NCBI GenBank assembly: GCA_963281255.1
Contig: OY725497.1
Span: forward strand, 3,216,968 to 3,280,967
Direction: 5' to 3'
Source: Aphrocallistes beatrix
Lineage: Eukaryota; Porifera; Hexactinellida; Sceptrulophora; Aphrocallistidae
Length of the DNA: 64,000 bases
In this document: positions 1 through 64,000 of the stretch, piece after piece
Layout of the letters: each line of letters starts with the position of its first letter
Numbering within the stretch: the stretch's first letter is position 1
Translations under genes and position numbers: made by a program
The notes under the pieces: model-generated
Told to the model about the DNA's origin: nothing
What the model saw: only the letters and a program-made list of their open reading frames with translations
The model's database searches: none

Positions 1-10
1 GAGAAGGATA

Positions 11-949
11 TTGAACCGGGATATTTGCCCTTCTCAAGTCGAAGTAGATTTCAGTTGGGCAATGTTGCATAGCATTTGCAAGATTTTCAACCGACAACAC
101 CTAGAAGATTATCTTAATACTTGTTGGCAGTACATATACATACCTCTCAAACCGAAAAATATTGGGATAAAAGTATACTTCATATACTATGTTCAGCTCA
201 TTTAATGAACCGTATTAGTTATAAACTTGAACATACGATGAAAATCAAGAAATCTATAAAAAGAATATTTATGTTTTTAATGGCAAGATTGGTAGCATGT
301 ACAAATATTGGTGAATTCGAGCAACTTTTCACTGCGCTATGTATGGTCTGTTTGGCAAAAAGGATATACCCAGAGATTCAACAATATTTTTCTAAAATTG
401 AGAAAGCTGTTAAGTCTAAAGAAGAAGATATCGATGAGGACTTTGATTATATCGCTGAATTGGATGAAGAACTCACAAATGATATGGGGGATAGCAATAG
501 TTATAAAAGTAAATCGCCATTTGGGAGATATTTTAACAGGGTGTTAATTAAATGTCAAGAACGAATATATCATTTAGAAATACTGCATAAAACAACTTCT
601 CTTGAAGAAAATGATAATTATTTCTTACCACGATTACCAACTTCTTTGGACCAGTTTGATTTTAGGTCCTGTTATGGCACCAAATGAAAGTGATGTAAGA
701 TCTAGCAATGCCATTGTTGAAAACTGGATGCGAATTCTGAAAATCAATATTCTTCAAAATCAAACTAAATTGAGGCCAGGCGATTTCTTAAGAAAAATAC
801 GTGAAGGATTGGAAGGAAGAATTAGAGCATTTGGATTTGCATTTGAGCCTCTGAGCTCCAAGATACTGAAAACTAAAGTTCCTCGTAAAATTAAGGATAA
901 TAAATTAGCAGAAGAAATCTGGCAAAGGCGAAAGAAAAATAAAAACTAA
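11..949 (+). pseudogene. Decayed DDE-type transposase fragment
   Basis: Three overlapping open stretches in alternating frames (about 11-205, 121-687 and 602-949) read as one broken protein, so at least two frameshifts are present. The first stretch contains VEVDFSWAMLHSICKIFN, which resembles the segment around a catalytic Asp in DDE transposases. The last contains SNAIVENWMRILK and then LRPGDFLRKIREGLEGR, a C-terminal block seen in uncharacterised transposon proteins of aquatic invertebrates; the Glu in VENW may be the third catalytic acid. The N-terminus lies outside the window. I cannot name the superfamily. An OTU-protease frame follows 180 bp downstream on the same strand and may belong to the same element. 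Confidence 0.5.
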
Positions 950-1130
950 TTCTCAAATGACTAGTAGGTATGCTTACGTAGAATATAACAAATAGTGAAA
1001 AAAATGGTAGCAAATCCACTAAAAAGGCCGAAATTCTAAAATCAGTAGGTAATACTTTTGGTAATAAACGAAATCCAATTATTGAAAATCAGACAAAATC
1101 GATAATTCTTAATTTTCGTCATTAGAGAAG

Positions 1131-1880
1131 ATGAATACCTCAGCACCTGCTATCGTAAGTTGTATCAATAGTGTAGTTTCAGGTGATTCTTCTCCGCTTG
1201 ATATTACAATGCAAGAAGTTACGTATTATGATCACGGTGACTTCTCACCAGTAAATCAAATTTGGCAGAGAGAAAAGTGTAAATTCTTACAGCTAACATA
1301 TGTGTGTGGTGTTCTTTACGAGAATGAATCAGCGGATAAAAACTCGCAAATTCGCGAGTTAAGGCCTTCGAAAGAAAAAAAGATTTCTCCTGATGGAAAT
1401 TGTTTATTCCGGTCAATCTCATATGTTATAACTGGGAGCGATCATAATCACCAAGAAATCAGAGAAGTATTGGTTCAAAATATGAAGGGAAAATATAGAG
1501 AATAATGCACTAAGTACTGTTACACACAAAATTGTTACACACAAAATTGTTGCTGGTTATGCCTAGTTGTGAAAGCCTTTTTAAAATTCAGTTTTGGGTA
1601 CCGTGTAACAGTACTTAGTGCATTATACTCTATATTTCACTGTTAGGCGGTGTTTGCTGTTCAATCGAACAATATATACAGAAGAGCAAAATAGATCGTA
1701 ATGGATCCTGGGGCACAGATCAAGAATTATTTTTAACTGTAATATTGTTGAAAACCGATATTTTGTCTATCGTGTTTCTCTATCCTCATGGGTTAAATTT
1801 ACGGCTCATGGATTTATTAACAAGCATGATGCTCATCCATTGACAGAAAAGAGATTATATTTTCGATTATAGTATATGGA
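1131..1880 (+). pseudogene. OTU-family cysteine protease domain, interrupted
   Basis: The open frame 1131-1505 ends in an OTU-type catalytic block, SPDGNCLFRSISYVITG, with the Asp-Gly-Asn-Cys motif of OTU deubiquitinases (Cys as nucleophile). The rest of the domain continues beyond a 125-bp insertion: NGSWGTDQELFLTVILLKTD is encoded at about 1699-1758 and matches the second half of OTU domains. The insertion brings in a TAA stop at 1503, so the gene is broken. OTU domains occur both in cellular deubiquitinases and as accessory domains of transposons; the decayed transposase just upstream favours the second. No intact C-terminal catalytic His was sought beyond 1880. Confidence 0.6.
1502..1626. 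mobile_element. Short TIR element (MITE) inside the OTU frame
   Basis: A 125-bp insertion bounded by a near-perfect inverted repeat: ATAATGCACTAAGTACTGTT at the left and its complement at the right, about 24 bp per arm. It contains an internal tandem copy of ACACAAAATTGTT. It splits an OTU domain that can be read on both sides. A TA target duplication is plausible (mariner-like) but cannot be separated from the AT-rich repeat ends. Confidence 0.65.
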
Positions 1881-2137
1881 TCATTATCAACCTGTTGTTA
1901 AAGTAGACTCTATAGTGGAACTGAATAGAAAGTCAAATAGAGATTGATGAGATCATGTGTTTAGATAGAAATTTGTAGATGAAAATTAGATTATCGTTTT
2001 AGTACTTATAAATAGAATTCATAAAACAATATCTATTTAACTAATCACAGTAGTTGGGTAAAACAATTATAATGAAGACATTAAGAAGAGAAAATGTAAA
2101 CATAATATCTTTCACTGGGAAAAATAGAACTAAAGCC

Positions 2138-2535
2138 AATCTGGTTTCCAACTATCGCACACAGAAGTACACAGTGTATAAAAAAAACAGAAAATCGATG
2201 AAAATGACTGAAGTTTGCACAGTCATTACGGGATGGCCAAGTGTCAAATTTAGTTGATATTTTAATAAACAATACGTATACCATAGGTATTCTTTACTTG
2301 TATGAAAGGAATTCCTCATATCTCTAATGGTTTCCAAATTATCGCACACAAAAGTGCACACAGTATCGAAAAAAAACAGAAAAATCCATGAAAATAGTTA
2401 AAGTTTGCAAAGTCATCACGAGATGACCAAGTGCCAGATTTTGTAAATATTTTTACTATGTAATATACCATAGGTATTCTTAACTTGAGTTAAATGAAAT
2501 CCTTATATCAGCCCTGGTTTCCAAATTATCGTATA
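2138..2535. repeat. Tandem repeat, about 186-bp period
   Basis: The phrase GGTTTCCAAMTATCGYAYAC recurs at about 2143, 2329 and 2516, giving spacings of 186 and 187 bp. Each unit also carries a GATGACCAAGTG-like block and ACCATAGGTATTCTT. There are just over two units, diverged by point changes and small indels. The short open frames here are not shared between units, so I see no gene. Confidence 0.65.
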
Positions 2536-2745
2536 CTAAAGTGTGCATAGATTTCGCTGCCAACTTCACACTCGTATAAATAATTAGGATCAATAAATAA
2601 AAAATCTGAATATTTAAGAAATGTTATTAAAAAGAATACATAATGCAATATGATCTATACCGTCCAGATCCGTAAATATCCATCCAATTTCCAAAATTTT
2701 AAAAGAATACTATAGGAAAGGATAAAAATAAATCAACATTCACAA

Positions 2746-2751
2746 TTTATT
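2746..2751 (-). terminator. Likely polyadenylation signal of ABC copy 1
   Basis: An AATAAA hexamer on the minus strand about 90 bp past the stop codon of the ABC pseudogene. The equivalent hexamer is kept in the flanks of copies 2 and 3. Confidence 0.4.
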
Positions 2752-2838
2752 ATATGGTCGTACAATAACTTGGATACATTTTGATGTCGAATTAAGAATG
2801 GGAAGTTATAAATTGTTAATAGAGAATACAAAAATAAT

Positions 2839-5800
2839 TTAATAAATATCCGCTAAACAGGAAAATAATGTGGTTGGCTCTTTCAGCAATTGAATGGGAG
2901 ATCCGGATTCAACAATTTGTCCATTCTTCATCACCAAAATCCGATCATGCTGCATTACGGTGTGGATACGATGAGCTATTGTAAACACGGTACACTCCAC
3001 AAACTTGGATTGCAACAGGCGCTGAATCTTGCTGTCAGTGATCGTGTCCACGTAAGAAGTGGCCTCATCCAACATTAGAATTCTGCTCTGTTTCAGAATG
3101 GCTCGAGCTAGACACAGAAGTTGCCTTTCTCCAACACTGAAATTCGATCCGCCTTCAGATACAGAGAATTCGAGCTGTCCTTCAAGCTTTCTGACCTTCT
3201 CACCCAATTCCACTTCCTCCAACACCTGCCAAACCTGATCGTCTCTGAACGAAGAGAACGGATCCAGTGCGAACCTGAGAGATCCACTGAACAGCACTGG
3301 GTCCTGTGGGATAATGGAGATCTGGTTCCTCAACTCGTGGAGACCCAGCTCCCTCACATCTACACCATCAATACAAATGGAACCGGAAGACAATTCAATC
3401 AGTCTGAGAAGGGCATTCTGAAGTGAGGTCTTCCCAGACCCTGTCCTACCCACTATGCCTACTTTCTCTCCTCCTCGATCTTCTCTCAAATAAATAAGAA
3501 TCAATGCCACTAGAAATCCATACACTGAGACAAGTACATCTACTTGAAAAACAAAAAAGCGGATGTATGCGTAGAAAGTTCTCCAACACTTCAAATGAGT
3601 GTTCTGGTAAGCGAACATTTTCACAATCTGATGCGATTCCAGATTCAAGGAATGGATTGTAGTTAATCCGTGGAGGGTGGATGAGAAGTGTGAAATGACG
3701 TCACTCTTAGCTGCAGATTCGATCCGCTTCAACTGACGAATTGTTCTCACCAATTGGAAACGATATATAAATAGAAAAGCGACTAGCAAGACACAGGGTA
3801 CCAATGTCAGCCAGTGTGCCATCAGAGCAGCAACGAAAGTGAATAGCATATAGAAAATAATGTAGAAATAAAAATAGAAAAATCGAGGCAAAAGATGGTC
3901 CATAGTTGAGATATCTTTAGCGAATCTGTTCATGATAGAACCAATCGAGTTGTTGAAGAAGAAACTGCTTGGAGCTCTCAACACACTCCACAACATTCTA
4001 TTGTGAAGTCTGTGGGAAGCGAATGCGGGAATCCATGAGTAGGTAACTGAGCTGGCAATCAGTAGCAGACTCACGATTATGCAAAGTCCAAAGAAAAAGT
4101 AGATACGCGTTTCAAAAGAAAGAGACACAAGCGGGTTCAGACCACTCACATTACGAGATGGAATACTCAGCATTGAGTAAGTAGTGCCATTAGTTACATT
4201 CGATTGGAATGCATTTGCCACGATCCACCAAACAAGGTAGTAATTCCTCCCCACAATCAATCCGAAAAAGGCTGCTAAACTGAGAAATAGTAATGAGGAC
4301 ATTCCCCAGATATTTCCACCACTCCAAAATATTGTGCATATACCAGCCAGGAAATCTTATCCAAATGAGCAATATCTTCCTTAATATTATCATCATTACC
4401 ATGATTGGGATCTTGATAGGATAATTTGGTTGGAAAGAAATCTGTGTGAGTTGTTTGAGAAGTTTCTGAGACAGCTGATAATGCTTGGTTACATTCATCA
4501 GAACTCTCAGAATAATCATGATATGGTGTCAAAGTAGTTTGAATTGGAATTGAAGACTCAAATTGTGAGAATTGCTTGAACTCAGGATGATCCATTATAG
4601 CGGAATAACTACCACAGGTAACTAAGTTGCCGTCTTCAAGAAGGAGGATCCTATCCATCCCTCTTACAAACTGGAGCTGGTGAGTGACTAAGATTGTAGT
4701 TCTGCCTGACAGGATTCCTGTGGTGAAGATGGAAAACAGTTTCGATGCTACACCTGCATCCACTGAACTCAGAGGATCGTCTAAGAGATAGACATCCATG
4801 TCAGCATACACTGCTCGAGCGAGACTGATCCGAGCCTTCTGTCCCCCGCTCAGAGTGATGCCTCGATCTCCTACTACAGTCTGGTCTCCGTCTGGCAGTT
4901 GGGACAAGTCAAATTCGAGACAACAGGATGAAACCACCCTGTCATACCACGCTTCATCCCACGGTCTCCCGTACGTGATGTTATCTCGTATGCTGGTGGA
5001 CACTATCCATGGTTCCTGAGGAACATAAGCACATGAGCCATTCACTTCAAATCCACCCCTGATGATATCCAATTCATTGACTAGACTCAGTAAGAGGGAG
5101 GATTTTCCTGATCCCACTCTCCCAATCACTGATACTGTGTCTCCATTGTTCATTTCAAACGAAATATCATTAATAAAAGAGTGAGGGTTGAGAGTAGCAG
5201 TGACTTTACCAGCTGTTAGGCCAGATATTTTGATGCGAGATGCTGGGTTATGTCCTGATAAAGAAGTTGGATCTATACGACCTGGAGTTTGTAAATTATT
5301 TGTATTCGATTAATGCAAATCCTGAGTTCGCTAATTCCTGTAATTCCATAATTAAATTGATTGTATAAATAAGAGTACAAGAACATGTAAGCGGCGAATC
5401 CAAACACTCGACTCGAAGTGAATTCTCCTCCGATAGAAACAAAAATACTTAAACATATCATTAATATGAAAAGCAGAGGAAACGAAATAGAGAGAGAAGA
5501 AGTTAGGACTTTTATGAAATGGTTTTGTAGAATCAGTAACAACTCCTGTCCTTTGATCTTTCTGATAGATTCAGCTACTGCATATTCCCAGGCAAAACAT
5601 TTGATCAGACGAATGCCTTCAAAAAATTCTTTCAGATATTTGTTCCTCTTATCCGACCAATTCAAGGCTCTTTTGTAGACAGCAGATAACAAGTTCCCCA
5701 AACAAAGTTGTATAAACAGATGTAGAAGAAATAAGGGAATGATTAGTGTGGCAGTCCATCCAATCTCTAAGAAAGCTAGACCAACCATCACAAGAATGCC

Positions 5801-6436
5801 AATAGGAGATAGGATTATGAAGAAAATAATGTTGAAATATTCGTCAAATTTGAACAGGTCAGAATTAATGATGGTTAAAACATTTCCGATTGAAATATTC
5901 TGGACTTGAGACAAAGACATGGTTTGGAGTTTGTGGAAAATCGCGGTTGTTAGGAGATTGCGGTATTTCATGCCGATTACGCTGAATGCATATTCTAATG
6001 TGTGACCCAAAAAACTATAAGCTGCACCACAAAAACAGAGCAAGGAAGCTATTCCTATCAAATGCCAAGTAGTGTAGATGCCATCATCTTCCAGAGCTCG
6101 TATTAGCCAAATCAGGATGAAGTAGGATGAACATACGAGAGCGAGATAAAGAAAACCAATAAGAGCAAGATATAAAAATGTGAAACGGAAGGTAAGGTAG
6201 AGAGCTAGCCACAATCTAGGAAGTTTTCCAGAAGTTAATCGATATAGTTCGGTATTCTAGTAATGAGAAAAGTGAATGTAGAGTTGTGATGAGTCTAATT
6301 CTGATGGTAAATTCGGAATAATTTTCAGTGTGATTGGAGATCGTTTGAGCCATTCCTTCCAGCCAAATAGTCCTATCCAAAGGAATGTAACAGAGGAGAA
6401 TGACCTATCCCATCTCCAGTTCCAAGCATTAGACAT
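2839..6436 (-). pseudogene. ABCC4/MRP4-like transporter, copy 1 (broken)
   Basis: This is a full-length relative of the intact gene at 10686-14534, starting at the equivalent ATG (6436), but with at least four lesions. (1) A Trp codon in ...IHFSHYW became TAG near 6258. (2) One A is lost from an A-run near 5295, shifting frame between TMD1 and NBD1. (3) One A is lost near 4327, shifting frame before TMD2. (4) An in-frame deletion joins ...IYLRED to RGGEKV, removing what is 11326-11598 in copy 2 (273 bp): the end of TMD2, the linker and the start of NBD2. Walker A (GRVGSGKSSLL), signature (LSGGQ) and Walker B (LLDD) of NBD1 remain legible, as does the NBD2 core. No introns are seen in any copy. 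A translated product could only be fragments. Confidence 0.9.
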
Positions 6437-6650
6437 TTCTACTTGAAGAATTTTGTGCTAACTAAAGAGGTTTAAAATAGTTGTTATCCGTTTAACCAAT
6501 TTCAATTCTGAACACTAAGATATATGGTGTATTTGTGTTTTGATAAACACTTGAACGATTTACCCAATGGCTGTGGAGATATCAGTACATAATCGGACAA
6601 TACGAAATATGGCCCGTAGCAATCTGAAACTTGTCATAAAAAAGTAATTA
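6437..6650 (-). promoter_or_regulatory. Conserved 5' flank of ABC copy 1
   Basis: Roughly 210 bp upstream of the start codon are highly similar to the 5' flank of copy 2 (14535-14750) and of the fourth copy at the gap (18733-18950). The conserved part includes GATATATGGTGTATTTGTG and CCAATGGCTGTGGAGATATC. Conservation beside a broken gene reflects recent duplication rather than selection; it probably contains the original promoter, but I see no decisive TATA box or initiator. Confidence 0.45.
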
Positions 6651-6659
6651 TATTTGAAA

Positions 6660-7092
6660 TTTTTTTACCCTGCAATGCCTTTGGGGTCAAAGGTATAAAT
6701 AGAAATGACCCCACTTTCATTTTCACTTTCACTATGGGCATGCAAGTGTTTAAAACCCGAGGATTACTTGGGGTCAAAGGTATAAATAGAAATGACCCAG
6801 CTTTCACTTTCATTTTCAGTTTACTTTCAATTAACTTTCACTTTCAATTCAACATTCCTGGACGTGCTCGGGTTAACCCTACTTGGACTTGGGGTCAAAG
6901 GTATAAATAGAAAATTCCCACTTTCACTTTCAATTCAACATTCCTGGGAAACGTAGGGTTAATTAATTAACCCGCGGCTGGCTAGGAATGTTGAAAGTGA
7001 AAATGAAAGTACATTGAAAGTGAACTGAAAGTGAAAATGAAAGTGGGGTTTTCTCTATTTATACTTTTGAGACCTAGCCAGGCGAGGGTATA
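6660..7092. repeat. Repeat cluster with TATAAATA units and TIR-like ends
   Basis: The unit GGGGTCAAAGGTATAAATAG occurs three times directly (about 6684, 6770 and 6892) and its inverse (CTATTTATACTTTTGAGAC) once at about 7053. The units are separated by purine/pyrimidine tracts of CACTTTCA or TGAAAGTG. The right part (about 6969-7092) starts AACCCGCGGCTGGCTAGG and ends CCTAGCCAGGCGAGGGT, an imperfect TIR pair. The same right part recurs at 8300-8392. This looks like a small TIR element with internal repeats. There is no coding potential. Confidence 0.55.
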
Positions 7093-8280
7093 ATTAAAGA
7101 TGAAAGACAATGACAACTAAAAGAATTACTTCCCGAGAGAGAAATTCATTCTCACATTCTAACATTGAATTCATCAATTCTATGTTGAATAGTCACGAGT
7201 AGCAATGTCACGAATTGTAAGTTACGAAATGAATGTCACGAATTGTAATGTCACGAATTGTCTGTATCCCTTGTATAATACACTGAAATATTAACCTACC
7301 TTGTAATATATATTATACATGTTTATCTAAATTTCGGAGGTACTACACTTTCGATCTGTCGGACAGAAATTATCATTATTTCCAAATAAAATTAATCATA
7401 ATCTTTCGAACCTGAACATTTAATAGCCTTTATTGTTTGGGTATGCTTCATGCAATAGTTTTGAAATTTGTTGCATGAACCAAGCTCAATGAAGCTCCCA
7501 ATTATTTTAATACAACATTGCAAAATTTCAAATTCCTAAAAGTGGAATTTTCAATATCTTCTAAATTATAGATTCGGATATTGATATTTAGAAACATATA
7601 TCGTGAAAGATATGTAGTACAGCTTCTGATAGATCGTAAAGTAAGCATTATTAAGGCGCAGTGATATTCATTTTTATAGGTGATCATGAGTCATTAGCTA
7701 AGTAGGTGCGAAATTTATGTTTTAACCTCTGACCAGGACCATCGTTTTTCAAATTGAGAGGGTTTCCCCTCTCGATTTTTGATGGTTCTTTTTCAATGAA
7801 TACCGTTTTTTCAATGCACTTTTATATATATTCAATTTTACCAAAAAATTGTCAAAAAGTTGGCAAAATATTTACTACTTAGTACTGTAAGAAGTGTATT
7901 TATTTGGTTCCATAGAAATTTACTGAAAAGGTCACTTTCCTTGTTGTTTTTCGAAAATGATCTCAAAAGGTGTTAAAATAAATTTTGACAGTAATCTGCG
8001 ATCATTCTAAGAGTGTTGGAAATTTTAAGGGAATACTTTAAAACGAAAATTTGAGTTATAAATTCGCTGGTTTTGACCGCTTTTCAGAGAAATTGCTAGG
8101 GCGTAACTAGCATTGAGGCAGAGGAGGTATTTGCCTCCTCGATTTTTTGGTGTGCTACATTAGAACAGTAAATTCGGCAGCTACCTCCTCGCTCTGAGAA
8201 TTCTAGTTAACTTACAAAGCGTGATAATAAGACTAGTTGTTTGTATATAATATACAATACATTATAGTATTTATGTTGTA
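7093..8280. other. No gene seen; short TGTCACGAATTGT repeats
   Basis: AT-rich DNA without a supportable reading frame. TGTCACGAATTGT is repeated about three times at 7205-7262, and the same phrase followed by CTGTATCCC recurs at about 9974. Confidence 0.5.
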
Positions 8281-8297
8281 AATAACTTTTTGTAAGC

Positions 8298-8392
8298 TTA
8301 ACCCGCGGTTGGCTAGGAATGTTGAAAGTGAAAATGAAAGTGGGGTTTTCTCTATTTATACTTTTGAGACCTAGCCAGGCGAGGGTTTTAAT
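8298..8392. mobile_element. Short TIR element, second copy
   Basis: About 95 bp starting TTAACCCGCGGTTGGCTAGG and ending CCTAGCCAGGCGAGGGTTTT, with 18-bp imperfect TIRs and a TGAAAGTGAAAATGAAAGTG core. It matches 6969-7092. TTAA is present on both flanks, but the exact target duplication cannot be fixed because the surroundings are TTAATTAATT-like. Confidence 0.5.
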
Positions 8393-8665
8393 TAATTAAT
8401 ACATGTTTTATCTTCAATATATGATCGTTACCCCAGGCACACTAAAGCTATGTCCTGTTTGTATTAGTACAGATCTGTACATTAGCTTTTTCGAGCTCGT
8501 ATGTATTACCGAGTATCTAATGAAACAGCTAAGCAAAATTTCCCAACCTTCTCAAAATTGATAATAAAATAACGTAGCAAAAATACTATCTATAATAATT
8601 TGATTTGTAGACTAGTCAAGTGAAGTCATGTGAAGTAGTACTTACACAATCCAAGGTTATACGCA

Positions 8666-9000
8666 CTAAGAGTTAAAGGAGAACTGATATGCAACCCCTC
8701 GTAGAAAGTCCATCTTAGGGCGAGTAAGGTAACCATCAATTAGAGTTTCTAATGCTCTTTCATGGTTGGCATTGTTCTTCCTTTTCGGGGGATCTCTGCC
8801 ACTCATGCAAAACGCTTGTTTCACCTCGATTAACCCCTGCTCTTTTTTTAGAACATTCAAGAATTTCCAAATTGAAGGATTATGGCAAGACATGTGGGTA
8901 AAAAAGGACCTATGCCATGCCTCGACAGCATTCGTGGTTCTTGGAAGTCCCTGATGAACCAAAAGATGATTATTCCACATTTCTAAAGGGAAAACCATTA
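8666..9000 (-). pseudogene. MULE-type transposase C-terminal fragment
   Basis: The frame ending at 8666 reads LPRTTNAVEAWHRSF, then an IWKFLNVLKKEQ helix, SGRDPPKRKN and TRPKMDFLRGVAYQFSFN. This combination (N-x-x-E-x-W-H-R, then P-x-I-W-x-F, K-K-E-Q, DFLRGxA) is characteristic of the C-terminus of animal Mutator-like (MULE) transposases that often carry FLYWCH fingers. The similarity begins at about 9000. The DDE residues further N-terminal are absent, so it is a remnant. It overlaps, in another frame, the tail of the unrelated open frame 8970-9695. Confidence 0.6.
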
Positions 9001-9695
9001 TTCTCTTTTGTAAATTGTAGCGTTTGCTGCCCGTCATCAGTGCAAATGGTATTTGAAGCTGATTCATTCGAAAATGTTGTACCCTGAGAATAGACAGGGG
9101 GATCTTCAAACGATTGGTCTTGTGGATGGCCATCTAATGTGCTAGTTCTTGGTGATTCAGCGGGTAATTCTATTAAACTCCGATTGACTTGAGCAGCTTG
9201 TCTCTCCAGACTGAGTTGAGCATTGTATATCTCTAAAGTCTCATTGATGAATACTGTGATGGAAACGGTGATGATTTGATCAGTCCAAATTGTTGGAATG
9301 CCGTCTATCACAGAAAAGGCGAATAAAACATGATCATCTTCTGAATTCGAGTCTAGAGTCACCCTGATACGTGTAATGTACAATAATTCTGCATTGCAAT
9401 TTATATTCACCATTAAGCTAAATACATAAGCTAAATACATTAGCAGAACTGGGTTGGCAAGATTTGGTTGAACATTCCCAAGAGTAGCGAGAAATTTTCC
9501 CTCGGTGAAGGATAGATTACGGTTACGTAATGGTCGAACCAGTGCACGAAAGGTTTGGGCATTCATCTCATATAAACAAGATATCAGCTGTGTGCGGACT
9601 TGGAGAGTAACAGCATCAAGATTTATGACATTGGGATTGTTATAGAAAAACTTTCCTCTTGCAAAAAGGGGCCAAGGAACATACGTATAATCCAT
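8970..9695 (-). CDS. Hypothetical protein, 241 codons
   Basis: An uninterrupted frame of 241 codons, with ATG at 9693-9695, that I do not recognise. Residues 1-165 are moderately hydrophobic with regular spacing and could be a folded domain; residues 170-241 are rich in Ser, Thr, Gln and Asp and look disordered. The last part overlaps the MULE remnant in a different frame, so the true C-terminus, or an exon end, may lie before about 9130. It could be a transposon-encoded protein or an exon of a host gene. Confidence 0.35.
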   Translation of the reverse strand: MDYTYVPWPLFARGKFFYNNPNVINLDAVTLQVRTQLISCLYEMNAQTFRALVRPLRNRNLSFTEGKFLATLGNVQPNLANPVLLMYLAYVFSLMVNINCNAELLYITRIRVTLDSNSEDDHVLFAFSVIDGIPTIWTDQIITVSITVFINETLEIYNAQLSLERQAAQVNRSLIELPAESPRTSTLDGHPQDQSFEDPPVYSQGTTFSNESASNTICTDDGQQTLQFTKENNGFPFRNVE

Positions 9696-10001
9696 TTGTC
9701 CTTGTACTTGTATTAACAGTTTGTGTGTGTAGGTATATGTTCAATGTAGTAATTTTGTCTGTAAATTTCAATAAATAATAAATTATCCTGAATGTAGTAG
9801 AATTGTTGGGGTAAACCAATATAAATACTTAGACTTACTTATAAAGAAGTCGCGAAGTAAGCTGTTAGTGGTGAAGATGAATAAAAATGACGAGTATAAT
9901 AGTTATTATAATAGTTATTGTAATTGTAAAGTTTCAGGATGAATTATCGAAATTATATGTTATGAATTGTCGGTGTCACGAATTGTCTGTATCCCATTTT
10001 T

Positions 10002-10356
10002 ACTGTGTTATATGCATACTTAGAGGGAAGTACCGGATGCTCCAAATTTCAACCAAGTCAACCTTTGGTGCGTCATAACCTTAGAGGAACTCCACTTTGA
10101 TCAGTAAATATCAGTGTTTTGATTAAAATGAGTAGGAATCTGTCAAGTACGTACCAGAAGCGAATAGTAATTCGAATATACAAATGCCTTTTATGACAGA
10201 CAGCAGCTTAGTGCTGCTGCCTAGGCAGATAGTGACGGGGTTGCAGTCAAGTCATGTGTCTAGACCTGGTGATGTACCGAGTGTCCCGCAGGACGGTCGA
10301 AATGCCGCGGTTGGCGCCCTCCCGCTGGCACTGCTTGCACCTCTCGTAGCGACTGG
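10002..10356 (-). pseudogene. Duplicated 3' end of the CCDC81-like gene
   Basis: This block is close to identical to 34605-34960. The part 10246-10356 corresponds to the last codons of the CCDC81-like gene (TSRYERCKQCQREGANRG region), and 10002-10245 to its 3' flank. Homology stops sharply at GCGACTGGT: here it continues GTGCTTACGG, in the gene CTGGTCCAGG. It is an isolated gene end with no start, so not functional as a CCDC81 protein. It sits next to the 3' flank of the intact ABC copy. Confidence 0.8.
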
Positions 10357-10365
10357 TGTGCTTAC

Positions 10366-10490
10366 GGAACATTGCGTAAATTAGGCATTTAAAATTCCGG
10401 AATCGTTCCGTCAAGTTCCGTAAATTAGGTGGTCAGATTTCTCGGGATGGTTCCGATCCGTTGTGTACCATTCCGTAAATTAGGTATGTC
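10366..10490. repeat. Short repeats of TTCCGTAAATTAGGT
   Basis: TTSCGTAAATTAGGY recurs at about 10371, 10417 and 10471, spaced roughly 50 bp, with TTCCGATCCGTTG-like spacers. One unit is kept in the 3' flank of ABC copy 3 at about 27098, so this is the edge of the duplicated ABC block. Confidence 0.45.
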
Positions 10491-10590
10491 CGTTATATGT
10501 GATATACACCGTCCAGTTCCTTAAATATCCATACTATTTCCAAAATTCTAAAATAATATAGGAAAGGATAAAACAAATCAACAATCACAA

Positions 10591-10596
10591 TTTATT
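10591..10596 (-). terminator. Likely polyadenylation signal of ABC copy 2
   Basis: AATAAA on the minus strand 90 bp past the stop codon of the intact transporter gene, in a flank that is conserved in copy 3. Confidence 0.45.
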
Positions 10597-10685
10597 ATTG
10601 GGTCGTACAATACTGTTGAAACATTTGAAGTAGAAATACAATTAAGAATGGGAAATTAATAATTGTTAATAGAATACAAAATAGT

Positions 10686-13600
10686 CTAATAAATATCCGC
10701 TAAACGGGAAAATAATGTGGTTGGATCTTCCAACAATTTAATGGGAGATCCGGATTCAACAATTTGTCCATTCTTCATCACCAAAATCCGATCATGCTGC
10801 ATTACAGTGTGGATACGATGAGCTATTGTAAACACGGTACACTCCACAAACTTGGATTGCAACAGGCGCTGAATCTTGCTGTCAGTGATCGTGTCCACGT
10901 AAGAAGTGGCCTCATCCAACATTAGAATTCTGCTCTGTTTCAGAATGGCTCGAGCTAGACACAGAAGTTGCCTTTCTCCAACACTGAAATTCGATCCTCC
11001 TTCAGATACAGAGAATTCGAGTTGTCCTTCAAGCTTTCCAACCTTCTCACCCAATTGCACTTCCTCTAACACCTGCCAAACCTGATCGTCTCTGAACGAA
11101 GAGAACGGATCCAGTGCGAACCTGAGAGATCCACTGAACAGCACTGGGTCCTGTGGGATAATGGAGATCTGGTTCCTCAACTCGTGGAGACCCAGCTCCC
11201 TCACATCTACACCATCAATACAAATGGAACCGGAAGACAATTCAATCAGTCTGAGAAGGGCATTCTGAAGTGAGGTCTTCCCAGACCCTGTCCTACCCAC
11301 TATGCCTACTTTCTCTCCTCCTCGAACTTGGAAGGATACACCTTTCAAAACGAGAGGGAGTTCTGATAAATATCTCAACTCAACATCTCTGAATTCAACA
11401 TCTCCTCTCGTCACATGGAACTGTGAGGCTCTACTGGAATGTAGAGGAGGTTCTTGAGGTAGATCGATATAGTCAAGCACTCTTTCAACTGATACCATGT
11501 TCATTTCAACTTCTGCGCTCATTCGTAAAGTAAACTGGGTACGATCCAACAAACTGAATACTTGCGACAGGATAAATGCAGACACTATAGGGGAGAGATC
11601 TTCACTCAAAAAAATAAGAATCAATGCCACTAGAAATCCATACACTGAGACAAGTACATCTACTTGAAAAACGAAAAAACGGATGTATGCATAGAAAGTT
11701 CTCCAACACTTCAAATGAGTGTTCTGGTAAGCGAACATTTTCACAATCTGATGCGATTCCAGATTCAAGGAATGGATTGTAGTTAATCCGTGGAGGGTGG
11801 ATGAGAAGTGTGAAATGACGTCACTCTTAGATGCAGACTCGATCCGTTTCAACTGACGAATTGTTCTCACCAACTGGAAACGGTAAATAGTTAGAATAGC
11901 GACTAGCAAGATACAGGGTACCAATGTCAGCCAGTGTGCCATCAGAGCAGCAACGAAAGTGAATATCATATAGAAAATAATTTGAAAACAGTGATAATAA
12001 AATCGAGGCAAAAGATGGTCCATAGTTGAGATATCTTTAGCGAATCTGTTCATGATAGAACCAATCGAGTTGTTGAAGAAGAAGCTGCTTGGAGCTCTCA
12101 ACACACTCCACAACATTCTATTGTGAAGTCTGTGGGAAGCGAATGCGGGAATCCATGAGTAGGTAACTGAGCTAGCAATCAGTAGCAGACTCACGATAGT
12201 GCAAAGTCCAAAGAAAAAGTAGATACGCGTTTCAAAAGAAAGAGACACAAGCGGATTCAGACCACTCACATTACGAGATGGAATACTCAGCATTGAGTAA
12301 GTAGTGCCATTAGTTACATTCGATTGGAATGCATTTGCCACTATCCACCAAACAAGGTAGTAATTCCTCCCCACAATCAGTCCGAAAAAGGCTGCTAAAC
12401 TGAAAAATAGTAATGAGGACATTCCCCAGATATTTCCACCACTCCAAAAATATTGTGCATATACCAGCCAGGAAATCTTATCCAAACGAGTAATATCTTC
12501 CTTAATATTATCATCATTACAATGTATGGGATCTTGATCGGATAACTTGGCTGGAAAGAATTCTGTGTGATTTGAAGTTTCAGAGACAGCTGATAATGCT
12601 TGGTTACACTCATCAGAATTCTCAGAATAATCATGATATGGTGTCAAAGTCGACTCAAATTGTGAGAATTGCTTGAACTCAGGATGATCCATTATAGCTG
12701 AATAACTACCACAGGTAACTAAGTTGCCGTCTTCAAGAAGGAGGATCCTATCCATCCCTCTCACAAACTGGAGCTGGTGAGTGACTAAGATTGTAGTTCT
12801 ACCTGACAGGATTCCTGTGGTGAAGATGGAAAACAGTTTCGATGCTACACCTGCATCCACTGAACTCAGAGGATCGTCTAAGAGATAGACATCCATGTCA
12901 GCATACACTGCTCGAGCGAGACTGATCCGAGCCTTCTGTCCCCCGCTCAGAGTGATGCCTCGATCTCCTACTACAGTCTGGTCTCCTTCTGGCAGTTGGG
13001 ACAGGTCAAGTTCGAGACAACAGGATGAAACCACCCTGTCATACCACGCTTCATCCCACGGTCTCCCGTACGTGATGTTATCTCGTATGCTGGTGGACAC
13101 TATCCATGGTTCTTGAGGAACATAAGCACATGACCCATTCACTTCAAATCCACCCCTGATGATATCCAATTCATTGACTAGACTCAGTAAGAGGGAGGAT
13201 TTGCCTGATCCCACTCTCCCAATCACTGATACTGTGTCTCCATTGTTCATTTCAAACGAAATATCATTAATAAAAGAGTGAGGGTTGAGAGTAGCAGTGA
13301 CTTTACCAGCTGTTAGGCCAGATACTTTGATGCGAGATGCTAGTCTATGTCCTGATAAAGAAGTTGGATCTATACGACCTGGAGTTTGTAAAATTATTTG
13401 CACTCGATTAATGCAAATCTTGAGTTCATTCATTCCTATTATTCCATCATTAAATTGGTAGTATAAATAAGCGTATAAGAACATGTAAGCGGCGAATCCA
13501 AACACTCGACTCGAAGTGAATTCTCCTCCGATAGAAACAAAAATACTTAAACATATCATTAATATGAAAAGCAGAGGAAACGAAATAGAGAGAGAAGAAG

Positions 13601-14534
13601 TTAGGACTTTTATGAAATGGTTTTGGAGAATCAGTAACAACTCATGTCCTTTGATCTTTCTGATAGATTCAGCAACTGCATATTCCCAGGCAAAACATTT
13701 GATCAGACGAATGCCTTCAAAAAATTCTTTCAGATGTTTGTTCCTCTCATCCGACCAATTCAAGGCTCTTTTGTAGACAGCAGATAATAAGTTCCCCAAA
13801 CAAAGTTGTATAAACAGATGTAGAAGAAATAATGGAATGATTAGTGTGGCAGTCCATCCAATCTCTAAGACAGCTAGACCTACCATCACAAGAATGCCAA
13901 TGGGAGATAGGATTATGAAGAAAATAATGTTGAAATATTCGTCAAATTTGAACAGGTCAGAATTAATGATGATTAAAACATTTCCGATTGAAATATTCTG
14001 GACTTGAGACAAAGACATGGTTTGGAGTTTGTGGAAAATCGCGGTTGTTAGGAGATTGCGGTATTTCATGCCGATTACGCTGAATGAATATTCTAATGTG
14101 TGACCCAAAAAACTATAAGCTGCACCACAAAAACAGAGCAAGGAAGCTATTCCTATCAAATGCCAAGTAGTGTAGATGCCATCATCTTCCAGAGCTCGTA
14201 TTAGCCAAATCAGGATGAAGTAGGATGAACATACGAGAGCGAGATAAAGAAAACCAATAAGAGCAAGATATAAAAATGTGAAACGGAAGGTAAGGTAGAG
14301 AGCTAGCCACAATCTAGGAAGTTTTCCAGAAGTTAATCGATATAGTTCGGTATTCCAGTAATGAGAAAAGTGAATGTAGAGTTGTGATGAGTCTAATTCT
14401 GATGGTAAATTCGGAATAATTTTCAGTGTGATTGGAGATCGTTTGAGCCATTCCTTCCAGCCAAATAGTCCTATCCAAAGGAATGTAACAGAGGAGAATG
14501 ACTTATCCCATCTCCAGTTCCAAACATTAGACAT
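10686..14534 (-). CDS. ABCC4/MRP4-like ABC transporter, intact, intronless
   Basis: A 1282-residue frame without introns, from the ATG at 14534. The architecture is that of a short ABCC (MRP) exporter: no TMD0, then TMD1 (about 75-380), NBD1 (about 415-650), an acidic/polar linker, TMD2 (about 715-1000) and NBD2 (about 1040-1280). NBD1 has Walker A GRVGSGKSSLL, signature LSGGQKARISLARAVY and Walker B VYLLDDPLSSVD, with Asp replacing the catalytic Glu as is usual in MRPs. NBD2 has Walker A GRTGSGKTSLQ, signature FSVGERQLLCLARAIL and Walker B ILMLDEATSYVD with Glu present. The family exports organic anions and drug conjugates across the plasma membrane using ATP; the actual substrate is unknown. 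It is the only undamaged copy of at least three here. Its intronless state, in a locus where other genes have introns, suggests descent from a retrocopy, later spread by DNA duplication. Confidence 0.92.
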   Translation of the reverse strand: MSNVWNWRWDKSFSSVTFLWIGLFGWKEWLKRSPITLKIIPNLPSELDSSQLYIHFSHYWNTELYRLTSGKLPRLWLALYLTFRFTFLYLALIGFLYLALVCSSYFILIWLIRALEDDGIYTTWHLIGIASLLCFCGAAYSFLGHTLEYSFSVIGMKYRNLLTTAIFHKLQTMSLSQVQNISIGNVLIIINSDLFKFDEYFNIIFFIILSPIGILVMVGLAVLEIGWTATLIIPLFLLHLFIQLCLGNLLSAVYKRALNWSDERNKHLKEFFEGIRLIKCFAWEYAVAESIRKIKGHELLLILQNHFIKVLTSSLSISFPLLFILMICLSIFVSIGGEFTSSRVFGFAAYMFLYAYLYYQFNDGIIGMNELKICINRVQIILQTPGRIDPTSLSGHRLASRIKVSGLTAGKVTATLNPHSFINDISFEMNNGDTVSVIGRVGSGKSSLLLSLVNELDIIRGGFEVNGSCAYVPQEPWIVSTSIRDNITYGRPWDEAWYDRVVSSCCLELDLSQLPEGDQTVVGDRGITLSGGQKARISLARAVYADMDVYLLDDPLSSVDAGVASKLFSIFTTGILSGRTTILVTHQLQFVRGMDRILLLEDGNLVTCGSYSAIMDHPEFKQFSQFESTLTPYHDYSENSDECNQALSAVSETSNHTEFFPAKLSDQDPIHCNDDNIKEDITRLDKISWLVYAQYFWSGGNIWGMSSLLFFSLAAFFGLIVGRNYYLVWWIVANAFQSNVTNGTTYSMLSIPSRNVSGLNPLVSLSFETRIYFFFGLCTIVSLLLIASSVTYSWIPAFASHRLHNRMLWSVLRAPSSFFFNNSIGSIMNRFAKDISTMDHLLPRFYYHCFQIIFYMIFTFVAALMAHWLTLVPCILLVAILTIYRFQLVRTIRQLKRIESASKSDVISHFSSTLHGLTTIHSLNLESHQIVKMFAYQNTHLKCWRTFYAYIRFFVFQVDVLVSVYGFLVALILIFLSEDLSPIVSAFILSQVFSLLDRTQFTLRMSAEVEMNMVSVERVLDYIDLPQEPPLHSSRASQFHVTRGDVEFRDVELRYLSELPLVLKGVSFQVRGGEKVGIVGRTGSGKTSLQNALLRLIELSSGSICIDGVDVRELGLHELRNQISIIPQDPVLFSGSLRFALDPFSSFRDDQVWQVLEEVQLGEKVGKLEGQLEFSVSEGGSNFSVGERQLLCLARAILKQSRILMLDEATSYVDTITDSKIQRLLQSKFVECTVFTIAHRIHTVMQHDRILVMKNGQIVESGSPIKLLEDPTTLFSRLADIY

Positions 14535-14750
14535 TTCTACTTGAGGAATTTTGTGCTAACTAATGAGGCTTAAAATAGTTGTTGTCCGTTTAACTAATTT
14601 CAATTCTGAACACTAAGATATATGGTGTATTTGTGTTTTGTTAAACACTTGAACGAAATACCCAATGGCTGTGGAGATATCAGTACATACAATACGAAAT
14701 ATCGCCCGGTAGCAATCTGAAACTTATCATATAGAATCGAAATAAGCCTT
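14535..14750 (-). promoter_or_regulatory. Shared 5' flank of ABC copy 2
   Basis: This flank is shared with copy 1 (6437-6650) and with the fourth copy beside the gap (18733-18950). It is the best candidate for the transporter's promoter, by position only. Confidence 0.4.
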
Positions 14751-15279
14751 ACTATTAATAAGTTATATAAAACTCGATTAAAGTGTATATACCACAGCCT
14801 ACGTAACTATAGCCTGTTCACGGTACGAATTTTACCTTACCATGGATTACTTCAAGTATATTTTGTAAACAAACCATAATGTTTGAAATAAATTTGAATA
14901 CGATAAAATGCATAATATAGGAGAAGTATTATTGTTATTTTATATTCTATTGCCTACGATATTTCAAACATTTTCTTCCTACTAGTAATTCCTAATTTAT
15001 TCATCCACACGTACATTTTTCTTAGCAGTAAGCCAAATAGGTGTAGTGTAGCCAACTTCGGCTCCAATTACGACGGCATTTATTACGTTCCAGTGTTTGA
15101 AATGTTGAATCATTGATCCAAGGAGATGCAAGATGAATGGCGAAGGTTTCTCTATAGAGATGATGCGTGGAAATTGGCGAGAGTCTTCATCTGTGCGAGA
15201 CATTTCTGTGACGAGGATATACTACTTCACTTCGATATTCCCTAAGGTGACGGTACAGTGAAGAAAGTTTCCAGAAAAC

Positions 15280-15400
15280 CTGCAGCCGTATTCACAAGAT
15301 CGAACTTAAGTCTTAAGATCGATCTTAAGACCAAACTTAGAGCTATTCACTAAGAATTAAGATCGAACTTAGAAATAACGTTAGGGTTAATATGATTAGA
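15280..15400. repeat. Palindromic TTAAGATCGATCTTAAG cluster
   Basis: Clustered copies of CTTAAGATCGATCTTAAG and GATCGAACTTAAG preceded by GCCGTATTCAC. The same composition occurs at 19478-19598 (duplicate), 21350-21470 and, inverted, 23635-23735. It may be the end of a small TIR element whose ends read GCCGTATTCACTAAG; boundaries are unclear. Confidence 0.45.
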
Positions 15401-15411
15401 ATATAGCATTA

Positions 15412-15960
15412 TCCTTACTATTAAAACTCGATTATTGTTTGTTTGTGTATATATATATATATATATCTCTGTAACGAATTGATTGAAGAAACTGCCAGGC
15501 GTAGAAAGCTGATTTTTGGCATGTGGGAGTCTTTTGGCTATGGGTCCAGTAAGTTCTGAGCTCAGACGAAAATGTCGACTCATCATGGAATTATGACGTC
15601 ACTGTCACATTTTTAAAAGTTAAGCAACACGTTATTTGGGCATAACTCCGCCATTATAGGAGATAGAAGGCTGAAATTTTGATAGAATCTTTATACTAAC
15701 ACGTCTCACATATGATGCAACTATCATCAAAAATTGATGACTCATCTTTGCTATGACCTCATCATTACTCATCAAAATTTTAAAAATTGACAAATTTGGT
15801 GCTTTTTCGTGTGATATCGATTTTAAAACTAAGATGGACATATTTAGAGATGATATATCCCGTTTAATTAACCAATGTCACCTCCAGGCGACCGAAGGGA
15901 GCCTCTGGCGGACACTTTGTGTCCGCCAGCCGCACAGCGCAAGCAAGCGAAGCGCGCTTG
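15412..15960 (+). mobile_element. Non-autonomous Helitron, unit 1 of a tandem array
   Basis: 549 bp. The 5' end is TCCTTACTATTAAAACTCGA preceded by A. The 3' end carries a hairpin (CAAGCG-AAGCG-CGCTTG) finishing in CTTG and is followed immediately by the next unit's TC end. This matches Helitron rules: 5' TC, a subterminal 3' hairpin, a CTNG-like terminus, no TIRs and insertion between A and T. There is no Rep/helicase coding. The core includes a TATATA run, GTAACGAATTGATTGAAGAA and several TGACGTCA-like sites. Confidence 0.8.
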
Positions 15961-16482
15961 TCCTTACTATTAAAACTCAATTATTGTTTGTTTGTGTATG
16001 TGTGTATATATGTAACGAATTGATTGAAGAAACTGTCAGGCACAGAAAGCTGATTTTTGGCATGTGGGAGTCTTTTGGCTATGGCTCCAGTAAGTTCTGA
16101 GCTCAGACGAAAATGTCGACTCATCATGGAATTATGACGTCATTGTCACATTTTTTAAAAGTTAAGCAACACAGTTATTCGGGCATAACTCAGCCATTAT
16201 AGGAGATAGAAGGCTGAAATTTTAATAGAATCTGTATACTAACATATTTCACATATGGTACAACTCTCATCCAAATATGATGACTCATCACTCTGTTATG
16301 ACGTCATCATTACGCATCAAAATTTTAAAAATTGATAATTTTGGTGTTTTTTCGAGTGATATCGATTTTAAATCTAATCTCCCTTATAATTAACCAATGT
16401 CACCTCCAGGCGACCGAAGGGAGCCTCTGGCGGACACTTTGTGTCCGCCGGCCGCACAGCGCAAGCAAGCGAAGCGCGCTTG
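15961..16482 (+). mobile_element. Non-autonomous Helitron, unit 2 of the array
   Basis: 522 bp, directly abutting unit 1 head to tail (CTTG then TCCTTACT, no spacer). It differs from unit 1 by TGTGTGTATATATG in place of the long TA run and lacks the segment with GATGGACATATTTAGAGATG. Nearly identical to unit 3. Confidence 0.8.
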
Positions 16483-17005
16483 TCCTTACTATTAAAACTC
16501 AATTATTGTTTGTTTGTGTATGTGTGTATATATGTAACGAATTGATTGAAGAAACTGTCAGGCACAGAAAGCTGATTTTTGGCATGTGGGAGTCTTTTGG
16601 CTATGGCTCCAGTAAGTTCTGAGCTCAGACGAAAATGTCGACTCATCATGGAATTATGACGTCATTGTCACATTTTTTTAAAAGTTAAGCAACACAGTTA
16701 TTCGGGCATAACTCAGCCATTATAGGAGATAGAAGGCTGAAATTTTAATAGAATCTGTATACTAACATATTTCACATATGGTACAACTCTCATCCAAATA
16801 TGATGACTCATCACTCTGTTATGACGTCATCATTACGCATCAAAATTTTAAAAATTGATAATTTTGGTGTTTTTTCGAGTGATATCGATTTTAAATCTAA
16901 TCTCCCTTATAATTAACCAATGTCACCTCCAGGCGACCGAAGGGAGCCTCCGGCGGACACTTTGTGTCCGCCAGCCGCGCAGCGCAAGCAAGCGAAGCGC
17001 GCTTG
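16483..17005 (+). mobile_element. Non-autonomous Helitron, unit 3 of the array
   Basis: 523 bp, again joined head to tail to the previous unit. Its 3' part has the CCTCCGGCGGACAC variant. It ends at CTTG and is followed by the flank TACTAATAAAATAC, the T expected after a Helitron 3' end. Confidence 0.8.
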
Positions 17006-18111
17006 TACTAATAAAATACAAAACTAGAGTATAATATTAGTAATGGTAAGTAGTTATTTATTATTGATCTAGTGAAAATAAACTATATTTCTTCTTTTTG
17101 AGCAAAATTGAGGCAATTAATGTCAAAATATTAGTAGCAAAGAAGATTGATTAACCCACTCCTGGAAGACATAGCTTCTATCTATGTAGTTGTACCGCCT
17201 GGAATGCCTGGTGAGTCTCTCTTACAATATCTGTGGTGAAATCGTTGTTTTGACTTGATTGAATTCCATTATGAATTCAATGTTTCATGCATGTAATCTA
17301 TAATTATTCTACACTAGTCAATATCAAAGGAAGAGCTATCAAAGAGCTTAAGTTGTATCTCATGCATTCATAATATTATATTAAACAAAACATAAACAAC
17401 AAGTGTCTTTGTATATTGTAACATGAAAACCTCTCTAAAACAAAATATAAACACTGGATATGAGAAGTACAATAAATTGAACTCGAGCGACGTTAAAATT
17501 TCTGCGTCATTTGGTGTTACGAAAATAAATGGTGTCATTAGTGGTTATGGTAAGTCGGCGTCCTCCCACAGAGTGATTTTTTGATCAAAATCTCGAAATA
17601 ATTGCGCGCAAAAGTTATTACCATAAATGTATTCTATATACCTAAGTAAATTAATATTACTATATAAAAGCTTTCCAACGGTGGGAATTCTTGAAATATG
17701 ACACCTAACGTCCGGACGCGTCCGGAACCCTTTGGACGAAAATGACCGTCTTGAAATTTTTGTAACTCCTTGATTTTTCGCTTCTTTTAGGTATACTAAA
17801 TGCTTTCTAATCGAGATATATGTTCATTGCTAACTCTAATTGTCATAAATACGAATATATCGATAATGGAGTATACCCGGTGTGTCATTGTATTTTCTCA
17901 TAAGATTGGAGTTCACTCGACTATTTTTTTGTTAATTGAATTTATGCACTAGTTGTATGCTATCAATCGTGTTAATTATTAATTAAACCGTAGTATTTCA
18001 TGGCATTCTTGAGTAAATTCGAATTGAAATAAGAGTTGTGGTACAGTGTGAGTTGTTACAAAAGTGATTAACTTCATATCTTGTTTCAAAAATATCGTCC
18101 ATAATAGTATA
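17006..18111. repeat. Inverted duplication, left arm
   Basis: 1.1 kb that match, in reverse complement, the right arm 20681-23608 once two insertions in the right arm are removed. Similarity is high with scattered point changes. It is bounded on both sides by Helitron 3' ends (17005 on plus, 18112 on minus). No gene is evident. It includes a GGACGCGTCCGGA palindrome and an ACACTGGATATGAGAAG block used below to define empty sites. Confidence 0.75.
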
Positions 18112-18455
18112 CAAGCGCGCTTCGCTTGCTTGAGCTGCGGGGCTGGCAAACACTTTGTGTCCGCCGGAGGCGCACTTCGGGCGCCTGGATTCACATTGAT
18201 TAATTATTAGGGAGATAGCATCTCTAGATACCTCTGTCCTACTGCTATAATCGATATCGCACAAAAATCACCAAATTTGTCAATTTTAAAATTTAATGCG
18301 TAATGATGACGTCATAACAGAGTAATGAGTCAACATTTTTGGATGATAGTTGTATTACTTGTGAGGTATATTAATATACACATTCTATTAAAATTTCAGC
18401 CTTCTATCCCCTAAAATGGATGAGTTATGATTGAAAAACTAAAATTTCTAATTAT
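18112..18455 (-). mobile_element. Helitron 3' part, minus strand, truncated
   Basis: Starts CAAGCGCGCTTCGCTTGC (the 3' hairpin on minus) preceded by TATA, and continues with the GTGTCCGCCGGAGG block and the core. It breaks off near 18455 at a TA repeat followed by CAGTCGACTCCGCTTAAT, the end of another element that runs into the gap. Confidence 0.7.
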
Positions 18456-18485
18456 TAAAAAGGTGATATATATATATATATATAT

Positions 18486-18526
18486 ATACAGTCGACTCCG
18501 CTTAATAGGGCCACATCGGTCAGAGG
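18486..18526. mobile_element. End of a pogo/mariner-like element at the gap
   Basis: CAGTCGACTCCGCTTAATAG resembles the TIR of the small element at 54547 (CAGTCAACTCCGCTTAATCG) and a fragment at 33461. It is cut by the run of N. Confidence 0.4.
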
Positions 18527-18726
18527 NNNNNNNNNNNNNNNNNNNNNNNNNNNNNNNNNNNNNNNNNNNNNNNNNNNNNNNNNNNNNNNNNNNNNNNNNN
18601 NNNNNNNNNNNNNNNNNNNNNNNNNNNNNNNNNNNNNNNNNNNNNNNNNNNNNNNNNNNNNNNNNNNNNNNNNNNNNNNNNNNNNNNNNNNNNNNNNNNN
18701 NNNNNNNNNNNNNNNNNNNNNNNNNN
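18527..18726. other. Assembly gap (200 N)
   Basis: Exactly 200 unknown bases, which looks like a placeholder rather than a measured length. The right edge begins inside the start codon region of an ABC transporter copy on the minus strand, so the missing sequence probably contains most of a gene of about 3.8 kb, or the gap marks a mis-join. Confidence 0.95.
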
Positions 18727-18950
18727 AGACATTTCTACTTGAGGAATTTTGTGCTAACTAATGAGGCTTAAAATAGTTGTTGTCCGTTTAACTAATTTCA
18801 ATTCTGAACACTAAGATATATGGTGTATTTGTGTTTTGTTAAACACTTGAACGAAATACCCAATGGCTGTGGAGATATCAGTACATACAATACGAAATAT
18901 CGCCCGGTAGCAATCTGAAACTTATCATATAGAATCGAAATAAGCCTTAC
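18727..18950 (-). pseudogene. Start codon and 5' flank of a fourth ABC copy
   Basis: The six bases after the gap (AGACAT) are the complement of ATGTCT, the first two codons of the ABC genes, followed by the same 5' flank as copy 2. The coding body would lie in the gap. I cannot tell whether this copy is intact, truncated, or an assembly duplicate of copy 2. Confidence 0.6.
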
Positions 18951-19609
18951 TATTAATAAGTTATATAAAACTCGATTAAAGTGTATATACCACAGCCTAC
19001 GTAACTATAGCCTGTTCACGGTACGAATTTTACCTTACCATGGATTACTTCAAGTATATTTTGTAAACAAACCATAATGTTTGAAATAAATTTGAATACG
19101 ATAAAATGCATAATATAGGAGAAGTATTATTGTTATTTTATATTCTATTGCCTACGATATTTCAAACATTTTCTTCCTACTAGTAATTCCTAATTTATTC
19201 ATCCACACGTACATTTTTCTTAGCAGTAAGCCAAATAGGTGTAGTGTAGCCAACTTCGGCTCCAATTACGACGGCATTTATTACGTTCCAGTGTTTGAAA
19301 TGTTGAATCATTGATCCAAGGAGATGCAAGATGAATGGCGAAGGTTTCTCTATAGAGATGATGCGTGGAAATTGGCGAGAGTCTTCATCTGTGCGAGACA
19401 TTTCTGTGACGAGGATATACTACTTCACTTCGATATTCCCTAAGGTGACGGTACAGTGAAGAAAGTTTCCAGAAAACCTGCAGCCGTATTCACAAGATCG
19501 AACTTAAGTCTTAAGATCGATCTTAAGACCAAACTTAGAGCTATTCACTAAGAATTAAGATCGAACTTAGAAATAACGTTAGGGTTAATATGATTAGAAT
19601 ATAGCATTA

Positions 19610-20158
19610 TCCTTACTATTAAAACTCGATTATTGTTTGTTTGTGTATATATATATATATATATATCTGTAACGAATTGATTGAAGAAACTGCCAGGCGT
19701 AGAAAGCTGATTTTTGGCATGTGGGAGTCTTTTGGCTATGGGTCCAGTAAGTTCTGAGCTCAGACGAAAATGTCGACTCATCATGGAATTATGACGTCAC
19801 TGTCACATTTTTAAAAGTTAAGCAACACGTTATTTGGGCATAACTCCGCCATTATAGGAGATAGAAGGCTGAAATTTTGATAGAATCTTTATACTAACAC
19901 GTCTCACATATGATGCAACTATCATCAAAAATTGATGACTCATCTTTGCTATGACCTCATCATTACTCATCAAAATTTTAAAAATTGACAAATTTGGTGC
20001 TTTTTCGTGTGATATCGATTTTAAAACTAAGATGGACATATTTAGAGATGATATATCCCGTTTAATTAACCAATGTCACCTCCAGGCGACCGAAGGGAGC
20101 CTCTGGCGGACACTTTGTGTCCGCCAGCCGCACAGCGCAAGCAAGCGAAGCGCGCTTG
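19610..20158 (+). mobile_element. Non-autonomous Helitron, unit 1 (right duplicate)
   Basis: 549 bp, the duplicate of 15412-15960, with the same TC end, hairpin and CTTG terminus. The flank before it (TATAGCATTA) is the same. Confidence 0.8.
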
Positions 20159-20680
20159 TCCTTACTATTAAAACTCAATTATTGTTTGTTTGTGTATGTG
20201 TGTATATATGTAACGAATTGATTGAAGAAACTGTCAGGCACAGAAAGCTGATTTTTGGCATGTGGGAGTCTTTTGGCTATGGCTCCAGTAAGTTCTGAGC
20301 TCAGACGAAAATGTCGACTCATCATGGAATTATGACGTCATTGTCACATTTTTTAAAAGTTAAGCAACACAGTTATTCGGGCATAACTCAGCCATTATAG
20401 GAGATAGAAGGCTGAAATTTTAATAGAATCTGTATACTAACATATTTCACATATGGTACAACTCTCATCCAAATATGATGACTCATCACTCTGTTATGAC
20501 GTCATCATTACGCATCAAAATTTTAAAAATTGATAATTTTGGTGTTTTTTCGAGTGATATCGATTTTAAATCTAATCTCCCTTATAATTAACCAATGTCA
20601 CCTCCAGGCGACCGAAGGGAGCCTCCGGCGGACACTTTGTGTCCGCCAGCCGCGCAGCGCAAGCAAGCGAAGCGCGCTTG
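20159..20680 (+). mobile_element. Non-autonomous Helitron, unit 2 (right duplicate)
   Basis: 522 bp, joined head to tail to the previous unit. Its 3' part has the variant of unit 3 in the left array (CCTCCGG, CGCGCAGC), so it looks like a unit-2/unit-3 recombinant: the two arrays differ by one whole unit. It ends CTTG and is followed by TATACTATTATGG. Confidence 0.8.
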
Positions 20681-21227
20681 TATACTATTATGGACGATAT
20701 TTTTGAAACAAGATATGAAGTTAATCACTTTTGTAACAACTCACACTGTACCACAACTCTTATTTCAATTCGAATTTACTCAAGAATGCCATGAAATACT
20801 ACGGTTTAATTAATAATTAACACGATTGATAGCATACAACTAGTGCATAAATTCAATTAACAAAAAAATAGTCGAGTGAACTCCAATCTTATGAGAAAAT
20901 ACAATGACACACCGGGTATACTCCATTATCGATATATTCGTATTTATGACAATTAGAGTTAGCAATGAACATATATCTCGATTAGAAAGCATTTAGTATA
21001 CCTAAAAGAAGCGAAAAATCAAGGAGTTGCAAAAATTTCAAAACGGTTATTTTTGTCCAAAGGGTTCCGGACGCGTCCGGACGTTAGGTGTCATATTTCA
21101 AGAATTCCCACCGTTGGAAAGCTTTTATATAGTAATATTAATTTACTTAGGTATATAGAATATATTTATGGTAATAACTTTTGCGCGCAATTATTTCGAG
21201 TATTTTGATCAAAAAATCATTCTGTGA

Positions 21228-22283
21228 GCTCCCGTGTATATAAATTGTTGCTGATTACTTGCATTAAACGACTATTCTTCCTACCCAATTCACATTGAAC
21301 ATTTTCTAAACATCATTAACGAATTTCAAGAACTCAACAGTTTAGTTCTGCGGCCGTATTCACTAAGAACTTAAGATCGATCTTAGTGCTTAAGTCTTAA
21401 GTTCGATCTTAAGTCGTATTCACTAAGATTTAAGTTCGGTCTTAAGACCGAACTTTAAGCAACCTAGGGAGGTGTCTTAAGTATTGTAATTGATTCGATT
21501 TTCACTAATTACTCCATAAATGTTGTTCAAACTTACTTCTGTCGAACATTGAATCTATCTTGATTGATATTATACTTCAAATAAAATATTTTTAAAACAT
21601 TTCTCTTATTGTGTGGAACATCGCAACATGTATCACATGCTATATTCGTGGCAAATTCTTCTTGGATTTGTATGAATAAACAAACATACATTCTTTGATC
21701 ATATAATCATAGACTCATTCTAATATGCACAATTATAGAGACAGGCTTTATATATTGATTCACATGACTGATAATAATCACTTTGATCCTATTTTCCTAT
21801 TTACAATGATTTTCCCAGCGTTTCAATCGATAATAATCCCTCTGTTCTTCTATTAACTGCAGCTGAGAATACAGCCATCTGTTGGAACAAAACTTCCTGC
21901 TGTAATGGAAGTAAGTCTGCAGCCTTCAAGAGCTCGATCGAATCATCTTGCTCATCAACAGTTCGCCTTCTCTCCCGACTTTTCTTTTATGCCTTATACG
22001 TTGTCGGGATTTCAATTTCTGGAGACTTTTTTTCCTGATATCCTCTACAGCTCTGCCATGCCATGCACTGAGTTGAGTTTGGCTGTAAAGTCTCTCCAGA
22101 TTTGTTTCCTCCTTTTGTTTTTGTCAGCAGAATTTCCTGACCCTCTCAAAATCTCACCTGCTGACTCAATTTCATTAATGAGACTCACTCTTCTTCTCTG
22201 GTCCAATTTGCTTGCGGGATTTGTCCATTTTGGTTTGGTATTGCTAATGCAAGCACTCAGCAGCAATTTATATAGCACGAAAG
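21228..22283. mobile_element. TIR DNA transposon, non-autonomous, about 1.05 kb
   Basis: The ends form imperfect TIRs of about 35 bp: left CGTGTATATAAATTGTTGCTG, and the right end complemented CGTGCTATATAAATTGCTGC. The left arm of the inverted duplication (17555-17585) is uninterrupted at this point, giving an empty site. The target duplication is not clear. Inside are a GCCGTATTCAC/TTAAGATCGATC repeat (21350-21470) and, on minus, a Myb/SANT-like coding remnant. The Myb partner protein suggests a PIF/Harbinger-type element. Confidence 0.55.
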
Positions 22284-22290
22284 GACGCCG
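22045..22290 (-). pseudogene. Myb/SANT-like DNA-binding protein remnant
   Basis: The minus-strand frame reads KLDQRRRVSLINEIESAGEI, then NKRRKQIWRDFTAKLNSVHG, a helix pattern with W-x-x-F/I typical of the Myb/SANT-like proteins that accompany PIF/Harbinger transposases. The frame then stops; in another frame downstream VEDIRKKSLQKLKSR could be the third helix, implying a frameshift. It sits inside the TIR element 21228-22283. There is no transposase frame, so it is a relic. Confidence 0.45.
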
Positions 22291-22410
22291 ACTTACCATA
22301 ACTACTAATGACACCAATTATTTTCGTAACACCAAATGACGCAGAAATTTTAACGTCGATAGAGTTCAATTTATTTTACTTCTCATATCCAGTGTTTATA
22401 TTTTGTCTTA

Positions 22411-23176
22411 AGGCCCCCATACACGATGCAACTTTGTTGCATGCAAATGTTGCACGCAACAAAGTTGCATGCAACCTTTCAACTCACACGATGCAACATG
22501 TTGCTTGCAACAATGTTGCATGCAACAATTTTTCGAGGAGCATTGTTGCATGCAACATTTACATGCAACATTTTAACTCACACGATGCAACAAGTTGCTT
22601 GCAACAATTTTCCGTGGAGCATAGTTTCATGCAATATTGTTGCCTGAATTTTGTGCTTATTTAATAATTTTGATTCTATATACCTATTTGTGGAATCTTT
22701 TGTTTAAATTGAACTAATTACATCAAATTTATTCTGCATTTTTACATAATGGTAAAAAAACGTATCGTCGTACCTGTCATTGCCCTCGCCCTTTTGAGAA
22801 AGCAATCAAGAAAAGCAAGCAGACTTTCTATTGTCTATTTTAATGGCTTGATCGTATTTTTGATAATGATTATCGTTATCGTTATCGTAATAATTAATAC
22901 AATTTTGATGCAGAATGTTGCATGAAAATAGAACATGTTCTATTTCCATGCAACAGGTTGCATGCAACATTGTTGAATGCAATACTCGACATACACGATG
23001 CAACTTTGTTTCATGCAACATTTGTTGCATGAAAAATACTACCATACACGATGCAACATTGTTGCATGCAAAAATGTTGCATGCAACCTTTGTTGCATGA
23101 AATTTTAACATACACGATGCAACTTTGTTGCATGCAACATTTGCATGCAACAAAGTTGCATCGTGTATGGGGGCCT
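22411..23176. mobile_element. PIF/Harbinger-like MITE, 766 bp
   Basis: TIRs start AGGCCCCCATACACGATGCA and are perfect for more than 35 bp. TTA is duplicated on both sides (22408-22410 and 23177-23179). The equivalent place in the inverted duplicate (about 17437) is empty, reading TTTTAGAGAGG on the complement. The interior is packed with self-complementary TTGTTGCATGCAACA units near both ends. TTA duplications and G/C-rich TIR starts fit PIF/Harbinger. It has no coding capacity; the Cys/His-rich open frames are translations of the TGCAAC repeat. Confidence 0.85.
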
Positions 23177-23735
23177 TTAGAGAGGTTTTCATGTTACAAT
23201 ATATAAAGACACTTGTCGTCTATATGTTTTGTTCAATATAATATTATGAATGCATGAGATACAACTTATGCTCTTTATAGCTCTTCCTTTGATATTGACT
23301 AGTGTAGAATAATTATAGATTGCATACATAAAACATTGAATTTCATAATAGAATTCAAAGTTAAAACAAAGATTTCACCACAGATATTGTAAGACTCACC
23401 AGCAGGCATTCCAGGCTGTAAAACTACATAGTAGATAGAAGCTATGTCTTACAGGAGTGGGTTAATCACTCTTATTTGCTACTAATATTGACATTAATGG
23501 CCTCAATTTTGCTCAAAAAGAAGAAATATAGTTTATTTTCACTAGATCAATAATAAATGACTACTTGCCATTACCAATATTATACTTCAGTTTTGTATTT
23601 GATTAGTATAATGCTATATTCTAATCATATTAACCCTAACGTTATTTCTAAGTTCGATCTTAAGATCGATCTTAACTAAGATCGATCTTAAGACTTAAGA
23701 TCGATCTTAGTGCTTAAGATCTTAGTGAATACGGC

Positions 23736-24475
23736 TGCTGGTCTACACTGTTCTTATTAATGATATAAGCTAACAGTCCGGCTGAAGTTGACTAATGGAA
23801 AATCTTAAGGGCCAAAATTACATTTCGCCTTTCCAACCAGACAACCAGCAGGCTTGTCAGGTTGGAAAGGCGAGGCGAAATGTCCCTCCCCTGATGTTAA
23901 TTTGGAGCACGTTTAGATAAATTGCACTTATCTGAATTTTAAAAAAGGTACTTATGCCCACGTTTTTGTAGTAACGAGGATTGCATTTACTAAATTTGGG
24001 GAAGGCAACACTTTTTCTTAGTCTTTTAAATTCAGTCAATTGTTTCTACCCTACTTGAGTATGTACTATATGCATGATTCTAGAATAATTAACTACATTA
24101 CCTAAGAAATCACTCACCCGCGATTTTGTTGATCTGGTAGTATTCACACGTCTTGGAATGGCTCAATACCATTTTCACGAAGAGCACCATCTTTGGGAAA
24201 TTGAAAAACTTCATGAAGTGTTCCACTCCTCTGTAATTAGAAGTCGAGTCAGGCGCGAGACAAGACATCTCGTCCAAATAATGATTTATGCAATTAGTGT
24301 TGTCAAGTGAGGTATTATAAATGAGTAATAGAAATAATATGCAGCAAAACAATACATTATTGTAATACACTAGTGTTGTATGTGAAGTAAATATAAATAT
24401 TGTGGTTAGATAATATTTTCAAAATGAATATTTAAACAACCATGAACTCACAATATGAGATAATTATATAGTTGA
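23736..24475. other. No gene seen; one hairpin
   Basis: AT-rich DNA. A hairpin pairs CATTTCGCCTTTCCAACC (about 23821) with GGTTGGAAAGGCG...GAAATG (about 23859-23882). An 86-codon minus frame at 24110-24370 begins with a hydrophobic stretch (LFCCILFLLLIYN), but I have no further support for it as a gene. Confidence 0.4.
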
Positions 24476-25745
24476 CAAGCGCGCTTCGCTTGCTTGCGCT
24501 GCGCGGCTGGCAGACACTTCGTGTCCGCCGGAGGCTCCCTTCGGGTCGCCTGGGGTGAAATTGTTAATTATAAGGGAGATTTCATCTCTAAATATGTTCA
24601 TCCATAGCCTACTCTAATAATGCCTCACAGTAAAATAACCAAGGATGCGGTAATAGCCGAATGGATTAATACACGATTAGCCTAAAGTCGTCAACCATGT
24701 AGAATAGGCATTAAGAATGTATTACCAGCATATATAAACATGGCATCAAATAACATATATCCGTTGTCAAAATTTCGATTCGTCATCATATCATTGCGCA
24801 ACAGGTCATTTTAAGCACGATTTTGGCAATTTTCTAAGCTGTTTTACCTATTTCTAAATGGTATAAGGTGTGATTTTTGTGTAGAACCAAGATTAGTACG
24901 AGTTGATTTGAAAATTTAGAATTTTTCAATGGAATGTTGTTACATTCCTGCGTTGCCATGGTAAAGCATTTTGGTCAGTTTGGGCCAGATCCTGCAAACT
25001 GTAAGAACTAGGTCTTCAAATTTGATTTTATTTGATAGGCAATTGGCTACTTCCTATTAGGTATTAATACAATTTAAACTTCTAAATTAACAGACTATAG
25101 AGTTATGAGACAATTTAGTGTTTTGGCCACATTCTTAAAATCAACCCATAACTCAAAACTCGTTGAATTTAGAAGTTCAAGTTGTATTATCACCTAATAG
25201 GAAGTAGGCCATTGCCTATCAAACACGATCGAATTTGAAGATCTAGCTACTACAGTTTGCACGAAATGGCCCAAACTGACCAAAATGCTTTACCATAGCA
25301 ACGCAGGAATGTAACAACATTCCATTTAAAAATTCTAAATTTTTCAAATCAACTCGTACTAATCTTGGTTCTACACAAAAATCACACCTTAATACCATTT
25401 AGAAATAGGGTTAAAACAGCTTAGAAAATCGCTAAAATTGTCCTTAGAATGACCTGTTGCGCAATGATATGATGACTAATCGAAATTTTTCCAACGGATA
25501 TATGTACTTTGATACCATGTTTATATATGCTGGTAATACATTCTTAATGCCTATTCTGCATGGTTAACGATTTCAGGCTAATCGTGTATTAATCCATTCG
25601 TCTATTACTTCATCCCTAGTCCATGATTTTCAGTCTATTGTGAGGCATTATTAGAGTAGGCTATGGTTCATCTTAGTTTTAAAATCGATATCACTCGAAA
25701 AATCACAAAATTTGTCAATTTTTAAAATTTTGATGCGTAATGATG
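24476..25745 (-). mobile_element. Helitron, minus strand, carrying a foldback element
   Basis: The 3' hairpin end is at 24476 (CAAGCGCGCTTCGCTTGC). The Helitron core runs to 24602, is interrupted by the foldback element 24603-25665, and resumes (CTTAGTTTTAAAATCGATATC) to about 25745, where it is cut off. The 5' end is missing. Confidence 0.7.
24603..25665. mobile_element. Foldback element with arms of about 500 bp, copy 1
   Basis: 1063 bp, almost wholly an inverted repeat. It starts CATAGCCTACTCTAATAATG and ends with its complement; the arms meet near 25110-25135. A 7-bp duplication GTTCATC flanks it (24596-24602 and 25666-25672), interrupting a Helitron whose empty form is seen at 15836-15843 (complement GTCCATC). 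No coding capacity. A second copy is at 40171-41404 and a remnant at 31254. Confidence 0.8.
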
Positions 25746-25754
25746 ACGCATAGC

Positions 25755-25920
25755 ATTCTATATACTAAGGCAATGGCACTCTATTCAAAATCTGGACCAT
25801 GGATGGCAATTACCATGGGCTTTTTAACTAGCCAATGTCACCTCCAGGCGACCGAAGGGAGCCTCCGGCGGACACGAAGTGTCCGCCAGCCGCGCAGCGC
25901 AAGCAAGCGAAGCGCGCTTG
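25755..25920 (+). mobile_element. Short Helitron-like element
   Basis: The 3' end (25832-25920) has the same hairpin and CTTG terminus as the other Helitrons. A possible 5' end TCTATATACTAAGG follows a T at 25755. If correct this is a very short element of about 166 bp; otherwise it is just a Helitron 3' fragment. It is followed directly by another Helitron's TC end. Confidence 0.45.
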
Positions 25921-26835
25921 TCTTATATATTAAAATGCTAGGATTTTTTTGTGTGTGTTTGTCCGAATTGATTGAAGAATTGGGAAGTCGTAGAGGTGTG
26001 AAAATTTGCATGTAGGTGTCAAATGATATGCCTACGATTAAGTTCTAAGATCTAAGCGAAATTTTCACATCTCTCCAAAAAAAATGGAAAACAATTTTTC
26101 GCACCTTTTCTATACAAAATAAATGACTACACTATTACAATAGAAATCATTGTACAAGTACGACACTACAATAAATAGATCGTCATTGTTATTAATACTT
26201 CGAAGCCACAACTTATGTTTGATATCTTAAATGTATTATAGTGTATCATATGGCTATAAAAAAGATTATCTGCATATTTTCACACCTTTATATACATATT
26301 TTCACACCATTTGATTAATTTTGGAAATAATGCTAGAGACTAGCTTCCAACGGGTGACATGGGTTGTTTAGGGGTGTAGATTTCGAATATCATATTTTCA
26401 GATCTATATGATAAATTATTTGTTTACTTTTGTTTACAATAGATACATAAAGTAAACAAATCTCAAAAATATGCCAGAAACTTGCTTTAAACGGTTGACA
26501 TGGGGTTTTCAGGGGTGTAGATTTCGAATATCATATTTTCGAGTAAATTTGATCATCAATTTGTTTACAATAGATACATAAAGTAAACAAATTACAAAAA
26601 TGGGCTAGAATCTAGCTTCCAACGGTTGACATGGGGTTTGTAGTGCTGTAGATTTTGAATATTATATTTTTGGATCCATATGAGAAATTATTCGTCGACC
26701 TTCGTTTACAATATTTATTTAAAGGAAAAAAAATCCAAAATATGTTTGATTGAGTAACTCCAGGCGCCCGCAGGGCGACTCTGTGGATACGCAGTGTCCG
26801 CAAGCCGCGCAGCGCAAGCAAGCGAAGCGTGCTTG
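25921..26835 (+). mobile_element. Second Helitron subfamily with internal tandem repeats
   Basis: 915 bp. The 5' end TCTTATATATTAAAATGC abuts a preceding CTTG end, and the 3' end has AAGCAAGCGAAGCGTGCTTG followed by T. The 3' region resembles the first subfamily but the interior does not: it holds three tandem units of about 135 bp (starting near 26331, 26471 and 26604), each with AACGGNTGACATGGGNT and GTAGATTTCGAATATCATAT. No Rep/helicase coding. Confidence 0.65.
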
Positions 26836-26960
26836 TATATGTCATGGACCAAAGTCTAAATTGGCCAAGATTTGTGAATCTTGGCTAAATCTTGGCTAAA
26901 AGCAACTTTGGCCAAGATTCACAAATCTTGGCCAATTTACACTTTGGTCCATGACATATA
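26836..26960. mobile_element. Short hairpin MITE
   Basis: A 125-bp palindromic element: TATATGTCATGGACCAAAGT at the left and its complement at the right, with about 50-bp arms including AATTGGCCAAGATTTGTGAA. TA at both ends suggests a mariner-type target. It sits directly after the Helitron 3' end. Confidence 0.55.
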
Positions 26961-27317
26961 GAATACTATGGTCATATATAAAAAATTTAGATTACAAAGT
27001 ATAATCTAAATTCTAGAAAAAAAATAAATCAGAAATAAAAAACTTTTAGAAGTAAGAAAAAAATTGCATAAAAGATAGCCTGTTCCGTTGTGTTCCATTC
27101 CGTAAATTAGGTATGTCCGTTATATGTGATCTGCACCGTCCAGTTCCTTAAATATCCATACTACATATTTCCAAAATTCTAAAATAATATAGGAAAGGAT
27201 AAAACAAATTAACAATCACAATTTATTATTGGGTCGTACAATAATGTTGAAACATTTGAAGTAGAAATACAATTAAGAATGGGAAATTAATAATTGTTAA
27301 TAAAACACAAAACTAGT

Positions 27318-30300
27318 CTAATAAATATCCGCTAAAGGGGAAAATAGTGTGGTTGGATCTTCTAACAATATAATGGGAGATCCGGATTCAACAATTTGTC
27401 CATTCTTCATCACCAAAATCCGATCATGCTGCATTACGGTGTGGATACGATGAGCTATTGTAAACACGGTACACTTCTCAAACTTGGATTGCAACAGGCG
27501 TTGAATCTTGCTGTCAGTGATCGAGTCCACGTAAGAAGTGGCCTCATCCAACATTAGAATTCTACTCTGTTTCAGAATGGCTCGAGCTAGACACAGAAGT
27601 TGCCTTTCTCCAACACTGAAATTCGATCCGCCTTCAGATACAGAGAATTCGAGCTGTCCTTCAAGCTTTCTGACCTTCTCACCCAATTGCACTTCCTCCA
27701 ACACCTGCCAAACCTGATCGTCTCTGAACGAAGAGAACGGATCCAGTGCGAACCTGAGAGATCCACTGAACAGCACTGGGTCCTGTGGGATAATGGAGAT
27801 TTGGTTCCTCAACTCGTGGAGACCCAGCTCCCTCACATCTACACCATCAATACAAATGGAACCGGAAGACAATTCAACCAGTCTGAGAAGGGCATTCTGA
27901 AGTGAGGTCTTCCCAGAACCTGTCCTACCCACTATGCCTACTTTCTCTCCTCCTCGAACTTGGAAGGATACACCTTTCAAAACGAGAGGGAGTTCTGATG
28001 AATATCTCAACTCAACATTTCTGAATTCAACATCTCCTCTCGTCACATGGAACTGTGAGGCTCTACTGGAATGTAGAGGAGGTTCTTGAGGTAGATCGAT
28101 ATAGTCAAGCACTCTTTCAACTGATACCATGTTCATTTCAACTTCTGCGCTCATTCGTAAAGTAAACTGGGTACGATCTAACAAACTGAATACTAGCGAC
28201 AGGATAAATGCAGATACTATAGGGGAGAGATCTTCTCTCAAAAAAATAAGAATCACTGCCACTAGAAATCCATACACTGAGACAAGTACATCTACTTGAA
28301 AAACAAAAAAACGGATGTATGCGTAGAAAGTTCTCCAACACTTCAAATGAGTGTTCTGGTAAGCGAACATTTTCATAATCTGATGCGATTCCAGATTCAA
28401 GGAATGGATTGTAGTCAATCCGTGGAGGGTGGATGAGAAATGTGAAATGACGTCACTCTTGGCTGCAGATTCGATCCGTTTCAACTGACGAATTGTTCTC
28501 ACCAACTGGAAACGGTAAATAATTAGAATAGCGACTAGCAAGATACAGGGTACCAATGTCAGCCAGTGTGCCATCAGAGCAGCAACGAAAGTGAATAGCA
28601 TATAGAAAATAATGTAGAAATAAAAATAGAAAAATCGAGGTAAAAGATGGTCCATAGTTGAGATATCTTTAGCGAATCTGTTCATGATAGAACCAATCGA
28701 GTTGTTGAAGAAGAAACTGCTTGGAGCTCTCAACACACTCCACAACATTCTATTGTGAAGTTTGTGGGAAGCGAATGCGGGAATCCATGAGTAGGTAACT
28801 GAGCTGGCAATCAGTAGCAGACTCACGATTATGAGAAAGTACAATGAAAAAGTAGATACGCGTTTCAAAAGAAAGAGACACAAGCGGGTTCAGTCCACTC
28901 ACATTACGAGATGGAATACTCAGCATTGAGTAAGTAGTGCTATTAGTTACATTCGATTGGAATGCATTTGCCACTATCCACCAAACAAGGTAGTAATTCC
29001 TCCCCACAATCAATCCGAAAAAGGCTGTTAAACTGAGAAATAGTAATGAGAACATTCCCCAGATATTTCCACCACTCCAAAAATATTCTACATATACCAG
29101 CCAGGAAATCTTATCCAAACGAGTAATATCTTCCTTAATATTATCATCATTACAATGTATGGGATCTTGATAGGATAATTTGGTTGGAAAGAAATCTGTG
29201 TGAGTTGTTTGAGAAGTTTCAGAGACAGCTGATAATGCTTGGTTACATTCATCAGAATTCTCAGAATAATCATGATATGGTGTCAAAGTAGTTTGAATTG
29301 GAATCGAAGACTCGAATTGTGAGAATTGATTGAACTCAGGATGATCCATTATAGCTGAATAACTACCACAGGTAACTAAGTTGCCGTCTTCAAGAAGTAG
29401 GATCCTATCCATCCCTCTCACAAACTGGAGCTGGTGAGTGACTAAGATTGTAGTTCTACCTGACAGGATTCCTGTGGTGAAGATGGCAAACAGTTTCGAT
29501 GCTACACCTGCATCCACTGAACTCAGAGGATCGTCTAAGAGATAGACATCCATGTCAGCATACACTGCTCGAGCGAGACTGATCCGAGCCTTCTGTCCCC
29601 CACTCAGAGTGATGCCTCGATCTCCTACTACAGTCTGGTCTCCGTCTGGCAGTTGGGACAGGTCAAGTTCGAGACAACAGGATGAAACCACCCTGTCATA
29701 CCACGCTTCATCCCACGGTCTCCCGTACGTGATGTTATCTCGTATGCTGGTGGACACTATCCATGGTTCTTGAGGAACATAAGCACATGACCCATTCACT
29801 TCAAATCCACCCCTGATGATATCCAATTCATTGACTAGACTCAGTAAGAGGGAGGATTTGCCTGATCCCACTCTCCCAATCACTGATACTGTGTCTCCAT
29901 TGTTCATTTCAAACGAAATATCATTAATAAAAGAGTGAGGGTTGAGAGTAGCAGTGACTTTACCAGCTGTTAGGCCAGATACTTTGATGCGATATGCTGG
30001 GTTATGTCCTGATAAAGAAGTTGGATATATACGACCTGGAGCTTGTAAAATTATTTGTATTCGATTAATGCAAATCCTGAGTTCGCTAATTCCTGTAATT
30101 CCATAATTAAATTGACAGTATAAATAAGAGTATAAGAACATGTAAGCGGCGAATCCAAACACTCGACTCGAAGTGAATTCTCCTCCGATAGAAACAAAAA
30201 TACTTAAACATATCATTAATATGAAAAGCAGAGGAAACGAAATAGAGAGAGAAGAAGTTAGGACTTTTATGAAATGGTTTTGTAGAATCAGTAACAACTC

Positions 30301-31191
30301 ATGTCCTTTGATCTTTCTGATAGATTCAGCTACTGCATATTCCCAGGCAAAACATTTGATTAAACGAATGCCTTCAAAAAATTCCTTCAGATGGTTGTTC
30401 CTCTTATCCGACCAATTCAAGGCTCTTAGGTAGACAGCAGATAACAAGTTCCCCAAACAAAGTTGCATAAACAGATGTAGAAGAAATAATGGAATGATTA
30501 GTGTGGCAGTCCATCCAATCTCTAAGACAGCTAGACCTACCATCACAAGAATGCCAATGGGAGATAGGATTATGAAGATAATAACGTTGAAATATTCGTC
30601 AAATTTGAACAGGTCAGAATTAATGATGGTTAAAACATTTCCGATTGAAATATTCTGCACTTGAGACAAATACATGGTTTGGAGTTTGTGGAAAATCGCG
30701 GTTGTTAGGAGATTGCGGTATTTCATGCCGATTACGCTGAATGCATATTCTAATGTGTGACCCAAAAAACTATAAGCTGCACCACAAAAACAGAGCAAGG
30801 AAGCTATTCCTATCAAATGCCAAGTAGTGTAGATGCCATCATCTTCCAGAGCTCGTATTAGCCAAATCAGGATGAAGTAGGATGAACATACGAGAGCGAC
30901 ATAAAGAAAACCAATAAGAACAAGAAATAAAAAGGTGAAACGGAAGGTAAGGTAGAGAGCTAGCCACAATCTAGGAAGTTTTCCAGAAGTTAATCGATAT
31001 AGTTCGGTATTCCAGTAATGAGAAAAGTGAATGTAGAGTTGTGATGAGTCTAATTCTGGTGGTAAATTCGGGATAATTCTGAGTGTGATTCGAGATCGTT
31101 TGAACCATTCCTTCCAGCCAAATAGTCCTATCCAAAGGAATGTAACGGAGGAGAATGACTTATCTCATCTCCAGTTCCAAGCATTAGACAT
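27318..31191 (-). pseudogene. ABCC4/MRP4-like transporter, copy 3 (broken)
   Basis: Full length and co-linear with the intact copy at 10686-14534, with the equivalent ATG at 31191. Codon 9 is TGA instead of TGG (Trp). A small replacement near 28835-28850 (about one extra base) shifts the frame at the first helix of TMD2, so the sequence reads as a 739-codon N-part (28750-30969) and a 521-codon C-part (27318-28883). All NBD motifs (GRVGSGKSSLL, LSGGQ, LLDD; GRTGSGKTSLQ, SVGER, MLDEATSYVD) are intact. With only two lesions this copy decayed recently, and an internal Met at 30969 could still give a truncated half. The 3' flank is shared with copy 2 to about 27095; the 5' flank diverges after about 31222. 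Confidence 0.9.
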
Positions 31192-31253
31192 TTCTATTTG
31201 AGGAATTTAGTGTTAACTAAAAATGGGAAAGAATTAAGAATTATTAGTCAGGT

Positions 31254-31285
31254 CATAGCCTACTTAATATAAGGCCTGACAGTAA
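31254..31285. mobile_element. Foldback element remnant
   Basis: CATAGCCTACTTAATATAAG followed by GCCTGACAGTAA matches the end of the foldback elements at 24603 and 40171. Only about 32 bp remain. Confidence 0.5.
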
Positions 31286-31376
31286 ATGCACCATGGATGA
31301 ACAACAAGATGGGAAATTTTATTTTCTAAAATTCCGTGAATTGAGCTATTAAGTTACCTATGCGGTACAATTTACT

Positions 31377-31445
31377 ATGGTAAAACCCCATATGGACCAT
31401 AAATGCAAAATAAAATTCATCCATGGTCCATATGGGGTTTTACCA
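31377..31445. repeat. Hairpin, 69 bp
   Basis: TGGTAAAACCCCATATGGAC at the left pairs with its complement at the right; the loop is about 15 bp. Probably a small MITE. Confidence 0.5.
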
Positions 31446-31572
31446 AGTAAATTGTGTCGAGTACCATCAAATTGTGTCGCGAAGACTGTCCCCAGGGTTT
31501 GCATTGAACAACGCGATCATTACTTTATAACCCGTGCTTTCACAACTGGATTTTGGTTTGGTGCTGAAAGCA

Positions 31573-31960
31573 TCAGGTTTTTAAAATGAAATCCTCTTTG
31601 AACTTGTACAGAGCAGACTTCTTTCCGATCCCGAAAATGCTGGAAGTGGTGTCACACCCGGTGAATGCATACAGAAAAAGCAGGCTGTGACAGATTTCGC
31701 CCCCAAGCACCTGCTTTATCACCTTGATATCATACACTACGGTTGGTTTCCCTTTGTCCGAGCGGAGGTATATCTTCTTTGCATTGTTGTTAGGCGTGTA
31801 TTGCAGCAGCAGAACCATAGATCCGTATCCTCGCCTATGGGAGTTGTTGTCTTGGAGGAGGCCATTGATACTGCTGCCTTCACAATGTCAACATCGGCAT
31901 CCTCCTCAGCCTATATTACATGGCACCCTCTTTCTCTCACACGTTCAGAAATGAGACGGA
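31573..31960 (-). pseudogene. PIN/FEN-like fragment of a transposon-type gene, copy A
   Basis: The minus strand encodes, in order but with breaks, GEDTDLWFCCCNTR, YTPNNNAKKIYLRSDKG and LLFLYAFTGCDTTSSIFGIGK. The TDTDL-type and GCDTT motifs recur in uncharacterised, often multi-copy proteins of aquatic invertebrates whose fold is thought to be PIN/FEN-nuclease-like. Only the last part (31573-31818) is one open frame. The expected Cys-rich tail is found nearby on the opposite strand, so this copy is rearranged and non-functional. Confidence 0.5.
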
Positions 31961-32007
31961 TGGTGCTATTTCCAGATGATGATGTGGATGGGCATGGCTG
32001 ATGGTAT

Positions 32008-32205
32008 GGAGGTCACCCTGCACTCCTGAAAATGATCCACTGGAACTGTTCCACAGGCTATACGTAGTAGTAGTCTCAGATGTAGCTGCAGAAAACAAGG
32101 ACTCAACTGTTCTCAAGCATGCGGACGATGCCAAGATGACAACACTGGCAATATGAAAGAAGGAATTGCATCGGATGATGAAACCGAAGATGTTATTGAA
32201 ATGTG
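32008..32205 (+). pseudogene. Cys-rich (CxC) tail, copy A
   Basis: The plus strand reads ALLKMIHWNCSTG, an interruption, then SLRCSCRKQGLNCSQACGRC and an acidic end (SDDETED). This is the Cys-rich tail usually found at the C-terminus of the GCDTT proteins, here inverted relative to the body at 31573-31960. A stop-rich stretch within it shows decay. Confidence 0.5.
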
Positions 32206-32292
32206 AACATATCAATCCATCTATGCTAAAAATACATGAATACTACCAGTCGCAAACCATAATATTTTAAAACTAAAGTTTAGACTATTTAT

Positions 32293-32743
32293 ATTAAGAA
32301 ATTCGTACTCAGCAAGCATAGCCGAGAAAAACAAGGGGTCACTCGATATGGTTTACACCAAATTTGGAGATCGGAATTTTTACATTCCAGGTTGTTGCTA
32401 GGGAGGGCCTAAATATTTGGCTCTAAATATAGTCAATATATATATCAAATTGCCGGAAATTTGATGCTGAGCACGAATATGATAATAAAAAACTGATTTG
32501 CAATCATTTGAAAGGTCAAACACAATTTTCAAAACCGGCGATTTCTATAGTCCCTGTCATATTCGTGCTCAGCATCAAATTTCCGACAATTTGATATATA
32601 TATTGACTATATTTTGGGCAAATATTTTCTGATCCTCCCTAGCAACGGCCTGGAATGTTAAAATTCTCCAAATTTGGTAGAAACCATATCGAGTGACCCC
32701 TTGTTTTTCTCGGCTATGCTTGCTGAGTGCGAATTTCTTAATA
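32293..32743. mobile_element. Foldback element, about 450 bp
   Basis: Left end TTAAGAAATTCGTACTCAGC; the right end is its near complement (GCTGAGTGCGAATTTCTTAA). The arms are about 190 bp with scattered mismatches around a centre near 32520, and the arms themselves contain GATGCTGAGCACGAATATGA and its complement. No coding capacity. It lies between the two copies of the rearranged pseudogene. Confidence 0.65.
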
Positions 32744-32899
32744 AAAATATTACAAATATTAATTTAAAAATATTATTACTTACGGCTGGCTGGTGGCATA
32801 AATGTATTATTAATGGAAAACAAACAAATAAAATTTACAATTTGATTTCCATCTCAACTGGGTCTTGGATTGCTGCAGAAAACACTAGCACAGCTTTGT

Positions 32900-33460
32900 A
32901 AGACGGAATCCTCTTTCATCAACCAGTGTAGAGCAGACTTCTCACACCGAGCGAATGCGTGTAGAAAAGGCAGGCTGTCATAGATGTCGTTCTCAAACGC
33001 CTGCTTTATAACCTTTATGTCATACAATACGGTTGGTTTCCCTTTATCCGAGTAGAAGTATATCTCTGTACTGTTGTTAATTTCGTGATACCTGAAAGAC
33101 AGCTATCTGCAGCCTCTGCCACGAAATTTCACTCTCTGAGGAGCTCCTTCCAGGTGATGTTGTGGAAGGGCATGACTGGTAATATGGAGGTCACGAATGG
33201 GGATGGGACTGTCAAGATAACAGCCTAATCCCAGTCATGATGGACGCTAATCCTGCATCCGAAGCACTACTGAAAATGATTTATTGTAACTGTTCTACTG
33301 GCTGTAGTAGTCTCAGATGTAGCTGCAGGAAACAAGGACTAAACAGCTCTCAAGCATGCGGACAATGCCAAGAGAACAACTGCGACAATGTGAGCGAAAG
33401 AATTGCATCAGATGATGAAACGGAAGATAAAACTGAAATACGAGCATATCTATCAATCTA
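32900..33460. pseudogene. PIN/FEN-like plus Cys-rich fragments, copy B
   Basis: Repeats the unusual arrangement of copy A. On minus (about 32930-33062), YSDKGKPTVLYDIKVIKQAF then DSLPFLHAFARCEKSALH; on plus (33237-33460), CNCSTGCSSLRCSCRKQGL then ACGQCQENNCDN and an acidic tail. The GCDTT motif is degraded. Because copies A and B share the same inversion, the inversion came before their duplication. Confidence 0.5.
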
Positions 33461-33727
33461 CAGTCAACTCCGCTTAAGATACTAACATACCTCACAAAAA
33501 ATGATGACTCATCACTCTGTTATGACGTCATCATTACACATCAAAATTTTAAAATTGACCAATTTGGTGTTTTTTCGAGTGATATCGATTATCACAGTAG
33601 GACATACATATTTAGAGATGCTATCTCCCTTATATTTAACCAATGTGAACCCAGGCGACCGAAGGGAGCATCTGGCGGACACAAAGTGTCCGCCAGCCGC
33701 GCAGCACTTGCAAACGAAGCGCGCTTG
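33461..33727 (+). mobile_element. Helitron 3' part joined to a pogo-like end
   Basis: CAGTCAACTCCGCTTAAG (33462) is the TIR of the pogo/mariner-like element seen at 54547. It is fused at about 33479 to the middle of a Helitron that ends with the hairpin and CTTG at 33727. Confidence 0.6.
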
Positions 33728-34225
33728 TGTATATATATATATATATATATATCTGTAACGAATTTGATTGAAGAAACTACCAGGCACAGAAAGCTGATTT
33801 TTGGCATGTGGGAGTCTTTTGGCAATGGCTCCACTAAGTTCTGAGCTCAGACGAAAATGTCGACTCATCATGGAATGATGACGTCATTGTCACATTTAAA
33901 AAAATACAGTTATTCGAGCATAACTCAGCCATTATAGGAGATAGAAGGCTGAAATTTTAAGAGAATCTGTATACTAACATACCTCACATTTTTACAACTA
34001 TCATAAAAAAAGGATGACTCATCACTTTGTTATGACGTCATCATTACTTATTAATTTTTAAAAATTGGCAAATTTGGTGATTTTTCGTGCGATATCCATT
34101 ATAACAGTATGACAGACGTATTTAGAGATGTTAACTCCCATATAATAAATCAATGGTGACCACAGGGGCCCAAAGGGTGCCTCCGGCAGACATAATGTGT
34201 CCGCCAGTCGCGCAAAGCGCGTTTG
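33728..34225 (+). mobile_element. Helitron, plus strand, 5' end lost
   Basis: Follows the previous 3' end directly. It begins in the TATATA run and GTAACGAATTTGATTGAAGA and runs through the whole core to a diverged 3' end (GTCGCGCAAAGCGCGTTTG). The TCCTTACT start is missing. Confidence 0.65.
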
Positions 34226-34267
34226 TTATATTAGCGGCTAATGGTAGATAAACACGAGGACGCGTCA

Positions 34268-34360
34268 ATTCAACTTTTAAGGTTTGCAAATCATATATTT
34301 TTGAGGGTTTGCAAATCATATATTTTTGAGGTTTGCAAATCGTCCACTTTTGGAAGGTTT
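34268..34360. repeat. Direct repeat AGGTTTGCAAATC
   Basis: AGGGTTTGCAAATCATATAT and variants occur three times, spaced about 26-30 bp, with a shorter fourth match. No gene is seen between 34226 and 34600. Confidence 0.5.
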
Positions 34361-34850
34361 GAAATTTTTGACTTTTAGAAATTAATCAAACTTTGGAATA
34401 CTTAGATGCGGGGTTTGGAGTGTCCACTCCCCAATGAGGAATTTTCAGTCTCGATTGGGCATTTTTAGATAGAAATTATTTTATAGAGATTATATGATTT
34501 ACAAATCTCAAAAATTCGACCAATTGTAGACGTTAAAAAGTCGATGATGCACACTTTTAAAGTCAACGATTTGCCTATGCCCTAAACACACATTTCTATA
34601 TTTGTATTGTGTTATATGTATACTTAGAGGGAAGTACCGGATGATACAAGTTTCAACCAAGTCAACCTTTGGTGCGTCATAACCTTAGAGGAACTCCACT
34701 TTGATCAGTAAATATCAGTGTTTTGATTAAAATGAGTAGGAATCTGTCAAGTACGTACCAGAAGCGAATAGTAATTCGAATATACAAATGCCTTTTATGA
34801 CAGACAGCAGCTTAGTGCTGCTGCCTAGGCAGATAGTGACGGGGTTGCAG

Positions 34851-36707
34851 TCAAGTCATGTGTCTAGACCCGGCGATGTACCGAGTGTCCCGCAGGACGT
34901 TCGAAGTGCCGCGGTTGGCGCCCTCCCGCTGGCACTGCTTGCACCTCTCGTAGCGACTGGTCTGGTCCAGGATGGAGATGTACTCCTTCTTCTCCTCCCT
35001 CTCCTCGAACTCCTCTTGCCCCTTCCTCTCTGCGATGCTCTGGTCCCAGGACTTAGCCAGCTGTGAGTACTTCTCCTGTCGATCTTTGAAGCTCGTCTCC
35101 CTGTCCTGCACCAGCTGTTTCTTGGTGGCACTCAGCTGGAGAGCCTCCACCGCCCTGGCGGTGCGGGTTGTCTCCAGTTGGACCTGCTTCTTCTGTTCAG
35201 ACGTGCTTCGCTGCTCCTTGTACAACTGTTTCGCTTGTTCGCGCTTCTCCTTATGTCTGTTCAGCTCCAGTTGAATCAGGTCGACCCCTTCCCCCTTCAA
35301 GATCGGCTCCTTCACCTCTTGCTCTCTGCCCTGTCGCGAAGTCACCTGGTAGTCGAGCGTGTCGTGGTAGATCCTGGCATTCTCCAGTCGCTGCTGATGG
35401 TACAGCTGGGACTCCCGGGCCATGGCCTGAGTCAGTCGCTGTTGGTCCAGCTTCTCTGCATCTTTGGTGAGGCGGAGAGCTAGCTCCATCTCGAACTGCT
35501 TGTCCTTCACCTGCTGCGCCAGGTCGGTCCAGTACTCGTGCTGCTTCAGGTAGCGGGAGGGAGTGGTGGAGCGGGAGTGGAACAGGTAGGAGGGTTCCGT
35601 GGATTGAGAGCGGACTTTGCGCGCCAGGTGACGCCCTTCTGACGCGCTCCAGTTCTGAGCTGACACCTCTTTGTTCTCCTTCCGGCGCTTGGCCAATGCC
35701 ATCAGGTCGCGAGCTATCACAGCTGCGTCCTGTTCCATCTGGAACTTGAGCTGCTCCTTCCCATCCCCATGCGCCAGCTTGCTCCCGTCGACAGGAGGCG
35801 GGGTCGCATTCCTCGCGGAACGCATCTCGCAACAAGGACACATTCCATCCCCCGCCGCCTCCCCTCGGTGGTGCGAGAGCTTGCTGCCGCTGGAGGCGCC
35901 AGGGGTAGGGGCAGACTTTGTTCTGGAGCGAGGGTCTGTTGAGGCGGGAGGAAAAGTGGCTTTCGTCACGATGGAGAGTTTGGAGGCAGGCTTGCCACTG
36001 TTCGTGACGGAGAAGAGGGGGGGCTTGGCAGGGGAGATAGGGGGCTTGCCGGGGGAGTGTGAGATCTGCGGGAGGGTAGGAGTTTCACCTTTGAAAGAGG
36101 GACTCGCGGAATGGCTGTCAGAGAGGGGGATGGAGGAGGAAGATGGTGAAAAAGGTGAGAACAGTCGCGAAGTGTAATTATCCGGAATGCCTAAAGAGTC
36201 GAGGAATTCCTGAAAGAACTTTACCTTGACTTTCTTACTTCTGAAGTAGAGGCTGCAGATGCCAGAGAAGACCAGAAGCAGGCTTTGTCCCTTCTCAATG
36301 GTGCGTTTGAACAGCATCAGCATTTCCTTGATACAGCCCATCACATTGTCGCGTGAGCGGCCGGCCAGCTGGGATATGGCACTGAAGTTGAGCTCCATGA
36401 GGGACAGCTGTCCGGATACGTGTGGTTTCTGCCCCTGTGCTCCCATCGCTGTGGAAAGTATGAACATGGGGCGGCTGACGTCGACGGATTCCTTCTGTCC
36501 GAGAAAAATCTTTTTGAGTGAGAAACAGAATGTTCCCAACCCCGGGATAATCACCCCCTTCCTCTGCACCATCTGCTCCTGAATGAAGACACACATTGCT
36601 TCCCAGATCGAGGTAATCTCGGAGGGAGCGAGTTTGTTGAGGGAGTAGAAGGCAGAGGTGTTGGCGGCATCGCTTAGCAGAGAATCTAGGGTGGCTAAGG
36701 TGGCCAT
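34851..36707 (-). CDS. CCDC81: CCDC81-like HU-domain coiled-coil protein
   Basis: 618 residues, one exon. The first in-frame ATG is at 36707 (MATLATLDSLL); the open frame extends further upstream without an ATG. Residues about 15-185 match the tandem HU-type domains of CCDC81: EITSIWEAMCVFIQEQM, QRKGVIIPGLGTFCFSLKK and later NVMGCIKEMLMLFKRTIEKG and VFSGICSLYFRSKKVKVKFF. The middle (about 195-330) is Ser/Pro-rich and likely disordered. The C-terminal 250 residues are highly charged Glu/Lys/Gln coiled coil, ending with RYERCKQCQREGANRGTSNV. In vertebrates CCDC81 is linked to centrosomes and cilia. Orthology rests on domain order and motif similarity. GC content is clearly above the surroundings. 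Its 3' end and flank are duplicated at 10002-10356. Confidence 0.85.
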   Translation of the reverse strand: MATLATLDSLLSDAANTSAFYSLNKLAPSEITSIWEAMCVFIQEQMVQRKGVIIPGLGTFCFSLKKIFLGQKESVDVSRPMFILSTAMGAQGQKPHVSGQLSLMELNFSAISQLAGRSRDNVMGCIKEMLMLFKRTIEKGQSLLLVFSGICSLYFRSKKVKVKFFQEFLDSLGIPDNYTSRLFSPFSPSSSSIPLSDSHSASPSFKGETPTLPQISHSPGKPPISPAKPPLFSVTNSGKPASKLSIVTKATFPPASTDPRSRTKSAPTPGASSGSKLSHHRGEAAGDGMCPCCEMRSARNATPPPVDGSKLAHGDGKEQLKFQMEQDAAVIARDLMALAKRRKENKEVSAQNWSASEGRHLARKVRSQSTEPSYLFHSRSTTPSRYLKQHEYWTDLAQQVKDKQFEMELALRLTKDAEKLDQQRLTQAMARESQLYHQQRLENARIYHDTLDYQVTSRQGREQEVKEPILKGEGVDLIQLELNRHKEKREQAKQLYKEQRSTSEQKKQVQLETTRTARAVEALQLSATKKQLVQDRETSFKDRQEKYSQLAKSWDQSIAERKGQEEFEEREEKKEYISILDQTSRYERCKQCQREGANRGTSNVLRDTRYIAGSRHMT

Positions 36708-37164
36708 GCTCCTTATAATGGAAAAAGATGCAATAAACAGGCATGAAACATCGTTCAGCAATATATAGTATTATTCAAGGGATAAATTATGGATAGTATC
36801 CAATCCCCCAAAATATCATTATTGGAATGATTAAATCAATAAAACATATCAGAAACTGTCTATAATATGCGATATAATCTGGTCAAATTGACATGATAGG
36901 GGGCATGCTTAATTTCCGGGAGGGGACGAGATCTTCCCGGGAAATATAGATACTGTACCTAGTTTACGAGACTGGACGGATAAAATACCCAATTTTCATC
37001 CCGTCCCGTCCCAGAAATTAGTCATGTCCCATGATAGGTTTTCACTAAACTACCGGTATGCAAAGGTTACTAAAACTCAATAGTACATACAGCATGAATA
37101 TAACTTTGAAAATTCATATTTATAAAGCTAGAAAAGAGATCTCCCAACCATTATTAATAAAGAA

Positions 37165-37490
37165 GTGGCTATTGACACCAACCGATCAGGGCCACAGATT
37201 GTCAAGCAAGATATACAGCAAAGCATAATAGCATTGCAATATATGACAGGAAGCATTTTAGTAAACAAAAATGAAAAGCATGCTTTTGACATTCAAGTTT
37301 TACACAAATCTTAGCTATCAAAAGTATTAATTCCCTCTAATAAAGTACTAATTCAGTCTAAACACCGACCGGTCGGTGTCAATAGCCGATCTGTGGCTCA
37401 TATTGCCACCAACCAGTCAGTGTCAATAGTCAATCCTTGGTCTGATTCCTATTCCCACCGACCGGTCGGTGGGAATAGCCTCACGCTATC
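37165..37490. repeat. Repeats of CACCGACCGGTCGGTG
   Basis: Four versions of a palindromic box next to GTCAATAGCC or GGAATAGCC: about 37176 (diverged), 37364 (perfect ACACCGACCGGTCGGTGT), 37409 (diverged) and 37457 (perfect CCACCGACCGGTCGGTGG). The phrase GCTATTGACACC also occurs in both orientations. This resembles a small element with repeated inverted ends; limits are uncertain. Confidence 0.45.
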
Positions 37491-39308
37491 AATAATGGGT
37501 ATTTTACTATGTAGATTTCATTTTACCTTAGAAGCTATGGTATAGATATTCAGGAATATAATTCTAGTAGCAAAATATGTTTTTGGTCTCTGACACATTT
37601 TTTTAATTTTTATTGGGAGTTGCACTATAATTTGCACTGTCGGGCAGAATTTGTAGTCTCACACCCTTTTAATAAATTAGTGCATTTGTAACTACTAAAA
37701 AAATAAAATATTTTTGCAGGGGAGATAGGGCCGACCGGCTGGCCATCACAATCATTTTATAAGTGGTCGCTATAAGTATAGTATAGTCGGCAAACTGAAA
37801 TTACTTGAGATGAAATTAGATATACGTGTATGGATACAAATTACTTTACAAACGAACAAGCAATAGGGATAATTAACACAACTCAGGACAACAGTTAGGC
37901 TTATAAGAAGTTAGTTATTATGAGTATATTTTCAGAATCGACAGCTATTCCTGTGGACAAGAGTATTCTCCTTTTTCTTTGTCTACCAAACTTATATATC
38001 CGTTCTCCCTTACTCCTGCATACTAACTGCTAACTGATAGGTCAGATCATTGTGTGGTAATTATATAATTATCTCACAATGATCTGACCAATCAGACGCA
38101 GCCATTAGAACATTATTTCCATAAGTGTCCAGACAGAAATAGGATGGATTAGTTGCATGCCTTCTTCACGTGTAACATTCCTAATCAGCGGATGAGTGTA
38201 CTTATATAGATTGACTGAGTTAGGAGCAATCAGGGTGAATAGTGTTCATAACTTGAGGGCATATGAAACCCAATAAAATACAGTGATGAAGAATCTAAAT
38301 CAGCCTTCATTCAATTGCTATTCTTTCTGAAACTAACAATGTCTATGTTTGTGTTTGGAGGATCATTATGACTATGTTCGGGTATTCATCAAATCTTTGA
38401 CGTTCTTATTTGATTTAATTGAAAAAATAGACCTTCTACAGGGTATCTGTATCAATAACAACTCAGTATATGTTAACAGTCTTGGGGTCAGTCTTTTGGA
38501 GAAAAAAGGAACAAAAAGTTCTGAATTAGTAACGAACGCAATGATCTCCTTTTGTCAACATCACTATCTTCTCAGCTGGTTGGTTTGATGTCTCTAGGTT
38601 TAGGAATACCCGAACTGAAAAAATTGAATTAAATGTAAGATTCAAATCCAAACATTGAATTATATATTTCAGGATGTTATATACACAAATTCATCTTTGG
38701 AGACAGCAAAATTATGAGGCAGTCAAATCCCACTCCAACTCTACCCTCCTCATGGCCCTCTCCTCCTCTCCCACATTCCCTTATCTTTCTTACTCAGGTA
38801 CCCAACTCAGAAACGTGCTACGTACATAACTAAATATTTGTTTCGGTTGGCTGTGTCTACTGCACCTTTTTCTTGGTTCAATTCCTCAATCTGATCGGGT
38901 AACACCTCTCCTCAGTAACGCTCCTCTAGTTGATTCATCTCTTACAGCAGTTTGCTACCCTCTAGCATCTGATGAGTTCTAGAACTTCTTATTTCCCTTC
39001 TCACTTCCCTACCTTCGACAATCTATCCTCGCTTAACACGCTAACACTAACCATTTTTTCTCAATCAAATTTACTCAACTTTTACAAATAGCAAATTGTA
39101 TACATATTTAGTCTTCTGTTCACTTTATATGTCTGTATATCCTCATTGTAAACTATTCTAACAATATTAGCAACAATTGGAACTAAATTAATAAACGAAG
39201 AAGTTATTTTTGTTTAATTGTGATTTCTTTGTAACTAGATATTTTGAAAAACGACTCAACAAATCGTTTTAATACGTAGTAAAAATATTCATCTGAGTAA
39301 TTTTATAT
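37491..39308. other. No gene seen
   Basis: AT-rich DNA. A 79-codon plus frame (38349-38588) has no recognisable features. A hairpin at about 38041-38095 pairs GGTCAGATCATTGTG with CACAATGATCTGACC. Confidence 0.4.
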
Positions 39309-39761
39309 ACTATATCTATATCTGTAACGAATTGATTGAAGAAACTGTCAGGCACAGAAAGCTGATTTTTGGCATGTGGGCGTCTTTTGGCTATGGCTCC
39401 AGTAAGTTCTGACCTTATAATTAGAAATTTCAGTTTTTCGACTATAACTCAGCCATTTCAAGTGATAGAAGGCTGAAATTTTAATAGAATGTGTATATTA
39501 ATATTCTTCACATGTGATGCTATCATCAAAAAAGATCACTCATCACCCTGTTATGACGTCATCATTACGCATCAAAAAAATTTAAAAACTGACAAATTTG
39601 ATGATTTTTCGAGTGATATCGATTATAACAGTAGGACAGACGTATTTAGAGATGTTATCTCTCTTATAATTAATCAATGTGACCCCAGGCGCCCGAAGGG
39701 CTGCTCTGGCGGACACAAAGTTCCCGCCAGCTGCGGAGCGCAAGCAAGCGAAGCGCGGTTG
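39309..39761 (+). mobile_element. Helitron, plus strand, 5' truncated
   Basis: From TATCTGTAACGAATTGATTG to a diverged hairpin end (CAAGCGAAGCGCGGTTG). It is immediately followed by a fragment of the 5' end of another copy in minus orientation (TAATCGAGTTTTAATAGGAA, about 39778-39797). Confidence 0.65.
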
Positions 39762-40170
39762 TATATAAATAAACATTAATCGAGTTTTAATAGGAAGGAT
39801 ATATATCTATATATATCGTGACCTTTGTTATATATGGCCATGCCACTACTTTGAACCATGGATTACTTATAGGCTGAAGTCATTATTTCATATGGATCCT
39901 AATTAAACGCCCTTTTATGAATAACTGTTCTCAAGTATACAAATCATAGAATTATTTATGTTTTGAATGAAATAGTACGTAAAATACAGCAAGTATTACA
40001 GTGTCTAAGAGTGCCTAATTACAACATTGCAAATATAAATACGTACAAGCGCGCTTCGCTTGCTTGCGCTGCGCGGCTGGCGGACACTTTGTGTCCGCCG
40101 GAGGCGCCCTTTGGGCGCCTGGGGTCACTGATTAATTATTAGGGAGATAGCATCTCTAAATACTTCTGTC

Positions 40171-41404
40171 CATAGCCTACTGTATATAAGGCCTCACAGT
40201 AACTTGCGGATTTGGCACTAGGGATGCGGTAGAAGATGGTTGAACTAATACACGAGCTGACTTATATCATTAACAAAGCATAATAGAGCTTAGGAATGTA
40301 TCACCAGCATATATAAATATGGTGTCAAAGTACCCATATCCGATGTTGAAATTTAGATTGGTCACCATATGGTTGCGCAATAGGTTATATTTGTGACAAA
40401 TTAGGTGATTTTCAGAGGTCGTTAAAGGGCACTTCTAAGTGTTTTTATTATAGTTTTTTTTGCATAGAACTGAGATGTGAATGGGTTAATACGAAAAATC
40501 TGGAATTTTTTCATGGAGTGTTGCTATGGAACGTGTTTTGGTCAGTTGGGATTATATCTTGAAAACCGCGATAGCTAGACATTCAAATGTAATTCCATTT
40601 GATAGCGAATATACTACTTCCTATCAAGCGATAATATAATTTCGACGTCTAAATTCAATGGTTTACGAGTTATTAGACAATTTATCATATTGGTCACATT
40701 TGGTAATTTGTCGAATATCACGTGAACCATTGAATTTAGACGTCGAAAATATATTATCGCTTAATAGAAAGTAGTCTATTCGCTATCAAATGGAATTACA
40801 TTTGAATGTCTGGCCCATGCGGTTTTCAAGATATGATCCCAACTTACCAAAACACGTTTCCATAGCAACACTGGAATGTAGCAACACTCCATGAAAAAAT
40901 TCCAGATTTTTCGTATTAACCCATTCACATCTCAGTTCTATGCAAAAAAACTATAATAAAAACACTTAGAAGTGCACTTAAACGAACTCTGAAAATCACC
41001 AAATTTGTCACAAATAACCTATTGCGCAACCATATGGTGACTAATCAAAATTTTAACAACGGATATGAGTACTTTGACGCCATATTTATATATGCTGGTA
41101 ATACATTCCTAAGCTCTATTGTGCTTTGTTAATTATTTAAGGCAGCTCATGTATTAGTTCAACCATCTTCTACCGCATCCCTAGCCCCAAATCCGCAAGT
41201 TACTGTGAGGCCTTATATACAGTAGGCCAGTGGTTCCCAACCTGTGGTCCATGGACCCCTTAGTGGTCCACAGAAGATGTCAGGGGGTCCACAGGATTCG
41301 AAATTTTGTATTACGGTTAATAGGAGGGGGTCCACAGAATATAGGAAAATTGCTATAAGGGGTCCACAGTCAAAAAAGGTAGAAAACCGCTGCAGTAGGC
41401 TATG
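40171..41404. mobile_element. Foldback element, copy 2
   Basis: Starts CATAGCCTACTGTATATAAG and ends with the complement. Arms are about 500 bp and the centre is near 40700. Without the nested 165-bp hAT MITE and its 8-bp duplication it would be 1061 bp, against 1063 for copy 1. Flanks are TTCTGTC on the left and GTCTGTC on the right; Helitron consensus here is GTCTGTC, so the 7-bp duplication is intact apart from one change. Confidence 0.8.
41228..41392. mobile_element. hAT-type MITE, 165 bp
   Basis: Left end CAGTGGTTCCCAACCTGTGG and right end (complement) CAGCGGTTTTCTACCT form hAT-type TIRs. An exact 8-bp duplication CAGTAGGC flanks it (41220-41227 and 41393-41400). The interior repeats GGGGTCCACAG. 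It is nested in the right arm of the foldback element. Confidence 0.9.
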
Positions 41405-41755
41405 GTCTGTCTTACTGTTATAATCGATATCGCACGAAAAATCACCAAATTCGACAATTTTTTAAATTTTGATGTGTAATGATGACTCATAACAGAGTGA
41501 TGAGTCATCATCTTTTGATGATAGTTGTATCATATAGAGATATATCAATATACACATTCTATTAAAATTTCAGCCTTCTATCACCTAAAATGGCTGAGTT
41601 ATGGTCGAAAAACTGAACTTTCTAATTATAAAAAAGGTGACAATGACGTAATAATTCCATGATGAGTCGACATTTTCGTCTGAGGTCAGAAATTTTGGAG
41701 CCATACCCAAAAGACTCCCACATGCCAAAAATCAGCTTTCTGTGTCTGACACAGA

Positions 41756-42456
41756 AATTTTCAACTAATATTCGAATTTTAAATCAGATTCTTAGTATCT
41801 CTTAGGAGTTACATTATATATGGATACATTTCCCTCCTTGAAAAGATCTAATTTAGTACTATTTGATTGGAAATAATGAAGTGTTCAGATACTTATGTCC
41901 GACTAGCTTAGTGTATAAATAACTTGAGAATGCCATTGTATGCTAGGTGGTTGCTATAGACAGTTTTCTATCACACATAACTAAAACTTAGCAACTGCAC
42001 ATCTGGTGTATGCTGTCATCACGTAACATTATATATGATATCCCTACAAATCCACATGTCTGAATACGTATCTTAGGTATGTTGCACGTACGGGTGCATG
42101 TGATAATTAGGTCAAAACTCAACTATTCACTCAAATTTAGATAGCAGTCTCTGATCATCCTATGTTCGTACTCACCAGCTGAGAGAAGTTATGGCGTGTC
42201 CCTTATGTATTTTATAGATGGTGACATATCGTTATTCGGGAGTTTTGTTCGTAACAACTTGAAATTGAATTAATCAATATGGAAGTATCGTTTTCATGTT
42301 CAAAAATCTTTTAAATAATACTGAAAAGAAAGAACAGAAGACCTTTTATTCTAGGAACACTTAACTTATGTTCAGTATAGCAAAGGCTTAACCTTGATTG
42401 TGTCAAATAACACAAAAAATCTTTCACAGAGCTTAGTTTAATAAGTATACTATTAA
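41756..42456. other. No gene seen
   Basis: AT-rich DNA without supportable coding or a clear repeat. Confidence 0.4.
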
Positions 42457-42505
42457 TCCTTACTATTAAAACTCGATTAATGTGTATTTACTATTTATAT
42501 ATATA
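42457..42505 (+). mobile_element. Helitron 5' end fragment
   Basis: TCCTTACTATTAAAACTCGA preceded by A, running to a TATATA tract where another Helitron (minus) is inserted. The rest of this copy is not seen on the far side in the expected orientation. Confidence 0.6.
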
Positions 42506-43027
42506 CAAGCGCGCTTCGCTTGCTTGCGGACACTTTGTGTCTGCCGGAGGCGCCCTACAGGCGCCTGGGGTCAGATTGATTAATATTATAAGGGAGATAA
42601 CATCCTAAAATACGTCTGTCCTACAGTTATCAGCGATATCGCACGAAAAATCACCAAATTTATCAATTTTTAAAATTTTTGATGCTTCTTGATGACGTCA
42701 TAACAGAGTGATGAGTCATCATTTTTGGATGATAGTTGCATCATATGTGATGTATTAATATACACATTCTATTAAAATTTCAGCCTTCTATCACCTAAAA
42801 TGGCTGAGTTATGGTCGAAAAACTGAAATTTCTAATTATAAAAAAGGTGACAATGACGTTATAATTCCATGATGAGTCGACATTTTGGTCTGAGCTCAGA
42901 ACTTACTGGAGCCATAGCTAAAAAACGCCCACATGCCAAAAATCAGCTTTCTGGGCCTGGCAGTTTCTTCAATCAATTCGTTACAGATATATATAGATAT
43001 AGATTAATCGAGTTTTAATAGTAAGGA
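42506..43027 (-). mobile_element. Complete non-autonomous Helitron, minus strand
   Basis: 522 bp from the 3' hairpin (42506, CAAGCGCGCTTCGCTTGC) to the 5' end (GTTTTAATAGTAAGGA, 43027). The 3' GC-rich block lacks the usual CGCTGCGCGGCTGG segment. It is flanked by A/T as expected for Helitrons. Beyond it (43038-43062) is another piece of 5' end, GAGTTTTAATAGTAAG. Confidence 0.75.
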
Positions 43028-43719
43028 TAAATAAATATACATTAATCGAGTTTTAATAGTAAGTATATATTCATATTTTAACACCTCCACTGCAAACCTT
43101 TGTTTAAAGATATAAGTAAGATCTCAACGACTAATATAGGGTATTTCACCATGTAGGATCCGATTTTCGCGCTTGAAAGTAATAATGTGAATATTTTATG
43201 AGTTATCAACATATTAATATATACAGTATATATTTTCACACCTTTTAAAAAAAGTCTTATTTTATGCCAAAAGCTAGTTTTCAAAGGCTAATATAAGATA
43301 TTTTAATATTTAGATTCCGATTTTCGCACTTTGAAAGAAATAATTAGAATATTTTATGAGCTATTGAATTTTTTTGAAATCCCGGATGGTTGGAGTCTGA
43401 GGGAGGTGCATGCTAATGTTCGAATCTTAATGTTGTCAATTGTTCGAGTAAAACTCAATTCGATAACATTTATTTTCCATACAGTTTAGTAAAATGCTCA
43501 CTAGCAGGATAATAGACAGAATGTAAGTAGAAGTTTATCAGGTTGAAGGAATACTTGTCACAGTTAATAGACAAATGAAAGTGATACTAATATGCTTCTC
43601 AGTGAGTTACTCTTATGTTTAAAATAGGCTATATAATGCTAGGTCAGGCCATTGAAGCCATATCTCAAAAAATGTCTCATTAAAGGTGCACGCCACTTTT
43701 AATGCAGTTACCGTATTGC

Positions 43720-44105
43720 TTCGAATAAGCGCCCGGGCGCTTATTTATTTCGTACACCCTTTAGACCCGGCGCTTATTTTTTTCATTCGCTATTTTGACC
43801 CGGCGCTCTTTTTTTTGTTTACTACATTGACTGGCACTTTTATTTTTGCCACAACTGAGAATGTTAGTTCTATCAAAAAAGGATAATGTAATGTTTCAAA
43901 AAGCACTTGTATCTATGCCACTACTGAGAATACTAGTTTGATATGATGTTCAGAGAACTAAAATGCCTCGGCGCTTATTCGAGCCCCGGCGCTTATTCGA
44001 GCCCCGGCGCTTATTCGAGCCCCGGCGCTTATTCAAGCCCCGGCGCTTATTTATTTCGCTCACCCTTTAGACCCGGTGCTTATTCAAACCGGCGCTTATT
44101 CAGGG
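43720..44105. repeat. GC-rich minisatellite of CGGCGCTTATTCGAGCCC
   Basis: An 18-bp unit CGGCGCTTATTCGAGCCC repeats about five times at 43969-44045, flanked on both sides by longer variants (CCCGGCGCTTATTTATTTCG with CACCCTTTAGA). Related text occurs at about 59265. Translation gives a GAYSSP repeat, but the unit also stays conserved outside that frame, so I do not call a gene. Confidence 0.6.
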
Positions 44106-45077
44106 AATATCATGTTTTTTTCTGATATACGAGGGGTACTCAGTATTGTTTGAGCCTGGAGGAGTTGCTTACGTTTGAAAGTGTTGAAATTATTAGGATT
44201 ATTCATCCACCTATTCTTATTTTTGGCTTTAAGTTGGATTTCAATTGGACAAGTTTCTAAAATATTATGCCACATATAAGGGAGTGTCCTTGTGGACTCC
44301 GACACATTTGCAAGTCATTTACTCTGGGATTTTTATTTATTATCTTTACGAAAAATTGATAGTTGGGAAAAACCTTTTTTAATTCAATATTATCAATGGT
44401 GAGGTATATTTTAACAATCCGGGGAGATTCTATGATTATCATAATTAAATTTCGTTTCCTAAACATAAATACATTCTTAAAGATATCCTAATTCGACACT
44501 TGTGGTTGTGTTTTCATATATGCTAATACAAAATATCTACAAAATATCTTACACTCAAGACTCAAATCAAAAGATAAGAATTGGTGGATGAATAATCCTA
44601 GGAATTTTCAACGCAATAAAACGGAAGCACTACTCAAGGCTCAAAACATACAGTACTCCTGTGTAACAATTTCTCTGAAATTGAATAGCATGCTCATTCC
44701 CAATTAGAAAATTACCCGAATTAATAACAAGATATCCGTTAAAGACAAATAATTAGACTATCTTAACATGGCCCATGTTAAAACTAGTCTACTGGCCAAC
44801 ATGTCATGTCGAGTGGAGAGTTCTGAAATTATGATGCTAACCTAACCATGATAAAGCTACATCATTTATTCATGAATAACACAATCAAGAACCTCCTCTT
44901 CCAGAGAACTAGTCACGATATTTTCATATATTCATTAGACGCGATTGAGCATGATATTATGTGATTTTACAAAACCAATTTACTTAACCTAAAAGAGGCA
45001 TAGAATAGGCTGTACGATTTCAAATATATATTGCTCTCTCCATTTAGTTTGACATATTTTAGCTAACGTTGGATTCA
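44106..45077. other. No gene seen
   Basis: AT-rich DNA upstream of the bHLH-PAS gene. Several short minus-strand frames have no recognisable features. Confidence 0.4.
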
Positions 45078-45998
45078 ATGATCCCAAACCGATTTCCCTT
45101 CGCCCCTGATCTGACTTCAGACACATCTTATTTCCCAACTCAGTGCGTTCCAACAATTCGCCAATTCCATACCCTGAACCCCACCCCACATAATGACCTA
45201 CCTTCAGATCCACTTATTCCCGCTCTGATAAGTGCTGATGATTTGGATTTGGCTTCAGCGGTTGGAATTTGTGAAGCCCCAAGATCGAAAACTACTTTTT
45301 CGAATCCATCCGCCAGTAAGCACGGTGCTAAGGTCAAGCCTAAGCTCCTGGAAGATGAAGATCACTCCAAAAGATGGAGAAAAGACTATCACAACGCAAT
45401 CGAAAAAAGGAGGCGGGACCAGATAAATTCTTACATTGAAGATTTGCAGATATTGTTGCTGGAAGAGAAAGTTGTCACCCCCAATTGTGATAAAGTGACG
45501 ACTCTCTCTGCCGCTATTGACTACCTGAAGACCTACAACTCCCGTCTTCCCACATTCTCTATCAGTTCATTCGTAAAGAGCGAATTTACAAGTCTATTCA
45601 CTGAACTTGATGCAACCTTCCTGCTCACATTCAGGTGCTTGGATTACATGATACTCTACGTGTCTGATGGTGCTACGGGCATATTGGGGATACCCCCCTC
45701 CATGTTAATTGGACAAGTACTCCTCAACTTCATCCATTTGGAGGAGGTAGAAGACTTCAAAAGTGAGCAGAGAGCGAGACAGATTAAATGGAATAACTTA
45801 AATTCAAAACGAGAGGAAAAGGCCGACATTAATTTTGTGAATAATATGATTGCGAAAGATCTGGAGACAGGGCATCACAGTCTGTTGCCTATACTATTCC
45901 GTGGTGAATTCAAAAGGATTCCAAATCTAATCCCAGACAAAATGCCCGGAGATACTGATGCTCTCTGTTTTGCAGCGGCACTAAAATCGTTAATATAA
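45078..45998 (+). CDS. bHLH-PAS transcription factor, short
   Basis: 306 residues from the first ATG at 45078, no introns. Residues about 95-155 form a bHLH domain: basic region RKDYHNAIEKRRRDQINSYI with the His-x-x-x-Glu-Lys-Arg-Arg-Arg pattern of E-box binders, then a loop (KVVTPNCDKV) and helix 2 (TTLSAAIDYLKTY). Residues about 185-240 (DATFLLTFRCLDYMILYVS, then GILGIPPSMLIGQ) resemble a PAS-A domain as in ARNT, BMAL or CLOCK proteins. These factors act as dimers in the nucleus, in circadian, hypoxia or xenobiotic responses. The protein ends soon after PAS-A: no PAS-B, no C-terminal activation region. A spliced downstream exon is possible but a stop follows directly. I cannot assign an orthologue. 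Confidence 0.75.
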   Translation: MIPNRFPFAPDLTSDTSYFPTQCVPTIRQFHTLNPTPHNDLPSDPLIPALISADDLDLASAVGICEAPRSKTTFSNPSASKHGAKVKPKLLEDEDHSKRWRKDYHNAIEKRRRDQINSYIEDLQILLLEEKVVTPNCDKVTTLSAAIDYLKTYNSRLPTFSISSFVKSEFTSLFTELDATFLLTFRCLDYMILYVSDGATGILGIPPSMLIGQVLLNFIHLEEVEDFKSEQRARQIKWNNLNSKREEKADINFVNNMIAKDLETGHHSLLPILFRGEFKRIPNLIPDKMPGDTDALCFAAALKSLI

Positions 45999-46299
45999 TA
46001 TCCCATATAAAAATTACAACATTACTTTTTTTTTTCTCTATTTTATCTAATTCTAATCCCCATTACGATGTTATGTTCTGAATCTAAAATATCTATTGAT
46101 TATCTAATTTTTTTTAAATAATACGTATGTAGCGGCTAGGAATTATTCCCTGGATCTAGGTCTTAGAACATTCTGGATATAAGACATCTACGTAGATTCT
46201 AGAAACAACAACAGCAGTTGACTACATATGCGATGCTCAGCGGTTACGTGGTTCGTCCCCACATATCTAAAAACTTGCTGTTGATCTAAAACATATCGC

Positions 46300-46536
46300 A
46301 ATAGAAATCGCATAAAAATAGACAAAAAAACTCCGGTCAGGACACGAATTTCGGCCGGCCGGCCGGAACATCCTCATTTTAGTACTGTGCATCCTATACT
46401 ATTAGTATAGTAGCTATGCTACTATACTAATAAAAAAAGGTTGATTACATGAAACAACTCAATATAACTTGGATTTTTGCAAAATTTCCAATTTCAAAAC
46501 CATCATAAGTATTTTTCACAATTTTGTTATTTTTTT
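46300..46536. other. No gene; palindromes
   Basis: Contains TTTCGGCCGGCCGGCCGGAA (about 46350) and an interrupted palindrome CTATACTATTAGTATAG / CTATACTAATA (about 46393-46432). Confidence 0.4.
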
Positions 46537-46644
46537 GATTTTATCGCGATTCTGAACCAATTGTCTGAAAGGGGAGGCAATGGCGTCAATCGACGTAAAA
46601 TTGCCTCCCCTTTCAGACAATTGGTTCAGAATCGCGATAAAATC
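46537..46644. mobile_element. Perfect hairpin element, 108 bp
   Basis: Two arms of about 46 bp, apparently identical: GATTTTATCGCGATTCTGAA at the left and its complement at the right, with the GGGGAGGCAA / TTGCCTCCCC ends at the loop. The loop (TGGCGTCAATCGACGTAAAA) is short. The arms' perfection implies a recent insertion or ongoing correction. Class unknown. Confidence 0.6.
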
Positions 46645-48430
46645 CTTCTGGCGAGTTATGGTCTTTTAAAGTCAAAAGTTCCCCAAATTTCTGGCTAGTT
46701 TCGAATTTAAAACGCCAAAACTCGCCAAAGAATTATCGCGAGTCATTTGAAAGGAGATGCAATTAAACGTCGATTGGCGCAGAAAAATGGGAGAATTATG
46801 AAAATTCGATGATTATGATGGTTAGAAGGATTTGGAATTGGAATTTTTTTTATAGCGAGGCGTTAATTTAGAGATTTGAGTTTTACTCTAACAAATGGAC
46901 CCCGCGTATCGGGCGGCCAACCGGTGTGCTACAATCAAATCGTCCAGGAGAGGGGCGTCTACGGAGGCGATGCAGATCACAATGAACGGGTTTTTCAAGA
47001 AAAAAATGATGTTGTACCAGTGTCGCACATAACGATGGATTTATTAACTCTCACTTTCATCATGTTGTGCACTGTTGTTTGCTTAAATGTGTAGTACTCA
47101 ATAGTAATGTAGGGTCTGAACTTGATAGCATCCTCTGGAATACCTCTATAGTATTGCAGGTGTTTGATCGTCGGATGTGTTATATGGGTTGGGTTAAAAC
47201 TGCCAATTTAGAGGCTCACCTAGGCTCCTCTGTATCGGGGCGCATCGATGCGAGCACTCCTCATTTTGGCCCAAATAATATTCACCACCGATTATATACA
47301 TTTTTATTGAAGAAACTGCCAGTCACAGAAAGCTGATACTTGGCAAACCAAAAAAGTTTTTATCACTGGTTCGAGTCGTTAACGGAAAATTCGTCTCCAG
47401 AAACCTAAGTTGTATATACAATTTGTAATAATGGAGGAAGTGGGTGCTTTTAGGTGTGGGAATATAATGAGGGGGCCGAAGGCCGATTGCATTTGAAAGG
47501 AGGAATGGAGCTCGAAACCAGGTGTCAAGGAGGCTTTTGAGGTGGAGAATTAAAATAGTCACGTGATATCATGGTATGTTAGGCAGATGATAATGTAATC
47601 ATGGAATTTTGCACTTATGTACAAGCTTGTCCTGTCTGTAGATGTCTTGATTTTCAGCCGCAATGACTCGAAATCATCCTAAAATGAAAATACAGTGGAT
47701 GCCGGTTATATTCTTATTTATGCATTAGATACAATAGCGACGAATTTTCCGACATTCCTAGAACTTCAGTTTTTCGAGCATAACTCTGCCATTAAAAGAG
47801 ATAGAAAGTTGAAATTTGGATAAATTTCAAAATTACTTTTTTCAGCGGGATCCAGAAACAAATTCCTTCTAACCGGAGTTAACTGCTCAGAGCGTTTCTG
47901 AGAACCTGAAAAGATGGACTGAGATCCCGACATGAAAAAATTTCTGATCAAGAATAATGATTATACTGTAATTTTATTGACATAATATTAGAAAAGTTTG
48001 AACCACTATTGATAATGTTGTCTGAAAATAGCAACGAATTTCATTGTGTAGATATTTTCCGGATTATTTGACAGAAAGCTGACGGAGCGAAGAGGCCTCC
48101 ACCCCTATCAGGTCTTCGAGCTGACGGGGCGGGGCTTGCCCCGGCCGCCCCGTTGTACTCTATGCCTATGGTCAACAGCAATCCGGAAATGTGTACTGTT
48201 AACAGCAGCCTTCATATTTTGCAGTGTGTAATTTCAGATATAAAACTAGTAATATTTACAACTTTTTCGGTAAATTTTCAATTAAGTTGATACTAGTGTC
48301 TAATATTAAATTTCGAAGGAATTTTCATAGCAACTAACTTGCTGTTAACAGCAGTTAATAGCAACTATTTATTGTTAACAACTATTTGAAAGCAACTAAT
48401 TCGCTATTATAACAACTTGGTAAAGCAGGC
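46645..48430. other. No gene; Helitron relics
   Basis: Pieces of Helitron core are legible at about 47307-47345 (TTGAAGAAACTGCCAGTCAC) and 47764-47825 (CAGTTTTTCGAGCATAACTC), separated by about 400 bp of other DNA. Around 48095-48155 a GC-rich patch (GGGGCGGGGCTTGCCCCGGC) stands out. Open frames here have no recognisable features. Confidence 0.45.
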
Positions 48431-49010
48431 ATACTACCGAGTGTTCAATAAGTTCGAGTAAAAGGATATTTCCTGAATTAGGATCAAGTTCAAATTAAAT
48501 ATATATGATAACCTACCCTTATCAAGATGTTTTGTGAATTTTTATTTAAGTGGTGTAAGCCTCAATTGATTCGTGGCACGATTTATATCCGATATATCCA
48601 AGACATTTTATTAATATTAGCTTCTATGGCAATACAACCACAACAATTAGAAATGAGCGATATTTTTTATATTTTGCTTTTTATGTAAGTTTTTTATATG
48701 ATTAAATGGAAACAAACCTCCCCGATGGTAAGTATGAGTCATTATTTGTGTAATATTCCCAAGAAATCAGCTTGATTTCTGATATTTGTGAAGTAGCATG
48801 AAATTCAAATTTTCCATAGGAAATGGCTTGAAATGTGGCGTTATGTCGGAAGACGCAAAATGTTTTGTGGCGTATAATTCATGAAACAAGGACTTTTGTC
48901 TCAAAATCCACAAAAAACATCTTGATAGGGTAGTTTATCATATATACTTAATTTGACCTTGATACTAATTCAGGAAATATCCTCATGAACTTATTGAAGA
49001 CTCGGTATCT
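48431..49010. mobile_element. Foldback/TIR element, about 580 bp
   Basis: The left end TACCGAGTGTTCAATAAGTT and the right end (complement) TACCGAGTCTTCAATAAGTT begin TIRs of about 120 bp with scattered mismatches, including AGGATATTTCCTGAATTAG and TATATATGATAA. Mariner-type TIRs often contain a TTCAATAAGTTC-like phrase, but no transposase is present. Confidence 0.6.
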
Positions 49011-49099
49011 AGCTATAATTGGAATGATGACGTAATTGTCAACTTTCTTTATTGTGAATCAACATATGCATCTATGTGGTATATTTTAGTGGAAGTAAT

Positions 49100-49200
49100 A
49101 GATATTAGGCACCATAAGAGTGCCTCATTACTGCCCTCCTCCGAGCACGAAGTGTTTGCCTGCCGTACAATGCAAGTATGCGAAGCCCACGTAACATATA
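49100..49200 (+). mobile_element. Degraded Helitron 3' end
   Basis: CCTCCGAGCACGAAGTGTTTGCCTGCCGTACAATGCAAGTATGCGAAGCCCACG corresponds segment by segment to the Helitron 3' block (gacacgaagtgtccgccag, gcgcaagcaagcgaagcgc), much diverged. Confidence 0.4.
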
Positions 49201-49270
49201 AATTGAAAATCACTCACACCAAAAATATTTTAGACAAAATGAAAGAGAACTAAATGACTGATCAGTGAAT

Positions 49271-50041
49271 TCAATTCCTGTTCCTAGAGGTTCTGTTTAT
49301 CCCAACAAAATTGTTCACCAACTTAACAAGCCATACCATTTGTACAAATGTAATGAATCCAACAGTGAGGAAACATATTGATGGAATTCGAGAGAAAAGA
49401 TGTCTAAGCGAGACCTGATAGGTTAAACAAAATTTCAGAAATAATAAAGGAAATGAAAGTATACGACAGAGAAAGAAAGTGATGATAAAAAATATCTGAT
49501 TCCAAAAATAAAATTTTGTCTCTTCCAAATAAAATACTTTAAGAAATCTTCTCGTACACCAAAAAAAGTTACTTATATCCATCAACATAAGTGATCCAAG
49601 GACAAAATCTCCGAACCCTCTTCTAATGTTATACAGGTCAAAAGCAATTGGATAGCCGATGGCCAAAATCCCAACGTGATGAAACACGATAAGGAATTCA
49701 CTCTTGATGAATTTCAACAGTATGCTGATCGAATTTTCGAGACCTTTTTCTCTGATATATGATATGTACATAGCCACCAGATCATAGATGATATATGGGA
49801 AAATAAAAGAAATAATAGGTTTGTACAGTTTGGACCTAAAATATATCATTTCTAGCTGGGTCTCCCACATCACAAGTACTCCACCAGTGACGACACAGAC
49901 AGATTGTATAGCACAAACACTCCTCTCGGCCAATAATATTGAAATACGTTCTGTATAGCTCAATTTCTTATAGAACCAGATAAAGAATAAGTACATACTC
50001 GGGAAAGTTATAATTCCCAGGGCGCATGTCTGTAAATACAT
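49271..50041 (-). CDS. TLC-domain membrane protein, TLCD3/FAM57-like
   Basis: 256 residues from the ATG at 50041, one exon. About six to seven hydrophobic segments run through the protein. FLIVFHHVGILAIGYPIAF, then RRGFGDFVLGSLMLMDISN, then FFLCRILSFPLLF match the TLC (TRAM-LAG1-CLN8) core of TLCD3/FAM57 proteins, including the consecutive His residues and the G-D-F segment. The length (about 250) also fits that family. FAM57B is reported to modulate ceramide metabolism at the ER/Golgi; whether this protein has ceramide synthase activity cannot be told from sequence. Codons are AT-rich, unlike the GC-richer neighbours. Convergence or operon-like coupling with the next gene is not indicated: the spacing is about 650 bp. 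Confidence 0.75.
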   Translation of the reverse strand: MYLQTCALGIITFPSMYLFFIWFYKKLSYTERISILLAERSVCAIQSVCVVTGGVLVMWETQLEMIYFRSKLYKPIISFIFPYIIYDLVAMYISYIREKGLENSISILLKFIKSEFLIVFHHVGILAIGYPIAFDLYNIRRGFGDFVLGSLMLMDISNFFWCTRRFLKVFYLEETKFYFWNQIFFIITFFLCRILSFPLLFLKFCLTYQVSLRHLFSRIPSICFLTVGFITFVQMVWLVKLVNNFVGINRTSRNRN

Positions 50042-50696
50042 TCACAAATAAAGCAATGACAAGAGCTAAGGCTTATCTAGTGTCAAACATAATACTGTAG
50101 TTAGAATGGGAAATATTATAACAGTGATACTCTGGTACAATTTTTGTACTTATAAACCTCAAGTAGATAATTGTATTCAAATGCATACATCAACAAATAT
50201 AGGATAAAATGTCGATCGACAGACTGATAGTGCAACTCCATAAAAACACCAAGCAGGATCCAGAGATGTGAATTTTGAAAATATCCATGCAACAAATATT
50301 AATAACTTTATTCACATTATAACTATTTAAAAATTGATTTTTGTGATGTCCTTTCTAACTTAAAATCAAATTTGTGCAAATATGTAAAATGGGTGCGGCT
50401 TTCAAAAACTTTACGCGTGCGCCAAATTATAGATTCGCCCTGAGCTCCAGCTTTTTTATGAAATTTCTCCATTATGTTTTTGGGATAAAAATAGCAAAAG
50501 CTAATTATACTTATTGAATGATATAGAAACTTAAATAATTTATTCACAATTCAAACTAATGCAAAAGAAAACTGGTAAAAGTTGGATAAATATCTTCATA
50601 AGCAACAAGCTTTTTTGCAGAAGTTAATATTAAGGTTAGGTTTATTAAATATACTAACAGCTAAACTTAGTCCCATGAATAGGAACCTTCAACATT

Positions 50697-51624
50697 TCAA
50701 CATGACATAGTATGAGTCATAAAGTCGTCATAGCCTAAGCTAGCATAGCCTTGTCTCTGTGTGTCGCGCGAAATGAAAAAGCTTGAGAGGGAGCGGATTC
50801 TAGTAGTGAGAGCGATAAAATCGTCGAAGTAAATTTTCCCATTGGTATTATAGCGCTTCATAATCACGTTAAGAGCTGTGGCGGATAGAGAGTATCCGAA
50901 ACTGGAGATAGCTGACTTGAGCTCTTGTTCGTCTAGGGAACCAGAATGGTCTTTATCTAATTGTTCAAACGTCTGTTTCCATTTTTGAAGAACAACCCAG
51001 AGTTCTTTAAACTCAGGAAACTCCATCTTGCCTGAGAAGAGAAGAAAATCATATATAATCCACATCCAAATACGTACCAAGTACGTGCTTACCTGATCTG
51101 TCGCGGTCCAGGAGTGTTATCATTATCTTACAAGTCTCTTGAGTGAAGGGCTTGTATGAACCGGTGAACCCAGACTGACTCAGACACTTACACAACTCTA
51201 CTGCATCGATCTTCTGGTCGGCGCCTGCTACCATGGAGAACGTTGCCCAGAGAGGGTCAGCGGGGGGAGCCTGGGCGCCATAAGGATTGGCGGCAGGGGG
51301 CGCTCCGTAGCCTACACCCGGCCCCGCAGTCCCGGGCTGTGCGGCGGAGGGGGCGCCGTATGGACTGGCGTGAGGAGCTGTAGGCGCGCCGTATGGGGAG
51401 GATTGAGGTACAGCTGGGGTCCCATAGGGGAAAGATTGGGGGACAGCGGGAGCTGCTTGAGTTCCGTAGGGAGAGGGCTGGGGAGCAGCTGGGGTCCCGT
51501 AAGGGGAAGGTTGAGCGGCCCCGAAGCCAGGAACTCCTGGATGCCCTGCTGGGTACTGTCCGGGAGGAGGTTGACCGTATTGGCCGGGAGCTGGGGCTCC
51601 GGGGTAACCTGATTGATGAGACAT
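50697..51624 (-). CDS. SRI: Sorcin/grancalcin-like penta-EF-hand protein
   Basis: Two exons: 51624-51093 and 51031-50697, with a 61-bp GT-AG intron (GTAAGC ... TTCTCAG). The protein has 288 residues. Residues 1-115 are a Pro/Gly/Tyr/Gln-rich tail with repeated SPYGTPA-type units. Then come five EF-hands: DPLWATFSMVAGADQKIDAV, LLDRDRSGKMEFPEF, QLDKDHSGSLDEQEL (a canonical calcium loop), YNTNGKIYFDDF and a final dimerisation hand ending YDDFMTHTMSC. The motif string GSYKPFTQETCKIM is diagnostic of the sorcin/grancalcin group. Such proteins bind calcium, form dimers and move to membranes, modulating ion channels. The N-terminal tail is much longer than in vertebrate sorcin and nearer in length to peflin, but the core is sorcin-like. 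The next gene on the same strand ends 332 bp upstream. Confidence 0.88.
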
Positions 51625-51893
51625 CTGAGACTAATGATAGATAGTGTTGCATTGGATAATGCGGAATAGAAGAAAGAGGAATGTAATATGAAATATGCGA
51701 TAATAACTGCATAATAGTGCATATAAAGTAATATATTAAACATAAACCAATCACGATAAAATCAAAATGTCAAACAAACATCAGAGACAAGAAGCCATCG
51801 ATTATGTACAGATACTGTAAGTGAAAGATTACAAGAGATAGAGGTGAGCTTAAGAGATTTACTGGGCATGGATACTATATTCTTATGTGCTCA

Positions 51894-51950
51894 GAGAATG
51901 AGGGAAGGGAGGGGAGGAGGGGAGAGAGGAAGGGAGGGAGGGAGAGAGGG
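51894..51950. repeat. Purine-rich simple repeat
   Basis: GGGAGGGGAGGAGGGGAGAG and similar AGGG runs immediately past the stop of the RapGAP-BTB gene, hence probably in its 3' untranslated region (pyrimidine-rich in the transcript). Confidence 0.6.
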
Positions 51951-51956
51951 AATAAT

Positions 51957-54900
51957 TCAGGCATCTGTAGCCTCGACTGAGTTAGGATCCAGCTGGAATG
52001 CAATGGCTTGCATTGCAGCGTCTGTTTCGATGATGTTAGCATTAGCTAGCCTCATCAGCTGGGAGGAGGACAACTTCTTAAGGTCTAGCTCTCGGAGCAA
52101 ATGGTCTGAAGGAATAATAAAAACATAAAGAGAAGAATCGGTGTTATATTAATGATGAGGTAAGAAGAAATAATTAGGGATTTTACATTTTTACCATTTG
52201 ATGTTGATTCTACTCTTTCCCCTACGTCCATGGTTCTCAAGGAGACAGTACCCTCGTTCCCCACAAATCAACTTACTAATGAACGTGCTCTTTTGATCTA
52301 GCGGCTGGTAGTGAGCATCTCCCCAGGCGAGGATGGCATTCAGCTTCACTTCTTCCTGAGCCTTCAAGTTCCTCTGCATGATGGAGGAGAGCAGAAATTC
52401 TGAAATGTTAGGAAAGAAGTCTGAACACAAAACCTCTTCTGCGTGGAGATCTGTAAACGCCAACACCTGAAAATATCAGAATAAACAAGATTGTAATGAG
52501 GATTGATTCAGCAATCACGACTGCAGTATTCAAAATACTGAGTCTACCTTAACAGTGAGAGTCTTGGCGCTGGGGAAATGGATATAAGTCTCCAGGGAGG
52601 AGAGAACTGGACAGATGAGGTCTAAGTGCAGGCAATGGGGGAGGTGCTCGAAGCAAGCCTGTCTCAGTTCAGGGAGGTCAAACAGGTCTGAGGCGCTGAC
52701 TAGTCCGGCGATTGTGAGAGGATTGATAACGCACTGTCCGCACACTAGGTATTCCATCAGCTGACTGAAGCTTATCTGGATAAATCAGTTGCTAATTTAT
52801 AGTATCCCACCAGACAATATGGGTTTAATTATAGTGTAATTACAAAGTTTAATCTACTGAAATAATTATATCTTGGTGTAACGTGCCAATTAAGCAGTGT
52901 TGCCAGATGAACTGCTTAGCATGTTCATGCCACATACCTTCAAATGTTCATGCCAAGTTCATGCCATACAGTATTAAATGTTCTTGCCAAGTTCTTGCCA
53001 AAGCTCAAATGTTTATATCAAGTTCATGCCATGTCATGTCAAATGAAAGAAGTATTTTGCCATGTTCATGCCAAAAGTAAGAAGTATTTTGCCATGTTCA
53101 TGCCAAAAGTAAGAAGTGTTTATGTCATGTTTATGTCAAAAATAAAAGTTCGTGCCATATTCATGCCAAAGTTCATGTTCCATGCCATGATATGGCAACA
53201 TTGCAATTAAGGAATTCCCACTAATGCATCTGAGATGTGTGTGATAACATCTCTACATTAAAACTTCATACAAAATCGGAAAACATATTCTTCATTAAAT
53301 GACACCAATAGGAGGCCCCTACGAATATGAGTTCGACAGCTGAGTAGCGTGTGAAAGCAAAAATAGCGCGCTTATTTTGAATGAATCAACACAAAATGTG
53401 TATTTTATTATAAATCAATGAACAGACCCCTAAGAACTAGGTAACTACTCGTACATATTAGTATGATAATGCCGGGGCAGGGAATTTCGGTCAAAGTATC
53501 ACTGCACTATAACCACACCAGTACACTATATCCATGAAATTTGTATGGAACATCTTGGACGGGGCATCTCAAACTGGTCAAAATGATCACTATATCCAAT
53601 ATCTACTGCAAATTGTTTCAATTGTTCGAGAAAGTTTATAAAGTTTCTGATACTCACTTCATCGAAATCCTCATACACATACTGATCGAGATGTGCATAC
53701 TCGTTAATCCTACGGAAACTGCTCTTCTCTGCGCCTCTAAAACTACCCACCTTCCCTCTGAAGGACTTCTTCTTGCTCTCCACCGAAGTAGCGCTGTGTC
53801 TCTCCAAAGGAGACTCACAGTTGAACCTCCGACGGAGTTTGTGGGACATTGAGCTACTGGGGCGACGAGTCAGAGAGGAGCGTTTCGTCGACTTTTTAGT
53901 TTTTTTACTCTTATCAGGCGGCTTTGATAGGAGCGAGGCCAGAGTCCGAGATCTGCTGGCGATGATAGACCTTATCCCTATCGAACATTCCACATTTAGA
54001 ACCCAAACTACTCTGTAACTATAGAGCTACATGTATAGGTCAGAATGCTTACCAAATATCGGGATTTGATTAGGACTGACAATAAAAACAACATCACACA
54101 GCTCCGGCACAGAAAATGCCTTCTTATAGTCGGACACTAGTCTCTCTACATTCTCGTACATCTCAGTATTCAGGAAAGGAGTCTTGAATCCCCTCCTCAC
54201 TGTGACCTTTCGCACACATTCATAGTCTTCCATAGCGCGACATAGGTGCTCCAAAAGATAGGTGCGCGTCCGTTTCTGTAGCTGCTGGAATTTGGGACTT
54301 TTGACTGCGGCTTTCTCTGAGTTAATACATTTACAAATGATAAAGTCTTTCAGTCCTGGACCGGGTTCGAAGAGGTCGTTCTCGAAAAGGTAGGGACTGA
54401 AGATAGGGACTCCGTCTCTACACACTGTCGCGATCTTGTAGCCGACCTAAGGTATTCGCACATAATATTACTAACTGGAATCTGATAAAAAAGGCTCACA
54501 CAACTTCCTCGGAAAAATAAATCTTGTGCGAGTTATTTAAAAAATACAGTCAACTCCGCTTAATCGGGACAAGTCTCCAGCAACTGAATGGTTCCCATAC
54601 ATAGAAGCTAATACTAAATTTAATCGGTTAATTGGGAATTCCGCTAATAGGGGAAAAATATCCGGGACCAAAGTGTCCCGATTAAGCGGAGTCACCTTCA
54701 ATTCAATTTCGTGATAAATCTCAATTGTCTATAAGATTAACATTAATATAATTAAAATCCCTATAAGCTCCAACTCACCGGCACTGAAGAGTCGTTTCCG
54801 TATAGGACCTTAACAACAATGAACACGTGTATGTATTGCGACTTGACAGCTCTGGGAGAGAAGACCGCGTCCCCTTCAAGGAATATGATGCAGACTAGGT

Positions 54901-57900
54901 CGTTCCCGATGTGTCTCTTCTTCTGCACCATCTGCTCGTCAGAGGGGGAGTAGGGGAGCAGAGTGGCCACGTGACACATTACTTCATAACCTTGCCACCT
55001 AGTAGAAACAAGTGTTTGTAGAGAAGAGGAGAGGAGTGAGAGAATTTGGTCCAGACTTCGTGTTTTACAGATAATGTTTGGGAAAAATTTTTTGAAATCT
55101 TTCAGGATCAAATTCTAGCTTAACTTCATATAATGTAACTACCTCGTGTAGATGGAATATTTCCCTGTCGTGGTATTATGTACGTCTAGACCTCCGTCAA
55201 ATTCAGGAAACCCTTTCAAGACCACTCGATCTCCCAGGATTGAAAGGAAGTCTCTGAAATGTCCAGGCTCATCCTGGTTACTCAGGAATTCAAGTTCCGT
55301 TTTCTGTCCGGGCTTGATGTTTATAACTCCTATCTTCACCTACACAGATTATAGTCCAGTGGAAACCGACATAGAAATGGCCCAATCCTGACATTCTAGT
55401 ACTTTTGGTTCCGACGCTTTATTTACAAAAATGTCAAAAAAATTCAACCAAAGTCAACCTTGGGAAAATATGACTACCCAAATTCAGAATACACATGTTT
55501 CCACACAGTTAAAATATGTGTGTAAAGTTGATTTTGTTGGTTTTTTTGACATATTTTGGGTGCATCTAAAGCATTTGAAACCAAAGCTGCTTGTTATCTA
55601 AAATATCAGTGTCAATCTCTATCGGACTAAAAGGCAGACATTGATACTAGGGTTTGGAATCCGGATAGTAATATCCGGATACTATCCGGTTACCTAAACC
55701 ATACAAATTATCCGCTATCCGGATATTAGCCTGACGGATATCCGGATTCATACAATTGATTCGTTTAAAATCGTTATAACAAATCTGATACAAATATAGA
55801 TTCGTTGCTGTTAACAAGCTTTAAGCATAATACCAATAACAATGATTGTTTTGCTATAACACATTTCTATACATACTACTCGACTATCTGTCTGATTCTA
55901 TCAGCTACAAGATGACTATAAGTATATTATCCAAATATTTCCTCCAAATATAAAAAACCTATAAGCAAAGCATTGATCGATATTGCAGCTACAGAGAAGA
56001 TGGACTCAATTGATTGGGAGATTCTTGATCATATTTGTCGATGCCTAAAACCAATTGAGATAGCTGTTTGTGCCTTAAGTCGTAGAGATGCAACTTTGCT
56101 CTCAGCTGAAGGGGTATACCGATTTTTGATGGATCAGTTTGATAAAAATTCGTCAATTTCATTCTGTCAAGATCTGAAATCGGCTGTAGAGAAGCGCTTT
56201 CTCGAACGAAGACAAAATAATATTGTGAATATATATCGTTTTCTTCTTAACCCAAGTGGAATATCTGGAGTACAGACAAACAATTCCACCCTACCCTCCA
56301 AGCACATGCTTGTCTCAACTATTAAGAGATTATTTTTGAGATTATTTCCTAGCGAATTTTCAGATACTGAATCGCAATTCATAAACGTTGAAGGGATATT
56401 CGAGGAGAGTCATGCTGGTCAAGAAGCTCCTTGTGAAATTGTACACAACTTCACAAGCCCAGGTCTCATGCAACCTACTAACCTAATGCTGGTTGAACTT
56501 GAAAGTGCTATTCGCGAATCAACAACTACCACAAACGTCAAGATTCCCACTCAGACATTAGATCAAATTATAAGTGATGAGTTGGATCTCTTCAGAAAGA
56601 CTGGTACAAAGTCAAAAAATCTCACCTTAGTCTCGGAAGCTTTGGACACAATACCTCCAACTAGCATAGAGTCTGAAAGAGCGTTTTCGGCTGCTGGTCT
56701 CTTCATAACAAAACTACGATCTAGATTAGCTGATGATATTTTAGATAGTTTATGTTTCATCAGAAGTTATTTCAAGAATCAAAAGAATTAGACTAATATA
56801 TTACACATCATTACTTATTTTGTCATTCGTTTAGATTAATAATTAATGTTCGTTGAATTAGTCAATTATCTTAGGTAATACATGTGAAAGACAGAGGTAT
56901 TATTTGTAGGCGGATATCCGGATACTCTGATGAAAAAGTATTCGGTATCCGGATATTTGTGAAAGACGGATAATTCCAAACCCTAATTGATACAGTGCTG
57001 GATTATTAGCTAAAATAGGAATAATTCGTTCAACAGAAACCTTATCTTTAACGAACGCTTCGTCCATGTTGAGTATCTCCAGCTCTGCTTTAGGGTAGCT
57101 CGCAATCCTGAATTGCTCCTTCAGTCCCAACTCTCTGGTCAGGGCCTGGACGCAAGCTCTGATGTCTGACGCGTGGAAGTCTCTTGCCTCCACTATTCCG
57201 TGCAGGAAGTGTTCCTTGGATCTGAGGATGATCCGGTACTGGGAAGCACTGGTGTAAGGGGAGTAGGAGCCCTGGTAGTATACACAAGTGCTCACCTGCT
57301 ACGCACTTCAATCGTAAAGATACTCAAAGGTCACTTACTGATGGGGGGTTGGGGTTGGGATGGTGGAATGTTCCCTCAGAGAAGGGCATGATGGAGAGAA
57401 GACAGGGGCCTTGTTTAGATTCCTGGTTCGAGTGAGTGAAGTAATTAATGTGGGGATGGCCTTTGAAGAACCTGCGGTAGTTCTCACTCTCATGGTACTC
57501 TATCTCATAGAGCAAGAGGGTATCTACAGCATGAGTAAGGTCAGTCGGGAGTCCGTCCTCAGCAGTAGAGTCTACTCACCATCCGTGACGGACAGTCGGT
57601 ACAAGTCGCACTCATCAATGCTCCCAAACAGCCGCCCCTTCTTCCTCCCCGCGTGAGCAGGCACGGACTCCTCTCCCAGCTCAGTGCGGGCAGAGCCGCC
57701 GCGGGATGAGCCGCTGGAGGTGCAAGCACTCGCGGTGTGAGGTCGGAACGGCTTGGTCTCGTACCAGTACCCGTCTGCTCTGTTGATGGAGAGGAACTGC
57801 AAGATATAATAAGGAATGATGAAGTATTAAAAGTGCCTTTTTCCCCTCCAACAATCCTGGCTACCATCACAACTGTGGTATAGAGATTCACGTTGCTTAT

Positions 57901-58159
57901 TAGTGGTCACCTGGTGGTCACTGGTGTGCCTGAGAGACTCGAGTGAGGAGGCGGGGTCTGTTCCTCTCTGCAGGAGAGTGCTCCTTCTCTCCCTGCGCCC
58001 CGGACTCAGCTGTAGCTCGTAGCGGCTCTGAGAGCCAGCCAACTGGGGACACTTGTCCGGAAAGAAGAAGTGTCTTAACACCTCTGGAGGGAGGAGCGTG
58101 TTGTCAGAGTGCTGGAGGAAGGTGCCTCTTCCTCGGGGGAGCTGAGACTGAGTTGTCAT
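51957..58159 (-). CDS. RapGAP-BTB-BACK fusion protein, 11 exons
   Basis: Proposed exons (minus): 58159-57911, 57796-57580, 57523-57339, 57295-57041, 55339-55143, 54998-54779, 54446-54053, 53977-53658, 52775-52548, 52466-52277, 52105-51957. All introns are GT-AG, every phase fits, and the total is 867 residues. Residues about 150-300 match the N-terminal part of Rap GTPase-activating proteins (ENYRRFFKGHPHINYFTHSN, QYRIILRSKEHFLHG). Residues 303-500 form the catalytic RapGAP domain: FDGGLDVHNTTTGKYSIYTR, then KKRHIGNDLVCIIF, in which Asn400 is the expected catalytic Asn thumb, then YIHVFIVVK. About 552-720 is a BTB fold (ELCDVVFIVSPNQIPIFG, ASRSRTLASLL, SQLMEYLVCGQCVI) split by an insertion of about 90 residues that is Lys/Arg/Ser-rich. 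About 720-860 resembles a BACK-type helical tail. The expected role is to turn off Rap-type GTPases, with BTB for dimerisation or Cullin-3 binding. Intron 4 holds a hAT element. Confidence 0.82.
52886..53210. repeat. TTCATGCCA minisatellite within TIR-like ends
   Basis: Inside intron 8 of the RapGAP-BTB gene. Repeats of ATGTTCATGCCA and CAAGTTCATGCCA, including two tandem copies of AAAGTAAGAAGTRTTTTGCC-type units, fill the interior. The ends CCAATTAAGCAGTGTTGCCA and TGGCAACATTGCAATTAAGG are imperfectly complementary, suggesting a MITE whose core is a minisatellite. The plus-strand open frames here are repeat translations. Confidence 0.5.
54545..54703. mobile_element. Pogo/mariner-like MITE, about 155 bp
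   Basis: In intron 6 of the RapGAP-BTB gene. Left end TACAGTCAACTCCGCTTAAT and right end (complement) GTGACTCCGCTTAATCGGGAC; the TIR is about 25 bp. CAGTCAACTC... ends are typical of pogo/Tigger-type elements. Related ends occur at 18487 and 33462, and a diverged version near 60460-60620. Confidence 0.65.
55648..56985 (+). mobile_element. hAT transposon, internally deleted, 1338 bp
   Basis: TIRs TAGGGTTTGGAAT (left) and its complement (right), with subterminal ATCCGGATA repeats near both ends. An exact 8-bp duplication ATTGATAC flanks it (55640-55647 and 56986-56993). It lies in intron 4 of the RapGAP-BTB gene, opposite to its direction. It encodes only a transposase C-terminus. Confidence 0.92.
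55973..56791 (+). pseudogene. hAT transposase C-terminal half
   Basis: 272 codons open; the first ATG in frame is at about 55999. The end PPTSIESERAFSAAGLFITK, RSRLADDILDSLCFIRSYF is the hAT dimerisation region (hATC) with its S-x-x-S/A-E-R-x-F-S core. Full hAT transposases are around 600 residues with a BED finger and an N-terminal DDE half; these are missing, so the protein cannot transpose on its own. The matching TIRs and 8-bp target duplication confirm the family. Confidence 0.85.
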
Positions 58160-58298
58160 CGATTGGAGAAGTGGCGCTATGTCGGTTGAAAAGACAATCG
58201 GAACTAATAAATATTATTAATTGAGTATACGTACGTGCGATATTTAATAAATAAATAAATCTAAAACGAACTACACAACTGATGGCTACAATAACCGG

Positions 58299-59093
58299 TC
58301 ACACGTTAAACAGGTCTGTTGGTCGCACCGACTGTACCTTGAGAGGAAGGGTGCAAGGGATGAGCCAGAAAGGAGAGAGAGGTCCAAACACCAGACGGAG
58401 ATTTTCTAGAGTCGTGGTTTTATTGCTGGAGACCCTACCCTTCATGATCTCGACATAGGTTGTGTTATTAACCGCGCAGTAGAGCTGTATCAGAAACACG
58501 TTGCTGAGGAAGCCGATGAAACCGATGCAGAGTGCGTAGGCATTCACGATTATGAATATCCGCGTCCCGTAGCCGTCGATGGGGAGGTTCTGCTGACAGG
58601 CAGGGACAGTTCCTCCGAACAGTACAGCCCCTGACAACACAACGAGAGATAGGTATGCACAGCAGAGCTGATAGAAGACCAGGTGAATAAAGTATTTCTG
58701 GTTGCTATGTCCTACACAGCGATCAATCCACACACAGTGATGGTCCATCCGCCAGACACAGCGAGCGCATGTGCTGCAGTGGTGGATTCGCGGCGTCTTG
58801 AGGGAGTTGCACTTGACACAGAACCGGATGCGCTCCTTGTGTACCAGGTGTTCAGGCGCGTCCTCAGGCGTAGCTGTGTCCTGCTCAGTGAATCCCGGAT
58901 CCAGGAATAAGAGTGCGAAGTGCAGAGCCACAGCACTGCAGGCACAGAACCAGTAGATGTAGTAGACAGTATTGGAGGCACGCCCGAACAGCTGACAGGT
59001 GTAGAGAAACTTGTACTCGATGAAAGATGAGAAGAGAATCACAAAAGAGTGCCCGCAAAGGGCACACAGCATCTTGATCCAGTGGCTAACCAT
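58299..59093 (-). CDS. DHHC palmitoyltransferase
   Basis: 264 residues from the first ATG at 59093, one exon. Two N-terminal hydrophobic segments are followed by the DHHC Cys-rich domain (about residues 88-135): RFCVKCNSLKTPRIHHCSTC, ARCVWRMDHHCVWIDRCVGH, then NQKYFIHLVFYQL; two further membrane segments follow. The catalytic Asp-His-His-Cys is intact. The usual CPWVNNCVG is CVWIDRCVG here, an atypical choice in a generally strict motif. The enzyme would transfer palmitate from palmitoyl-CoA to cysteines of target proteins in Golgi, ER or plasma membrane. The subfamily cannot be assigned. It lies 139 bp upstream of the RapGAP-BTB start, same strand. Confidence 0.88.
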   Translation of the reverse strand: MVSHWIKMLCALCGHSFVILFSSFIEYKFLYTCQLFGRASNTVYYIYWFCACSAVALHFALLFLDPGFTEQDTATPEDAPEHLVHKERIRFCVKCNSLKTPRIHHCSTCARCVWRMDHHCVWIDRCVGHSNQKYFIHLVFYQLCCAYLSLVVLSGAVLFGGTVPACQQNLPIDGYGTRIFIIVNAYALCIGFIGFLSNVFLIQLYCAVNNTTYVEIMKGRVSSNKTTTLENLRLVFGPLSPFWLIPCTLPLKVQSVRPTDLFNV

Positions 59094-59730
59094 GAAGTTG
59101 ATGCACACTCTACCACCACGTATATGCTAAGGTAAGTATTACCATAATATTCAGTGATCTTACATTAAAATAAAGCACTGTAATGATAGACTTTCTCACT
59201 TGCCGTCTTGCCCTGAATAAGGACCCGGAGCAGATTTTTCCTTGTGCACCTTAAACCCCGGCGCTTTGTTTTTCGTGTTTAAAAACCCCTGAGGCTCAAA
59301 ATTTTAAAGCTCCGTATCGGTCGAAAAACATCACACTTGAAAGAGATAAAAGATTTCCAATCTCATTACTAATCACTAAGAATATTCATAATGTCAAACT
59401 CCTCCGTGCTTATTCATGGATAGACAGCAGTAATAGCATCTGGGCACAAATATTCCAATTTTCTCCAGCAAATATTTGTTATGTCTTTCATATAATATTA
59501 TGCAATTCTCACGTATTGTAAATGTAATTACGTACTAAGCTATCGTGGACCGATAAGTTACAAGTTTGAAAAATTAATTTTAATGAATATTATCTAATTT
59601 TGATGGATTCCATGCATTAGTTCGAATTGTCATGTAGTCGTCATTTCGAATCAGTTCTTTGGCAGACAAATATTTCGAATTATGGCCATGTTTCGGCCAG
59701 ATTGGCATCTTCAGGAAATCTGAAATGGAA

Positions 59731-60312
59731 TTATTTCAAACCTAGGAGATGTATGATTAACTGGAGATCTAGCGTAAGGTCTCCATCTAGGAAAGGCTCA
59801 CAGGACCAACTGGTCAAGTAGAGAGTCCTGAGCTCCTCTACCTTCGTCTCTGGTAACTCTCTCAACACAATCATTTTAATCTGGAGTTCCTTACGGTAGA
59901 CCAATGTTAAGCGCTCAGAAACGAGTCTGAAGTGTGAAGTGGTGCAGGTTGGGAAAATAGGGTGAGGAGAATAGGGACTCCACTCCCCAGACTGACTAAT
60001 TAGCAGTTCTTCACAGGATGTCAGCTCCTGTGTCAGGGTTTCCATATCCCCGGCAAGTTTCAAGTATTTTTTTCTCGCCATTCCCAAATCGGCCATTATT
60101 AAGGCCAGCTCAGATGTGAGTTTATGGAGAGCAGACTCTCTGACCCCTGACACAGCTTGCAATGCGTGGAGAGATGGAGCTGTGTAATAGTCCAGCTGAG
60201 TGCGGGTGTTAAGGAATTTCTGGAGGCGATGAAATAGGTCGAGAGTGAGTTCGTCCCACTTGAGGATAATGTTATGCCATTTAGCCCAAGAATCTCTTAA
60301 TTTACGCTCCAT
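59731..60312 (-). CDS. CINP: CINP-like protein (CDK2-interacting protein)
   Basis: 193 residues from the ATG at 60312, one exon. The N-terminus AKWHNIILKWDELTLDLF and the C-terminal half (TSHFRLVSERLTLVYRKELQ, then TLYLTSWSCEPFLDGD) match CINP over its length of about 200 residues: the W-H-N-x-I-L-K-W opening, the T-x-H-F-x-x-V-S and the Y-R-K-E-L-x-x-K. The middle is helical, likely coiled coil. In vertebrates CINP interacts with CDK2 and the replication kinase CDC7, takes part in checkpoint signalling, and is found with 60S ribosome-assembly factors. It is divergently placed with respect to the PH-domain gene, 660 bp away. Confidence 0.8.
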   Translation of the reverse strand: MERKLRDSWAKWHNIILKWDELTLDLFHRLQKFLNTRTQLDYYTAPSLHALQAVSGVRESALHKLTSELALIMADLGMARKKYLKLAGDMETLTQELTSCEELLISQSGEWSPYSPHPIFPTCTTSHFRLVSERLTLVYRKELQIKMIVLRELPETKVEELRTLYLTSWSCEPFLDGDLTLDLQLIIHLLGLK

Positions 60313-60449
60313 TAAAAATAACTATAAATATTTCAAAAATCTAAGATACTCAATAGAGTAGAAATACTGGTACCAGCCTATACTTCGTCCCATTTTAAAA
60401 AAAGTTTAGTTCCTGTGGTGAATTATTCGAGGAAGGGCTTAGTGCATAT

Positions 60450-60625
60450 AGTATATATACTCTGCTGAATCGGGGACACTTTGAGAGCAGAGGTTCTAAC
60501 CCGATTGAGCAGAATTCGAATTAATCAATATCTTTGAGTATTAGCATAGCTGTATGTATGAAAGCAATCCCATTCGAAACTTGTCTAATCAACGGAGTTT
60601 GCTGTATACGCAATAATTTATTCTC
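60450..60625. repeat. Diverged pogo-like element
   Basis: CTGCTGAATCGGGGACACTT, CTAACCCGATTGAGCAGAAT and CTAATCAACGGAGTTTGCTG echo the ends and interior of the MITE at 54545. Highly eroded. Confidence 0.35.
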
Positions 60626-60973
60626 GTTCGAAACACTCGTACAGGGTAGTAATGATTTGGTCGCTTCTGTAAACTAGCATAGCCTCAGAAATATACAATC
60701 ATTCAATTATCCAAGTTAATGTGCAACTTTTATTTGTTGTAGCTCTGCAGTTGATGATACAATAGGATGTAGCTTAGAACACAAATATATTTCACTATCT
60801 CTACCTCTAGCTCAAAGTTAACATATGATTCACATATACTCGATATCTATTATTACAACGCAAGTTCATTAGCTTAGCATATGAGTCACATCATACCGCA
60901 GAGAGTATATATATGGAATATCAAGCCAAAAGGTAACAACAAAAATTATTCTCAAAACTGTGAAGACTTAGAA

Positions 60974-62709
60974 ATGGAAAAAGAACTAAAAGAAGAAACA
61001 GTGACAACACTAAAGAGTAAGTAAATAATTTCAAAACGAAAACAAGTTAGATAAACTGCTTGGTTGTGTCAAGTAAGGAAAAAATTAACAGTAAATATGG
61101 AAAATATTCCACTGCCTAGAAAGGATGTGTGAGAACTAAAATGATTCGAACTCAATGTTTGTATAGAATATTATGTGAGTGTATTTCTTTAGGCGGAATT
61201 GAGTTCTTAGGAGATGTGAAGAAAGAATTGGGTCTTAACAACGAACTGAAGACAAAGTTAATCCATATGAACTACTTATTCGAAATACTCGTCAACAAAT
61301 GGGAGAACATTCTCAATCATCCAGGCCTTGACAAAGACAAACGATCCAAGATTAGAAAATCTTTTCCACTAATTCCTAAAAAAATACCTCTAAATCAAGA
61401 TGCGAACAAGAAGCTGGAGGAAAACGAATTAGTCAAAAAAGAGGTAAGCAATATTATTCAATGTTTTGGTATATACGTAGTATAAAAGTGTGAAATTCGT
61501 TACATTTTAGTCCATTAAATGTTGCTGAAAGAATTAACATACATTCTTTTTTTCATTTGATTTCATAGGCTAGGCGACAAAAAACGATGGATAAAAACCC
61601 CGACTTCAACTGTATTAAAATTTTCTGAAATGTGAATCAATGGATAAAAGTAACAAACAACATAGTGATCACACTCAATATCGCAAATCCTTAATAAAAA
61701 TAGGCTGGTAATATTCTGATCTCATTAGTTTGCATTGTTTAGTTCTCGAAATCCGTTGAAGTCCTCGAGAAAAAAGAAGAAAGAACGAATAAAAGCAATA
61801 AAAGCAAATCGCTATTACAAATGTTTAAGAGGAGATCGACTATAGAGGATGTAGAGCCTGCATCATGTGCGGAAGTAAGCAGAGAGATAAAAGCACTATC
61901 CGTGAGAAAGTAAGTCAATTTACACAATGAGAAATTTATCTTTTTTAGTAAAGTGTAGTTTTATCATTTCATACGTAATTAGTTTCGTACAAGTGCCAGC
62001 AGAAGTGCCGGAAGATATCAATGAGAACGGTTATTTGGAAATTCTGAAGCCAGATAGTAATCACCTCATGTACTCAAATAACAAGTTCAACAAAGTAGCC
62101 AAAATCAAACTGAAGGTCAATGAAACAGCAGTTGGATCCAGATACTGTTGTCTCTTAGATGACATCATTCTGTTAGGCAAAGCTTTAGACGACCAACCTC
62201 CTGAATACGAACTTAAAGTAGAAGAATATAGAGTGACGAACCACAAGGAACAAGTTTTCGATCTCGTCAAGAAGGATATCACTCTCTCGTTTAGGTTTTC
62301 CACTGAGAGTGAGTGTTTAGATTGGTGCGATAGGGTCGATCAAATGATTCAGTCAGATGTGTACTCGTATGTCACTGTCGACGCTTCTAGATCTTCAATT
62401 GCAAAAACGGACAGAGAGGTGGTAAACTACGAAAATGTATGTAAAAAGATACCTCCGAGACCACCTAAGGACAGATCAAATCACCGTTATAGCTACCCTA
62501 AGTTCTCTGAAAACCCGGTGAAGCTGGATTCTTGCGAATATGTAAAAATTGATGATGATGTGCCAAAAGCTATTCGAAGTCTTGATTTGAATAAAGATAC
62601 TTCTTGTTTGGTTGAGTCCAACCAAATAAAAAGATCAAAGGATGTACTGACCAAGAAACCTATACTTAATAGGTACAAGTTAGGTCGAGACAGGAGCATG
62701 TCCAACTGA
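60974..62709 (+). CDS. PH-domain adaptor-like protein with tyrosine motifs
   Basis: Proposed exons 60974-61016, 61193-61443, 61743-61909, 61983-62709; all GT-AG, phases consistent, 395 residues. I do not recognise an orthologue. Residues about 15-100 are charged and helical (FLGDVKKELGLNNELKTKL). About 105-150 is Lys/Glu/Ser-rich. Residues about 170-277 look like a PH domain: NGYLEILKPDSNHLMYS, RYCCLLDDIILLGKAL, ending in an ECLDWCDRVDQMI helix with the conserved Trp. This form is close to PH domains that accompany RhoGEF or sit in SKAP-type adaptors. The tail carries Tyr in YVTV, YENV (Y-x-N, a possible Grb2 SH2 site) and CEYVKIDDD, plus a Pro run (IPPRPPKD) resembling an SH3 ligand. A signalling adaptor at the membrane is inferred. 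The exon 4 acceptor is the least certain junction. Confidence 0.6.
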
Positions 62710-62909
62710 ACGTCTGAAAAGACAGAGAAGTAAAGTAGATACCCCTGTAGAAGGATTCAAATATCCACATATTGATTGTATAGTTGTTGTTTATGTATAA
62801 GGTAAATCCACCCAATCGTGAAATTAAAAGTATTGTTCCTATAGCTTATATTCAGAATTTTCAAATAAATAGGTGCATGGACCTTTTTCAATCTCAAATA
62901 TGATCATAA

Positions 62910-63434
62910 CAAGCGCGCTTCGCTTGCTTGCGCTGCGCGGCTGGCGGACACTTTGTGTCCGCCGGAGGCTCCCTTCGGTCGCCTGGGGTCACAATGGTTA
63001 ATTATAAGAGAAATAACATCTCTAAACACGTCTGTCTTACTGTTTAATCGGTATCGCACGAAAAATCACCAAATATGTCAATTTTTAAAATTTTTGATGA
63101 GTAATAATGACGTCATAACAAAGTGATGAGTCATCATTTTTAGATGATAGTTGCATCATATGTGAGGTATGTTAGTATACAGATTCTATTAAAATTTCAG
63201 CCTTCAATCTCTTATAATGGCTGAGTTATGCTCGAATAACACTGTTGCTTAACTTTTAAAAATGTGACAATGACGTCATAATTCCATGATGAGTCGACAT
63301 TTTGCTCTGAGCTCAGAACTTACTGGAGCCATAGCCAAAAGACTCCCACATAACAAAAATTAGCTTTCTATGACTGGCAGTTTCTTCAATCAATTCGTTA
63401 CAGATATATATATATATATAGATAGATAGATATA
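62910..63434 (-). mobile_element. Helitron, minus strand, split by the next copy
   Basis: The 3' hairpin end is at 62910 and the core is complete up to the TATATA/GATAGATA tract at 63434. The TCCTTACT start is not there because another Helitron begins at 63435; the remainder probably continues after 63983 and past the window edge. Confidence 0.75.
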
Positions 63435-63929
63435 CAAGCGCGCTTCGCGCTTGCTTGCGCTGCGCGGCTGGCGGACACTTTGTGTCCGCCGGAGGCTCCC
63501 TTCGGTCGCCTGGTGTCACATTGGTTAATTATAAGGGAGATAACATCTCTAAATATGTCTGTCCTACTGTGCTAATCGATATCACTCGAAAAATCACCAA
63601 ATTTGTGAATTTAAAAATTTTTGATGCGTAATGATGACGTCATAACAAATTGATGAGTCATCATTTTTTGATGATAGTTGCATCATATGTGAGACATGTT
63701 AGTATACAGATTCTATTAAAATTTCAGCCTTCTATCTCCTATAATGGCTGAGTTATGCCCGAATAACTGTGTTGCTTAACTTTTTAAAATGTGACAATGA
63801 CGTCATAATTCCATGATGAGTTGACATTTTCGTCTGAGCTCAGAACTTACTGGAGCCATAGCCAAAAGACTCCCACATGTCAAAAATCAGCCTTCTGCGC
63901 CCGGCAGTTTCTTCAATCAATTCGTTACA

Positions 63930-63961
<32 letters not shown>

Positions 63962-63983
63962 CATCGAGTTTTAATAGTAAGGA
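63435..63983 (-). mobile_element. Complete non-autonomous Helitron, minus strand
   Basis: 549 bp, the same length as the copy at 15412. The 3' end is CAAGCGCGCTTCGCGC at 63435 and the 5' end GAGTTTTAATAGTAAGGA at 63983, with A and T flanks. Inserted in the TA tract of an older copy. Confidence 0.8.
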
Positions 63984-64000
63984 TATATATATATATATAC

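Follow-up and report, generated by a model that had tools for sequence, protein, structure and literature searches.

Rap is an adhesion GTPase, and the domains that accompany the catalytic part of Rap GAPs (GoLoco, PDZ and CNH) probably determine the place and timing of its inactivation. The GoLoco motif is typical of the RAP1GAP subfamily, and GARNL3 is a RapGAP with CNH as an extra C-terminal domain. BTB–BACK modules usually dimerise, and gigaxonin, KLHL3 and KLHL11 are adaptors of Cul3.

In the glass sponge Aphrocallistes beatrix, a RapGAP and a BTB with a BACK-like tail are encoded by one gene, which is confirmed at the level of the DNA sequence. The window analysed is a stretch of 64,000 nt of contig OY725497.1, and the gene lies on its minus strand at 58159–51957 (Table 1). 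The first-pass annotation of this DNA described eleven exons with matching phases; re-derivation of the boundaries gave the same 11 exons and an encoded protein of 867 aa. The coding sequence of 2604 nt runs from an ATG at 58159, the first in the open frame, to a TGA that ends at 51957. GT–AG borders are found at 10 of 10 introns and the phases fit across all joins. Introns 2 and 3 measure no more than 56 and 43 bp (computed from the exon ends), and intron 4, of 1.7 kb, contains a hAT element oriented against the gene. The sole run of N in the window is at 18527–18726, and the fusion gene is free of N.

Table 1. Exons of the RapGAP–BTB–BACK gene and other features of the window
Feature	Positions	Strand	Content
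Exon 1	57911..58159	-	Residues 1-83, without recognised domain; opens at first ATG of the frame
Exon 2	57580..57796	-	GYWYE, like SYWIEG of the RAP1GAP-like paralog (by eye)
Exon 3	57339..57523	-	N-terminal RapGAP region begins (YRRFFKGHPHINYF); BLASTP alignment with the RAP1GAP-like gene from residue 171
Exon 4	57041..57295	-	Rap-GAP dimerisation domain (PF21022, 5.9e-7)
Exon 5	55143..55339	-	First part of RapGAP catalytic domain
Exon 6	54779..54998	-	RapGAP catalytic core: KRHIGND, Asn400
Exon 7	54053..54446	-	Fusion exon: RapGAP end and BTB start (PELCDVVFIV) in one open frame
Exon 8	53658..53977	-	BTB helix (RSIIASRSRTLASLL) and 81-aa basic, Ser-rich insertion
Exon 9	52548..52775	-	BTB second half, then start of BACK-like region
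Exon 10	52277..52466	-	BACK-like region
Exon 11	51957..52105	-	End of BACK-like region; tail AFQLDPNSVE vs AFQADPESVD in the C6 paralog
hAT element, intron 4	55640..56993	+	Not part of the fusion protein
ABCC-like ABC-transporter stretch, first of three successive	2842-6256	-	Across three overlapping frames
ABCC-like stretch, middle	10689-14555	-	1289-aa single frame, two ABC domains
ABCC-like stretch, last	27321-31164	-	Across two overlapping frames
119-aa open frame, two identical copies	15741-16097 and 19939-20295	+	Flank the N run
CCDC81-like protein	34854-36770	-	Two eukaryotic HU domains (1.2e-18, 2.1e-18)
bHLH frame	45063-45995	+	bHLH domain (4.3e-10), then PAS-like stretch (by eye)
Neighbour frame	49274-50041	-	TLC domain (2.9e-14)
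Neighbour frame	50700-51116	-	EF-hands (4.2e-12)
Neighbour frame	58302-59126	-	DHHC palmitoyltransferase domain (9.5e-29)

The hAT element has perfect 13-bp inverted ends (55648-55660 and 56973-56985). A target duplication of 8 bp, attgatac, stands on either side of it, and its 289-aa frame includes a hAT dimerisation domain (2.1e-7). Because the target duplication is exact, the insertion appears to be fairly recent. The doubled 119-aa frame elsewhere in the window reflects either a duplication in the recent past or an artefact of the assembly.

The genome searched comprises 100.5 Mb in 28 contigs, and long single-exon frames are present in it. For Aphrocallistes vastus, a nuclear genome of 80 Mb that has 19,578 genes is given, and 12,409 of its transcripts consist of a single exon (PMC10282587). 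One of the 28 contigs, C28 (L033/L034), is the mitochondrial genome of 17,996 bp, whose genes were named by eye. AGR stands for Ser in it, as judged at conserved Ser sites of COX1; atp9 is present, no atp8 was seen among the open frames, and nad3 adjoins cox1. The contig also shows the block atp6–cox3–nad2–nad5–trnF–trnC–nad1–(I, N, Y)–cob; the published block includes a tRNA-Leu, which was not found between nad1 and cob here. Two overlapping frames make up cox3, and nad2 overlaps with nad5. For glass-sponge mitochondria, AGR to Ser, retention of atp9, loss of atp8 and the atp6-to-cob block are reported, as is nad3 next to cox1 in A. vastus (PMC2267718). The hexactinellid mitochondrial traits are thus found on this contig, apart from tRNA-Leu, and they indicate a glass sponge close to Aphrocallistes.

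The RapGAP half of the protein is readily recognised. Pfam places the Rap_GAP domain at residues 321–502 (9.1e-53, 179 bits against a cut-off of 27) and Rap-GAP_dimer (PF21022) at 233–298 (5.9e-7, 30.3 bits, cut-off 27). KRHIGND is intact at 395–401 and its Asn thumb is Asn400, which bears out the catalytic RapGAP domain that had been assigned from the letters of the DNA. The best match of the fusion protein in the PDB is Rap1GAP (1srq, 6.4e-52), followed by 6ssh, a ‘GTPase activator-like protein’ (3.8e-15), RalGAP (7.3e-15) and tuberin (2.9e-11). GoLoco gave no match in a Pfam scan at E up to 10, a scan in which the HMMER filters drop most matches above approximately 0.1. As GoLoco was not found, the fusion protein is filed as RAP1GAP-like and not as RAP1GAP.

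A search of the genome with Rap_GAP gave seven matches, which represent three exons of the fusion gene and four other genes; a six-frame search may miss RapGAP genes that are cut into small exons. By recognition, we take the four to be a RAP1GAP-like gene (contig C19), a SIPA1L-like gene (C9), a TSC2-like gene (C18) and a RALGAPA-like gene (C16), and the fusion protein aligns with them at 182, 151, 63.5 and 45.8 bits, respectively. The Rap motif DTAGTEQF is found in three genes of the genome, two of them Rap1-like and one Rap2-like by eye, and the backwards control pattern in none. Substrates for a Rap GAP therefore exist in this sponge. Since the Asn thumb is intact, and by family membership, Rap GAP activity of the fusion protein is likely.

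The C-terminal half contains the BTB, which scores 1.3e-5 and 25.8 bits in the whole protein and 29.1 bits in the C-terminal half, above the Pfam cut-off of 20.5. BACK stays below its cut-off of 20.9, with 14.7 bits (0.033) in the whole protein and 17.9 bits (0.0033) in the C-terminal half. Pfam finds no kelch match in the fusion protein and NCBIfam no match in the C-terminal half. When this half alone was compared with the PDB, with the insertion removed from the query, KLHL3 (2.9e-4) and gigaxonin (1.3e-3) were matched.

The BTB–BACK part is supported by a second gene. The whole fusion protein gives 17 matches in the genome: 11 to its own gene, four to the other RapGAP genes and two to a frame on contig C6 (L025 2069-4063, minus strand), which apart from the fusion gene is alone in being related to the C-terminal half (1.9e-21 and 4.3e-4). 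This paralog is a stand-alone frame of 664 aa with BTB, BACK and a Ser-rich tail, and has no Rap_GAP. It passes both Pfam cut-offs (BTB 60.3 bits, BACK 23.5 bits) and aligns with the whole C-terminal half of the fusion protein at 28% identity. In both proteins a basic insertion follows the same BTB helix, and both have the end motif A-F-Q-x-D-P-x-S-V. With both insertions removed, the alignment of the BTB–BACK cores scores 309, and the maximum among 500 shuffles is 57. A two-sequence profile made from the fusion protein and the paralog matches gigaxonin (3e-10), KLHL3 (7.4e-7) and also KLHL11 in the PDB, and aligns over gigaxonin and KLHL11 past the BTB; these stronger scores are partly due to the C6 paralog. 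Against the BTB assignment, a six-frame search of the genome with the BTB profile gave 29 matches, which list the C6 gene and not the fusion gene; in the latter, three exons share the BTB. The C6 gene presumably resembles the insect serine-enriched protein; no description of a serine-enriched protein with BTB was found in the open-licence PMC literature.

Because the C6 paralog passes both cut-offs and aligns throughout, it secures, at the level of sequence comparison, the BTB assignment of the fusion protein and makes the BACK assignment likely. A BTB and a BACK-like tail after the RapGAP had been recognised in the first-pass annotation. The BTB is upheld by its own score and the tail by its alignment with the paralog; in the Pfam scan of the protein, RapGAP and BTB are found above cut-off, and BACK is not.

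A large basic insertion in the BTB had also been noted, and it is found at residues 590–670. These 81 aa contain 24 K/R and 7 D/E, a net charge of +17, and stretches of equal length outside the insertion never exceed +7. There are three S-F-R sites within this basic, Ser-rich sequence. Its composition suggests an electrostatic membrane anchor that may be released by phosphorylation, or perhaps a nuclear signal.

Could two adjacent genes, one for a RapGAP and one for a BTB protein, have been mistakenly joined? The gene model is known from the DNA sequence alone and genes are packed tightly here, the DHHC frame (58302–59126) being less than 150 bp from the ATG of the fusion gene. Exon 7 bears on this point. 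Taken by itself, it gives a match to the final third of Rap_GAP (PF02145, 30.1 bits, cut-off 27), and at its end lies PELCDVVFIVSPNQIPIF, a stretch that aligns with the opening BTB strands of the C6 paralog. The exon 7 frame alone has no Pfam BTB match at 0.001, and the BTB start within it was placed by alignment with the paralog. However, with the RapGAP end and the BTB start in one frame, the join is independent of the choice of splice sites, and a two-gene model would need to split exon 7. The phases fit throughout and no N run interrupts the gene, and thus an erroneous join is highly improbable. A real fusion in which the BTB part is degenerate, serving as a linker only or decaying, is very unlikely. 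Consistent with degeneration, the fusion protein scores below the C6 paralog for both BTB (29.1 vs 60.3 bits) and BACK (17.9 vs 23.5 bits), and the His that is usual before the BTB helix, present in the paralog (PVHAVRAIL), is not conserved in the fusion protein (PIFGIRSII). On the other hand, the frame is open through exons 7–11 and the end motif AFQxDPxSV is conserved, which suggests constraint.

A further possibility is a bifunctional Rap regulator, in which Cullin-3 is recruited through the BTB–BACK part: Rap would be switched off, and Rap, the protein itself or a partner would be marked for ubiquitination. LZTR1 acts somewhat comparably on Ras-family proteins. The solved structures that the BTB–BACK part resembles most are those of gigaxonin, KLHL3 and KLHL11, the Cul3 adaptors mentioned above, and the genome has cullins (26 matches for cullins in general, with exon pieces among them). 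Cul3 adaptors have a hydrophobic-x-Glu motif after the BTB helix, but this is absent directly after the helix that precedes the insertion. The insertion begins at the usual position, and within residues 586–676 the motif is found only at 663, at the insertion end, and at 673, in the next strand. In addition, the His ahead of the helix has not been conserved, and there are many BTB proteins that do not interact with Cul3. The suggestion made earlier of a coupling to Cullin-3 is therefore possible but unsupported by the sequence, the motif being missing at the expected place, and a bifunctional regulator of this type is unlikely. An elaborate form of it, a two-output regulator of sponges or glass sponges, would combine a GAP dimerised by BTB–BACK and a phospho-sensitive membrane insertion with delivery of Rap or a partner to Cullin-3, such that hydrolysis and turnover are coupled. 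This is quite unlikely.

What appears probable from the sequence is that a RAP1GAP-type GAP and a BTB–BACK module of a separate family were joined, and that the resulting Rap GAP is paired or recruited by BTB–BACK, with the basic insertion near a membrane. The RAP1GAP-type unit would have contributed its dimerisation and catalytic domains to a single glass-sponge gene, and the source of the BTB–BACK module would be a BTB family whose stand-alone gene survives in the same genome. The fusion protein would supply Asn400 and speed up GTP hydrolysis on Rap. Dimerisation through BTB–BACK can reasonably be expected from the fold; it would pair two GAP units, or the module could bring the GAP to a partner. 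Together with the dimerisation domain of the RapGAP, this may give a doubly paired enzyme. The basic Ser-rich insertion would keep the protein near an acidic membrane until phosphorylated. The most likely function, as predicted from these domains, is that of a Rap GAP kept dimeric by BTB–BACK, perhaps at membranes.

No description of a RapGAP and BTB architecture was found in the open-licence PMC literature, as represented by titles and the beginnings of abstracts. The text of a paper on Dictyostelid regulators has neither BTB nor RapGAP (PMC8923023). Two scans of viral contigs gave 73 and 22 pattern matches and prokaryote genomes gave 71; tblastn confirmed none of the viral matches, and none of the prokaryote matches was confirmed. 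This is as expected for an animal gene. The architecture is ‘not found described’ and is not termed ‘unique’; it combines known domains in a new way. With BTB–BACK as partner, the same Rap switch would be controlled differently. Glass sponges have syncytial tissue. In the glass sponge Oopsacas minuta, the loss of numerous genes held pivotal for animal morphogenesis is reported (PMC10280926). With these two properties, a rewired Rap regulator is a testable lead in glass sponges.

Among known systems, the fusion protein resembles RAP1GAP and RAP1GAP2 in its dimerisation domain and its catalytic Rap_GAP with KRHIGND, and is closest to them both in the PDB and among the RapGAPs found in its own genome; it differs in that it has no Pfam match to GoLoco (weak matches being mostly filtered) and carries a C-terminal BTB–BACK. 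SIPA1 and SIPA1L (SPAR) share the Rap-class GAP domain, and along 290 residues the fusion protein is 34% identical to the SIPA1L-like gene on C9, but that gene runs on into a PDZ-like region (by eye) where the fusion has BTB–BACK. GARNL3 also has an additional C-terminal domain on its RapGAP, which is CNH in GARNL3 and BTB in the fusion. An origin from GARNL3 is not supported, as judged from the positions of the matches: none of the six CNH matches in the genome is near a RapGAP match of the six-frame search, which could miss RapGAP genes cut into small exons. The stand-alone gene on C6 shares the BTB, the basic insertion at the equivalent place within it, the BACK (likely in the fusion protein) and the end motif, and differs by its 664-aa frame with the Ser-rich tail and by its lack of Rap_GAP. 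KLHL proteins and gigaxonin show the same BTB–BACK order, whereas the fusion protein is without kelch and has a RapGAP at its N-terminus. Perhaps RhoBTB comes near in concept, as it also combines a GTPase-pathway domain with a BTB that contains an insertion, although that domain is GTPase-like in RhoBTB and a GAP in the sponge protein.
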